A stretch of 64,000 bases of DNA from Mytilus galloprovincialis (Eukaryota; Mollusca; Bivalvia; Mytilida; Mytilidae): the NCBI RefSeq assembly GCF_965363235.1, contig NC_134838.1, forward strand, positions 7,507,001 to 7,571,000. Direction: 5' to 3'. Below, one piece after another: positions 1-64,000 of this stretch. Each line of letters begins with the position of its first letter. Position 1 is the first letter of the stretch. A model generated the notes under the pieces. The model was given only the letters and a program-made list of their open reading frames with translations. It did not search any database and had not been told where the DNA came from. Position numbers and translations under genes: made by a program.

Positions 1-84
1 TATATATGTTTTAATAAATTTATTTATGAATGCATGTAATTTTACTTTCTGTTATATAGATGATGTTTTCTCACTAAATAATTC

Positions 85-312
85 AAAATGTGGTGAGAGT
101 AAACCATTATAGGTCAAGATACGGTCTTCAACACGGCGCCATGGCTTACACCAAACAGCAAGCTATAAAAGACTAAAAACACTGACTAGTATAAAACCAT
201 TCAAACGGGTAAACCAACGGTCTAATCTATACAAAAAAAAAAATGAGAAAGGAAAAACATTTTTGAACCGCATCCATAAACGACAACTTCGGAAAATCAG
301 GCTCCTGACATT
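85..312 (+). repeat. Diverged copy of abundant mussel dispersed repeat (family M1)
   Basis: The segment shares the order of landmarks of the better copy at 19118-19550: 'tataggtcaagatacggtct', 'agctataaaag', 'acaacttcggaaaatcaggc' and 'ggctcctgac'. It is strongly diverged and lacks the head of the family. No coding potential is seen. M1 is my own label for a repeat that recurs on both strands of this window. Confidence 0.6.
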
Positions 313-1984
313 CTGGTTTTTTTTTCTACAAATTTATATATAACAAACTTTCCTTTGCGGACATAATCATTTCAATAAAGCATCCCCTCCTAGAGTCGTT
401 ATATAACAAATATAGAATACAACTCTCATGAAACATATTCATAACACAGCTGTCAAAACGGATTGTCAACTTAATGTATTGATGACTTTGGATTGCTGTC
501 CTATAGGCATTCAATGAATTATGTGATATTTAACAATTGTACGTATTTTAAGTTTATTTTCGATTTATTAGTTTATTTTCGATTGACGAGTTTGACTGTA
601 CCTCTGGTATCTTTCGTCTCTATGTTGTAAAACTCACAAAGTATAATCTTAAAATAATAGTAAAATAAAATTGTTTCTCAATCGATATGTTGCAATGATA
701 AAAATGCAAGAGACTAATTTCTGAAAAGTCCCAGATTTTCGAAAAAGATAATTATGCTAATTTGAAAAAAAGAACTAGCAACGCGTTAACCAATAAAAAT
801 TTTAAGTGGATATATACATACTAGAAAAATAATCTTGAATCATTTCTAAAATTCACAGCATCGCAGCATTTGGTAGGATAAGGTTATAATTTAGAAAAAA
901 AGATTAAATTGTATTTTCAAAAGTGTAGTTAATTAAAACACATACTTTCCCTTAATTTAACCTGCATTTTTAGCAATTCGTATCAAGAAAATGCCTGTCC
1001 AAGTCAGGATTGTGACAATTGTAATCAATTCTTTTGATGAGTTACGAGTTTTTGATTTTGCCTTTTCTTAGGGACTAGTCTAGAATGTCCTGGTAAGTTA
1101 GGTATTTTGTTATATAGTATTTAACTTATTTCTCTCCTTTTAGAATGCATGTGATTCCCATGGTTTTGTTTTTACGGTTATTTGTCTCTTCCTAATCTAT
1201 TTAGATGGTTTGAACTTCGGTAAACTACAATCGCAATAATTTAGAAAATGGAAAATAGATATAAATAAAACACACAACTTTGTGTTTAAAGTAATAGCAA
1301 ATTACATTTACGAGAACACAACTGTTAATATATTTGCAAAAGCACTCACAAAAAGAAATGTCTGTTGAAAAATACAACCATACTTACCTTCCTTTCAGTA
1401 TAACCGCAAACATAAAAATAACAAAGTATTATGTTTATTGATTGTTATATTTATTTGTACGGAAATGCACACTGGAAATCCCACTATTTATATAATAATG
1501 TTGAAATTTATGAGTTTATAAAAAGTAATCTCCTTTAGGAGGCTGTTGATTGCATAATTAATTTTCAATTTTTCGAAAGAACAAGTATAGTAGAAAAGTA
1601 TGAGAATATGTGTTTTGATTTTAAATCCATAAATAAAAATATTTTGTATTGTCTAGCAACTACAATCTCGGAAAGATTCAATATACGTTACTTTGTCAAA
1701 TATCAATATATTCTATACATCATGCTTTCTAAAGGGAAATGTAATTCACGTTTTCATAAATTAAAAAGATAATTGTCTGTATCCGATCTAGATTTCCTGA
1801 TAGACACCCTTGACAAATATGAACGGATACAGAACAAGAGTAAGGACGCCCTGTCGCCAAAACGTTTCGTGCTTTGGTCAATATAACAGTAACATTTTGT
1901 TCTCTGCACAATAAAAGCTGACACTTTTTTATACATTTAAAAATATTGATTAATTCTCCTAACGTCATTCATGACAATGAACCG
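313..1984. other. Intergenic AT-rich DNA, one repeat fragment
   Basis: No coding exon is recognised on either strand. The short open frames have no conserved motif. Around 985-1095 a diverged fragment of family M2 is visible ('gaaaatgcctgtcc', 'gattttgcc', 'agggacta'). Better M2 copies lie at 13.4 and 14.4 kb. Otherwise I see nothing. Confidence 0.5.
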
Positions 1985-4490
1985 TACGCACGGCCGACAC
2001 TCGGCTAACCGAGAGATTGGTCGGTTAATCTATATTGAGTATGCGGCTATATCGGCGGTTGGTCTGTTAATCGGGTTGGCTAAAGTCTGTTAATCAGGTG
2101 TTATCGAGAAAATCATTGAAAGTTCAGCATGTTTCATAGTATAACTTTCTAAATATATTTTCATCATAAAAAGTATTCATGTCTAACAAAACAATTCAAT
2201 GTACTGAATTCAGTGGTGTAATTATTATTTTTCTAGCTTCGATGTACGATCTATAAAATGAAAAGGCGGGTTACTCATCAATAAATTTATACACATTTTA
2301 CACACATAAAATGTACACAAAATGACACATTGGTTAAATTTACTTGCATTCAATATTTTGAACATCGAAAAAAGAAAGGTATTATGTTTGTTAACCATAT
2401 TGATATCATTGTGTGAAAAATCTACACGAAAATCTGTATTTTGGTGACATAAATCAATCTTTATTTAAAACCTGGTCTGTTAATGGGTCGGATGTATAAA
2501 ACTCGGTCTGTTAATTGGTCTGTTAAGAGTTATGAATGGCAATAAAAGTATAATTTTATTGCTATATGGGATCAAATGAGTAGGCTCAAGACGAGCGGCT
2601 AAAATATACGAAAACACCACATGAGCAATGAAACATAGCATATACGGAAACAACACATGAAATTGAAAATTGATAAAAATGGTTTCAAAAAGTGTAATAT
2701 TAAAGTAATATTAATTCCATCCAAGAATGATCGCATATATCATGTTGATTCTGCTTAAATTGTCATGCATGACACAAATTTGTCGTCTACATTGGTAACC
2801 AATATATATAAATCAGAGATAAACGTCGTAATGTAACTAAACATCAGTAAGTAAAATATATTGGGATGACAAAATATGGAAAGAAAGAAAGAATAATGAG
2901 TAAGATAAACAAAATGTAGAAAAAAATGACATAACAGTTTAAAGAGTACAAAAATCAACAAAACCCCCAATCCGGACCCTCATGGTATACACGAGAATCT
3001 GGATGGAAACGCAGAATATAGAATAATATATAAGGACAGTAGAGAGTGATACATTGCTAAAAACGAGAGAAAAATAATACTTGTTTAAGAATACACACAT
3101 GAAACACCGATGGCTGTTGAAACAGTAACGGATTGCGATGTACATATATTGGTGACAAATTCTAGAAGTTTACATGCGGACAACTATGGTGGCAGGTTAA
3201 TGCCATTTTGCGTTTTAGCGCTTTAGCGTTTTCGCCTTACATATTCTATATGGCGGAAACGCGAAATTGCGAAGTCGAAAACGCGAAAATGCGAAACCGA
3301 TTTCTCGTTTTCGACTTCGCGTTTTCGCGTTTTCACGTTTTCGACTTTGCGATTTCGCCTTTTCGCTATTTCGCGTTTTCGCCCTATAGAATATGAAAGG
3401 CGAAATCGCGAAAACGCGAAATGGACTTCACCGGCCACCATAGACAACTGTAGTTCTCCTCTGCACTTATGTAGAAAGGAACTAGTAAACGGAATAAAAT
3501 TAATTGAAACTTAAAATAACCAAATGTAGCTGCATTCGCTCCTTTCCGTTTACTTCTTTAGAGTGATTTGTAAACAACATATGATTAAGTAATAGAAGAA
3601 AAGAACCAATTGGATGATGCTGACGAATTAGGGTTTAACGTCCAGTGACAAATATCATGTTCATATGTGAACGAGAACACGTTATATGTACCCTGTGTTG
3701 TATTAGAAAGACACTTTCAGTCGGAATTGAGAACGTGCTACTTCAAACAGACACAAAAATTAAGGCTGATTGAAAACGTCAATAAAAAATCCATGCATAT
3801 TCCAGAGGCCAATACATATCACGCTATATTGAAGTGACACACCCTTCAATAAAATGCAAAGAAAGTCAAAATAAAAGTGCTCTTTCTAGGATACTGTGGC
3901 ACCGTATTGTCATTTGTGTTTACTCAGGAACATCTCATTCTTAAATTTGTCTCGGCTAAATAACTCTTAACTGACACAATTTCAATTGTCCAACCCATTA
4001 ACAGACTTTATTCCCATAATTTTCACTAAAACGTGGTATTATTCACGTTATTTTACAATTATGAAATATTTACTAATGTCAATTTATTTTTTAGAACCAC
4101 AGTACTATTTTTTGTCCTTTAAATGATATCTAAATTTGTTTGTTTCGCCTTTTATTCAAAAAATTGCTATGCGTATAAGCATAAATACTACATACTTGCG
4201 CGACGCCTTTTAGTTTTACTGAAAACTGCGCAGACTAAGAAATGTTTTTACAAATGCAAAATGTTCTATGATAGATATCATTTTGTCAGACACTTTTCTT
4301 TTTTTGATTTGGTTCTTATAACATGCCAAAAATCTGTATATTTAATAGAGTTTAACATTAAATTAAGCGTTTTACTCTTAACAGACGTATAACCAACCCG
4401 ATTAACAGACCAATCGCCCATATAGCCGCATACTCAATATAGATTAACCGACCAATCTCTCGGTTAGCCGAGTGTCGGCCGTGCGTACAT
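1985..4490. mobile_element. 2.5 kb TIR DNA transposon, copy 1 (family A), non-autonomous
   Basis: The ends are inverted copies of each other over about 105 bp. The left end begins 'cacggccgacactcggctaa' and the right end closes with its reverse complement 'ccgagtgtcggccgtgcg'. Inside both ends the octamer TCTGTTAA recurs several times (left: about 2053, 2090, 2475, 2510, 2521; right: reverse complements near 3990 and 4380), as expected for subterminal transposase-binding sites. No transposase frame is found, so it is probably non-autonomous. A foldback element sits inside at about 3184-3450. Further copies of the family lie at 24.66-29.89 kb and 32.44-33.25 kb. I cannot name the superfamily. 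Confidence 0.75.
3184..3450. mobile_element. Foldback/MITE built of CGAAAACGCGAAA-type repeats
   Basis: This is a ~265 bp insertion with short inverted ends (ctatggtggc / gccaccatag), and 'acaact' flanks both sides as a possible target duplication. The interior is an imperfect long hairpin made of alternating 'cgaaaacgcg' and 'cgcgttttcg' words around 'tattctata'. CpG content is far above the surroundings. Long open frames on both strands here are a by-product of the short repeat. Confidence 0.65.
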
Positions 4491-4689
4491 TGAAACTTAT
4501 TATCAAAGTTAAACTTTTCCCAGAACTTTTTAATTGCACATACAACTGTAATATTAAATTGTACATCAAAAGGTTTTGCAATATGGATTTTAACGATGTG
4601 GATACAAAATGTATTTTGCAACTATTTTAAGCAATTCATTTATATTTTGATGAAATTACCAGATTACAGCATGAAGTTCATTTTATGAT

Positions 4690-5165
4690 AAAGTTTTAGT
4701 CACCCATGTTAGAGACATTGACAATGTCATTTTGTTTAGTTTCTTTTGTAACCCATTCTGATATCGGACTTGGACTTCTTTTAAACTTTACTGTGCGTAT
4801 TGATATGTTGTTTTTTTTATTCTACATTGGCTAGATATATCGGTATAGGGTTGAGATCTCACAAAACAGGTTGAACCCCGCCGCATATTTGCGCATGTCT
4901 TAAATCAGAAGCCTCTGGCCTTTGTTGGTCTTGTATGTTTTTTTTTAAATTTTAGTTCATTTATGTTTTGGAATTTAATGTGACGTCCATTTTCACTGAA
5001 CTAGTACACGATTTTTTTAGGGGCCAGCAGAGGACCACCTCGGTGCAGGATTTTCTCTCTGTAATGAAGACCTATTGGTGACCCGCGGCTATTGTTTGCT
5101 TTTTTGGTCGGACTGTTGTCTCTTTGACATATTCCCCATTTCCATTTTCAATTTTATTAAGATTT
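4690..5165 (+). mobile_element. 3' tail of an RT-type retroelement (same family as 20035-20912)
   Basis: The segment is the reverse complement of 20040-20480 in order and content. Shared landmarks are 'ggtatagggttgagatctca', 'ccccgccgcat', 'aggggccagc' and 'gttgtctctttga'. It ends at the 'attccccatttccattttca' edge. Only the untranslated tail is present; the coding part is missing, so the copy is truncated at its 5' side. Confidence 0.65.
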
Positions 5166-6739
5166 TCGTCATCGATACAGAACATCGTAGTCCAAGATAA
5201 CCACGGATATTTTACATATTTTTATTCTTTGATCGCATCTCTCTTTCTGAATTACAACATCACCGAAGGTAAATGGTTAGAGAAGTTGTACTTGCCACTA
5301 ACAACTCGATCCTATGTATTTAGAGACATAGAAGTATCAGCCATCCGTTTTGCAGTGCGTTCTCGTGGTTTTTTATGAAGTAGTTATTGTCCCACCTTTA
5401 GTTTTAGTCTATGGATTGTGACCCCTGTTGTCGTTTCAAGTTTTATTGTAATGGGTGTTTTTTCTACAAGCATGTATGTACTTATTTCATAGCCATGTGA
5501 TTTCTGAATCAACTTTTTCAATAATATGTGTTCTAATGTTATTGTTTTAACCAAGCTTATATTCATCCGTATTGCTGGTCTTGATGGTTTTAAACCGTGT
5601 CCAATTTATACAATTCAAACCATTAACAGTACAGGTTGCTATAAAAATCACCCCTGTGAAGTGAATAACTATGTTGTAAGGCAACCGTATGTTTGGCCAA
5701 CAGAAATGATATATACGTGTTTTAACCTCGACTCACTTGTCGTCTCTCTTATTAGGCCAGTTAACTATTTGTCAAAACACTAACATAAGGAGTAAGAAGA
5801 TATAATTTGATACACAATAATATTTAAAGCAAATTGAAACAACGTGTGTGATATTAATGTGATGTTGCAAAATATTTTGTTTCAGCTTCTACTGAAAGGT
5901 TTGAGTGGTTAATATTAATATGCCAAAACAATTTAATAAATTACAGTTGACAGCTGATACACTGCACCATGCCTTCTCTAATGTGTAGTTAAATGATGAC
6001 TACATGAACACTGTACTGCTCTAAATATATAAATAGGAGTCATGATTAGATTTAATTCCCTTACCCCTTAAACTCCATCTAAAGTATTCAAAAATAATAT
6101 TCAGAGTAGTTGTAACCTCCAAGCAAAATGGTTGTAAAACTATGTATATACTTCTTATATATGTATTTCAATGCTAATAAGGATTTTAAAAGTATGCTTC
6201 AGTGCAACAAAATACTGTGCGTATCACAGTTATGTCATTCGCAACTCGAAACTTTTGTACTTTATTTGGCATGACAGCTTCTTTTTTTTAGATTCACTAA
6301 TGAGTCTGTTGTATACGAAACGAGCTCGTCTGACGTAAAAAATTATACACCTTGTAATTTTGGTGAGTTTTTTGTTTTCTTAACTACATAATTTGTCTTG
6401 ATAGAACAAATAAGAAGCCACAATTTTAATTCATAAGAATATTTGATGCAGATAATATCAAAATAGTCGCATGCTAACAAGCAGATTCCAAACAAAAATT
6501 GTACTCAGTTTATTAGTTTTCACTTAAACGTTTAGAAAGACAACTTAATATGCTAAGAGAAAGTTAATCAATTTCTATTGGCAGTCTGATATAGTCTTTC
6601 GAACATCACAGTACGCATTGATATATTATACGTACATAAACGTAATTTATTCCGGCTATTTAGCCAAATTATGGTAATAACCTTGATCAATCATCTAAAA
6701 CTCATAAATCGAAAATAAACTGACAACTTCGTGGCTAAA
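5166..6739. other. Intergenic DNA without an assignable gene
   Basis: Two open plus-strand stretches (5124-5378 and 5526-5783) encode ordinary-looking sequence. The second has spaced cysteines (GFKPCPIYT, TGCYKNHPCEV, IYTCFNL) and could be a relic exon of an extracellular protein. I recognise no family, and no convincing pair of splice sites joins them. From 5790 to 6690 nothing is seen. Confidence 0.35.
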
Positions 6740-8485
6740 CATGAAAAATACAGACAAATAATAGTACACATGACACAACATAGAAAACGACAGAATAAGC
6801 AACACGAACCCCACCAAAAACTAGGGGTGATCTCAGGTGCTCCGGAAGGGTAAGCAGGCTCTGCTCCACATGTGGCACCCGTCGTGTTACTTATGTGATA
6901 ACAAATCCGGTAAATAGTCAAATTCGGTAGGTCACATTCATGAAAGGGAAGGGAATTGTAGTTACGACGTAAGAAACATATCTGATACCATTTGTGAAAC
7001 GATTATTCCATAACGGTCAACAAACTCGTGTTTGCGTCCCTAAAATTTACGAAGGGATGATTTCAACTTCACCATATGGAACTCTTGGTTTAATAGCTTC
7101 CTTGTGAGCAGCAACCCTCTATCAAGAAAATCATGATAGGAAATACAAGCACGGAAATATGATATCAATTGGGAGATATATACCCCGTATGCAGGTGTTG
7201 CTAGAATGTTGCTACTTAGAAATGGAAAGTTTACAATTGGAAAGCTGAAATCATCTCTTTTGTCGTAAAGTTTTGTTTTCAACCGACCCTCATTGTCAAT
7301 TTCTAGATGTAAGTCAAGATATGAGGCCGACTTAACTGTATCTGTAGTATCCTATATCTCTAGTTCAATGGAATAGAACAACATAGTCACCATTTTTTTT
7401 AATTATTTAGTGAAAGAACATCATCTTTATAGCGGAAAGTAGAGTTAAAGGATATTGCTAACTTCTTATCTTTCTTCCTAAGAAGTTCCTGTATGAAGTC
7501 AGCCTCATAATAATAAAGAAACAAGTCGACAAGAAGAGGGGCGGAATTTGTTCCCATTGGAATGCCGACAGTCTGTTGAAAAACACGCCCTCCGAACGTA
7601 GCAAATATGTTGTCAATTAAGAAATCAAGCATCTTGATAATGTCAGTTTCAGAGAATTTTTGTTTGAATCAGAGTGATCCTTTACAAAGTAGTATTTATC
7701 CCTCCCTAAGACAAGATACTTGTATCTACGTTGGACATTCTTTTTAATGAAACAAAGCAATACCAACTCTTTCAAGTTGTCTTTTAGTTTTGAATGTGGA
7801 ATACTTGTGTAAAGTGTAGAAAAGTCAAATGTTTTAATACTATTACAAAATGAAAGAGAGTTTAATTGTATGTATTCTAAAAGATCTTTGGAATTTTTAA
7901 GTATCCACATCTGATTTACGCCACCTCTAGAATAGGCAGTTTCATTATAATTTTGAAGCCCGCCTTTGATTGCTGATAAAATAGATGTTAATAATTTAGA
8001 AAGAGGTTTCGTGGAGCACTTGGAAGACCCAGCAATAAACCGTTGTTTGTAAGGACACTTTTGTAGTTTAGGTATCCAATACAGTGATGGAAGATCCAGT
8101 TTTTCATCTTTGGTTGAAATTCCAAAGGAACATAGAACAGACCTATGATTTTCCCGGATTTCCTTTGGTAAGTGTCGTGAGGGTATATATTGAGTTTCCA
8201 AGTGAATCCGTTTATCAAGCAGTTAATGTAATGCGTTTTACACACAAAAACGATGTTGTTTGAGGCTTTCTGAGGGGACAACAACATATTTGTCATAGAG
8301 GTAGGATAAGTGTTTGCAACATTTGGGTCTTTGAAGATTGACGTAGCATGGACATTGATAGACCCATTCAGTTTCTTAATTCTGATTTGTATTAACGACC
8401 TCACTGCCTTAATCCATTCGGAAAGAGTGTCTACGTCTTCCTTCTCGCGCTGAGCCCATTGCCTGGCATAATCCTCGACTTAATC
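6740..8485 (-). mobile_element. Broken reverse-transcriptase element, Penelope-like by appearance
   Basis: Minus-strand fragments read, in order from 8485 downward: an N-terminal region (SINVHATSIFKDPNVA, NNIVFVCKTHYINCLIN), an RT finger/palm region (YWIPKLQKCPYKQRF, KTFDFSTLYTSIPHSKLKDN), then QQTVGIPMGTNSAPLL and the catalytic RYKDDVLSLNN, where the second residue of the usual YxDD box is K. A C-terminal part follows (KLYDKRDDFSFPIVNFPF, LLLTRKLLNQEFHM). About 300 bp of untranslated tail reaches 6740. The reading frame is interrupted several times, so the copy is dead. RT motif order suggests a Penelope-like element; no GIY-YIG endonuclease was seen. The tail is also found at 9690-9840 and 58.9-60.4 kb. 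Confidence 0.75.
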
Positions 8486-8532
8486 CATCAAAATTTTTAA
8501 ATTGTATTTCCAATTGATGGATTTAGCATAGT

Positions 8533-8538
8533 TTTATT
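8533..8538 (-). promoter_or_regulatory. Candidate poly(A) signal of the oxidase gene
   Basis: AATAAA on the minus strand lies about 170 nt after the TGA stop of the oxidase gene and just before the RT element that begins near 8485. Position and match are right for a poly(A) signal. No transcript evidence is available. Confidence 0.5.
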
Positions 8539-8708
8539 CAGTTAAAATAATAAATTATCAAATAAAACTGCCTCTAAATAAAACATTTTTAAAACGTGTT
8601 TAGGCACAATCATTTTGAATCAGAAATAAATATTAGTCTTTAATGGTTATCGCATTTCATTTGACTAGGATATGCATGATGTAATGTCTTTAAATGTTAC
8701 TGTCCTCC

Positions 8709-11700
8709 TCAAAGTCTGGACGATAACGTTGTCAGTACTGCGTGTGCAAGCTCAGCTACATTACCAGCACATCCCCAGTGTAAGGTTACGCCAGCTCCAC
8801 TATGACCGTAATTGTGTATTACCTGAAAAAAAATCCAAATAATAATATATAATAGGATATAAATAAATTCATCATAGATACCAGGACTAAATTTTATATA
8901 TACGCCAGATGCGCGTTTCGTCTACAAAAGAATCATCAGTGACGCTCGAATCCAAAAAAGTTAAAAAGGCCAAATAAAGTACGAAGTTGAAGATAAGACA
9001 TCACAAACTACATTTTGTTTACTTTTGATTCTGAATTCATATTCAATTAAAAAGAAATAGAAAAAATAAATGGACCTAAATGTGTGCATTTAAAATAATA
9101 ATCTTAATGATTTACACATTAAAACAATAATTATTTTTGTATCATATGAAAATAAATACCATACATCCGGAACTTCTTTTTTCTTCTATTTCTAATCTTA
9201 CTTTGGTTCTTCCGGGTCGGAGTCCAACCCAATCACCAATTTTCTGTGCATTCTATACAATAAAAGAAAATATCTTTGTGATTATAACGAATGAAAGAAT
9301 TTCTTTGATTGCAATCTTTTCGCACAGAAAGTGTAAATGTTTTGGGTATTGATCTATCTAGGAATATGCGAAAGGGATGCGAAATTAAATGAACAATAAA
9401 AAGATCCATTAAAGATATTCATTGTTCAATGTCAACAGATAAGCAGCCAGACTTATATAAGAATGCCAGTAGCCGTTATATCATATCATATCATATCAAA
9501 TTAATAAAATTGAGAATGACAATTGAATCAATTGTTTTATCTACAGTCATCGATTTGTGAGTTTTGAACAGCGGTATATACTACTGTTGCCTTTATTTAT
9601 CTACTGTCATGTGTAAGACGGAGCAAAACAAACTAAGAGAACAGTTTATTATTCATTAGTTGTAAATGGCTTTGAACTATCTTTCAAGACGGGTCCAACA
9701 TGTGGAGGAGGATCTGCTTACCCTCCGGAGAATCTAAGACCACCACCCCCCCCCCCTTTTCCACACTTTTTTGGTGGGGTTTGTGTTGCTCAGTATGTAG
9801 TTGTCTATGGTGTGTTTGTGCTTTCAATGAACTTGAGGAATACAACATCGAGCATCCCAATTCATCACTCGCAACAATAATCCCGAGAGGATGAATGCAT
9901 TTTAAACATGCTTCCAAAGTGAACTTTAAGGACTCCAGCAACGACGCTTGAGCCAAATACTAGTTTTTTGTACAATGCGATTGACGGGCTGATTCTTGCT
10001 ATTGGGGTATACAGATATATTAAGCCAGCTCGACCAATGACAATTATACCACCTAACTAACATACAACACATTATAGGGAAGCGAGGAGGAAAAACAGAT
10101 GGCGACATGCTTTTGTGAATCGACGTTTTGGAACTTCAACCTGTTTTTGCATATTAACGGAGTCCTTTCCCGTGTTGTATTAAAGCATGTACTTGTATCT
10201 TCAACGTCTTCATACGGATCTTATTATAACAAGGAACTATTAAATAATTTGTCATTTGTCCCTTCAACATATATTTAATAAATAATTTAAAACAAACCTT
10301 TAAACTTGGAACAAGATTAAGGCAACTTTCCCAAATTTTGTCCTTATCCTGTTGGTTAATATCTGTACTCCAGTTTCCCTCTTGTCCTGTTCCACCGAGG
10401 ATAACATAATCACGTCTGTAATAATGATATGTTTGGTCTGAGAGCAAATGATACGTTTATTGTTTACAATACATTGTATATTACATTTGGTTAATAAGAA
10501 GAAACTCAACACCAAGCTATCCCAAATACAGATATAAAACTGTGAAAAACACTCAAATGAGAAATGTAAAACTACAAATGTACTTAAGAAACATGCATGT
10601 TTGTCGCATATTAAAAGCACATATTCAGTTTTATATAATGTGTCTTGTATACTATTTTTGGTTTGTTTGTCTTTTTTAGCCATGGCGTTCTTGGTTTATT
10701 TTCGATCTACGAGTTTGATTGTCCCTCTTGTATCTTTCATCCCTCTTTTAATTGGAATTGCAAATGACTAAATATGATAATCTAAAAACCTTGTACATCC
10801 TATCACATTACTAACTCACGAATATAAAATCATTATGCAACCATTAAAATCAGTTGGAAAAGGCTTGGGTATATTCATTTTTACCTAATTTTTTGACATT
10901 GGATGAGCTTGATTTAGGGGTTCATTTCTGTGCATGAAATAATATCTCATGACATATTCAGTAAACGTTTTTGGATTAGAAATAGTTTAATAAAATGTAG
11001 CACTAGTATGATATTGTGTGCACACTTTAACCAATTAGAATGAATAACGCTGTTTCTTTGAAAACTTAAGCAGATGAACCATTTCAATGAATTAGATACG
11101 GTATTGATGAATAACAGGTTTTCATTTTAGTTCATACATAAAATTGCTAAAATGATCTTGAGTTTTCCCTGTTGATAACATAGTCTTCACAAATAATTTC
11201 GGTATTCTATATTTTCAAGTATATTCTCAAAAATTTAATTTCTTACCCCGGCAGTATATATCGTTCGGTACCTTCAGTCCGATCAAAATCTACGTAGAAA
11301 TGTTTAATCCATGGAGCAGATACCTGTAAAAATGTATTGTGGGTTTTAGTACCATATATGTAGCCGTGCATTTGTTCACTAAAATTAATCTAATATGTAG
11401 ATAGTTTCGAGTTGGCATCCAATTTGTACTGTTTTTATCGTCGGTTCTTCTTACAATTTTTCTTATTTCAATATGCTTTGGTTATTTAAAAAAAAAAGAA
11501 AAGAAAAGTACCTAATTGTACGACGGGTTTTTTTACCAGTTTTAATCATAAATTAGCATAGAAGTACTTAGAATTACTAACAAAAATACAAAAGAGGTAA
11601 AAAAGCAATCCTATCCCGATGCTATAACATTTCCCGTCTATACACAAAGAGTTATATTATGTTGTAACGTTTAATATACCCTAATAATCTGTCCACGAAT

Positions 11701-14700
11701 TGGTTTCACGTCCTGGTCATTCAAAAGCTGAAAAGCTCTCACTCCAACACAATTAATAACTAAATCGAATTTATCTGAAATCTAAATGAATATCAAGATA
11801 TTTTCATTAAGTAAATCAGTGAATATTTCAAAAGTCAATAAAAAACCATCTTTATTTCAGTAAAAGATAGCAGTTGTATATTTTTGTATTAAGCGAGTAA
11901 AAAAATACAGGAAATTGCAATACCATTTGTATTATCTAAAATAACATATTAATCTGCTCAAAATAATTATTATTACATTATATAACAATATAATCGCATA
12001 CTCTTTTCATTAAAATTGTTCTAAATATTTGTTTAATAATGTGATTAACATATAGCCTCATATATAGAGTTGCAAACTTGATTATACATATTTTTCCAGG
12101 AAAACAATATTCAGTATAATTCTAAATATACTGACATTTTTGCAGCAAAACACAATGCAAAAATTGTTAGAAATATACAAGGACAGTCCGTGCATTAGTT
12201 CGTTTCATGTAAAATAATATGTATTACCTCATTCACAGAAGAAATTGTGCCAAACTGAACTTTTCCTCCTCTCGACTTAAACCTATCGAAAAAAAATAAT
12301 AATTTATACTTATATGTCTATAAAAGTACATCTAAAATATGAAAGAATAATTATCAGAAATATGTGGAATTCTGCTTCATATAAAACAAAATCTCGTTTT
12401 TATGACAAATTCAAATCAGAAGTCAAATCTGATGATAATTATTAGTATCTGATCTTTTATTACAAAATGGAAAAATGCAACATCTATATAATTCAACAAA
12501 ATCAACATTTCTCCAGTACGTATTTTGTCGGGGGCTTTTTACTTGCCATATAATACGACACTGTTATTCTCATAGGCAGATCCAGGTGGAGGTGTGGCAT
12601 TTGTAGGGGGCGCCCCCTTTTTTGTGGAAAAAACTGTTGGCTTATATAGGGAATCACTGAACCATGACTGGAGGGCCAACCCCCCCCCCCCCCCTTATAA
12701 AAAGTTCTCGATCCGACCCTGGTAATCTATATGCTGATAGAATTTTTTTAAATATACGACTCAATAGTTGGAATCGAACAATATTCCAAATTGTTTTCTT
12801 TATACAAGAGATTAAATTATTTGCCTAGTCCTTGCGACACTTTCCTATGACAAGAACGCACGCCAACATATTCTGCTTTTCCTCAGTTAAGAAAACAGTC
12901 AAGGATATGGAAATATTACGTAAATGAGTTTGACTGTCTTTATATGCCTTATTTGGAAAGAAAAAAACAGTTCGGAGCCTTTTACAGCTGACTTTGCGGT
13001 ATGGGCTTTGTTCATTGTTGAAGGCCGTACGGTGACCTATAGTTGTTAATTTCTGTGTCATTTTGGTCTCTTGTGGAGAGTTGTCTCATTAGCAATCATA
13101 CCACATCTTCTTTTTTTATACTTAACATTGTTTACTACCATACAACTATTTATTACAACATTAAATGTTAACAACTTACTTCTCCATTAACCAGGGGAGA
13201 TATGACTTGACGTCTATTACTAATGAGGTGTAAAATATTCCTCCTCTATAAAATAAAATACATATTTGTTTGTTTTTATAGTTATTGGGATAATAACACA
13301 ACGGTGACTGCTGTGCCCCTACTTTTGACGTCCAATACTATTGAAGTGTAAAATATCCCTCCTCTATAAAATAAAATACATAATTGGTTGGGGTTTTTTT
13401 CACAGTGATTTAGATTATAACACAACGGTGACTGCTGTACCCATATATTTGATATTTGTACCTTTTATATCTGTTTGTTTTGTTCACACTTCGTTGTCAA
13501 TATAATTGAATTTGATACGGCAGTTATACAAGTGAGAGGTTTAGCTAGCGTTAAAACCAGTGTTAATCCACCATTTCTTTAACAGGAAAATGTCTGTACG
13601 AAGTCAAGAATATGACAGTTGTTATCTATTCGTTTGAGTTTTTAATTATGCCAATTGATCAGGGACTTTCTGTTTTGAATTTTCTTCGGAGTCCTGCGTT
13701 TCGGTGTGTTTTAGTCTTAGATAAATTATTTTTTTTAGTTTGTATTAGCTTCGGAATAGCTTTAAGTACCTGAGAGTACTCTAAGAGCTGTATGTTTGTC
13801 TTTATCGTTTGCGTAAGTTGTGTTTGTGCTTTGTATCGATATGATTAGTTTCCAACGAATGCTTCTGTTGTGATGTTACTCATACGTTCTATACAATTTG
13901 ACTTTTCTAGTCTTGTTCTTTCTTAGTATTGTCATTTGTTGGCGCTTTGGACAGAGTTTTGTGACTGCGTAGTATAACTATTATACATCTTAATCAAAGG
14001 ACACTCTTTTATTATCAAACTTTTATGCTATCATTTATTGTTGAGTAAACATCTAGTGCATACTTATTTTTAGGATGAAGTTTTCTTTCTTTCTGTTCTA
14101 ATCGTCTGTAGGCTATTACTTGATCCTTCCAGAATGGGTCCTGTTACAAACATAGTATACAAAAGTCACATACGTTTTTTCAAATCATGAAAAAAAAACT
14201 CCTAAGAAAATTCAAAAAGGAAAGTTTATTACATATATCACGTGGCTATGTAAGTATACATCCCGTCATTGTGCCATTGCAAATGGTAAATATGTGTATT
14301 CTTGTCTTTAATTTTTGCTAATATTCTTGGTCTATATGACATTTTGTGCTTCTTTGTTACATGGTTGTTGCTTTGGTGTTTTTTTTGGGGATGGGTTTGT
14401 TAGTAATTAAGATTATAACACAATGTTTTCTGCTGTATTTTTGACATTTATGTCTGTTTGTTCACACATCGTTGTCAATTTAATGGAATTTGATGCAGCT
14501 GTCATTAAAGTGCGAGGTTTAACTAGCTATAAAACCAGGTTCAATCCATCATTTTCTACATAAGAAAATGCCTGTACCAAGTCAGAAATATGACAGTTGT
14601 TATCCATTCGTTTGATGTGTTTGAGCTTTTGATTTTGCCATTTTATTAGGGACTTTCCGTTTTGAATTTTCCTCGGAGTTCAGTAGTTTTGTGATTTTAC

Positions 14701-14793
14701 TTTTTCCTTAATAAAATTCAATTATATTGACAAACAGACACAAAAGGTAAAAATGTCAAAAATAGGGTTACAACAGTAGAATATTTACAGTGT

Positions 14794-14826
<33 letters not shown>

Positions 14827-17800
14827 CAAAGATATATGTGTCTGGAATTTTAGGTGAGGAGCTTATTTGAAAATACCATCAGTAAGGGCAAATTGCAAAT
14901 ACCTTTGACCATAGCATTACATTTAGGTAGAATAATAAGAATGTAGACGTTGATTAAGTAATAGCATTCTGTATCCGAATCAAATTATACCTAGAGTTTC
15001 CAGTGTGTTTACTGTATTAATGTCAGAGCAGTCACATTCAAGATGTATTAGGGAATTGCTATAGCAGGAGTTCAATTCATACACATACTGATCTCTGACG
15101 GCCGAATGTTTGAACCTGTCATATATGTTCAGTTTGTATGAAAGTAAACGAAGATTTTGAAATTATTAGCTTTATAATCTTCTTTATTGACAAAGCTTTT
15201 CTCTTTGTGCAAACGGTTGTGCTTTAAAAAAAACGCACATATTTTTAATTGGCAAAACGAAATAGACTAAAATATGGATAATTGATATAAAATTATAACA
15301 ATGAATTGCATTCCTATGAAATCCATTTTTGTAATATACTTCTGTTTCGGTTGCAAATGCTTTAAAGTAGTTATCAAAATTACCAGGATTATATTTTAGT
15401 ACGCCAGACGCGCGTTTCGTCTACACAAGACTCATCAGTGACGCTCATATCAACTAAAGAACTGATAATCTGTATTACTTAAGCTACGTTACTTTGTATT
15501 TAGGATTTATCAAACCCCTAATTTGTATAACGCTTCGGCAAGAACACATATATTAACAAATGAATATGATTTAAAATGCACGTTCAAATATAAAAAGATA
15601 AGGTGTGGTATTTTTGCCAATGAGACAACTCTTCACAAAGGACCAAATGATACAGAAATTAACAACTATAGGTCACCGTACGGCCTTCAACAAAGACCAT
15701 ACCGCATAGTCAGACATAAAAGGCCCCGAAATTATAAATTTAAAACAATTCAAATGAGAAAACTTTTGGCCTAATTTATATAAAAAAAAAGGAATGTGTT
15801 CCCAGTACGTGGATGCCACATTCGCACTGTAAGTTTCTATGTTCAGTGGACCATGAAATTGGGGTAAAAACTCTAATTTGGCATTAGAATTAGAAAGATC
15901 ATATCATTCAAGACTGATGAACAATATAATATTATCATATTTTAATAAATAACATAAACAATTTAAAAAAAATATTAAATACAGAGTTTATTAAATCGAT
16001 AAATACCTGGTCGTCGTGTTCAATTGAGAAATCATAGCCAGATACAAGCTGGGCACCAAAACAACATAAATACCTGGTCGTCGTGTTCAATTGAGAAATC
16101 ATAGCCAGATACAAGCTGGGCACCAAAACAACATAAATACCTGGTCGTCGTGTTCAATTGAGAAATCATAGCCAGATACAAGCTGGGCACCAAAACAACA
16201 TAAATACCTGGTCGTCGTGTTCAATTGAGAAATCATACCCAGATACAAGCTGGGCACCAAAACAACATAAATACCTGGTCGTCGTGTTCAATTGAGAAAT
16301 CATACCCAGATACAAGCTGGGCACCAAAACAACATAAATACCTGGTCGTCGTGTTCAATTGAGAAATCATAGCCAGATACAAGCTGGGCACCAAAACAAC
16401 ATAAATACCTGGTCGTCGTGTTCAATTGAGAAATCATAGCCAGATACAAGCTGGGCACCAAAACAACATAAATACCTGGTCGTCGTGTTCAATTGAGAAA
16501 TCATAGCCAGATACAAGCTGGGCACCAAAACAACATAAATACCTGGTCGTCGTGTTCAATTGAGAAATCATAGCCAGATACAAGCTGGGCACCAAAACAA
16601 CATAAATACCTGGTCGTCGTGTTCAATTGAGAAATCATAGCCAGATACAAGCTGGGCACCAAAACAACATAAATACCTGGTCGTCGTGTTCAATTGAGAA
16701 ATCATAGCCAGATAAAAGCTGGGCACCAAAACAACATAAATACCTGGTCGTCGTGTTCAATTGAGAAATCATAGCCAGATACAAGCTGGGCACCAAAACA
16801 ACATAAATACCTGGTCGTCGTGTTCAATTGAGAAATCATAGCCAGATACAAGCTGGGCACCAAAACAACATAAATACCTGGTCGTCGTGTTCAATTGAGA
16901 AATCATAGCCAGATACAAGCTGGGCACCAAAACAACATAAATACCTGGTCGTCGTGTTCAATTGAGAAATCATAGCCAGATACAAGCTGGGCACCAAAAC
17001 AACATAAATACCTGGTCGTCGTGTTCAATTGAGAAATCATAGCCAGATACAAGCTGGGCACCAAAACAACATAAATACCTGGTCGTCGTGTTCAATTGAG
17101 AAATCATACCCAGATACAAGCTGGGCACCAAAACAACATAAATACCTGGTCGTCGTGTTCAATTGAGAAATCATAGCCAGATACAAGCTGGGCACCAAAA
17201 CAACATAAATACCTGGTCGTCGTGTTCAATTGAGAAATCATAGCCAGATACAAGCTGGGCACCAAAAAACATAAATACCTGGTCGTCGTGTTCAATTGAG
17301 AAATCATACCCAGATACAAGCTGGGCACCAAAACAACATAAATACCTGGTCGTCGTGTTCAATTGAGAAATCATAGCCAGATACAAGCTGGGCACCAAAA
17401 CAACATAAATACCTGGTCGTCGTGTTCAATTGAGAAATCATAGCCAGATACAAGCTGGGCACCAAAACAACATAAATACCTGGTCGTCGTGTTCAATTGA
17501 GAAATCATAGCCAGATACAAGCTGGGCACCAAAACAACATAAATACCTGGTCGTCGTGTTCAATTGAGAAATCATAGCCAGATACAAGCTGGGCACCAAA
17601 ACAACATAAATACCTGGTCGTCGTGTTCAATTGAGAAATCATAGCCAGATACAAGCTGGGCACCAAAACAACATAAATACCTGGTCGTCGTGTTCAATTG
17701 AGAAATCATAACCAGATACAAGCTGGGCACCAAAACAACATAAATACCTGGTCGTCGTGTTCAATTGAGAAATCATAACCAGATACAAGCTGGGCACCAA

Positions 17801-18661
17801 AACAACATAAATACCTGGTCGTCGTGTTCAATTGAGAAATCATAACCAGATACAAGCTGGGCACCAAAACAACATAAATACCTGGTCGTCGTGTTCAATT
17901 GAGAAATCATACCCAGATACAAGCTGGGCACCAAAACAACATAAATACCTGGTCGTCGTGTTCAATTGAGAAATCATACCCAGATACAAGCTGGGCACCA
18001 AAACAACATAAATACCTGGTCGTCGTGTTCAATTGAGAAATCATAACCAGATACAAGCTGGGCACCAAGTTTTCCTGCTTCTGGTGACTGGACCAAATCT
18101 AGTAAATAGTCAAATGTCGCCTGGTCCCATTTCCTTTAAATTGAAATGCTGCATGTTCATTTTTTAATGATATTTTCTCATAAAAATAATTAATGAAATA
18201 CTCATTTACAAAAGTATGTTTGACGTTTATCTTTCTACACATTTAAACCATTTTTTTTTCAAAACGACTCACTACTGCATGTAATTTTGGGGTATTTTAT
18301 CAAAGTTTGAGTGTCTACCTATTTTTTTCGTTTCATGTTTTAAAATAAATGTTGTCTTCATTATTTGACTATGTACAATGATGTATAATAAACCTTATCT
18401 CTTCACTTTGATCCGGGTTGACTAAATGTGGTTCCCAAAAACCAGCAGACCCATCAGAAGTTGTGTGTGGAGAAAATGTATCAGCTATTATGGTTATATC
18501 GATGCCTGGTATCTTGTCTTGGATTCGAACAGCAGACGATAATCCTATAACCCCCGCTCCAATCACGCAGATCTTTCGACGATTCATATCTAAAACAATA
18601 TCATATTTAATGCTTTCATGTTAAGGTAGGATATGTGAGGTTAGTACAATGTTTGCTTACC
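8709..18661 (-). CDS. DAO: D-amino-acid oxidase family flavoprotein, complete, 10 coding exons
   Basis: Peroxisomal FAD enzyme that oxidatively deaminates D-amino acids to 2-oxo acids, NH3 and H2O2. Coding exons in transcript order: 18587-18394, 18133-18016, 14140-14064, 13245-13180, 12282-12228, 11781-11680, 11323-11247, 10415-10298, 9252-9160, 8822-8709. All introns are GT-AG, phases agree and the sum is 337 aa (human DAO 347). The FAD loop GAGVIG is residues 10-15. [16 protein letters not shown] matches the LGG segment of the family, Arg281 (VGLRPGR) matches the substrate-binding Arg, and [19 protein letters not shown] matches the DAO signature. The C-terminal SRL is a PTS1. The active-site loop before Tyr226 is shorter than in vertebrate DAO and lacks the first of the two tyrosines, so D-aspartate oxidase activity cannot be excluded. 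A 5' UTR exon probably ends at 18661: donor GTGAG|gtaagc, a 71-bp intron with branch point 'tactaac', acceptor 2 nt before the ATG. The exon 2 end is amplified in a 31-copy array. Confidence 0.93.
8868..8990 (+). repeat. Dispersed repeat with 'gcgcgtttcgtctac' core, oxidase intron 9
   Basis: 'taccagga', 'cgccagatgcgcgtttcgtc', 'catcagtgacgctc' occur here and again at 15383-15460 in the same orientation. I recognise this as a very common bivalve interspersed repeat. Only a fragment is present, in the last intron of the oxidase gene. Confidence 0.6.
9690..9840 (+). repeat. Fragment of the RT-element tail, inverted, oxidase intron 8
   Basis: The words 'ggatctgcttaccctccgga', 'ttttttggtggggttt' and 'gtgttgct' are the reverse complement of 6780-6880, the untranslated tail of the RT element at 6740-8485. 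A C-run interrupts the middle. It lies in the intron between coding exons 8 and 9 of the oxidase gene. Confidence 0.6.
12574..12722. mobile_element. Small MITE related to the element at 38980-40449
   Basis: The left end 'ggcagatccagg' and right end 'gatccgaccctgg' are inverted relatives. The interior has G-run and C-run blocks like the larger element in peptidase intron 1. It sits in oxidase intron 4. No coding content. Confidence 0.5.
12850..13115 (-). repeat. Mussel dispersed repeat M1, minus orientation, oxidase intron 4
   Basis: From about 12950 the minus strand matches family M1: 'ggcagtatgg'-type landmarks, 'tgaaggccgtacggtgacct', 'ttaatttctgtgtcattttg' and 'gtggagagttgtctcatt', as seen in reverse at 34840-35025. 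It ends in 'accacatcttc' plus a T-rich stretch about 65 bp from exon 4. Confidence 0.75.
13206..13442 (-). repeat. Two-copy tandem duplication carrying the 5' part of oxidase exon 4
   Basis: Copy 1 (about 13206-13320) contains the real acceptor and first ~40 nt of exon 4 (13245 downward). Copy 2 (about 13321-13442) repeats acceptor 'ctctata' plus the exon start, and still reads in frame as [15 protein letters not shown] against [15 protein letters not shown] in the true exon. Copy 2 has no consensus donor at the matching place, but 'gtaggg' directly follows its AAA codon. Both copies also share downstream intron text 'taacacaacggtgactgctg'. Divergence of roughly 15-20 percent suggests it is not very recent. 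Confidence 0.75.
13420..13700 (+). repeat. Dispersed repeat M2, copy 1, oxidase intron 3
   Basis: The stretch 'gcgttaaaaccagtgttaat', 'ggaaaatgtctgtacgaagt', 'agggactttctgttttgaat' matches 14400-14705 in direct orientation. It is a widespread bivalve repeat by recollection. No reading frame of interest. Confidence 0.65.
14400..14705 (+). repeat. Dispersed repeat M2, copy 2, oxidase intron 3
   Basis: Landmarks are 'gcgaggtttaactagctata', 'gaaaatgcctgtaccaagtc', 'agggactttccgttttgaat'. This is the less diverged of two direct copies in the same intron. A ~27-nt T-run follows at 14800-14826. Confidence 0.65.
15383..15465 (+). repeat. Second fragment of the 'gcgcgtttcgtctac' repeat, oxidase intron 2
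   Basis: 'accaggattatattttagta', 'cgccagacgcgcgtttcgtc' and 'catcagtgacgctc' match 8868-8990 in the same direction. Only the core is present. Confidence 0.6.
15593..15793 (+). repeat. Mussel dispersed repeat M1, plus orientation, oxidase intron 2
   Basis: It begins at 'aaaaagataaggtgtggtat', runs through 'ccaatgagacaactcttcac', 'tataggtcaccgtacggcct' and 'aaaggccccgaaatt', and ends in an A-run. It is truncated relative to the 19.1 kb copy. Confidence 0.75.
15797..15910 (-). repeat. Fragment of the 'gccccacc' repeat, inverted, oxidase intron 2
   Basis: This is the reverse complement of 46740-46850: 'ttcagtggaccatgaaattg', 'gggtaaaaactctaatttgg' and 'aaagatcatatcat' correspond to the end of the element nested in peptidase intron 4. 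Fragment only. Confidence 0.6.
16001..18068 (-). repeat. 67-bp minisatellite (31 units) made from the oxidase exon 2 / intron 2 junction
   Basis: Thirty-one head-to-tail units of 67 bp lie here; one unit near 17270 is 1 bp shorter. On the minus strand each unit carries codons [14 protein letters not shown], then the donor CAG|gtattt, then 'atgttgttttggtgcccag'. The unit at 18010-18068 is the authentic end of exon 2, continuous with upstream exon sequence; the other 30 lie in intron 2. Units are nearly identical. The main variable base is the third position of the Gly codon (GGC, GGG or GGT, all synonymous); one unit changes Val to Leu. Every unit thus holds a usable-looking 5' splice site, and the run before 'gtgcccag' resembles a 3' splice site, so a 42-nt in-frame cassette is conceivable. 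Confidence 0.95.
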
Positions 18662-18670
18662 TCACATTTC
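18590..18670 (-). promoter_or_regulatory. Oxidase 5' UTR intron and start region with minimal uORF
   Basis: The predicted leader exon ends GTGAG at 18661. The 71-bp intron contains 'tactaac', and the acceptor tttag ends at 18590, two bases before the start codon at 18587. In the spliced leader the words ATG-TGA (a start immediately followed by a stop) and ATG-TGT-AGG fall just before the main ATG. The second opens a 7-codon frame whose stop overlaps the main start. Such short upstream frames often damp translation. The transcription start is not identified. Confidence 0.5.
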
Positions 18671-19117
18671 CTACACATGATAAAGCAAACACATGACATA
18701 AAATGTAAGTAGTGGTCTTATATTGCATGTTAGAAAGTCTTAGAATTATATTTTTTAACTTTAAACGGTAAACGCAACAGCCATATAGTTAAAATCAAAA
18801 CAAAACAACCAAAGCAAGACGAAACAGCAAGTAGAACTGTTGATATCGCTCACTATATATAATACACCGGCATTTAAGCCATTGAGTCCAAGTAAAGTGG
18901 AAGAGCAATGGATATGAACATGCATCATATGGTATATATATCATTTTCAAAGCATTATGAAAATTCAGGACGCTCTTGTGTGAAGATGACTTATAAAAGG
19001 CGATGAAAATCCATACATGATATTTGTGTATTAGAATATAAAAGGTTAACAGAAAGAGTATAAAAAATGATTATGAAAATGCATCACAAGGTATATAATG
19101 CTCACATAAATATAAAC

Positions 19118-19550
19118 TAAAAAGATGTGGTATGATTGCCAATAAGACAACTCTCCATAAAAGACCAAATGACACAGAAATTAACAACTATAGGTTGCCA
19201 TATGGCCTTCGACAATGGACAAAGCCCATACCGCATAGTCAGCTATAAAAGGCCCCGAAATGATAATGTAAAACAATTCAAACGAGAAAACAAACGGCCT
19301 AATTTATGTACAAAAAATGAACAAAAAACAAGTATGCAACACATAAACAAACGACAACCACTGAATAACAGGCTCCTGACTTGGGACAGGCACATACATA
19401 CATAATGTGGCGGGGTTCACAATCCTCTCCCTAAACCGGGACAGTGGTGTAACAGTACAACGTAAGAACGAACTATAAAAAACAGTTGAAAAAGGCTTAA
19501 CTCATCAGACGAACAAAAATACGAATACTACAAATATCATGGACGTGGCC
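19118..19550 (+). repeat. Near-complete copy of mussel dispersed repeat M1
   Basis: This is the longest M1 copy. It runs from 'aaaaagatgtggtatgattg', through 'tataggttgccatatggcct', 'aaaggccccgaaatgataat', 'gacaaccactgaataacagg' and 'ctcctgacttgggacaggca', to 'gtggcggggttcac' and 'ctaaaccgggacagtggtgt'. It lies upstream of the oxidase gene. No tRNA-like A and B boxes and no clear TIRs were seen, so its class is open. Confidence 0.75.
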
Positions 19551-19736
19551 GGGTACTTGTGTCGAACTTTAGTTCCTTTATGTCAGCATATATTTTTTCA
19601 AATGTTACATAATAGCATCATAAGGTTTTTGAAGTTTAGATATGAATTAAATTCAATTTTAATATGCTGATTAACAAAAATGCTGAAAATTAAAAATTAT
19701 AAACACTTTATATTTGTCCTTGACTTCCATTATACG

Positions 19737-19935
19737 ATATCATTGTTCTGTTAAAATACCAGTAAATAAAAAAAAAAAAAAGATAGGACATGTCAGATAA
19801 AACTGGTATATCATTGTTCTATTAAAATACCAGTAAATAGAGACAGTATAGGACATGTCAGATAAAACTGGTATATCATTGTTCTGTTAAAATACCAGTA
19901 AATAGAGACAGGACGGGACACGTTTGATAAATGGT
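19737..19935 (+). repeat. Three-copy ~65-bp tandem repeat
   Basis: The unit 'tatcattgttctgttaaaat' + 'accagtaaata' + 'aggacatgtcagataaaact' is repeated three times with small differences. The last copy is degraded at its end. Confidence 0.8.
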
Positions 19936-20034
19936 GATAGGTGGAAAATCTTAATAGTGGTGATGACTGCATAAAGATAAAGATTGAATAAAGATTATAT
20001 GAGAAAAAATGTGTTACCTTTCTTATTTAATTTA

Positions 20035-20912
20035 CACTTGATTTTCACATGATAAAGTGTGTTTAAATTGAGAATTGAAATGGGGAATGTGCCAAAGAGA
20101 CAACAACCCGACCATTGAAAAAAACAACAGCAGAAGGTCTTCAATGTAACGAGAAATTCCCGCACCCGGAGGCGTCCTTCAGCTGGCCCCTAAACAAATA
20201 TATACTAGTTCAGTGATAATGAACGCCATACTAATTTCCAAATTGTACACAAGAAACTAAAATTAAAATAATACAAGACTAACAAAGGCCAGAGGCTCCT
20301 GACTTGGGACAGGCGCAAAAATGCGGCGGGGTTAAACATGTTTGTGAGATCTCAACCCTCCCCCTATACCTCTAGCCAATGTAGAAAAGTAAACGCATAA
20401 CAATACGCACATTAAAATTCAGTCCAAGAGAAGTCCGAGTCTGATGTCAGAAGATGTAACCAAAGAAAATAAACAAAATGACAATAATACATAAATAACA
20501 ACAGACTGCTAGCAGTTAACTGACATGCCAGCTCCAGACTTCATTTAAACTGACTGAAAGATTATGATTTCATCATATGAACATCAGGCACAATCCTTCC
20601 CGTTAGGGGTTTAGTATCATACCATCATAACATATATAAGAAGAACATAACCCGTGTCATGCCAACAACTGGTTTTTGAATAAATGTGTTTAGTTCCGAT
20701 GCAAAGACGCTATAAGTGAATCAATATTAACGCCAAAATATGCAATCTTTAATGACCTGACAACAGTATCGTAACTATATCCCTTCTTAATAAGTCTATT
20801 CAAAGGTTTTGTTAGTTTTTGAGGTGAATACTGACACCTTTGTGCTTTATAAAGAATATTTCCATAAAAAATTGGATGTGAAATACCTGAACGTATAAGA
20901 AGTCTGCATGTT
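20035..20912 (-). mobile_element. 3' end of an RT-type retroelement with intact C-terminal frame
   Basis: On the minus strand 20912-20690 is an open C-terminal segment (RSGISHPIFYGNILYKAQ, KPLNRLIKKGYSYDTVVRSL, KIAYFGVNIDSLIASLHRN, stop). It is followed by ~650 bp of untranslated tail down to 'tttgagaattgaaatgggga'. The order of a basic, helical C-terminus after a missing RT domain is typical of a 5'-truncated retroelement. The tail matches 4690-5165. The family is not certain; it is distinct from the element at 6740-8485. Confidence 0.6.
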
Positions 20913-21708
20913 CAAGATATCTGATTATAACAGTTCACCGTCTGAAATAGTCACAAGGCTTTTTTCAATTATTAAACAAAAAGAATCATTTTTTTATTCG
21001 GTAAAATCGTTTGTTCCAACCAGCGATACAACATATGTTAGGTGTCTTTTTCAGCTGAAATTAGCTATTTGACATAAAGAACAAAAAAAAACGAAAAACA
21101 ACGATATTAGATTGAGAATGAACGGTACCCGAAGTAGTGGGACCTCCTACTTTGGACTGAGTGGTATAGGGATGAGCCGCTGGAATTGCATGGTTACTAT
21201 TATAATTAGGGTGTAAACACGGATGATTTGTCTGGTTTCACATGTCTCTATGTAATTTAATTGTTTGTTCTTTTATCGTTTTTATTTTTGGTCACGGTAC
21301 TCTCTGTTTTTATTGTCACGGCGGGTTTTTTATGCCCCCCCCCCCTTTTCCCCCTTTGCGTATTCTCTCACTTATTTATTGATTATAACGTAAGTATCTA
21401 AAACTACTTAATCGGATGTTGGTTTTTATTTGTCCAATCATGGAAGTAAAATGAAATATATGGATACAGGTATAACACTTCCATGGTCCAATCTATATAT
21501 ACAAGGATGTACATGTACATGTATCTTTATTTTTTACTGTTTATAACATATGAACAGTATTGGGCACTAGACTTTCATTGAAACAGGATTGAAGCCCCTC
21601 CTGATCGACTGTTATAGTCCTTGACATGCCCATATCTATTACAGATTTAAATCCTTTGTAACCTATAATGTTTATTTTTTTCTATTCTATATTTTGTCAT
21701 TATATACA

Positions 21709-22988
21709 CATGGAAAAAAGTATTGCAACACCTTGATTTTTTAAAACTTGAAAAATCAGCCTCTTTTTTTGGATGAAATATAATAAAATATATGTATAAT
21801 ATTATTGAAACATAGTTTATGATAACATTGGCATTGAAACGAACAAAAAATGTTTGAAAAAAAAATGATTTATATAACCACAATTTTAATAACAAAATGA
21901 AGTGTTTTTTGTACAAAAAAATGCATTTTACATCTTTTACTGTAGTCGAACTTTACAATGTCAGACATTTCAAAATTAATGTTCAGATGACTGTTCACAT
22001 CATGGTTGTTCGTTATACGCCAAAGAATTAGTACTTTGTGCGCAGCCTCCATTCAAACAGATAACCGCATCTTTTTAAAACGTCTTCTGATTCCTGCCAT
22101 AAATCGACTAATTTGTTGCTAAGGTAGCAGCAACCATTTCTGATGAAGGGCATTGTTTATTTCATGATGTGTTTGAACTGGGGTGTCCTTTCGCGCACTT
22201 TCCGCCCAATAGTGTCCCAAATATGCTAGATATGGTTCAAATCCGGGCTACGATCGGGCCAAGGAAGATGAACCGAATTCCATTTGAACATTATATCTTC
22301 CTTCACGATGCTAATTTCCAACTTTGGCGAGCTCTGCACTACGTGTGATACGGAAAACTGTGTGTCTGTTCGTTAGCAAAGGTCTCCGAAATGGTCTTGT
22401 CGCACGATAACCAGTAGCGATGAGTCGATCTCGAACAGTTCTTGTTAAAAGGCTCCTGTATGGCCACCACTCTCTTTTTAGGATTGTCTTGTATGCAATG
22501 GGTTTCCTTCTGACCAACCTTCATTATGCTTGATTTTCCATAGCAAATGGTATAGAGGGTCTTCATTATCTTGGAAGGTCTTTAACAGCGTTTATTGCCT
22601 GATTTTTATTCTCAAAACGACTTATAGTGGAATGGTGATGACCAACAATACGTGCAGTTGTTACAGCGACATCCCTGCTTCTCTTATGCTGATAATCTGC
22701 CATCTTGCTGCAGTTAAGAGTTGTCAAGGACCCATTACAAGGTGTCAATCACATAACTTTAAAAACTTGGTTATTTAAAGTGTTGAAAACAATGAGGATG
22801 AAAACATCTGTTTTGCTGTTTACGGGTACAGTAGCTGCATGTGCAGATAAAAACTTATCGAGTCGATATCTATTGATTAAACTCATGTGATACTTAAATA
22901 ATGTTTAACTAGTTCTATTTTACCAAATTATATCACAAAAAAATAAAGAGTGTTTTTTTAATTGGTGTTGCAATACTTTTTTCCCATG
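21709..22988 (-). mobile_element. Tc1/mariner-type DNA transposon, internally deleted
   Basis: About 25-bp TIRs ('catggaaaaaagtattgcaa' at the left, its complement ending 'cttttttcccatg' at 22988) are flanked by TA-rich DNA. Minus-strand fragments of a Tc1-type transposase are present: the N-terminal helix-turn-helix (RDVAVTTARIVGHHHSTISR near 22566-22748), the linker (TRTVRDRLIATGYRATRPF, LLTNRH, 22311-22517) and a C-terminal part near 22060-22290. The catalytic core with the first two acidic residues is deleted between LLTNRH and the C-terminal block, and the frame is shifted. At 1280 bp it is shorter than intact relatives; it is dead. Confidence 0.85.
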
Positions 22989-23127
22989 TATATATCATTA
23001 AGAATTAATATAATAATCATTGTCATAAGTTGTATGTAATTATACTGCCCTCTTACATAGTGCGTCCTTGATTGACAATAAAAATATAGACTAGTATTGT
23101 TTAGTTTAAACATATTTTATTGTTCAA

Positions 23128-23180
23128 AATGACAAAAGTATTGTATCGTATTGTTTTGTATTGTATTGTATTGTGTAATC
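23128..23180 (+). repeat. TATTG-type pentanucleotide run
   Basis: About eight imperfect copies of TATTG/TATCG. The same pentamer forms the 3' tail of the LINE at 47160-48742, so this may mark the end of a lost retroelement. Confidence 0.6.
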
Positions 23181-23334
23181 TTACGCATTTACATCCCCCC
23201 CTACCAGATCACCCCACTTTGAGTTTCTTTGATATGCATGCTTTCCATTGTTCTGTAACATTTTCCACTATAAAACTTATAATTAATTATACGGAAAAGA
23301 CTATCTATTAAAATTCACGTAGAAAAAATCCAGT

Positions 23335-23412
23335 GTATATGCAGGGATTCGAACTCAAGACCTTTAGCATATCAAGCCACGACACATACCACTACACCAG
23401 GACGACTGGATA
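23335..23412 (-). mobile_element. tRNA-derived SINE head or tRNA pseudogene
   Basis: On the minus strand, 'tggtgtagtggtatg' fits an RNA polymerase III A box, and 'gagttcgaatccctgc' fits a B box about 45 nt downstream. The tRNA cloverleaf cannot be closed (no matching acceptor stem), so this is a SINE head or pseudogene, not a functional tRNA. Confidence 0.6.
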
Positions 23413-24200
23413 CGAACTATCAGTAATTTAACATACTTAAAGGAAGCAAGATATTTTTATAAGTGGGGCGAGTTTGCAGACCTTTATTCAGTGGGGTTTA
23501 AACTTTTTTCGTTAATAATTGAGTTGTCAGACTAATTCTTCAGTTTGATTTTACACTTTTATAAAAGTAGGAAGAGTCGGTACACAGAGTGGGGCGATTT
23601 TTTTATAAAGTGGCGATATAGTGTGGGCCGATTGGCAAGTGGGGCGAGTTGACATTGTTTGATATCTACTCATCGTGCTTGGGGGACATAAAGGGTATAC
23701 ATCATATAGTACAGTACAGTAAATTGTCCATTATATGATGAACAGAGGAAATTATTATTTGATAAAGTTATCACTTTTTGTACTAATTTTAAAGAACTAC
23801 CTAATGATAAGAAATATTTCTAGCTGTTCACAAATGAGCATTTACCAACTCTCATGTGCCTAGGAAATTACATTATTAAAGGTTTAGAAATAAGATCCAG
23901 ATGTAAACAAAATATATGAAATAATATAATATTTTATTGTTATAAGATTTAATATAATAGTTATATAAAACACATGTTGTGTTAGGCTCTGATCCTGTCC
24001 ATAATGTTATAGTATGGTATTAGTTTTCTGTTTTGCTTTTTCCAATGAATCATATTGTGTTGTAAAATGATGCCCTTTATGGGTTCTTGATTAGATTATA
24101 GTAATATATAAAGTATATTATAATGGTTGTGTGGCGTTCTAAACTCGATTTTATGAATTGTAGACGGTTTTTCGTCTAATCTTAAACAGCCGGGATGTAA
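23413..24200. other. Intergenic AT-rich DNA with 'agtggggcga' words
   Basis: Between about 23460 and 23650 the word 'gtggggcga' or close variants recurs four times at irregular spacing. This is probably a degraded repeat. Nothing else is seen. Confidence 0.4.
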
Positions 24201-24295
24201 AATAGTTATCCCTTGTCAGTGTTCGATGACCCTCTGGCCTCCAGCCATCGGGGTGATCTTGCACTGACACACCGCGTCCTTGTGGGATAACTATT
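24201..24295. mobile_element. Small foldback element
   Basis: 'aatagttatccc' at 24201 and 'gggataactatt' ending at 24295 are inverted. Inside, 'gtcagtg' and 'cactgac' also pair. The 95-bp unit is GC-rich for its surroundings. By recollection it is a recurrent bivalve sequence. Confidence 0.5.
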
Positions 24296-25018
24296 AAGTA
24301 CATGTTACTGTATACATAACGATTATAACCACAAGGCTAAGTTATTTTAAGATTCCAACACCAATAATACATGCAACTATAATATATATGCGAACAAAGC
24401 ATATGAAAGTAAGCGAGTAAAACGTCCTAAATGTTAACACACAGTTTAAAACTTACCTTTAACGGAATATATACATATACGTTAACTTTATAAATAGCTG
24501 ACCTGCTTTAAATCTTCTATCTATAGGTGACAGTTTGTGCCATATCCTTGCCACACATACTGTTCTTTAATAATGATTTCTTGTTAAAGGGGCAATAGCT
24601 ACGAGATATTTAAAAAATGTGATTTTTTTTATTCAATCATAAATGGAAATAATAATTCGCTTTTACACGGCCGACACTCGGCTAACCGAGAGACTGGTCG
24701 GTTGATTTATATTGAGTATATGCGGCTATATGGTGGTTTGTCTGTTAATCGGGATGGCTAAAGTCTGTTGTAAATCGGTGTTATCGAGAAAATCATTGCA
24801 ATGTCAGTATGTTTCATTGTATAACTTTTAAAATATATTTCTATCATAAAAACTATTCATGTCTGGCAAAACAACTCAGTGTACTGAATTCAGCGGTGTA
24901 ATTATTTTTTTCTATCGTCGATAGACGATCTATAAAATGAAAAGGCGGGTTACTCATCAATTTTATACACATTTTACACACACAAAATGTAGACAAAATG
25001 ACAATTTGGTTGAATTTA

Positions 25019-25262
25019 GGGACGACATCAAAAGTTCAATGTAGGGTAAAAAACTTAATTCACAGTTTTTTCACTGACCCCCACCCCCCACCACCACCCC
25101 ACACCCCCTTTCTTAACTTAATTTAGAAAATTGATTTACCAATAGGGATATATGTAAAAATGGATTTTAGATATACAAAACTTGCTGAATTTTAACCCCC
25201 CCCCCCCCCAAACTATTTTGGTTTAAGTTTTTTATCCTGCATCGATCTTTTGATGTCGTCCC
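25019..25262. mobile_element. MITE with TTA target duplication (PIF/Harbinger-like)
   Basis: The inverted ends are 'gggacgacatcaaaag' and 'cttttgatgtcgtccc', flanked by TTA on both sides (25016-25018 and 25263-25265). Copy 1 of transposon A keeps the empty site near 2340-2342 with a single TTA, which confirms the boundaries. The 244-bp interior has two C-runs and no coding content. Confidence 0.85.
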
Positions 25263-26730
25263 TTACTGGTATGCAATAATTTGAACATCCAAAAAGATAG
25301 ACATAATGTTTGTTCACCATATTAATATCTTTATGTGAAAAATCTACACGAAAATCTGTATTGTGGTGATATAAATAATTTTTTTTTATTAAAAACCTGG
25401 TCTGTTAATGGGTCGGATGTATAAAACCCTGTCTGTTTATTGGTCTGTTAAGAGTTATAAATGGCGATAGAAGTATAATTTGATAGCTACATGGGATGCT
25501 ATCGGAACAAATGAATAGGCTCAAGATGAGTGGCTAAAATATACGGAAACAACACACGAACAACGAAACATAAATTAAGACAATGGAAACTGAAAATTAA
25601 TAAAAATGGTTTCAAAAAGTGTTATATTAACAGAAATATTAACTTCATCTAAGAATCGTTGCATATAACATGTGGATTATGTTTCATTGTTATGAATGAC
25701 ACCAATTTGTCATCTACATTGGTAACCAGTAAATAAATCAGAGATAAACTTCGCAATGTAACTTAACACCAGTAAATAAAATATTATGCTGTCAATTTAT
25801 TGTTTAGAACCAAGTCTTACTAACGAATATAAAACAACGGTCATATTCCTTACTTGATATAGACATTTCCTAAGGCATGTTAGGCAGAAAATAACAATGA
25901 TGACAAGGTAGAAAAGACAATGCATATCGGTAAACGCACGGAATTCACCCAACTGCATGCATTGCAACACATGAAAGATTCATAGATGTTGCAGTCTTTA
26001 AACAGACATAAAAAAATAAGGCTGATTGAAAACATAAATAATAAATTCATTTATAGTCCAGCGGCCAATTCATATCACGCTATATTGAAGTGACACATCC
26101 TTCAATAAAATGCAAAGAAAGTCAGAATAAAAATTATCTAGAAGGGTACTGTTGCACCGTATTGTATTTTTTACATCGCGATTACCGTGAGGGCATTCTG
26201 ATGTATTTTTGGAAGAGAGATTTTCATCACGTAACTTCGTGTTTGACTATTAACCGATCTATAATCTTTGAATACGCGGACATTGTCGTGTGCAAAATGA
26301 CATTCCTTATCACTTGTTACAAATTAATTTCTTCAATGAATACTCATAATATTTTTTTCAGAACATGAATTAATAATATGAAAATATATGTATATATATA
26401 TATATATGTATATATATAAATGCGTTTTGTTTAAATATGCTTTTTCACTTTTTTGGTCTTTTGGAAAATGTTGTTTGTGCGTTTTTAGACTCTTCTACAA
26501 CGAAATTTGTTTTACATGCACACGTATAAAAATTGCGGTTTTTATCCAACGCAATCATAGGTTTGAACGTAGTTTTCAATTTAGACTCGTATATATTATG
26601 AGATATTTCAGCTGATCTGAAGCGTTTATTCCATCTTCATGCCTTATACATCATGTACAGTATTACGACGCTAGATTAAAAACGACTAGGAAAGGTAACA
26701 TCATGTCACCGAAAGCTTTGGTCTTTGTGA

Positions 26731-26930
26731 AGCCTAGTTGGTCGAGTGGTCTATCGTGTCGGATACAGTGCAGGGCGATTTGGTGTCACGATATCTCAGT
26801 AGCATGAGTTCGAATCCCGGCGAGGGAAGAACAAAAAATTTGCGAAAGCAAAATTTATAAATCTAACATTGTTGGGCTGATGTTAAGACGAATTATATAT
26901 ACATATATATATATACATAAGTTTTCAATT
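26731..26930 (+). mobile_element. tRNA-derived SINE
   Basis: The A box 'tggtcgagtgg' and B box 'gagttcgaatcccggc' are separated by the spacing usual for a Ser/Leu-type tRNA head. The body 'tttgcgaaagcaaaatttat' and 'ctaacattgttgggctgatg' follows, ending in a TA-rich tail. I recall this body from bivalve SINEs. It interrupts the first ~480-bp unit. Confidence 0.7.
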
Positions 26931-27743
26931 TAGACTTGTTCATAAATATATATATCGTTTGGGCTTGTATCATATTTTCCCTCCGGTTTATATGATCCGT
27001 GCATCCTATATTGACTCTTAAAATTCAAGAGTCTATATGAAATTGAGGGTAAATTATATGGCCCTTCAAATACCGTTTCGATCCCTAACATCACTGAAGA
27101 GACATATATTGTCGAAATCTAGATCTGGTGTACAAAAAACATATTGGTGTTTGTGGCATAACATCTTGGCCACAAGTTTATCGTTTTCTGTTTAGTATTA
27201 AATTTATATTAAGATCCATTTTGTTACATCTCGTGATCAATTTTATTTGGCAATCGCCAATGGCAGTCAGCAGGGTTTAAGAACATCAATTGTTCGACCT
27301 GTTTTCAAATGCGTTTTGTTTAAATATACTTTTTTCACTTTTTTGGTCTTTTTGGAAAATGTTGTTTATGCTGTATTTAGACCCTTCTACAACGAAATTT
27401 GTTTTACATGCACATGTATAAAAATTGCGGTTTTTGTCCAACGCAATCATAGGTTTGAACGTAGTTTTCAATTTAGACTCGTTTATATTTTTTTTGTTTG
27501 GGCTTGTATCATATTTTCCCTTCGGTTTATATGATCCATTCATCCTATATTGACTCTTAAAATTCAAGAGTCTATATGAAATTGAGGGTAAATTATATGG
27601 CCTTCCAAATACTGTTTCGATCCCTAACATCACTGAAGAGACATATATTGTTGAAGTCTAGATCTGGTGTACAAAAAAAATATTGACACCTTGTGTTTGT
27701 GGCACAACATCTTGGCCACAAGTTTATCGTTTTCTGTTTACTC

Positions 27744-28195
27744 TATACTATTAAACGAGAAGACCTCATTTTGTGTGTTGCTTCTCTTCCTTCCACAATA
27801 AATTAATCATCATGCCTCTGTGTCCTATAGGTAACATGCATAGTCGCATTTGTCATCCATTCTTATGATTATTCAGATTGAGTTATTTTAGGAGAAAAAC
27901 GACAAAAAGGGTGTCCGGATATTGATTCCGTCACCAGACTTTTGGTCATAGATAGGTTTTCCGGTTTTAAACATGCACAACTACAACCAATCGTATGATG
28001 GATACAAAAATGAAAAATAAATAAGCCAATCAGAGCGTTCTCCATATTGTGGTTTATGGATCAATCGTATGATGGATAACAAAGATGAAAAATAGATAAG
28101 CCAATCAGAGCGTTCTCCATATTATGGTCTTTGGATCGCAAGAACCACAACTATTATACCTCCTTGGAGAAGACAATTATTTTTCGCGTTTATCT
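27744..28195 (+). mobile_element. Helitron-like 5' end, copy 1
   Basis: It begins 'tctatactattaaacgagaa' + 'gacctcattttg', a start sequence usual for animal Helitrons. The matching copy at 33463-33665 has 'tctatactattataagagaa' + 'gacctcattttg'. Inside, an ~85-bp block ('ccaatcgtatgatgga...', 'gccaatcagagcgttctcca') is present twice. No CTRR end with a preceding hairpin could be fixed, so the right boundary is uncertain. Confidence 0.45.
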
Positions 28196-28989
28196 ACAGT
28201 CAGCAAGGTTTAAGAACATCAGTTGTTCGACCTGTTTTCAAATGCGTTTTGTTTAAATATACCTTTTCACTTTTTTGGTCTTTTTGGAAAATGTTGTTTG
28301 TGCTGTATTTAGACCCTTCTACAACGAAATTTGTTTTACATGCACACGTATAAAAATTGCGGTTTTTATCCAACGCAATCATAGGTTTGAACGTAGTTTT
28401 CAATTTAGACTCGTTTATATTTTTTTGTTTGGGCTTGTATTATATTTTCCCTTCGGTTTATATGATCCGTTCATCCTATATTGACTCTTAAAATTCAAGA
28501 GTCTATATGAAATTGAGGGTAAATTATATGGCCTTCCAAATACTGTTTCGATCCCTAACATCACTGAAGAGACATATATTGTCGAAATCTAGATCTGGTG
28601 TACAAAACACATATTGACACCTTGTGTTTGTGGCATAACATCTTGGCCACAAGTTTATCGTTTTCTGTTTAGTATTAAATTTATATTAAGATCCATTTTG
28701 TTACATTTGGTGATCAGTTTTATTTGGCAATCGCCAATGGCAGTCAGCAAGGTTTAAGAACATCAGTTGTTCGACCTGTTTTCAAATGCGTTTTGTTTAA
28801 ATATTCTTTTTCACATTTTTGGTCTTTTGGAAAATGTTGTTTGTTTTGCGATTACCAAAAAAAAAAAAATGAATCACAAGATATAACAAAATGGATCTTC
28901 ATATAAATTTAATACTAAACAGAAAACAATTAACTTGTGGCCACGATATTATGCCACAAACATAAGGTGTTAATATTTTTTTGTACACC

Positions 28990-28993
<4 letters not shown>

Positions 28994-29076
<83 letters not shown>
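28994..29076. repeat. TA dinucleotide microsatellite
   Basis: About 41 uninterrupted TA repeats. Tyr-Ile open frames on both strands are artefacts. Confidence 0.95.
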
Positions 29077-29082
<6 letters not shown>

Positions 29083-29929
29083 AGTAAAAAAAATCCTTAA
29101 TAACTATGTACAGAAAAATTGTGGTAACGCATGCGGAAAAATATCTCAAGAACGTTTGCAATCTCCCAAGGACCGATAACTCTGCATGTAAGCTGGAAAA
29201 TATGATAGCCTTCTCAAAAAAAATCTATTAGAAAAATCAAATTATAACAGATGAGTACCCACCATGCACTTGCACTGCACTGTTATTCATATAGTAGAAT
29301 AGAATGATATATAAATGGATGAAAATCATATATACATGTAACTCAGTTTAATATGCTAATATAATATGATTATAACAACAAACCTTCAGAACAAAGCAGA
29401 CTGAGAGTATACTGATGTGTATCACTACAATATAACAGTTATTACAGAGAAGTTGAATTCCGTGTCATTTATAATTCATCATCCACGCACCGACTTGTCT
29501 CAGATTTTTTTTGTATCGATTCATTAACCTCACTTTCAGGTATAGAGATGTGATTATTTTCCTTTGAGACAAATGCTTGTGAACATTCACAAGAACTTGC
29601 GTTCATCCGATGTTCAGTACTTCATTACTTTGATTACTCCCAAGTTCATGATCTCATTCTTAACTTGTTCAATGGGAAAATATAAAGGTAGAAAAACTAT
29701 TTTCAAGGCTAAATAACTCTTAACTGACACAATTTAAATTGTCCAACCTATTAACAGACTTTCTTCCCCTAATATTCACTAAAATATGGTATGACTAAAC
29801 GTCATATTACAATTATGAAATATTTCCTGATGTCAATTTATGTTTAACAACCAAAGTACTATTTTGTTTCCTTTCAATTACATCTATAAATGATTTTTTA
29901 AACCATGAAATCTCAAATGGAATGTTGAC

Positions 29930-30095
29930 AACGCGCAAATGTCCTATAAAAAAAATCGCAAACGTCCTGTTTTAAAAACCGCAAATGAAATATAGGAACA
30001 TCGCAAACGTCCTGTTTTAAAAAACTCAAATGTCTATAGAAAAAGCGAAAATGTCCTGTTTTAAAAAGCACAAATGTCCATTATCAAAAGCGCAA
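29930..30095 (+). repeat. Short degenerate tandem around 'cgcaaacgtcctgttttaaa'
   Basis: 'gcaaatgtcctataaaaaaa', 'cgcaaacgtcctgttttaaa' (twice), 'gcgaaaatgtcctgttttaa' and 'gcacaaatgtccattatc' form about five degenerate units of 35-45 bp. It directly abuts the left inverted arm at 30100. Confidence 0.6.
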
Positions 30096-30099
30096 TATT

Positions 30100-30860
30100 T
30101 AGCTATGGAACGCCGACACTGTCTTATTATGACATTTCTCATTATATGATGTTCATTTGCCTTTATATGATGTTATTTTACCCTTATATGATGTGCAAAT
30201 GACATTATATGATGTGCAAATGACATTATATGATGTGCACTTGTCCTTATATGATGCACACTTGTCATTATGTGATGTGAACTTGTCCTTATATGATGTA
30301 CACTTGTCATTATATGATGTGAAGTTGTCCTTATATGCTGTCCAAACACATTTATATGAGGTACAAACATCTTTATATCATGTCCACAATTCATTATACA
30401 ATGTGCTTTCTCCATTATGTCATGTGATTGCGTTCTTATATTATGTGATGCTTTCCTTATACGATGTAGAAACGGCATTATGTGATGTGCAATCACCTTT
30501 ATATGATGACAATTTGACATTATCTGATGTGCAAATTATTTTATATGATGTGCAAATTATCTTATATGATGTGCAAATGGTCTTATATCATGCACAGATG
30601 TCTTTATATTATGTGCAAACTTCCTTATATGATGTGAACGTATCCTTATGTTATGTGCTAACATCGTTATATGATGTGGTAATGTAACATCATAGGGTGT
30701 GGTTCGGTTTACATCTTTATAGGGTGTCAGAACAGCATTATGATGATGTACATTCATCGTCCTGATGGTCAATGAACATGATTACGATTAAAGCGATTAC
30801 TCACTACGTCAGAACTGATTCCGATCTGCTTCTGCAGAATTAATATAAACCCGGATCAAA
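30100..30860 (+). repeat. Left copy of an inverted pair carrying a 21-bp minisatellite
   Basis: The core (about 30150-30690) holds ~25 diverged units of 21 bp, of the type 'ttatatgatgtgcaaatgac'. Flanks are 'tggaacgccgacactgtctt' on the left and 'gaacatgattacgatta', 'gattccgatctgcttctgc', 'taaacccgg' on the right. The whole block returns inverted at 35965-36680. A period of 21 keeps several frames open for >160 codons (heptad LYDVQxS). This is a length effect and no protein family is recognised. Confidence 0.85.
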
Positions 30861-31504
30861 TCTTTAGCTATCGTTTGGAAAATGGTTGAGATGTAAAAAG
30901 AAAAAACCTTGACATGTTTGTTCCTTGACTATAGATGAAAAAAAATCACACCAGATATTATTGATGGAAAATTGTCAAATTATGAATTTTTATCGATGGG
31001 TCTACAATAATGAATATACGGGATCTACAATATTGAGCATATGTAGTTAACTTATTACGTTTTAGAAATAGATCTTTAATCTTTTAAGCGAAAGTGCATT
31101 TTTAAGATAAAGTGAGACAATGCATTTTAACAAAAATTAACGTTTCAAACATTTCGGCGGAAGATTAAGATCAATTGATATAGGAACTAGTGGAAGAATT
31201 TCCCTGCAGCGGCGAAAATATGATAAAACAAATTTTGTGGCTCTTATTTATAGCTTGCTGTTCGGTTTGAGTAAAAGCTCCGTGTTGAAGGCTGTAATTT
31301 AACCTATAATTGTTTCCTTTTACACATTATGACTTAGCTGTAGAGTAGTCTCATTGGCACTCATATCATATCTTCTTATTTCTATTCATTGCAAAAGACA
31401 CCAATGAACTCAGAGTCAATTTTAAAAATATTTAATAACGATAGCTACAAAATTATCCTCTCTTGCATTTACCGGTATGGATGATTGGTTGATTAATTTG
31501 TTGA
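30861..31504. other. Intergenic AT-rich DNA
   Basis: No gene is seen. 31240-31375 resembles a degraded minus-strand M1 copy ('tgaaggctgtaatttaacct', 'gagtagtctcattggcactc'). Confidence 0.4.
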
Positions 31505-31745
31505 TTGATTGCTTTTTAACGCCACTTTCAACACTATCATGCTATATCGTGGCGGTGAGTTTATATTGATGGAAGAAGCCGAAGTCCCCGGAAAGAACCA
31601 CCGACTTTCGGTAGGAAAAACTAATAATTCTATTAAATTAAGATTGGAGTCGAGCTTACTTGCCAAGTGTGGGATTCGAACTCACGACCTACATGTAAGT
31701 GTTGACAGGCTAGATACTTGGACTACTCGCCAACCGAGCCCCACC
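31505..31745 (-). mobile_element. tRNA-derived SINE, minus strand, copy 1
   Basis: On the minus strand the head has A-box-like 'ttggcgagtagtcc' and B-box 'gagttcgaatcccac'. The body contains the complement of 'ggaagaagccgaagtccccg' and 'aaccaccgactttcggtagg'. The same body occurs at 43685-43870. A tail like 'gttaaaaagcaatcaatcaa' follows. Confidence 0.65.
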
Positions 31746-31888
31746 CCACCCCCAAAAAAAAGGAATTAAAGGAGATATGGGATGACCTTCAACTCGGTGC
31801 ATGACACTTGCTTGCATCTTTTTATTATGTTTTCATGCATTTATAGCACACTTACATGATTATGAATGTATGCTTGACGTCCAGCGGA

Positions 31889-31895
<7 letters not shown>

Positions 31896-31971
<76 letters not shown>
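31896..31971. repeat. TA dinucleotide microsatellite
   Basis: About 38 TA repeats directly preceding an M1 copy; Tyr-Ile frames are artefacts. Confidence 0.95.
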
Positions 31972-31977
<6 letters not shown>

Positions 31978-32250
31978 CTATGTTATGATTGCCAATGAGA
32001 CAACTCTCCACAAAACACCAAATGACACAGAAATTAACAACTATAGGTCACCGTACGGTCTTCAACAATGAGCAAAGCCCATACCGCATAATCAGCTATA
32101 AAAGGCCCCTTAATGACAAATGTAAAACAATTTAAACGAGAAAACTAACGACATAATTTATGTACAAAAAAACAAAAACCGGTATGTAACACATCAACAG
32201 ACGACAACCCACTGAATTTCAGGCTCTAGACTTGGGACAGGTGCATATTT
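31972..32250 (+). repeat. Mussel dispersed repeat M1, plus orientation
   Basis: 'gattgccaatgagacaactc', 'tataggtcaccgtacggtct', 'aaaggccccttaatgac', 'gacaacccactgaatttcag', 'gacttgggacaggtgca'. It follows the TA run, which has probably replaced the usual A-rich head. Confidence 0.8.
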
Positions 32251-32439
32251 GTACGGGAACATATTAATGTGAAATGAATATTAACCTTGTTTTGTAATAG
32301 ACCAACACCCTGAGTCGGATTTTTAACATGCTACTTCACAGAAATCCATTTCACCTTACCCGGACAGATTATTTTGATAAATATGAGAAAATGAGAGAAA
32401 AAATAAAACAATAGTGTTTGTCCTGGAACAAGGAAGCAC

Positions 32440-33250
32440 ACGTCCTCCTGCCCACACTTCATGTTTACATCACGATGACCGTGAGGGCGTTCCGATGTAT
32501 TGTCGCAACAGAGATTTGACTTTCGACTTTGACTGGTACATGTTACCGATCGTATAAAAACGCAGACATAACCGAGTGCAAAATAGCATTCTTTGTCGCT
32601 TCAAGTAATACTCATAAAATTATTTTTTTTAGAACATATTAAATTAATTATATGAAAATGTTGCGTCGTTAGAAATATATTTTTAAGTTATAAGTAAGTT
32701 ATATCTAGGCACACATACAGGACAATTGTGTTAACGCATTCGGAAGAACATCTCAAGAACGTTTATACGGGAAAAATGAATGCCTACATAAATCCAAACT
32801 ATTAGAAAATCCGAATTATTATAGAAGTGTTTTCACCATGCAATTGCACTGCACTATTATTAGAATAGTAGAATAGAATGCTATAGCATTTGGATAAAAA
32901 TTATGTATACATGTAACTGTTATATATAGAATAATAGGTAGTTTCGTTTTTGATACTGACTATATCATGTTGAATATCTAGACGAGCCCGTTCAACATCC
33001 ACGCACGAACTTGTCTCTGAAAAAAATATGTTTCTGTAAGTTAACCTCACTTTCAGGTATTGTGATGTGATTTTCTTTAAGACAAGTGCGTGTGACCATC
33101 AACGAGAACTTGTGGTCATCCGATGTTCAGTGCTTCAGTCCTTTGATACTTTCTGTTCTAGTAAATATTACATAAGCCAATGTCATTCAGCCTTCACATT
33201 TTTGAAGGTGTATATAAATCCGACATAACCGAGAATCCCAATGGTCTTTA
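32440..33250. mobile_element. Third, partial copy of TIR transposon family A
   Basis: 32460-32680 parallels 26170-26385 ('cgatgaccgtgagggcgttc', 'aacatattaaattaatt'), and 32705-33170 parallels 29100-29640 ('aacgcattcggaagaacatc', 'catccgatgttcagtgcttc'). In copy 2 these two pieces are separated by the 480-bp array; here they are only ~25 bp apart, which fixes the array as an insertion. No TIR is left. Confidence 0.65.
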
Positions 33251-33462
33251 AACAGAAAATAGAATGGAGCGTTTTCAGATCCGCGTAAGCATAGCTTGGA
33301 CACACAATAGCTGTAATTTAATTAGATTTGTGTCTGAATGAACATAAAAATACTATATTTATTTTTTGTTTACTGAGGCCTGGTGGTCTCTGACATATAG
33401 AGAGTTGTGTTTTATTTTTTTCTACGTGAAGATTTACGGCGGTGACTTTTAATATTTTAGGT

Positions 33463-33665
33463 TTCTATACTATTATAAGAGAAGACCTCATTTTGGGTGT
33501 CGCTTCTCTTCTTTCCACAATTAATTAATCAACACGCCTCTGTGTCTTATAGGTACAGTGCATAGTCGCATTTGTCATCCATTCATATGATTATTCAGAT
33601 TGAGTTATTTTGGGAGAAAAACGAGAAAAAAGGCATCCGGATATTGTCCCGTCATTGAACGAAAT
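33463..33665 (+). mobile_element. Helitron-like 5' end, copy 2
   Basis: This matches 27744-27945 over about 190 bp, including 'acgcctctgtgtcttatagg' and 'tcatccattcatatgattat'. The downstream part differs, so the copies share only the 5' end. Both lack an identified 3' end. Confidence 0.45.
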
Positions 33666-33884
33666 TATAAGTCAGATTATACTTCCGGTTTGCGTTTTTT
33701 TGTATACTTTGAATATACATATACTACGAATAAAGTGTATTTTAATTCTATCTGCTATCATTTTCAAGTTTACTATGCACGGCGGTCACAGAGTTGATTA
33801 AATAGAGGGTCTGTATACTATATCAATGACCACCATGGATCAATTAGTAAACTTAGAATTGATAGTAAATACACTTTATTTATA

Positions 33885-34435
33885 TAGTAATGAATGTTCA
33901 TAATATCCAGATAAGCGCTAAAATTATTCATGTGAACTTTTGATACCTTTTCTGAAATTCTCCAGTCATTAAATCTTTTACAAAATTCATTGATTACAAA
34001 AAAAAGAAGATGTGGTATGATTGCCATGGTGAGACAACTCTCCACAAGAGACCAATGAATGTTAATAATATCCAGATAAGCGCTAAAATTATTCATGTGA
34101 ACTTTTGATAACTTTTCTGAAATTCTCCAGTCATTAAATCTTTTACAAAATTCATTGATTACAAAAAAAAAGAAGATGAGGTATGATTGCCATGTGGAGA
34201 CAACTCTCCACAAGAGACCAAAATGACACAGAAATTAACAACTATAGGTCACCGTACGGCCTTCAACAACAAGCAAAGCCCACACCGCATACTCAGCTTT
34301 AAAGGGCCCCGAAATGACGATGTAAAACAATTGAAACGAGAAAACTAGCGGCCTTATTTATGTACAAAAAATGAACGAAAAACAAATTAATATGTAACAC
34401 ATAAACAAACGACAACCACTGAATTACAGGCTCCT
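33885..34435 (+). repeat. ~175-bp tandem duplication joined to an M1 copy
   Basis: The block 'gaatgtt(c/a)ataatatccag' to 'cattgattacaaaaaaaaga' plus the first ~50 bp of M1 is present twice (about 33891-34065 and 34066-34200). The second is followed by the rest of M1 to 34435. The duplication therefore happened after the M1 insertion. A third trace of the block ('gaaattctccagtcatt') lies at 34577. The 131-codon minus-strand frame here is this duplication read twice. Confidence 0.75.
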
Positions 34436-34839
34436 TACTTAAATGTTCATAACATACTAAAGGTATGTTCATATTGAAATTGATAGAAAACCAAAAATTG
34501 GGAATTTTGGAAATAAAGGAGGAGGGATAAAAAAAAAAAAAACATTTCCCTGTCCCCAATAACCTATGACACTTTTGCTGAAATTCTCCAGTCATTCAAT
34601 ATTTTACAAAATTCTTCCAACAACACTTTACATACTTTAAACTACGCTCTGAATGCCCGCGACTTCTAGTATCTTTAAAACTACAATAGATTAAAAAAAA
34701 AATACTGCAATGTGTCTGAATATATTTTATGGTAAATTTTAAGGTCCCATTTTGGTCAATTTTGGCTCTTATGAGTTTTGTTGTTTTATTGCCTTTTATC
34801 TTGATACTTATTTATAGGGAAACCTTTTCTGAGCAAAAT

Positions 34840-35025
34840 AGTTTTCTCGTTTGAATTGTTTTACATTGTCATTTCGGGGCCTTTTGTACTGACTATGCGG
34901 TATGGGCTTTGCTCATTGTTGAAGGCCTTACGGTTACCTATAAGTGTTAATTTCTGTGTCATTTTGGTCTCTTGTGGAGAGTTGTCTCATTGGCAATCAT
35001 ACCACGTCTTCTTTTTTATATTATA
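34840..35025 (-). repeat. Mussel dispersed repeat M1, minus orientation
   Basis: 'ttctcgtttgaattgtttta', 'ggtatgggctttgctcattg', 'ttaatttctgtgtcattttg', 'gagagttgtctcattggcaa'. It is a close match to the reverse complement of the plus-strand copies. Confidence 0.8.
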
Positions 35026-35960
35026 AGAACAGATTTAAAAATAAGAAAATTATAATTATTGTCATTTTCATCATTGGTGGTGGGGACGGCGTATAGGAAA
35101 GAAGATGGGAATTCCTCTAATTTATTTTCCAAGTTATTACCGTGAAATACGGAAAAAAACAATCATTCCAAAGACATAAACTTTTCACGACTCCCCCCCC
35201 CCCCCCTAAAACAACCACAAGAGAACAATTACACACACCTTTCTCAATACGTTAAAAAAATCTCCATTGAAATAAGATGAAAATAAACAATCTGTATATA
35301 CAAATATGTGAACATTACCAAACCTGACCATTTTGCATTTCGCGGGCAGTACGTGGATTAAGCATGCAGTCTCCAAATTTGGATATTTTGGCTTTTTCTG
35401 AGGAAAAAAAGATTGTTTCAAAGACAAATAAAGGAAGTACAAAACACTACATGTATACGTCATATCACAAATATATCCGACTTTGTATGGTTTTGGAGGA
35501 GTAACACTACATTATACATCTTACCATTTATATTATTCAATAACATTTTATAAAACAAACCATCTCGCCATATTATGCATGAGTAGATAATTTTATAGCT
35601 ATTGTTGTGAAATATTTTTGTGAGTTCAATGATGCATTTTGCAATGAATAGAAATAAGAAGATGTGGTATGAGAGCCAATGAGAAAACTCTCCATCCAAG
35701 TCATAATTTGTAAGAGTAAACACTCATAGGTCAAAGTACGACCTGCAACACGTAGCTTTTCCTAAACCCAAATAGCAACCTATAAAGAGCCTCAAAATTT
35801 GTTCTATTATATTTTCGCCACAGCCGCAAATTTCTCCAATTAGCTCCTGTATTAATTGATCTTTAAATTATCTCCCTCTGAACTGTTTAAAACGTTGATT
35901 TTGTTAAATTGCATTGTCTCATTTTTCCTATTAATTGCACTCTCGCTAGCGATGGACACA
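35026..35960. other. Intergenic DNA with a diverged M1 fragment
   Basis: 35655-35800 is an old M1 fragment ('gaagatgtggtatgagagcc', 'actcataggtcaaagtacga'). The remainder is AT-rich without recognised exons. Confidence 0.5.
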
Positions 35961-35964
35961 TATT

Positions 35965-36680
35965 TGAGCCGGGTTTATAGTTTACAGAAGCAGATCGGAA
36001 TCAGTTATGACGTAGACAGTAATCATTCTAATCGTAATCATGTTCATTGACCATAAGGACGATAAAAGCACATCATATAATGACGTTTCGACATCATATA
36101 ATGAAGTAAACCAAACCACATAATATAAGATTACAAGCACATAATATAATGACACAACCACATCATATAAAGATATTTGCACATAATATAATGGTAACTG
36201 CACATCATATAATGATATGTACACATCATATAAGTATATTTGCACATGACGTAAGTATATTTGCACATCATATAAGGATCGTTGTACATAATATAAGTAC
36301 GTTTGCACATCATATAAGAATGTTTGCACATCATATAAGTACATTCGCACATCATATAAGTACATATGCACATCATATAAGTATATTTGCACATCATATA
36401 AGTATATAAGCACATCATATAAGTATAAATGCACATCATATAAGTATACATGCACATCATATAATGATGTTTGCACATCATATAATGATGTCTGCACATC
36501 ATATAATGATGTTTGCACATCAAATAATGATGTTTGTACATCATATAAGGATGTTTGCACATCATGTAAGGATATTTGCACTTCATATTATGACAATTGC
36601 ACATCATATAAAGGTAAATGCACATCATATAAAGAAAATGGTCATAACAAGACAGTGTTGGCGTTCCATATTTAGCCTTA
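35965..36680 (-). repeat. Right copy of the inverted pair with the 21-bp minisatellite
   Basis: This is the reverse-complement partner of 30100-30860. It runs from 'gggtttatagtttacagaag' + 'cagatcggaatcag' through ~27 units of 'acatcatataagtatatttg' type (about 36066-36640) to 'aagacagtgttggcgttcca' + 'tattta'. Flanks and array both match, so the unit moved or was copied as a whole. Array units here are more regular than in the left copy. Confidence 0.85.
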
Positions 36681-37850
36681 AAACCATCAGTTGATGTACG
36701 TTCATTGACTGTATATCACAAATAACTGTGCCTATGATATAGCTAGAGTATTTATATTTGTATATAATTACATTACATGTATGTTTCAGAAGAATCCGTT
36801 ATTTTGATTGGATAACAACGCATGTGTGTCATACTAAAATTCACCTTCGGTTATCCCAAGTGAAGTTAAACATTCATGATGACACGTGCTATCACAAAGA
36901 AATGCAGTGTATGTTATTTAAAGAAATAAGTGAAAGAAATCGATTTTTCATTATCATAGCGAAAAAATGTAGTTATAAGTATTGAATGCTTCTTTTAGTA
37001 ATTTCATAGGGTTGTAAACCTGCAAAAGCGTTGACCATGCGAACATTTTTAGAATGAAGCGCAGAAATTTCTAGAATTAAACTTTTTTTCTTAACCTGAT
37101 TTTTGGGTTTATAAGAATGTAACAAAATAATTGGTGAAGAAAAAATCATATGGTGGTGCACTTCTTTTTTTTTTGCTACGACACTTTAAAAATGCCTAAT
37201 TTTGATGATTTCCTATTTTTCATCAATTTTTACCTATTTTTGGGCTATTATCGTGAAAAAAATCACAGTTCCACAATCAAACTTTTTTTCATACTTTCTA
37301 TAAAGATGAAGTGGACCAATCTGAATAAATTTTACTTAAAAAAACTATAGGTATGTGTTAATATAAGAAAGTTTTATCATATGTTACCGCTTATTTTTTG
37401 TAAAATTTACCATGCTGTCAATTTTGTATTTTTGTGATTTTTCTCAGTTTTAAGAACAAAATGCATATTATTTCAACTTTTTTGTTACTATAAATGATTG
37501 AAAAAATACATATCTAAGAAATTTGAAAAGACCAAAATGATATGGGATGTACATGATTCTTGTAAAATAATTTCAAGTTTGTATCCCTAACCCATTTTTC
37601 AAAATTTTTTGCTAAAAAAACTGACTTGATTGGTCGTAAAATTTGAAAACTGGATTACTTAAAAACCATTAATTCTCAATACACAATTTTTTCACAGAGT
37701 TATGTTTGATTATAATATTTTTAAAATTCATTGATATTTTCCACTTGTATCACATGTTTTGGAAATAATTCAAGAACGAGATTTCAACGAGACTGAACGA
37801 GACTGAAAAGTCAGAAGAATACATCCTTGAAGTATATTTTCAAGCATAAA
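36681..37850. other. Intergenic AT-rich DNA
   Basis: Long T-rich stretches; no exons, hairpins or repeats shared with the rest of the window were recognised. Confidence 0.5.
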
Positions 37851-38400
37851 CACATAAAAGCATAAAAGATTTATTTAAAGTCGGTTATACATATAACAAT
37901 ACAACATAAGCTCTGCAGAGCTTTTATCCGACATATATATAAGACAAGTGCAATACATAAAACACATAAAACATAAAGCACATCGTGCAAACTATAAATA
38001 ATGTTATCAAGCACAGCAATTAATAAGCACAATTAAAGCATATAAAACGGCAAACATAATATGCAGATAAACTAACATTCATGCAATAGCTATTATAAAG
38101 CACTAAAAGTAATTCAAGCATTAAGAACACAAATAAAAAAAAATATGCCTAATAATTTAAAAGCCAGAGTATACAAGATAAATAAATAAACTGATATATA
38201 CAGCTCATTGAGATCTGCAGGAGGAACACTGACACGAAATGCCCTCCCAATTACCAACCAAACTTTTAAACTGACCCAATGGCATTTCTTCCCTCATCTT
38301 AATATTACCGTTTGACTTGCAAGAGTTGGAAGTCCTTGTGCGTTGTTCATAAAAATATTTCCTTTAATTTAGTTGTATGTTTAAAAATTCCTGTATGGAA
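37851..38400 (-). mobile_element. Possible retroelement 3' remnant
   Basis: The minus strand contains a short open end (REEMPLGQFKSLVGNWEG, ISCQCSSCRSQ, stop near 38205), then ~350 bp with 'gctctgcagagct' and 'aaataaatc' near the end. The layout resembles a retroelement 3' end, and I recall similar tails in bivalve LINEs. The family is unproven. Confidence 0.3.
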
Positions 38401-38412
38401 CATTCTGTATAG

Positions 38413-38562
38413 ACCTGGGTTGAGTTCAATATCGTAGCAGCTACGTAGCGGCTACGTAGCTGCTATCAATATCTATGTAACAACTAGTCTATAGCTACAC
38501 GTTCAATAGTCAAAATCTACGTAGCACTACGTAGATGCTATGATACTGAACGCAGCCCTGTA
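38413..38562. mobile_element. Foldback MITE immediately upstream of the peptidase gene
   Basis: The ends 'gggttgagttcaatatcgta' and 'tatgatactgaacgcagccc' are inverted relatives, and both arms contain 'gctacgtag'. The element is ~150 bp and ends only 3 bp before the first E-box of the presumed promoter. Confidence 0.6.
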
Positions 38563-38564
38563 AA

Positions 38565-38603
38565 TCACGTGAACACTTTTCGATCATGTGATCTCGCATG
38601 TGA
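38565..38603 (+). promoter_or_regulatory. Three E-boxes upstream of the cysteine peptidase start (CLEAR-like)
   Basis: TCACGTGA (38565-38572), TCATGTGA (38584-38591) and GCATGTGAC (38596-38604) lie 20-60 bp before the ATG at 38625. TCACGTGA is the core of the CLEAR element bound by MiT/TFE factors that drive lysosomal genes in vertebrates. A cathepsin-type gene is a plausible target. Whether these sites precede or follow the transcription start is unknown. Confidence 0.5.
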
Positions 38604-38624
38604 CCATCTTTGTCACACTTTAAA

Positions 38625-41600
38625 ATGGTAGAAATGCTGAAAGAAGTACATTTTGCAGTCTGCATAGTTTTATGCTTTGGTAAGATAATTATGGGTTTTT
38701 GGCGTTTTTGAAATCTTTCAAATTTTTTTCAATTAATTTACTTTCAAAACTTGTCGCGTTATGTATGATATGCTATAAAACTTTAGCCAAAAAGGAAAAA
38801 AATAAATGTTTCAGTTATAACAGAGACATATATACACTATATATGTCTCTGGTTATAATGAATAATATCGAACATCAACAAATTGTTTTTTTTCTCAATG
38901 AAGATTTATCCCCAGCCCTTTATTTTTAAAATATTGCCAGCAAATTATGTAAAAATATTTACATACATTTTGCACTATACAGGGGCGGACCCAGGATTTT
39001 GAAAAGGGGGGGCGAAGTTTTTAACTTTAGGCGAGCGGAGCGAGGCGAAAAATTTTTGGGACCTTTTTTGGTCTAAAAACATAAAATATAAAGTGTAATA
39101 TGCACTTTTTAAACGGGTCCTGGTGTAGGGCATGTATATTTTGTATTTACTGTAAAGTGTAAGGGTTGGATATTTTCGATGCTGTATTCTCCCTATTATT
39201 GTCTATCATTAAATGATACTAGTAGTATGGATCCAAATCTATGTTTTGATAAATTTGATGTGCATGGGACTTATCAGTAACAATTAGACATGGAAAATTC
39301 TCGCCGGTTTGTTGCAAGTAACAAGTTTATCATAACCACAAATTTCGTGATCTAAACAAGATATACGCTGGGCTATATGATTAAATTTAAAATACGACAA
39401 TCACGAGTTAAAAAAGACAAACAAGCAATTTTTATCCAAATGTTTGGTTGATATATTTCACCCAACAAAATTAAGGGAGATGAGGGTTTTCAAATCAACC
39501 GAAGCTAATAATGAGTCTGAAATGACAACGAAGTTATGATTGACGGCCGACAAATTGAGACATCAAGGCCACACCCAGCAGGCAGGTTGCAGTCTGGTCT
39601 TGAAAAAAGTATTCAATATATCAGTTCGGCGAAACAGATATGCCGATCAGACATGCAAACTCCTGCCACAAAATAAAATATGCCCGTTTTTATTCATCAT
39701 GTTCATTGAATGCTTAATAATTCTGTTGGAAATTTTCATTTCTAATAGCAAAGATGGGAACAGGATTATTGTTTTCAATCCAGATACGACCAGAATTTTT
39801 GTTTTTAAAAAGGCCGCAAAAATCAGAGTCAATTTTTTTCTCTTCAATATCTAAGACTGTCTCCTCAAATCAAATTGTTCGTACATTAGACTTTAAATGT
39901 ATATAGAGCTTATACTGACTGGGGAGCATTATTCAGCTGTGTTATTTTAAAATAGGCTGGGGCGTTTGGGGTTAAACATGTTTTCGTAGGTGTTTAATAT
40001 TGATGTGGAACTTTTTTGTCATGAGAGTGTAATAGTCTATATATATATAGAGTATTACTTTCTGTTTGGTGGAATAATGAAACAGAAGTCAATAAGTTCT
40101 TGCTCAATCCAGTATTGCTTTGAAGGTGTCATGAATGTCATCCTCAGCAAAAGCAATGTGTTACTGTAATTTGAATATTAAATTGACTGAGCGACGTTTT
40201 TTTTTTTTTATGCACTGGTCAACTCCACCATATAGCGAATCACAGACACATGACTTTAATAATCAGTAGATTCCAGCGAAAATATCTTTATAATTAAAGA
40301 ATTGTCGCATAAATATAAAATAAAGAGTACACGGGAAATGGCAAAGTTTACGAAGTCTAGTCTGATAAAATCATTTTACAAAACAAAAAAAAAAGTCCGA
40401 GCAAAGGGGGGGCGTACGCCCTCTACGCCCCCCTCTGAATCTGCCACTGCTATACATAAATATATAGAAAGTACACCACTAATTAATGGCCTCATTGCTT
40501 TCTATGTTGGCAGTGTCTAAATAGTAAAATTGCTGTTTGTAGGCTACGCATACCCACATCCGGTTTTATAATAAAATGCCATCGGATCGGGAATAAAACG
40601 TGAAATATTTACAGAATTTGTAGCAATTAGTGAATAAATTGATTAAAACTACTCAGAAATTTTATAAATATTTATATATAGGTAAGTGAACAGTTTACTA
40701 AATTCATACTTTGGCTTCATCATTGACCTTTTAAATTTATATATGATATTTATTAAAGTATCTGAACATCTGTATTTGGTCTCATTTGCCAGAGCACAGT
40801 CACAGTGGAACAAACCATGCAAACACTTAATCGACAAGGGGGAACGGCGACACATAGCCACCCGACCCTCTGTTACAGTATTATGTATTAAAACAGTCGA
40901 TTAATTTTATACATTTAAAGTTTAACTAAATACATTTTTCATGTATTCATGGAGGCAAAAAATTCCAAACAAATTCAATAGGAAAAAGGCCTAATACAAG
41001 GTATTTGTTTTAAAGTGTAGTATTAAATTGAATTTGCCGCGTTTCATTCATTAGTCAAGTCTGAGACTACTATGTGTTATAGTAGTCTCAGGTCAATTTT
41101 TTTTTATGTCGAATAGTTTTCCTATTTTAAACCATTCTTAATATAAATGATATGCCTACTTTAAGTACATTTCAAATGGAATGTCCTTTCCACTTTAAAC
41201 TTGGCGTGACTAAAGATAGACAAAACCTGATTGCGAGGGAAGCAAAACGTTTATTTGATCATCTTCTGTTTTTACAGGGACTCAGGGACTTTCTATACTA
41301 TACTAGAAAGTCTGTGAGGGACTCTACAGTTTCATTTTCCATCAGTGTGCATTTAATTTGCAATTTTGATTATGTATAGTTATTAAATAAATACAATTTA
41401 AAAATATAATTTTTCATACTATTCACTCTTTCTACACGAAATCCCCATATTATCTATAATTTCTGTTTATATTTCTCGTTAACCTTCCTTTTTACTAACC
41501 CTCTATGGATTCGTATGGGGTCATTAGCGAACCCTATAACTTATAATATCGTTTCTTACGACATGGTAAACGACGTGATAACAAAAATCAATTGTAATAG

Positions 41601-44600
41601 GCTAGTCCTAGGCTTATGAATTCCCGTTTCTATCTAGGTTCAAATACTAATTCTATTTTCAATCCGTAAAGAACAAAGATCCAATGTTCCCCGCCATGCA
41701 CATTACATGTCATATTTTATCTATCAAAGGGCAAGGAACAAGGGAATAACTCAAAAAGCATTGTTTTTCTTATTTCTTTTTTATTTTCAATATCTTAAGA
41801 GAAATAAAAGCTACACAGCAAATGAAATGGGATTTCCATTACAATTTATATTTCAAAGGGTCATAACTGGTTAAAAATATTTGATTACGACTAATTTTCA
41901 AATTGTCAAAAACATTGCTTATGATATGAGTTTCACTTAATCTGACAAGAATAGTGCACATGAGAGTGCTAACAAGACTGGACGATCGGACGCCCGGTAT
42001 TTTTATGTCTCCTGCAACGTGTTTAGCTTAGTAATCAAAAATCAAAAACCCAAGGTTGTAGACTCATATTCCTGGAAAGAGAAGTCACTTCAGTTCCTAT
42101 ATTCTGAAGTTCCTAAATTATACAGAAGTACCGCAGCGGCTGTAATGGGGTCCGTTTTTGATATGTCAAATATAAGATTGGGTGGGAAACTTTACATCAA
42201 ATATTTATGAATTGAATGATGGTTGTTTCGAGGAAACAATAAAATTTGGTTAAAAATGTAAATATATGAATTGGTTGGTATTTTGAATTTAAACAAAGAT
42301 CTAACTAGTGTCGGATTCTGGGGGAGTACATGTGCTTAAATGAAAAAAAATCTGCATAAAAAGGTCCAAATTTTTTTGTGCCTCGCTCCGTTCGGCGAAA
42401 CATCCACATCATTTCAACTCCGGCTAGGCCACTGAAATGTATGTATGAGTTAACATTAAAACTGAAACATGTGTAAAGGAATACTTTTAATGAATTTAAA
42501 TTTTAGTTATCAGAGCAATTTCAAAATAAGAACTGCAGTACTTCAGTACTTCTTCCCATAATTTTTTGTGGATTTCATGTTTTCATGATCTTCTTGAAGT
42601 CAGAAGAATGTTGAATGGACCTTCATGACATTGATCAATATACAATGTAATATTTAACTGTTATTTCTTGAACATGTATATAATTATTTCTCCCTACATG
42701 ACTTAATTTTGATATCAGGTGTATCCTTCAGCACCAAAGCTACAGCACCCAATTGGAATGCATTAACTTACACTGTAGAAGGAACACTACAACTGCCATA
42801 TGCTGAGATCAAAGAACCATTCTCAGCTTATTATGATGCCAAAAATAAAAAGAGCAGAATTGATTATTATGGAGGTATGAAAATAGAGAGTTGTATATAC
42901 ATGATATACATGTATTGTTAATATTTAGTTAATATAATATATTTGTAGAAGAAACTGCCATTTCGAAATAGGCTCAACTTTGTTGGTGCCAGTTTGTTAT
43001 GAATTATTTAACATTTGTAACATGATTGGTATTTTTTCCTGATCTTTGAGCCAGTTAATTATTGTGATTTTGAGAGGAGTGCAACATATTCTTTGATATG
43101 CAGAAATACCAGTTACATGCAATGTATGTGTTAAATATACTTTTGACTTGTTGAAGTATTTCATAAATAAAAATAAACACAAACCTGATAAACACTTACT
43201 GCTGTTAATGTCAATAGTTGCTGTTAATGTCAATAGCTGCTGGTAATGTCAATAGCTGCTGGTAATGCCAATAGCTGCTGGTAATGTCAATAGCTGCTGT
43301 TAATGTCAATAGCTGCTCATAATGTCAATAGCTGCCTGACAGGGAGTAGTTTTGATTATCAAATTAAATTATGTCCTTAATTATAATAGAAATTTTTAAC
43401 TTTTAGGTATGGTTATCACTATCCAGAGAGCAGATATGACGAAATTTGGTGTAAGTTACAAACTGGCTCCCATGTCAACAGAGAAGCAGTTGAATATGGA
43501 TATGTGTTTCCAAGTCAATGGTACAAACAACGATGATGCTGTTACGATCCAGTCCATTCTACCAGATCTCACAGGATTTGATGTAAATCATACTTTACTT
43601 TTATACTTATCTTTGATAGATGTGATCTAGTTTACTAATTTTAAGATTATATTAGCTTGATTTGATGTGATTTTTGTTGTTTTAAAGCCACTTTTGAGCA
43701 CCGCATTTAGGCTATTTCGTGGTGGTCAGTTTTTATTGGTGGAGGAAGCCGGATTGCCTGGAGAAAACCACCGACCTACGAAATGAAAACTGACAATCCT
43801 AGTCAATTAAGATTGGAGTGGAGTGCATCTGCACAAGCAGGGTTCGAGCTCACAACCTCAGTATATTAACTTGACTCGTCAGATAAAAACAAAGCACAAA
43901 ATACTATTAACAGAAATGCTAGAGACAAAAAGGACTTATCTGAGAGTACTCTAGTTTCGAACAATAACAACTGGGCAAAAATCATATAGCTGAGACAAAA
44001 TATCAATCAGTGCACATCCAGAGAGTTAGTGTAAAGATGTCATAAAAATTCTAGGAAAACATGACCTTGTTAGATGCTAAATTATAAGTCTCCACAAGTA
44101 TTCTACAAGCATGACAAGTACAAACATAAATGTAAACAAAAAGTGCAAATAGGACTTAGTCAAGTATATATCCATGCATTGGTTCCAGACCTTCCTTTAC
44201 ATTATACTTGCAAAAAGCTCATTTCATATGACATTAAGAATTTATGTTTTTTTTAATTTTTTTATTAAATGTTTCTTTCAATGATTAAAGATGATTGGTG
44301 TGGAGATGAAGAGTGGTAATAATTGTACAAAATGGCAGAAAGTTGATGTCCAGGGAAAAAAGAAGAATGTTTACACAATGTGGGTAGGACCAGATGGTAA
44401 AATGCCAGTCCGTTATGAGATGCATGGATACGATTCACTGCTTGGATCACATTATGACAAATATTATTTGGATTATATCAATTTTGGTACAAATGCCATA
44501 GACAAATCAAAATTTGATCCACCAACTAGTAAGTGCTAATTTAAGATGAAATAGTAATCATGATTATCAATTTATGTAAGAAAATTAAGCAAGCGAGTTT

Positions 44601-47600
44601 TAAGAGTACTAGTTCTATATATAAATGTACAAAAATTTTACCTTTTGGATGGATAAATCCATCCAATTGCAGCTAACAGATAACTGAGGCAAGCAAATCT
44701 TCAGTACTTTTTATTGATATATGAAAAGCAAACTTCTTATGGTTTTTTTCAATTTGAGAATTTAGTATTTGATAGACTGTTAAATATATTGACAACTTCA
44801 AAGTCTTATTTTACACTCCAGAATATTCAAAGCTTGACATATATATATCAACGAGACACCTGTTTAATGTTTTTATACGACCGCAAAATTTGAAAAATTT
44901 TTCGTCGTATATTGCTATCACGTTGGCGTCGGCGTCGGCGTCGTCGTCGTCGTCGTCGTCGTCGTCCAGTGTCCGAATACTTTTAGTTTTCGCACTCTAA
45001 CTTTAGTAAAAGTGAATGGAAATCTATGAAATTTTAACACAAGGTTTATGACCACAAAAGGAAGGTTGGTATTGATTTTGGGAGTTTTGGTCCCAACATT
45101 TTAGGAATTAGGGGCCAAAAAGGGCCCAAATAAGCATTTTCTTGGTTTTCGCACTATAACTTTAGTTTAAGTTAATAGAAATCTATGAAATTTTGACACA
45201 AGGTTTATGACCACAAAAGAACGGTTGGGATTGATTTTGGGAGTTTAGGTTTCAACAGTTTAGGAATTAGGGGCCAAAAAAGGGCCCAAATAAGCATTAT
45301 TCTTGGTTTTCGCACAATAACTTTAGTTTAAGTCAATAGAAATCAATGAAATTTAAACACAATGTTAATGACTACAAAAGGAAGGTTGGTATTGATTTTG
45401 GGAGTTTAGGTCCCAACAGTTTAGGAATTAGGGGCCAAAAAGGGACCCAAATAAGCATTTTTCTTGGTTTTCGCACCATAACGTTAGTATAAGTAAATAG
45501 AAATCTATGAAATTTAAACACAAGGTTTATGACCATAAAAGGAAGGTTGGTATTGATTTTGGGAGTTTTGGTCCCAACAGAATAAGGGGCCCAAAGGGTC
45601 CAAAATTAAACTTTGTTTGATTTCATCAAAATTGAATAATTGGGGTTCTTTGATATGCCGAATCTAACTGTCATGACTGTGTATGTAGATTCTTAACTTT
45701 TGGTCCCGTTTTCAAATTGGTCTACATTAAGGTCCAAAGGGTCCAAAATTAAACTTAGTTTGATTTTGACAAAAAATGAATCAGTTAGGTTCTTTGATAT
45801 GCTGAATCTAAAAATGTACTTAGATTCTTGATTATTGGCCCAGTTTTCAAGTTGGTCCAAATCGGGGTCCAAAATTAAACTTTGTTTGATTTCATCAAAA
45901 ATTGAATAAATGGGGTTCTTTGATATACCAAATCTAACTGTGTATGTAGATTCTTCATTTTTGGTCCTGTTTTCAAATTGGTCTACACTAAAGTCCAAAG
46001 GGTCCAAAATTAAACTTAGTCTGATTTCAACAAAAATTGAAATCTTGGGGTTCTTTGATATGCTGAATCCAAAAATGTACTTAGATTTTTTATTATGGGC
46101 CCAGTTTTCAAGTTGGTCCAAATCAGGATCTAAAATTATTATATTAAGTATTGTGCAATAGCAAGTCTTTTCAATTGCACAGTATTGCACAATGGCAAGA
46201 AATATCTAATTGCACAATATTGTGCAATAGCAAGATTTTTTTTTAATTGGAGTTATCTTTCTTTGTCCAGAATCAACTTAAATCTTTGTTATATACAATA
46301 TACAATGTATATTCACTTTTTACTACCAACTGATAAATTATAATAAATAACATTCAGTGATAACAAGCAGTTTTTTTTACATCTTAATATTTTATGATGT
46401 ATTTAAATGAGTAGTTATTGTTGCAAACTCCATTAGAAATTTTAATTGAGATTAGTTTTGGAATAAGGGAAAGGGGGATGTGATTAAAAAAATTGGGTTC
46501 AATTTTTCTCATTTGAAATTTCATAAATAAAAAAGAAAATTTCTTCAAACATTTTTATGCCCCACCTACGATAGTAGAGGGGCATTATGTTTTCTGGTCT
46601 GTGCGTCCGTCCGTCCGTCTGTCCGTTCGTTCGTCCGTCCGTCTGTCCCGCTACAGGTTAAAGTTTTTGGTCAAGGTAGTTTTTGATGAAGTTTAAGTCC
46701 AATCGACTTCAAACTTAGTACACATGTCCCCTATGATATGATCTTTCTAATTTTAATGCCAAATTAGAGTTTTTACCCCAATTTCACGGTCCACTGAACA
46801 TGGAAAATGATAGTGCGAGTGGGGCATTCGTGTACTGAGGACACATTCTTGTTTTGAGAGGATTAATATTCAACAGCATAGTGAATTGCTCTAAGAGAAA
46901 ACAAAAATTTTAAGTTCATTAGAACACATTCATTCTGTGTCAGAAACCTATGCTGTGTCAACTATTTAATCACAATCCAAATTTAGAGCTGAATCCAGCT
47001 TGAATGTTGTGTCCATACTTGCCCCAACCGTTCAGGGTTCAACCTCTGCGGTCGTATAAAGCTACGCCCTGCGGAGCATCTGGTTTTGTGTTGCAAAGTT
47101 ATGTTGCTGTCTCACTGATGTATACCAATACGTTGCATATTCTATTGTACACTTAGTATATATTGTTTAAACTGTTTATTAATGATTTGCCAGATATATT
47201 ATCTAACAATTTTGATGATGTCAATTTAAATGATGAAAAGATACCATGTCTACTTTATGCTGATGATCTTGTATTAATATCTGACTCAAAAGAAGGGCTT
47301 CAGAAGAGACTTGATACTTTGTGCACATTCTGCAAAGATTGGTGTATGGAAATAAATGTGAAGAAAACCAAGATTATAATATTCAATAGGAGTGGTAGAC
47401 TCCTTAATGAAAATTTCAATGTAGGAAATAATTCTATTGAATGTGTTAAACAATACAAATATCTTGGCATAGTCATCCAAAATACTGGAAACTTTAATGA
47501 AGCCAGGAAACAATTATTCCAAAAAGGTCAAAAGGCCAGTTTTAAACTTTATAAAGATTTGAAATCATCTAATCCTCCTATTAAAACTCTTTTGCATTTA

Positions 47601-50600
47601 TTTGATCACTGTATACAGCCAATTGTAACTTATGGTTGTGAAAATTGGGGTGTTATTAACATTACTTCTAAAAGGAAAAATTTGTCCCTTTATGACATAT
47701 TTAAAGATTGGGAGTTTGAGAAGCTAAATTTAAAATTTTGTAAGTATATTATTGGTGTTACAAAGATGTGCACAAATGTAGCAGTCCTGTCTGAATTGGG
47801 TAGATATCCTCTTTATATAAATTTGCTAACACATATGTTTATGTATTGGCATAGACTAGAGAATTCTCCATCTAATTTATTGAAAAATGCTTATGCTGAG
47901 TTAAAAATGATAGAAAGTAAAGGTCAAACTAGTTCCAATAATTCATGGCTCTCTAATATCATTTTCTACAGTGAAAAATTGGGTATTGACCTAAATATAT
48001 GTAAAAATCTAGGAAAAAATAAATTTAAAAACTTATTGAAAAAACAGCTCAAATTAAATTTTCAAAATGATTGGGAGAAAATGCGAGATTTTTATTTACA
48101 GAATCAAGGCAAATTGGACACTTATTTTTCATTCAAAAGGTCATTTGACTATGAAAATTATTTAGATTTAAAGCACCCACAAAAACATTTGTTATCAAAA
48201 TACAGACTTAGCAATCACTGTTTTAAGAATAGAAACTGGCAGACATGAACGAATTACCAATGTATGTGGTAAATATGAAATATTACCTCGACATGAGAGG
48301 ATATGTTTATATTGTAATACAAATTGTATTGAAAATGAAATGCACTTTCTTCTGGAATGCCCAATTTACAATAACCTCAGAAGAGATATCACTGATTATA
48401 TAAAAAAATACCCCAGTTTAGATAGTTTATATATAAATGATCTTTTTTCATGGATCATGATTAATGAAGATAGCAGATTTTTATCTATTTTATGTGCATA
48501 CCTGGATAAAGGCCTGCAACTAAGAAAATCAGAAAATTAGTTAAATACTCTAAAATATATCAAAATTATCTCCCCTTGACCACTGATCCTTTCTTCATGC
48601 ATTTGAATTTCAATTATTATTTTATGTTTCTTTAATCACTCTGTAATGTTTATGTCATGTTGTAATTAATGTTATGCTCTTAATGGGCCCTTTAATTTGG
48701 AAAATAAAAATATTGTATTGTATTGTATTGTATTGTATTGTATATATGTATATAGCATCATGCAATATGTATTACATATATATTTATTTCTTCTGATAGA
48801 CATGACATGTGGAGGATTCCCTGGTCCAGGAATAAAAGAACATAGAATCATGATGAACCCAATGAGAGAATATATAAACAATGACCAAACACATATTGAC
48901 CAAATGTTTGGCTTCTATAAAAATCAGCACAGTAAACAATACCCCTCAGTAGAAGAGCATGAGCAGAGAAAACATATATTTAGACATAATGTTAGGTCAG
49001 TATTGAATTTTTCTGAGTTTTTTTCTTATTATGGTACAAAACAATGAAATAAGCCTTGCACTTTGAATTTTAGCATGGTGGTATAAATTTTGTTGAAGGC
49101 CGTACGGTGACCTATAAAAGCCACAAGAAGATTAGAAATGTGATTATTAATCTTAGGACACAAAAAAGTGGTTAAAAATTTATTAATATTTCACTTGTAT
49201 AGAGCCAATGATGAAACCTGTCAATGCAAGATCAAATTAGACAGCTTACTTGTTAATACAGGATAAATAAGACAGGTTACCTGTGTGTGCAGGAAAAATT
49301 GGACAGAATACATTTAAATGCACATTTCAGTTTAGACAGGTTACCTGTTAAAGTAGGATTCGCAAAATTCTATCAAACTGTTATATTATTAAGTCCAACA
49401 TATAACTATAACAACTTTTCATTGTGGTACAAATGCCTAGAATATGCAGTGGTTATTACTTTTTGATTGTAGATATATTCACTCTAAGAACAGAGCTGGT
49501 TTAACATACAGACTGGCTGTCAATCACCTGGCAGATAAATCATCAGAAGAACTAAAACTAATGAGAGGATTTAGATATACACCTGGTAACCATGGTGGTC
49601 TGCCATTTGAAAGATCTAAATATAACTTAAAAGATGTTCCAGCTAATCTGGATTGGAGATTATATGGTAAGATATTTTATAGTTTCATACTTCTGATTAA
49701 AGTTGATTTTTTTTAAATAAAAGAAATATATTAGATTTTGAACTTATGAAAAATAATATTTTAGGTGCTGTTAATCCTGTCAAAGACCAGGCAGTGTGTG
49801 GATCATGTTGGAGTTTTGGAACCACAGGAACAATAGAAGGAGCTTATTTCCTTAAGGTAAGGGACAATAAAGGGAGCTTATTTCCTTAGATAAGGGACTT
49901 TCCGATTTGAATTTTCCTTGGTGTTTGTGTTATTTTATTTTTTTCGGTACATTCTAATTTGGTCAAATTGATCCTGAAAAGTGTAAACTAGTACTTCATG
50001 TACTTTTAGTTGCCTCTCAATGTATGAGCTATATAATGGTATATATTCAATCACTTGCAAAGTTGATGGTGTAAAAAGTTTATTTCTAGGTAAATTTGTA
50101 CTTGACAAAGTAACTCTTATAAAGTTTAATTTTACAAAGAGCCTCTTATAAAATTTAATTTTACAAAGAACCTCTTATAAAATTTGATTTTACAAAGTAC
50201 CTCTAAGGCTCTTACAAAGTTTGAATTGACAAAGTACCACTTATAAAGTTTGATTTGTCATCATGATTCACTAGTAGTATATATAACTTTATAAGCTTAG
50301 TGTAGTTCATAAATAAAGTATCTCTGACTGTTTGTGATAAGATCATAACTGAATCATATAAATGGAGTGTTTAAGATAAGAGCTTTACCGGTGACACATA
50401 CAGTATAATCTTGTAACTATCAAATTGAAAGTTGCAAACCTTTTAAATACAAGAATGATAGTCTTTTTAAAAATGTTCCTGTCTTAATTTTTTTTTTGTC
50501 GTAATTGTTTTTGATTTTGAATCTGTGGAGAAAGAAAATGACTTTGTCGTTGATTTGGGTGCACTATTCATGATATAAATTATAGTGAGTTGTTGAGTGT

Positions 50601-53600
50601 AAATTCAGAAATTTATAATTGCCATTTGTTGACCAATCAATGGGCCAAAAGTTAAGATTGATTGTTGTGATTTTTAAGAAATGTTGCATTATTTACAAAT
50701 GTAGAATGTTATCAAAATTATTATATTTTATTTTTTTGCCAAAACTGCAATTTTTACAACAATAAAACATCACAAAAAAGGATAAATTTAGAAAATGTTA
50801 TGTCAAGTGAACATGCATATGGTGAAGTTTTTTGTATATTTTTTTCATTTTACAGACAGGAAATTTGGTGAGGTTATCCCAGCAAGAATTGATGGATTGT
50901 TCCTGGGGAGAAGGTAACAATGCCTGTGATGGAGGAGAAGATTTCAGAGCCTACCAGTATATCATGAAAAATGGGGGTCTCACAACAGAGGAACAATATG
51001 GTGGATATTTAGGCCAGGTATGACATAAAGCACAGCAAGTAGACAATGAAAAATTTCATATACACATAATGTATATATAAGAAAGCACACAGAAATGTTT
51101 TTGACACATACTTGAAAAGAGAGCTATAAGCAAGTGCTTGAAATAAAATATGTGTAAAGAAACATTTTACTTAAATGTTATAATTTACAAGTATATAGAT
51201 ATGCTGCTATTGGTGATCAATACATATTGCCTGGCTCACGGTATGGATGGTGCTTTGATAATCTGCTTTTAAAACTATTTTCTTAAAATGCTTTATTTAT
51301 TATGTACTTTAAAATTAACCTGATGAGGAAGAGAGGTCAGCTAGTATGCATATTCTAAAAATAGAATCAATCTAATATGAGGCAGGCATTACCTGTGAAT
51401 GGGGACGAAGTCTATGATTTTTGTCGAGCCTGCAACTTTTGTTGCAGAAAGCTCGACATAGGGATAGTGATCCGGCGGCGGCGGCTACGGCGGCGGCGGT
51501 GTTAGCTAACTTCTTAAAGGCTTTATATTTTAGAAGGTGGAAGACCTCGATGCTTCATACTTTGTATATAGATGCCTCATGTTACGAAGTTTCCGTCAGT
51601 CACATGTCCAATGTCCTTGACCTCATTTTCATGGTTCAGTGACCACTTGAAAAAAAAGTTCAGATTTTTTGTAATGTTGAATTCTCTCTTATTATAAGTA
51701 ATAGGATAACTATATTTGATATGTGCGTACCTTGAAAGGTCCTCATGTCTGTCAGACAGTTTTCACTTGACCTCGACCTCATTTCATGGATCAGTGAACA
51801 AGGTTAAGTTTTGGTGGTCAAGTCCATATCTCAGATACTACAAGCAATAGGGCTAGTATATTCGTTGTATGGAAGGACTGTAAGGTGTACATGTCCAACT
51901 GGCAGGTGTCATCTGACCTTGACCTCATTTTCATGGTTCAGTGGTTATAGTTAAATTTTTGTGTTTTGGTCTGTTTTTCTCATACTATATGCAATAGGTC
52001 TACTATATTTGTTGTATGGAATGATTGTAAGGTGTACCTATCAAGCGGGCAGATGTCATGTGACCTTGACCTCATTTTCATGGTTTAGTGGTCGAAGTTA
52101 AGTTTTTGAGTTTTGGTCTTTTTATCTAATACTATATGCCATAGGTCATCTATATTTGGTGTATGGAAATATTTTATGATCTTTATGTCAGTCGCGCAGG
52201 TTTTATTTGACCGTGACCTCATTTTCACGGTTCATTGCACAGTGTTAAGTTTTTGTGTTTTGGTCTATTTTTCTTAAACTATAAGTAATAGGTCAACTAT
52301 ATATTTTGTATAGAAGCATTGTTAGCTGTACATGTCTGCCTGGCATGGTTCATCTGACCTTGACCTCATTTTCAAGGTTCATTGGTCTTTGTTTAGTTAT
52401 CTTGGACTTGGTTAATGTTAAGTTTATGTGACAGTTGTATTAAAGCTTAGGGCTATTCCAGAAAAAAATGTATGGGGGGGTTGGAAGGCACATTATATTA
52501 ATAATACATGGGTGATGGGAATCAGAGCAACTTTTCACACTATAATGCACTATAATACGTATATATATACTGAATTACAATTGTCTGGGTGGCGGGTGCT
52601 GACAAGAACTGCCTTCCAACTCCCCCATACATTTTTTTCTGGAATAGCCCTTAGCTTTATACTTAGGACTATCAACATAATATCAATGATTAGTATAGAA
52701 GGCGAGACATTTCAGGGTGTGCACTCTTGTTTTTTTAAATCAACAATGTTAAAAGAGAAACGGAAATACCGTAACGTTTCCGATTTTGGTTCTGTTGTTA
52801 GGGATTTTAGTTATTTAAGTTATGATGTCATATTCAATGTAAACAAAGAAACGCTGTCATCAGGTAACGTTTTTTTGATAACAAACATATTTTTTTTTAA
52901 ATGAATTAGTATTAGTTCCTTTCTTAGACTGATAAATATACATTTTATTCAAAGTCTCATATAAACAAGACCGGAAACGGAAGTAGATTTCTGCGCAGAT
53001 CCGGAAATTCAAAACCTTGACAAAAAAAAATTGAACAATTTTGAGTTCATTAGTACAATGAAAAATTTGGGAAATTTTCCCGATTTTTTTTTTTTTTTTT
53101 TTTTATTGAATTTTCTACTGTAATCGGGGTTTTCGTCTCCATAAAAAGAATAGCTATGAGAATTCAGATTTGTTAAGAGCATTTATATTGTTTCTTGAAT
53201 CTTATCCAAATAAGAGAAATTTTACTAATTAGTAAGTAGTGGTACTTATTTCTATTATTTTTAGTAATATCAGGATCACTCTTTGGCATGCCATCATAAA
53301 TGGGTTTTTGAGACAAAACAAGCTTTAATTTGCAGATGGAGTTACACTATACACTATTTGGCTATATCTCATAATACCTGACATCTTGTTTTTATATAAG
53401 AGCATGGATATCAGCAAAAATGTTGGCAATCTTCACTTTTATGTCTGTTTCTAATGTTTTTTTTGCAAATGTTCTTTATATGCTGTATTTATCTATTGTA
53501 ACATACTTTTATGAAACATACTAATAACTATAATTAAGAAATAATTCTTTCATGCCATGCTCTATGCTCATTTTAACATGGGTAGGCATTATATTTGTTA

Positions 53601-55188
53601 ATATCTTAATACCGAGCGTTAGCGAGGTATTAAATGTTTACAAATATAATGCCTACCCATGTTAAAATGAGCATAGAGCATGGCATGATAGAATTATTTC
53701 GATTCTAATAGGAATATTTTGAACTTTTGTACTTCGAAGCGGACCTATAGTAGACGCTTGTAATGTCGCCATTTTGATTTGATGAACAAAAACGTTATAG
53801 AAAAATCAAGTTTATCAATAAAAAAAGAACAGATACATTTAAACTTACTTTTAGAATGTTTTTATTTAATTTCGTAGCGAGCAACACCAACAAAAATGTC
53901 CATTTTGATCTCTGGCGTTGTTCAAAATTCATCTGACGTTGCAATTTCAATTGTGACGTCAATCACGTGCAGCCCATGTTCTATTCGAATTAGAACATGG
54001 CTTTGTACCCAAAGCTAAAGAAGAACGTCATATTAGAATATTAAATCTTTCAGGATGGCCAATGTAGGAAAGACAAAGTGACACCAATTGCCAAATTGAA
54101 AAACTATGTGAACATAACACAGTATGACCAACAAGCATTGACATTTGCTATTGCCCACATGGGACCAGTTTCAGTGGCTATTGATGCATCACATTTGTCA
54201 CTGTCATTCTATGCTAATGGTGTATATTATGAACCAAAGTGTGGTAAGTGTGCTTCTATGCTAATGGTGTATACTATGAACCAAAGTGTGGTAAGTGTGC
54301 TTCTATTTAACACATTTCAAAGGTCTAATGGCCATGTTACTTAGGCTATGAATTCAATATTCTTAGAGTCATATATTGTCTGTCCTACCTTTGTTAACTG
54401 TTAATTTCTGTGGGTTTTTATTACCAGAAAGCTCTTTATTTCTGTGCAAACATTCTATTTAGAAAAGGATATAAAGTTATTACTTCCTTGATTTTATGTG
54501 GAACTCACAATAAAACATTTACTATGGTCCAAAATTTTGCTACACATGTCACTTGAAAGGTCCTGTTTATAGATAATTTAGATAGTATTCATATATTTCT
54601 GGTATTTGCCACAAACAATGTGTGCATTATAAGACACTAAAAAAAAAAGTCTATTATTGATGTGCCTTTTTTATCTATTATCAGTTAAAAATTATTGTAT
54701 GTGCTATAACAAATTGTATCAATACAAGTAATAAAACAGGAAGCAAAGTGGCATGGTTTATAAGGCATTTCAAAATTTAACATCCTTGGTTTATAAGGTA
54801 TTTTAGAATTTGATAAAAAATATTTTATTTATATTATTTCTTTATACAGCTGAACTCTAAATCAATGCAGATTTAAATGCATAGGTTACTTGGTTTTAAA
54901 GAGTAGAAATTATAAAAATAAATAAAAAGATTATCTATATCAAAAAGTAATAATTGTTAGAAATGAGAGTAACAGTAGGTTTAACTTTTTATATTTTTAG
55001 GAAATAAACCAGATGATTTGGATCATGCCGTTTTAGCTGTGGGATATGGGACAATGAATGGTCAAGCTTACTGGTTAATTAAAAATTCTTGGTCAACATA
55101 CTGGGGAATGGATGGATATGTACTTATGTCTCAAAAGGACAATAATTGTGGAGTTGCCACTGATGCTACTTATGTTATCATTGAATAA
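38625..55188 (+). CDS. C1A cysteine peptidase, counting-factor-associated protein D type, complete
   Basis: Papain-fold protease, made as a secreted or lysosomal proenzyme. Exons: 38625-38679, 42719-42874, 43407-43582, 44291-44528, 48800-48995, 49473-49666, 49765-49856, 50856-51017, 54054-54243, 55001-55188. All junctions are GT-AG, phases agree, 548 aa. Residues 1-23 are a signal peptide (core [13 protein letters not shown]). About 24-210 form the N-terminal domain that sets this type apart from ordinary cathepsins. 240-300 is the I29 inhibitor propeptide ([16 protein letters not shown] just after). From ~330 ([11 protein letters not shown]) comes the mature enzyme with Gln347, Cys353 (CGSCWSF), His495 ([10 protein letters not shown]) and Asn515 (LIKNSW), so catalysis should be intact. 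[16 protein letters not shown] has the usual disulphide cysteines. Introns carry a hAT-like element, SINE, LINE and large composite repeats. Exons 7 and 9 have tandem copies of their 3' junctions. The family name rests on layout and motifs. Confidence 0.92.
38980..40449. mobile_element. TIR element (hAT-like ends) in peptidase intron 1
   Basis: The left end 'caggggcggacccag' pairs with right end 'ctgaatctgccactg'. The 5-bp sequence CTATA flanks both sides. G-runs lie just inside the ends and 'gcgagcggagcgaggcgaaa' follows at the left. Length is 1470 bp with a 104-codon open frame (39540-39854) of no known family; no transposase is recognised. The CAGGGG-type start suggests hAT, but 8-bp target duplications are not seen, so the class is tentative. 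Smaller relatives lie at 12574-12722 and about 42310-42440. Confidence 0.6.
40450..42718 (+). other. Remainder of peptidase intron 1
   Basis: 41152-41379 and 42019-42210 are open on the plus strand but match nothing I know and lack splice context. 42310-42440 is a fragment of the 38980-40449 family ('gtgcctcgctccgttcggcg'). Otherwise AT-rich. Confidence 0.4.
43199..43337 (+). repeat. 19-bp tandem repeat, seven units, peptidase intron 2
   Basis: The unit 'ctgctgttaatgtcaatag' is repeated seven times with substitutions at three positions. It lies about 70 bp before exon 3. Confidence 0.9.
43685..43870 (-). mobile_element. tRNA-derived SINE, minus strand, copy 2 (peptidase intron 3)
   Basis: It shares 'ggaggaagccggattgcctg', 'aaaaccaccgacctacgaaa' and 'caattaagattggagt' with 31550-31660. 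On the minus strand the B-box-like 'gaggttgtgagctcgaaccc' is near the head; the A box is degraded. Confidence 0.6.
44872..47063. mobile_element. Composite TIR repeat with internal tandem blocks, peptidase intron 4
   Basis: The left end 'tttatacgaccgca' and right end 'tgcggtcgtataaag' are inverted. A (GTC)n run at about 44925-44967 follows the left end. Inside are four ~165-bp units (44980-45600, 'aggaattaggggccaaaaag') and then about four ~130-bp units (45600-46130, 'ggttctttgatatgc'). 46555-46855 is a second element nested within. This is a very common mussel repeat by recollection. No transposase is seen; the 165-codon minus-strand frame at 45693-46190 is a product of the tandem units. Confidence 0.7.
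46555..46855 (+). mobile_element. 'gccccacctacgatagtag' repeat nested in the composite element
   Basis: It starts 'atgccccacctacgatagta', has a (TCCG)-type run 'gtccgtccgtccgtctgtcc', and ends 'gtggggcattcgtgtactga' + 'ggacacattcttgtt'. The reverse of its second half is at 15797-15910. It reproduces a family I recall as frequent in bivalves. Confidence 0.65.
47160..48742 (+). mobile_element. 5'-truncated LINE with RT C-terminal half and TATTG tail, peptidase intron 4
   Basis: The coding part starts inside the RT domain ([10 protein letters not shown]), has the catalytic box [11 protein letters not shown] (about residues 30-40 of the frame) and the thumb region ([20 protein letters not shown]). 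A C-terminal zinc-finger-like end CLYCN...EMHFLLECP follows, with the stop at 48538-48540. A frameshift near 48215-48245 separates the 361-codon frame from the last ~100 codons, so it is inactive though little decayed. The tail is (TATTG)6 at 48711-48740, typical of microsatellite-tailed non-LTR elements. The clade (Jockey/CR1-like) is not certain. Sense orientation relative to the host gene. Confidence 0.85.
49830..49896 (+). repeat. 34-bp tandem duplication across peptidase exon 7 / intron 7 junction
   Basis: Copy 1 (49830-49863) holds the last 27 nt of exon 7 and donor CTTAAG|gtaaggg. Copy 2 (49864-49896) repeats 'acaata', 'gggagcttatttcctta' and 'aaggg', but its donor GT is gone ('cttagataaggg'). 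Only the first donor can be used, in agreement with the exon model. Confidence 0.85.
50100..50260 (+). repeat. ~30-bp degenerate tandem repeat, peptidase intron 7
   Basis: The unit 'ttacaaagagcctcttataa' + 'aatttaatt' is repeated about five times with drift. Non-coding. Confidence 0.7.
51415..52725 (+). mobile_element. Composite dispersed repeat with ~165-bp subunits, peptidase intron 8
   Basis: The start 'tgtcgagcctgcaacttttg' + 'ttgcagaaagctcgaca' is a hairpin, followed by a (CGG)-type run 'ggcggcggcggctacggcgg'. Then come about six subunits containing 'gaccttgacctcattttcat' + 'ggttcagtg'. The end reads 'gcgagacatttcagggtgtg'. A MITE is nested at 52450-52650. A reverse-oriented run of the same subunits is at 56350-57120. 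A common bivalve repeat by recollection. Confidence 0.7.
52450..52650. mobile_element. MITE with TTA target duplication (PIF/Harbinger-like)
   Basis: TIRs of ~43 bp start 'gggctattccagaaaaaaat' and end 'atttttttctggaatagccc'. TTA flanks both sides (52447-52449, 52651-52653). Total 201 bp; the nearly perfect arms indicate recent insertion into the composite repeat. Confidence 0.88.
53539..54000. mobile_element. Long-hairpin foldback element, peptidase intron 8
   Basis: The arms 53539-53598 and 53640-53699 (~60 bp) pair almost perfectly around a ~40-nt loop that contains a further small hairpin ('ttaatacc' / 'ggtattaa'). Downstream to 54000 there are paired words 'gaacat'/'atgttc', a CRE-like TGACGTCA and a CACGTG. 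It ends ~50 bp before exon 9. Confidence 0.7.
54207..54300 (+). repeat. 47-bp exact-type tandem duplication across peptidase exon 9 / intron 9 junction
   Basis: Two copies of 47 bp (54207-54253, 54254-54300) differ at one base. Each contains codons for [13 protein letters not shown] and the donor TGTG|gtaagtgtgc, so two identical donors lie 47 nt apart. Use of the second would insert 47 nt and shift the frame; the model uses the first (54243). Confidence 0.92.
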
Positions 55189-55205
55189 ACATTCATTTAA
55201 ATAAA
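55184..55205 (+). promoter_or_regulatory. Candidate poly(A) signals of the peptidase gene
   Basis: AATAAA overlaps the stop codon (55184-55189) and recurs at 55200-55205. Further AATAAA words lie near 55590 and 55731, so the 3' UTR length cannot be fixed. Confidence 0.4.
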
Positions 55206-55209
55206 ATGT

Positions 55210-56349
55210 ATTAAATATTATCTGTGTTTCTGGTGAAAATGTATTGAACCAAATTAAATTGCACAGTTAAACTGTAATGTCATTTTCTAGATTTTATACA
55301 TTCTTCATAAGGAGGTTTCTTTTCTGAAGTAACATTTTTGGAACAGGGATTAAAAAAGAAATTGGTAGTGAGGATAGTTAAGTTTTTACCAGAAACACAG
55401 ATCAGATGAGCACTTCTTCAAATCAAAGTTAACTGTGATAGATATTACTCTTATAGTACTGAATTGTACAGGAAAATAGATTTTTTTTGTATAGTTGTTG
55501 GACATTAGATTATGACATAATCATAATCTTCAATTAACATGATAAATTTCCTTTTTTGTTTTTTGTTTTTGTATTATTTTTTTTAAATTTTAATAAAGAA
55601 ATAGGTGTATAAACATGATAAACGCTAAAGTGTAAAAAAAGATGAGCAGTAAATAAATTTCTTTGGTCTTTTGGTGCAATATAAAACAAAAAAGTTTTGT
55701 ACAGGTGGATTTGTTACTTTTTCATTTTTTTCAATAAAAATGAATATATCTTGCCATATGTTGTGTTGTATTTTTATTACAAGGTTGTTTTTTTGTGTAA
55801 TGCAATTTTAGGTAGTATAGGGGTTATTATCTTACCTCCAAGACAGTTATTTTGAATACTTTGCCAAACTGTCTTTGATATCATTCAATTTTTAAAAACA
55901 TAAAAATTATATTATACATCACCAAACTTATGTTTAAAACCAATCTGATGAGTTAAGTCCTTTTCAACTGATGTTTACAGTTTGTTCTTATGTTGCACCT
56001 TTACATCACTGTCCCAGGTTAGTGGAAGGGGTGCATTGGTGGAGAGTTTTCCCATTCACAATCAGACCACATCTTAATTTTGTTTTGTTTCTTGTATACA
56101 CTAGATTCTTTTCCTTTAAAATGACCATAAAAGGCAGAAAATAATCTATTCCTAACTCTACTGGTTGTCATGTTGCTACTCTGCATAAGAAAAGATTTGC
56201 ATGCTTGTTTTACACTTTTCATTAGACTGTGTGTTAACAACAGTGCATGCACTGAAATGTCTTGCCTGCTTCACTTTTTATGTTTGAATTCATGTTGAAA
56301 GTCTGTAAAAATGAACATTTTATAACAGTACCACATACCCTTAACATTA
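55210..56349. other. Downstream flank / possible 3' UTR of the peptidase gene
   Basis: AT-rich, several AATAAA words, no repeat shared with the rest of the window and no exon recognised on either strand. Confidence 0.4.
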
Positions 56350-57120
56350 TAAATGATCAAATGTAATTTAGGTCAAGGTTATTAAAACCCTGCCAGAGAG
56401 TCTTGAACACCGTACTGTCACACCAAAAACCAAGTAAAGTTAGCCATTTGCAGTTAGTATCTGAGAAACATAATTAATTACAAAATTTGAACATTAACCT
56501 ATGAACCATGAAAACGAGGTGAAGGTCAGATGAACCCTGCTAGCCAACATGCAATACACCAAATAGTATGGCTATATTGCTTACAAAAGTATTTTAAAAA
56601 CAAAAAATAACCTCAAAAACTGTATAATGGACTATGAAAATGAGGTCATGGCCAGATGAACAGACAGACATGTACAACTAGAATAATTATGTACACCAAT
56701 TTTAGTGGCCTTATGGCTGATAGTATCTGAGAAATAGATCAAACCATAAAAACTATATATTATTTAATGAACCATTCATTTTATGAACCTTTTCAGACAG
56801 ACATGAAAACCTCATAATTATTCATTACACCATATGTACTTAATCTATTGCTTTTAATATCTGATAAACCGACAAAACCATGAAAACTTAAATTGACCAA
56901 TGTACCATAGTAATAAGGTCAAGTCGAATATATCACAACAGACATGTACACCATACAATCATTTCATAAAACAAACAGAGTAGCCTTACTGCTATTGTAT
57001 CTAACAAATAGACGGAATACGGAAAACAAATAACATTGACCAAACATGAAGTGTACAAACCATAAACATGAGGTGAAAGTCAAATTAGTAACCTGTAGAT
57101 AGTATAATCACTAATTTGTG
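56350..57120 (-). repeat. ~165-bp subunit repeat, inverted relative to 51415-52725
   Basis: 'gaacattaacctatgaacca', 'tgaaaacgaggtgaaggtca' and 'ggtcatggccagatgaacag' are reverse-complement forms of the 'gacctcattttcatggttca' subunit. About four to five degenerate subunits. Confidence 0.65.
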
Positions 57121-58660
57121 CATTTTTCCTTTGATCTTTTTTTGTGATAATTTTTCATATCAAGCTACTCGCTTGAGATGGCAAATTATTGCTAGAAACT
57201 AAGCAGGCTTGTGGCGTTGCTATTAACGAAATGGACATGAAATTGACAACGTCATCATAGGTAAAATAGCAATAAACAGATTATCATTGGTCATCTCAAC
57301 TCGATTGCCTTTCTCACTTTCGCACGTCCCGGCTCAAGCGAGAAAATCAATCTCGTTGAGATGACCAAAGATAATCTATGAAAATAACAATAAGACTGAT
57401 CCGTAAGAAAAATTCAAAAATCCTTGATGAAATGGCAAAATCAAAATGTCAAACACATTCACTAGTAGTTTTATATTTAGCTCCAAACATATTTTGGTTA
57501 TTTTATATGATATACCTAAATACAGAGAGCTCCTCCACAATACTGAATTATACCAAAGATTTTAATATATATGGGTCCTATATATATACTGTATTATAAA
57601 GAACTAAAAGTGGCATAGATCGAATAAAATGCTTATTTCTCAATAAACTTAAAATCTGAGTGACCAAAACTTGTGGAGAAATCTAGAAAACAACAAAATT
57701 TGGTAACTTAGTTAAAGAAAAAATCAATAAAAGAATATCTTTAGAACATTGCTCTGGTGGGTCAAAATCATGCAAGTTTTGAAACAGTTGAACCATTTTT
57801 TTCACAATAAAGGGACAATTTGTCTTTTTAGAATCTAAAGGACTATAGTAATCTCATTGTTCGTATACTAAAATGTAAATAACACTACGTCTTTGGTTTA
57901 ATTTCCATTGTTTAGTACAATTTAAACCAATCACAACATTTTGGTGTATGCTTTTGAAAGTATAACCCAGAATACATTAGATTCTGAAATGGTGACTTGT
58001 GGTTCCAGATAAGGATGGAAGGGAAATTTTTTTTACTAATATTGTTAAATCGCATTGAAAAGACTTTGAACACCTTAAATAGATAAAACTAAGTTAATAT
58101 ACTGACAGTAAGCTAAAACATCAAATATCAAATAAAATATAAAAACAAGGTGGGAGGGGGGGGGGGGGGTCCACTCCACAAACACCTGTGTTTTATTTAT
58201 AATGTTCCAGTTTTATTTCCCAATATGTAAACAAAAGTTATCTTTTTGAATGGATGATACTACAAATAAAAAAATACATTTGCTATTATTAAGCTAATAA
58301 AACGGCAAGCTTTTTTAGAAAAGCTAATACTTGTATTATCACTAAATACGGAATATACATATCCGTTACGTTACGCTGCCGGTATTTAGTATTCGTTTCT
58401 CGCTTCCTGTCAAAAAAAAATCACGTTTTTTATATTATTGTTTTCATCTCTTCTGTAAGTTTCACTCCAAAACCCAGAAAATGAAGCCTAGATAAAATAT
58501 GTAAAGTACATGAAGCGATTTGTGACTTTTTTCAGTAGGTTAAAAGTAGTAGGGACATTATCAAGACCAAAATCGTTTTACCAAATGGTTTCCAAACTCA
58601 TCACTGACAGCAGTCGAAACGCAGGCACTTGTCTGTGATGCGAAAACAGACTAAAATGTC
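57121..58660. other. Intergenic DNA with a small foldback
   Basis: 57279-57377 folds: 'agattatcattggtcatctc' pairs with 'gagatgaccaaagataatct'. 58140-58170 has a G-run. No gene seen. Confidence 0.5.
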
Positions 58661-58670
58661 ATGGTGAACC

Positions 58671-58892
58671 ACAGGCACTTGTTTCTATCCATTGGAAGAC
58701 CCACTATCAACGTACATTTACGAGTAAATGTACGTTGATAGTGGGTCTTCCAATGGATAGAAACAAGTGCCTGTATTTCTATCCATTGGAAGACCCACTA
58801 TCAACGTACATTTACGAGTAAATGTACGTTGATAGTGGGTAAAATGTACGTTGATAGTGGGTCTTCCAATGGATAGAAACAAGTGCCTGTGT
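58671..58892. repeat. Cluster of perfect palindromes (51-bp arms, 2-nt loop, plus partial repeats)
   Basis: 58671-58721 and 58724-58774 are exact inverted copies with only GA between them. A second palindrome follows with 23-bp perfect inner arms around the same GA centre (to 58839), and then another partial right arm to about 58890. The arm begins 'acaggcacttgtttctatcc'. No coding content. Confidence 0.95.
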
Positions 58893-58899
58893 GGTAAAT

Positions 58900-60440
58900 A
58901 CACAAAAAAATTATAATTAAAAAAGTAAAAAAAAAACCAACATAGAAGTAAAGACTGAGCAACACAAACTCCTCCAAAAATCAAGAGTGATTCCAGGTGC
59001 TCTGGAAAGGGTAGGAAAATCCTGCATCACTTTCATGTGGCACACTAGTCCGAGATTACTCTGACATCCAACAGCTGTTTTGCCAGACAAGCTGGGGCCG
59101 TGGGACGTCAGAGCTTGTCCCATATCAAAAAGTGAATATTTGCCCATCCAAAAAAGATGCGCTGCTTCGTCGCTTCTGGTGCCGACTGATGGCCTTGGAA
59201 TTATGTAAATTGGGCATTAATCTGTTCATTTTTCATTTATTTCTTCGTTTAAGTAAGTTTCACCTACCTGCCAACCTTTATTTTTCCATATTTTAACAGT
59301 TTTCACAGAGACCCATCGATTTCTGCATTTTGACTTTCACTTTCAAATGGACGTCAAGTTACGAGAGAGTTCGTGGTCTCGAGACTCAAATATGCAAATA
59401 TTTATATTTTTTCACCTCCTTTTTAGGAGATCGATGTTTAACATTTAGAAGACAACCCCAGTTTTTCACCTCCTTTACAGGAGATAATATTGGTATTAAG
59501 CATTTAGTTCCGACCACGATAACAGTCTGAAGCTCTCGGACATTTGGATAACTTGCATCGTAAATGTTCGCGGTGTTATATGATGGTCATTTGCATAAAT
59601 CATCACTGCTTTCTCATGGTCACATGAATGAAAGGCAAAATGCAGAAATCGATGGGTCACTGTGAAAACTGTCTAATTATGAAAAAATAAAGGTTGGTAG
59701 GTAGGTGAAACTTACATAAATGAAGAGATAAATGAAAAATGAACAGATTGATGCCTGATTTATATAATTCCAAGGCCGTCAGTCGGCACCAGAAGCGACG
59801 AAGCAGCGCATCTATTTTGGGTGGGCAAATATCCACTTTTTGATATGGGACGGGCTCTGACGTCCCACTGCCCCAGCTCGTCTGGCAAATCAGCCGTTGG
59901 ACGTCAGAGTAATCTCTGACTAGTGGCATCCGTACATGAAGTCCAAATAATTATGACGTCTAGCAAGGCTATATTAATTATTTGGACTACCGTTTGTGTA
60001 TTGTGGTCGAACAAACCCATTAAAAGTCCATTTCATTAGGTCACATTCAAGGTAAAGAAGACATGGACATGATGGATGCGAAAAATTGGAACATATTGGT
60101 CGTCTCGTTCATCTGTGAAATAAACAATTCATAAAAAAGATAAAGGTCAACTAACTCTTTAAATTAAAATTGTCCATAAAATTTTCAAAGGGATGATTTG
60201 ACTTCAAGACTTGGAACTCAATAGCTTCCTTGTAAGCTGTCACCATCTATCAAGGATATTATGATAGGAAGTGTAAGATCTGGAAAATTGTATTAACTTT
60301 GAGATTTATACATTTTGTACTTCATACACATGATGCATAGGCTCTCTGCTCAGCCTGCTGGATAGTTGCTACATAGAAATAGAAAGTTCACTATTGGGAA
60401 ACTGAAATCATCTCTTTTTTTGTAAACTATTTTTTGATTT
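58900..60440 (-). mobile_element. Old copy of the RT-element tail and C-terminal part, split by a foldback
   Basis: 58920-59037 parallels 6760-6880 ('gagcaacacaaactcctcca', 'ttccaggtgctctggaaagg'), and 60180-60430 parallels 7040-7270 ('gatgatttgacttcaagact', 'gaaactgaaatcatctcttt'). Same orientation as the element at 6740-8485 but much more decayed. The foldback at 59038-59945 sits between the two pieces. Confidence 0.6.
59038..59945. mobile_element. Foldback element with ~300-bp inverted arms
   Basis: The left arm (59038-59335) and right arm (59625-59945) are inverted copies with moderate divergence: 'gatgcgctgcttcgtcgctt' against 'aagcgacgaagcagcgcatc', 'cctaccaacctttattttt' type words on both sides. 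The ~290-bp centre is unique and contains two 'tcacctcctttnnaggagat' words. No transposase. Confidence 0.75.
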
Positions 60441-61095
60441 ATTAATATAAATGTTTAGGTAGAACTATTGACTAATTGCCTATAAAGTATCTGTAGAAAC
60501 TTTGCAAACATGTAATGAGTGTTGTCTTTCTTAAATTTCATTAAACATACATGTACATGTATATGTTTTAAGAAAATTAATAACTTTTTTCATATTCTTG
60601 TAAGAATAATTTCAAGATTGCATACACACTGCTGACAGGGTGCATAAAATGAGTGAATACTTAGTCAAACATTTTTTTTAAAAGCATCACACCAATTCAT
60701 CTTACATGTCTCAGAGCTCCAGATAAGAATTCACAAATTGGGGTTTTTACCCACCATTTTCTTATGTAATTGGGTGATAAAGTTTTTTAATTGCATTATC
60801 AATTCCAATTCACCCCTCTAGTTAATATCAAATTGGGTTTTTCACCACCAAGCTCCTTAATGTATTGGTTTTTTTCATCAACACAATATTGAATATTTAG
60901 GCAATATCAACCCCAGATGTTTTTCCATCTTAAATATGTTTCTTTCTTTGTATATGTGCTGGCTGTTTTATTTGGTTTATACACTGACAAGCAATTGTAG
61001 GTTTAATTTGTGTCCCCGGCGTTTCAAAACTTCTGCCAGTGTTGTATTTTATCACAACTTAGTTATATAAACTTTTAAAAAACAGATATGTGTAT

Positions 61096-61172
61096 TCACA
61101 GGCACTCGTTTCAGAATTTTTTTCCCCTATATACCTTAATATAAAAAATTCTGAGACGAGTTTCTGTGACTG
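61096..61172. mobile_element. Short foldback
   Basis: 'cacaggcactcgtttcagaa' pairs with 'ttctgagacgagtttctgtg' around a ~30-nt AT-rich loop. Possibly a MITE fragment. Confidence 0.5.
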
Positions 61173-61461
61173 TGTGTGTATTCACTCGTAAAATGAAGAA
61201 AACAAATAGTAGATAAACTCTAATTATACTTGAATCCTTTTGTTTTATTCAAATAACATAAATCTAGGTTAAGTTGTCCCTAATTAGAACTTTTGGTTTC
61301 CGATGCTTTCCAACTACATATCATGTCATAGTTGTTTTGGTATTCACTTTTTCCAACTGATTTCGTTTTTGTTTATTATATAGCAATGTTCTCGTTAAGG
61401 TACGCACGCACGCCCGTGCATTCGATGGACGATTCCTAAAAACACTGGCTGAATCTTGTTA

Positions 61462-61609
61462 GGCAGCAACCATTTGATTTTCTGGGGGGGCTATGTTTTT
61501 TTTTGAAAAAAAAAGTTTGTTTCCATTTTTTGGAGAAAAAAATAATTTGTTTTTGATTCTGAGAAAAAATAGATTGTTTTTCGCCGCAGAAAATCAAATG
61601 GTTGCTGCC
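61462..61609. mobile_element. MITE with TTA target duplication (PIF/Harbinger-like)
   Basis: Inverted ends 'ggcagcaaccatttgatttt' and 'aaaatcaaatggttgctgcc' are flanked by TTA (61459-61461, 61610-61612). The 148-bp element has a T/A-rich centre. Confidence 0.85.
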
Positions 61610-61619
61610 TTATCATCAT

Positions 61620-62532
61620 AACTTTCCCTCAGCTATTCAAAAGAAGCTGAAAACATGCTTCTATTCAATATATTAACGGCCATTCACTCTTGTTTTTATT
61701 CAATGTATGTTATTATAAATCCCGAGCAATTCGAAAAAATATGACAACAGACACACGCTAATTGAATAAACGCTGAGAAGATCGAAATGTTTTCAAAAAC
61801 ACGTGTACCTTTTGAGAAAGGCAAAATTCCGACAGGGACCAATTTCAGCTACTTGATGCAGGGATCTATTTTTAGAACGAAAGGACATTTCCAATTATAA
61901 ATATCATAAAAATAGATTTACGCGACGACTGTAAACAGACAAGGGTAAATAACGCAAACGGTAGCCAATAAAAGGGTTGAGAACTCATAGTTTTGGCATT
62001 TAATAGACCACTTTCAAGTTCATCCGTCACCGGAAAAAACTCGGCAATTATACACGCCTTTATGACGTCATTTACCAGATAGAGGGGGTCGCCTGTATCC
62101 CTGCACTATTTACGTTCATCAAGCGTCTTAGTGATAGTCATTGTGAAGGATAAACAAGAAATAATGGTTGTTCTGTAGGTACTTAATGACAATTCCCTAA
62201 TGACAGCAATGCTGATTGTCAATTTTGAGAATTCAATTTGCCGAATAATTCGTACAATATAGAATTATAGTTTTCCAACCACTCGCTCAACATTGGAACG
62301 ACGCCCCTAAACGCACAAATGACGTTCACTAAAACCAGAGTTTTTGACGGAAATGCATCGAACTCAAAAGTTGTCTATTGGGTTTTCCTTTGTATTAATT
62401 GGGTTTTTGAACCCTGCAATGAATGGGCAATTGCATTGGGTTTTTTATTATTTGTATTGCGTGATCACGCAAATACGCAGCTTATCTGGAGCTCTGATGT
62501 CTTAAGGATGAACATATCTTTTTTTTTTACAG
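61620..62532 (+). promoter_or_regulatory. Upstream region of the TTC4-like gene
   Basis: A palindromic CRE word TGACGTCA is at 62063-62070. A polypyrimidine tract and acceptor 'ttttttttacag' end at 62532, directly before the exon with the start codon, so at least one leader exon lies upstream and was not located. No firm promoter can be given. Confidence 0.35.
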
Positions 62533-62535
62533 AAA

Positions 62536-63763
62536 ATGCCAAAAAAGAAAGTATGGACAGATGAAGAAAGAGCAGAATTGGCAAAGAAATTAGATTCTGA
62601 ATTAGAAGAATATGTGGCAGATTGTATAGCCAAACAAAAGGAGAAAAATGAGAAAGAAGGAGAAAAAGAGAGTGACTTAAATATAGAAGTATGTGAGTCA
62701 ACACATTGTATTGGATTTTTTTGTGCAGAGATTCTGCTAAATACAACCAATATGAGATTTAATAGAATCAATAATACATTTTAAATATATAAAAAAAAAG
62801 AATTAACAAAAAAAAATGATGAAGATTTTGACATATATATGTAAGTCGCTAAAAAAGTTTATCTATAATGTTTGTTTTAGGACATAGCAAATCATCCAGC
62901 TTTCATGACAGAAGTAGATTGGAGTAAACCATTAACACCAGAGTTAGAGGCTTTGATGAAACTCAAGTACGAAGATGAAAATCCAACAGGTTTGATATTG
63001 ATATTTATCATCTTTAAAAAATATCTAATTTATTTGATTTCAACCTTTTAAATGCTAAATGAAAAAAATATGAAAAATTCTTCTGTTGTCAAATAACATA
63101 AAGCATTTCATGAATCATCAAACAAGAATACTTCATAAGTATTTCATGATTCTGATAATCATTGTTTACAATAAAAGGAGATTCTGAGAATAGCTTTTTA
63201 TAAGTGATAATGAATGGATTGTATTTTGGTGCATCTATTCATTGCTTGAGCTATGGTGGAGGAATGGACAACACATTTAGGTTGGACACAAATTTTATCT
63301 ACTTGGTTCATAATAAAAAAAAAATTAAAAAAATTGATTAAATAGGTCAAAATAAAAAAGAAGATGTGGTATGATTGCCAATGAGACAACTGTCCACAAG
63401 AGACCAAAATGACACAGACATTAACCACTATAGGTCACCGTACGGCCTACAACAATGAGCAAAGCCCATACCGCAGAGTCAGTTATAATTTTAATGCATG
63501 AACAAACAGATTACAGAAAAGCAGAATAAAATCAATCTTTTTAGCTGGACAAGCTGTTCATATTATGTCTTGTATAATGTTTATAAGTGTTATAATTTAA
63601 GCCGGAGCAGAAGCATATAAAATGGATGGTAACCATGAGTTTAAAAAGAAGAAATATGATATAGCTATAGACAATTATACAGAAGGAATTAAATTGAGAT
63701 GTCCTGATAAACTTCTGAATTCTGTATTGTATACAAATCGAGCAGCTGCACAATTTCATAGAG
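62536..63763 (+). CDS. TTC4: TTC4-like TPR co-chaperone, first three coding exons (partial)
   Basis: Exons 62536-62688, 62881-62989 and 63602-63763 give 141 codons plus 1 nt; the gene continues past the window. The acceptor at 62532 places a leader exon upstream. Residues 1-51 are highly charged (MPKKKVWTDEERAELAKK). Exon 2 has HPAFMTEVDWSKPLTPELEA, as the segment before the TPRs in TTC4. Exon 3 starts the TPR: AEAYKMDGNHEFKKKKYDIA, YTEGIKLRCPDKLLNSVLYT, NRAAAQFH, very close to the vertebrate TTC4 pattern (KDEGNDYFKEKDY, NAVLYTNRAAAQY). TTC4/Cns1 proteins bind Hsp90 and Hsp70 through the TPR. The acceptor for exon 3 is 'taatttaag' at 63601; an earlier AG at 63544 would run into a stop. Intron 2 carries an M1 repeat. 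Confidence 0.88.
63345..63490 (+). repeat. Mussel dispersed repeat M1, TTC4 intron 2
   Basis: 'agaagatgtggtatgattgc', 'tataggtcaccgtacggcct' and 'caatgagcaaagcccatacc' in order. It ends about 110 bp before exon 3. Confidence 0.8.
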
Positions 63764-64000
63764 GTATGGAAAATTTTTTAATTACAGTTTTAAACTTATT
63801 ATCTGCAAACTCATTTATCTCCAAATTCCTGTCTTCTCAAAGAAATTTGTCATACTGATAAACTTGAATGTATAGTCATCGGAATGGAATATGTCAATGT
63901 GAGATTGCTTTGGTTCAGAGATAGGTTAGCATTTAATTTTAATGTATGTATTTATTTGACAACAGTATTTGGATTTAGATATCAGATGCAAACATTACAT

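Follow-up and report, generated by a model that had tools for sequence, protein, structure and literature searches.

A minisatellite of 31 units spans the 5' splice site of exon 2 in a D-amino-acid/D-aspartate oxidase (DAO) gene of the mussel Mytilus galloprovincialis, located on the minus strand of the analysed window, a stretch of 64,000 nucleotides. This array is probably a young, near-neutral minisatellite that grew from a tandem duplication across the splice donor, and not a device for the production of protein variants.

The host gene is intact. Its ten exons join into an open frame of 1,014 nt that encodes a protein of 337 aa ending in SRL, which we take to be a peroxisome signal type 1 motif. 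Judged by its sequence, the gene belongs to the DAO family, with a full-length FAD-dependent DAO domain in an open frame: PF01266 matches residues 5-325 (E 2.7e-41), D-amino-acid oxidases from the PDB match with E values down to 3.7e-86, and the protein is 45% identical to the human DAO sequence as typed, over 335 aligned positions. The DAO-type oxidase named in an earlier note on this DNA is thus upheld; its exon 2 donor at 18016 stands in the ten-exon frame, and the joining of 18016 to 14140 is borne out as sequence and frame. The gene model comprises the following exons.

18394..18587, minus strand: DAO exon 1, from the ATG
18016..18133, minus strand: DAO exon 2 (118 nt)
14064..14140, minus strand: DAO exon 3
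13180..13245, minus strand: DAO exon 4
12228..12282, minus strand: DAO exon 5
11680..11781, minus strand: DAO exon 6
11247..11323, minus strand: DAO exon 7
10298..10415, minus strand: DAO exon 8
9160..9252, minus strand: DAO exon 9
8709..8822, minus strand: DAO exon 10, with the stop; protein end SRL

A minisatellite is an array of head-to-tail units of about 10-100 bp each, and the repeat at exon 2 has this organization. TRF reports a single array at 15999-18068 (period 67, 30.9 copies, 99% matches), which direct parsing resolves into 31 units: 29 are complete at 67 bp, one measures 66 bp, and the last is truncated to 61 bp; the head-to-tail spacing is 67 in 29 of the 30 intervals and 66 in the other.

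15999..18068, minus strand: minisatellite of 31 tandem units (TRF, unit parse and assembly match at one locus only)
18016..18068, minus strand: unit 0, the original, consisting of the last 53 nt of exon 2, with the donor CAG/gtattt at 18016/18015
15999..18015, minus strand: the 30 copies in the intron, each bringing one extra donor and one AG site

Each unit consists of 53 nt of the exon 2 end, 8 nt of the intron start and a 6-nt filler that is missing from the last copy. By direct parsing, GGTGCCCAG and the donor context GACCAG/GTATTT are each present in 31/31 units, as the earlier note had stated for the donor, and the AG is likewise kept in all 31. A 33-base core, with at most 3 mismatches allowed, matches the window 31 times and does not match any of 100 shuffles. 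The earlier count of 31 near-identical units therefore stands, but these are the exonic original plus 30 intronic copies, not 31 extra ones, and the copied exonic piece is not the last 14 codons (42 nt) but 53 nt (18068-18016). The 11 nt beyond the 42-nt cassette (TTGGTGCCCAG) belong to the exon, and their counterparts in the copies stand at the position expected of an acceptor. The intronic copies fill about half of intron 2 (3,875 nt). The RNA of a three-unit stretch folds no better than shuffled sequences (z -0.41). As for the filler, an 11/12 match lies about 40 bp downstream (TTTATGTTATTT; shuffle P 0.012 for a 12-mer picked post hoc), and three alternative choices gave shuffle P values of 0.09, 0.22 and 0.74, so that no origin is claimed.

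Variation among the units is scarce. Unit base 21 (as parsed) is C in 21 units, G in 6 and T in 4, and apart from this site the units differ by a G>T that reads Val>Leu in the frame of the cassette, a deletion of 1 bp and the truncation of the last unit. Units diverge from one another on average by 0.57 per 59 bp (~1%), or by 0.06 when site 21 is set aside; the former value is below the heterozygosity of M. galloprovincialis, reported as 1.73% (PMC7653742). Like variants are grouped along the array (10 runs vs 16.1 in shuffles, P 0.003), which fits the prediction of local duplication. The main variable site, described earlier as synonymous, is confirmed and corresponds to base 21. Its synonymous changes do not point to coding constraint: the array has only three substitution types, of which two share this site and the other alters the residue. 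Selection would likewise be compatible with the lack of change in all 31 donors, though so young an array cannot discriminate. A stretch of 2.07 kb of near-identical repeats might raise the suspicion that the copy number is an artefact of assembly, which the ordered variants, the 66-bp unit and the unlike flanks on a 133-Mb contig make very improbable.

In a search of the whole assembly with the unit, 31/31 matches fell inside this array and none elsewhere. Four DAO paralogues were located in the genome, one in tandem ~30 kb away, one on C6 and two on C2; by eye, each has a block resembling exon 2 with a GT at the corresponding position after it. TRF listed no array on the searched stretches of these four, so the array most likely arose after the gene copies had parted. 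Six 10-kb stretches containing parts of DAO paralogues (two overlapping by 3 kb; 23 exon blocks, one counted twice) were surveyed for arrays of period of at least 20, and none was seen across an exon block; on C6, one array stops ~13 bp short of a block with a provisional exon start. The tandem paralogue carries a minisatellite inside one of its introns, and tandem repeats are dense in the window DNA (44 TRF rows). The unit had 0 exact matches to viral contigs, in a comparison from which records near the genome of the window were possibly excluded, and Rfam gave 0 matches in the window at gathering thresholds.

With an intact gene and a unit confined to one locus, the option of the earlier note that the array is simply neutral, and presumably highly polymorphic, stands as the best reading. 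We infer the mutational steps, the dominant use of the first donor, the near-neutrality, the minor use of extra donors and the length polymorphism as follows. In a single tandem duplication, the start of intron 2 (gtatttat and ~6 filler bases) would have been linked back to exon 2, 53 nt before its end. Slippage or unequal exchange would then have expanded the array to 31 units and carried a few variants into adjacent ones. As this growth lies beyond the first donor, in the intron, exon 2 would still end at its own donor (18016) and the 30 copies would be removed with intron 2; their intronic position would explain why the array is tolerated. Minor use of the extra donors would yield transcripts with an early stop, and the length of the array is expected to be polymorphic between individuals.

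The proposal that the array creates variants in protein length depends on its acceptors. The 25-nt gap between cassettes and the phase-0, 42-nt cassette with its donor hold as sequence and frame; if splicing paired the donor of one unit (k) with the AG two units further on (k+2; 92-nt introns), 14-residue repeats would be added to the oxidase. The frame remains open with 1, 2 or 15 cassettes, a branch-like TTTAT lies 18 nt upstream of the AG, and the model of the neighbouring gene has a 98-nt intron, but these 14 residues are single in human DAO and have one match in each paralogue. The plausible acceptor of the earlier note exists as an AG in every unit, but its strength is doubtful: a generic matrix gives 6.42, within the range of real acceptors and with just 14/298 AGs as good, whereas a local matrix (trained on 14 local acceptors, each left out in turn; such matrices are rough) gives -6.86, below 14/14 real acceptors (-1.01 to 13.66), and 411/573 intronic AGs score as well. 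Protein-length variants by this route are thus formally possible and most improbable.

It is similarly hard to credit that the unit ends act as acceptor and donor at once, the array being removed silently and stepwise in multiples of 67 nt. Every unit ends in CCAG/GTATTT, and tandem dual-specific sites of this kind are spliced in the human polyubiquitin gene UBC, where AG/GT is also found in every tandem unit; at sites of this type a weak acceptor may still be recognized (PMC10809524). The UBC units described there are, however, coding, 228 nt long and frame-preserving, whereas those of the array are 67 nt long, mostly intronic and frame-breaking on retention (stop at codon 118, 30/30), and their AG is poor as an acceptor: it scores -1.95 and -10.21 with the rough matrices, 500/573 background AGs being as good in the latter scoring.

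The window holds other duplications across splice junctions.

13207..13442, minus strand: 118-bp duplication, 2 copies, ~82% (TRF, blastn; 1 mismatch in 24 in the offset-118 test)

This one copies the acceptor junction of intron 3 and exon 4 with ~40 nt of exon 4. In the two genes of the window, such tandem duplications occur at DAO exon 2, DAO exon 4 and twice in a plus-strand cathepsin-like gene. Targeting of splice junctions by duplication was considered and rejected, the excess over the window's own background not being significant: 24-mers on 28 junctions had a copy with at most 2 mismatches within 300 bp in 3/28 cases, vs 3.7% of 12,218 sampled positions when the array is left out (binomial P 0.08) and 6.7% of 12,627 when it is counted (P 0.29), and P ranged from 0.16 to 0.53 with 3, 4 or 5 mismatches allowed. 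This ungapped test misses the fourth duplication (cathepsin exon C) owing to an indel.

In human segmental-duplication genes, tandem repeats at exon-intron boundaries can alter splicing, as stated in PMC2812944, which checked transcript evidence for its cases; their placement resembles that of the array, whose units are more numerous and longer than the average of 4 copies of 30 bp given there. In a potato RdRp gene, tandem duplication across an intron-exon boundary led to intron gain with RNA-seq proof (PMC4974935); there too a duplication over a splice junction copied ready-made splice signals, but it was a single one at an acceptor, whereas the array was amplified at a donor. The duplication at DAO exon 4 is closer to this case. 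In contrast to both, the array has been characterized from the genome alone. Titles and abstract openings on splice-donor and intronic minisatellites, intron gain by tandem duplication and bivalve oxidases contained no description of it, and PMC4039745 and PMC11304980 leave our reading unchanged.

The donors deserve separate consideration. Those of the array are identical to that of exon 2, which has no advantage in strength; this donor sequence ranks second among the gene's nine donors in computed strength of U1 pairing (-7.6 kcal/mol), and intronic GTs scoring at least as high number 2/349 in one scoring and 13/679 in the other. The 30 extra donors could take a share of U1 and of splicing, such that productive DAO mRNA would fall with array length, through an extended exon 2, the stop at codon 118 reached from all 30 extra donors, and decay, and length polymorphism would tune the output of oxidase. 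Exon definition would be expected to prefer the 118-nt exon over an extended one, and this reading is unlikely. Minisatellites with multiple splice donors are nevertheless a known kind, with a direct precedent in human IFI6, whose minisatellite provides multiple donors according to a title in the references of PMC4526556; two downstream repeat units serve there as donors, giving three mRNAs, according to the same paper. As in IFI6, the array spans the 3' end of an exon and has a donor in each unit (31/31). The genes are unrelated, and here the units are 67 bp long, number 31 and each hold an in-phase AG; the extra donors, unlike those of IFI6, are known from sequence only, and their use would give an early stop. 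A U1 decoy role, as raised earlier, is possible.

The DAO array would be informative with either outcome. Should splicing pass over the extra donors, the locus would be a natural test that donor choice is governed by position relative to the upstream acceptor and not by strength, its 31 donors being identical, with one at the exon and the other 30 in the intron. Should the extra donors be used, the amount of productive splicing would be set by the length of the array. It is distinctly unlikely that these identical 5' splice sites form a naturally variable ladder by which the productively spliced fraction is set, with array length as a heritable dial on enzyme level in this highly polymorphic animal; were it so, each further 67-bp unit would contribute another rival donor that, when used, leads to a premature stop.

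The minisatellite arises within a complete D-amino-acid/D-aspartate oxidase (DAO) family gene, whose ten exons, separated by GT-AG introns, span 18587 to 8709 on the minus strand and encode 337 residues with the C-terminus SRL (open frame of 1,014 nt including the stop). The protein is 45% identical to human DAO (sequence as typed), matches PF01266 (2.7e-41) and, in the PDB, matches D-amino-acid oxidases down to 3.7e-86 and the D-aspartate oxidase 6rkf at 2.2e-72; by these matches the gene is a member of the DAO family. The features of this region are:

18133-18016, minus strand: DAO exon 2, 3' end CAG|gtattt
15401-15444, minus strand: type I hammerhead ribozyme motif within DAO intron 2 (Rfam, 32.6 bits, E 5.1e-5, slightly below the gathering score of 34)

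The motif is in keeping with a probable mussel host, as about 5,000 copies of hammerhead motifs are reported in M. galloprovincialis in an excerpt of PMC7229834. A related sequence lacking the complete core was seen by eye near 8,940.

The array extends from 18068, inside exon 2, to 15999 and comprises 31 units (29 of 67 bp, one of 66 bp and the last trimmed to 61), in which 53 nt from exon 2 are followed by 8 nt from intron 2 and then by the 6-nt piece gttgtt. The earlier note had proposed that the end of exon 2 was amplified together with its donor into 31 units of 67 bp, and TRF and unit parsing bear this out. The array is a real and striking minisatellite, probably young, with 31 intact donors. 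The human IFI6 minisatellite, judging from an excerpt of PMC4526556, provides a precedent. The gttgtt piece separates the copies and is absent after the final one, which fits either of two histories: the first duplication may have fused an intronic position to an exonic one through a short stretch of filler, or the piece may have been lost later at the distal edge of the array.

All 31 genome matches to the unit fall at this locus (assembly of 1,384,861,812 bases in 331 contigs; very common words were skipped). A tandem DAO paralogue lies on the same contig, with its exon 1 ~30 kb away, and remoter relatives are found on two other contigs, C6 and C2; only the best candidates were scored, so the number of paralogues is a lower bound. 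In all four, an exon-2-like block is followed by GT at the corresponding place (by eye), and TRF listed no array in the stretches searched after this block, in which exon 3 was placed for the tandem paralogue only and which ended at the exon-4 match for the C6 and first C2 copies and at an arbitrary point for the second C2 copy. From these comparisons, the array appears confined to this one DAO gene. The tandem paralogue carries a separate intronic minisatellite (30 bp x 18) between its exon-3 and exon-4 matches, at 5611-6157 of the fetched stretch L019.

Three further tandem duplications in the window span splice junctions, at the DAO exon-4 acceptor and at the exon E and exon C donors of a cathepsin-like gene; they are listed here with other features of the window:

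13207-13442, minus strand: duplication of the DAO intron 3/exon 4 acceptor junction, 118 bp, 82% (TRF and blastn)
48800-55188, plus strand: part of a cathepsin-like cysteine protease gene, six exons joined, no internal stop
54207-54306, plus strand: duplication over the end of cathepsin-like exon E and its donor GTG|GTAAGT, 47 bp, 2.1 copies, 98% (TRF)
49826-49898, plus strand: duplication over the cathepsin-like exon C donor, 34 bp, 2.2 copies (TRF, by eye)
47163-48245, plus strand: reverse-transcriptase fragment of a retroelement (RVT_1, E 6.7e-12)
30133-30687 and 35982-36672: two arrays of ~21-bp, ATGATGTG-like units (TRF)

The upstream copy of the exon-4 duplication keeps the T-rich tract and the AG, and its exon start agrees in 11 of 13 residues (by eye). 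The exon E donor is preserved in its second copy, the use of which would shift the frame, and the second copy of the exon C donor reads AT, not GT (by eye). Splice junctions were considered as preferred targets of duplication, and the excess is not significant (3 of 28 junctions against the window's own background of 3.7%, P 0.08); tandem duplications crowd this DNA and strike junctions as they do other sequence. Duplications intronward of a donor are presumably tolerated. Several frames of 100-200 codons are open on both strands of the ATGATGTG-like arrays.

If exon 2 is extended to any of the 30 extra donors, or if intron 2 is retained, the translated frame runs into a stop at codon 118. The frame is preserved by 1, 2 or 15 copies of the cassette, the 42-nt phase-0 segment that follows an array AG and runs up to the donor after it. 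Neighbouring cassettes are 25 nt apart, or 92 nt if one unit is skipped, which is close to the 98-nt intron in the neighbouring gene's model. The array donor is good under both a generic matrix and a local one trained on the window's two genes, and its computed U1 pairing (-7.6 kcal/mol) ranks second among the gene's nine donors. With the generic matrix the array acceptor scores 6.42, where the nine acceptors of the gene span 5.1 to 10.73 and 14 of 298 intronic AGs are equally good. With the local matrix it scores -6.86, under all 14 training acceptors, and 411 of 573 AGs are equally good. Because the local set is small (14 sites) and AT-rich and the generic matrix is rough, we grade this putative acceptor as doubtful rather than dead. 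The unit-end AG|GT makes a poor acceptor under either matrix. The earlier suggestion that every second unit could be spliced as an in-frame cassette stands as to frame and the 92-nt gap but is doubtful as to the acceptor, and in-frame protein variants are unlikely. Competition among donors might have a regulatory effect.

Nineteen of the 31 units are identical to the consensus (unit parse). Base 21 is C in 21, G in 6 and T in 4; apart from the trimmed final unit, the remaining variation consists of a single G>T and a single 1-bp deletion. Units in like states lie side by side, in 10 runs where 16.1 are expected (P 0.003, 20,000 shuffles), a mark of local duplication or conversion. The main variable position is synonymous, as previously noted, but with so few variants among units this is one site and not a pattern of constraint, and the sole other substitution changes Val to Leu. 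Overlooked before was that G at base 21 creates an additional GT (TGG|GTATGA) in six units, scoring 4.49 with the generic and 8.31 with the local matrix (6 of 679 background GTs equally good). Pairs of units differ on average at 0.57 positions per 59 bp, a figure that drops to 0.06 once base 21 is left out. The divergence between units is below the heterozygosity of 1.73% reported for M. galloprovincialis in an excerpt of PMC7653742. The array is most likely near-neutral, and, given this low divergence, we predict for a mussel host that its length should differ between individuals.
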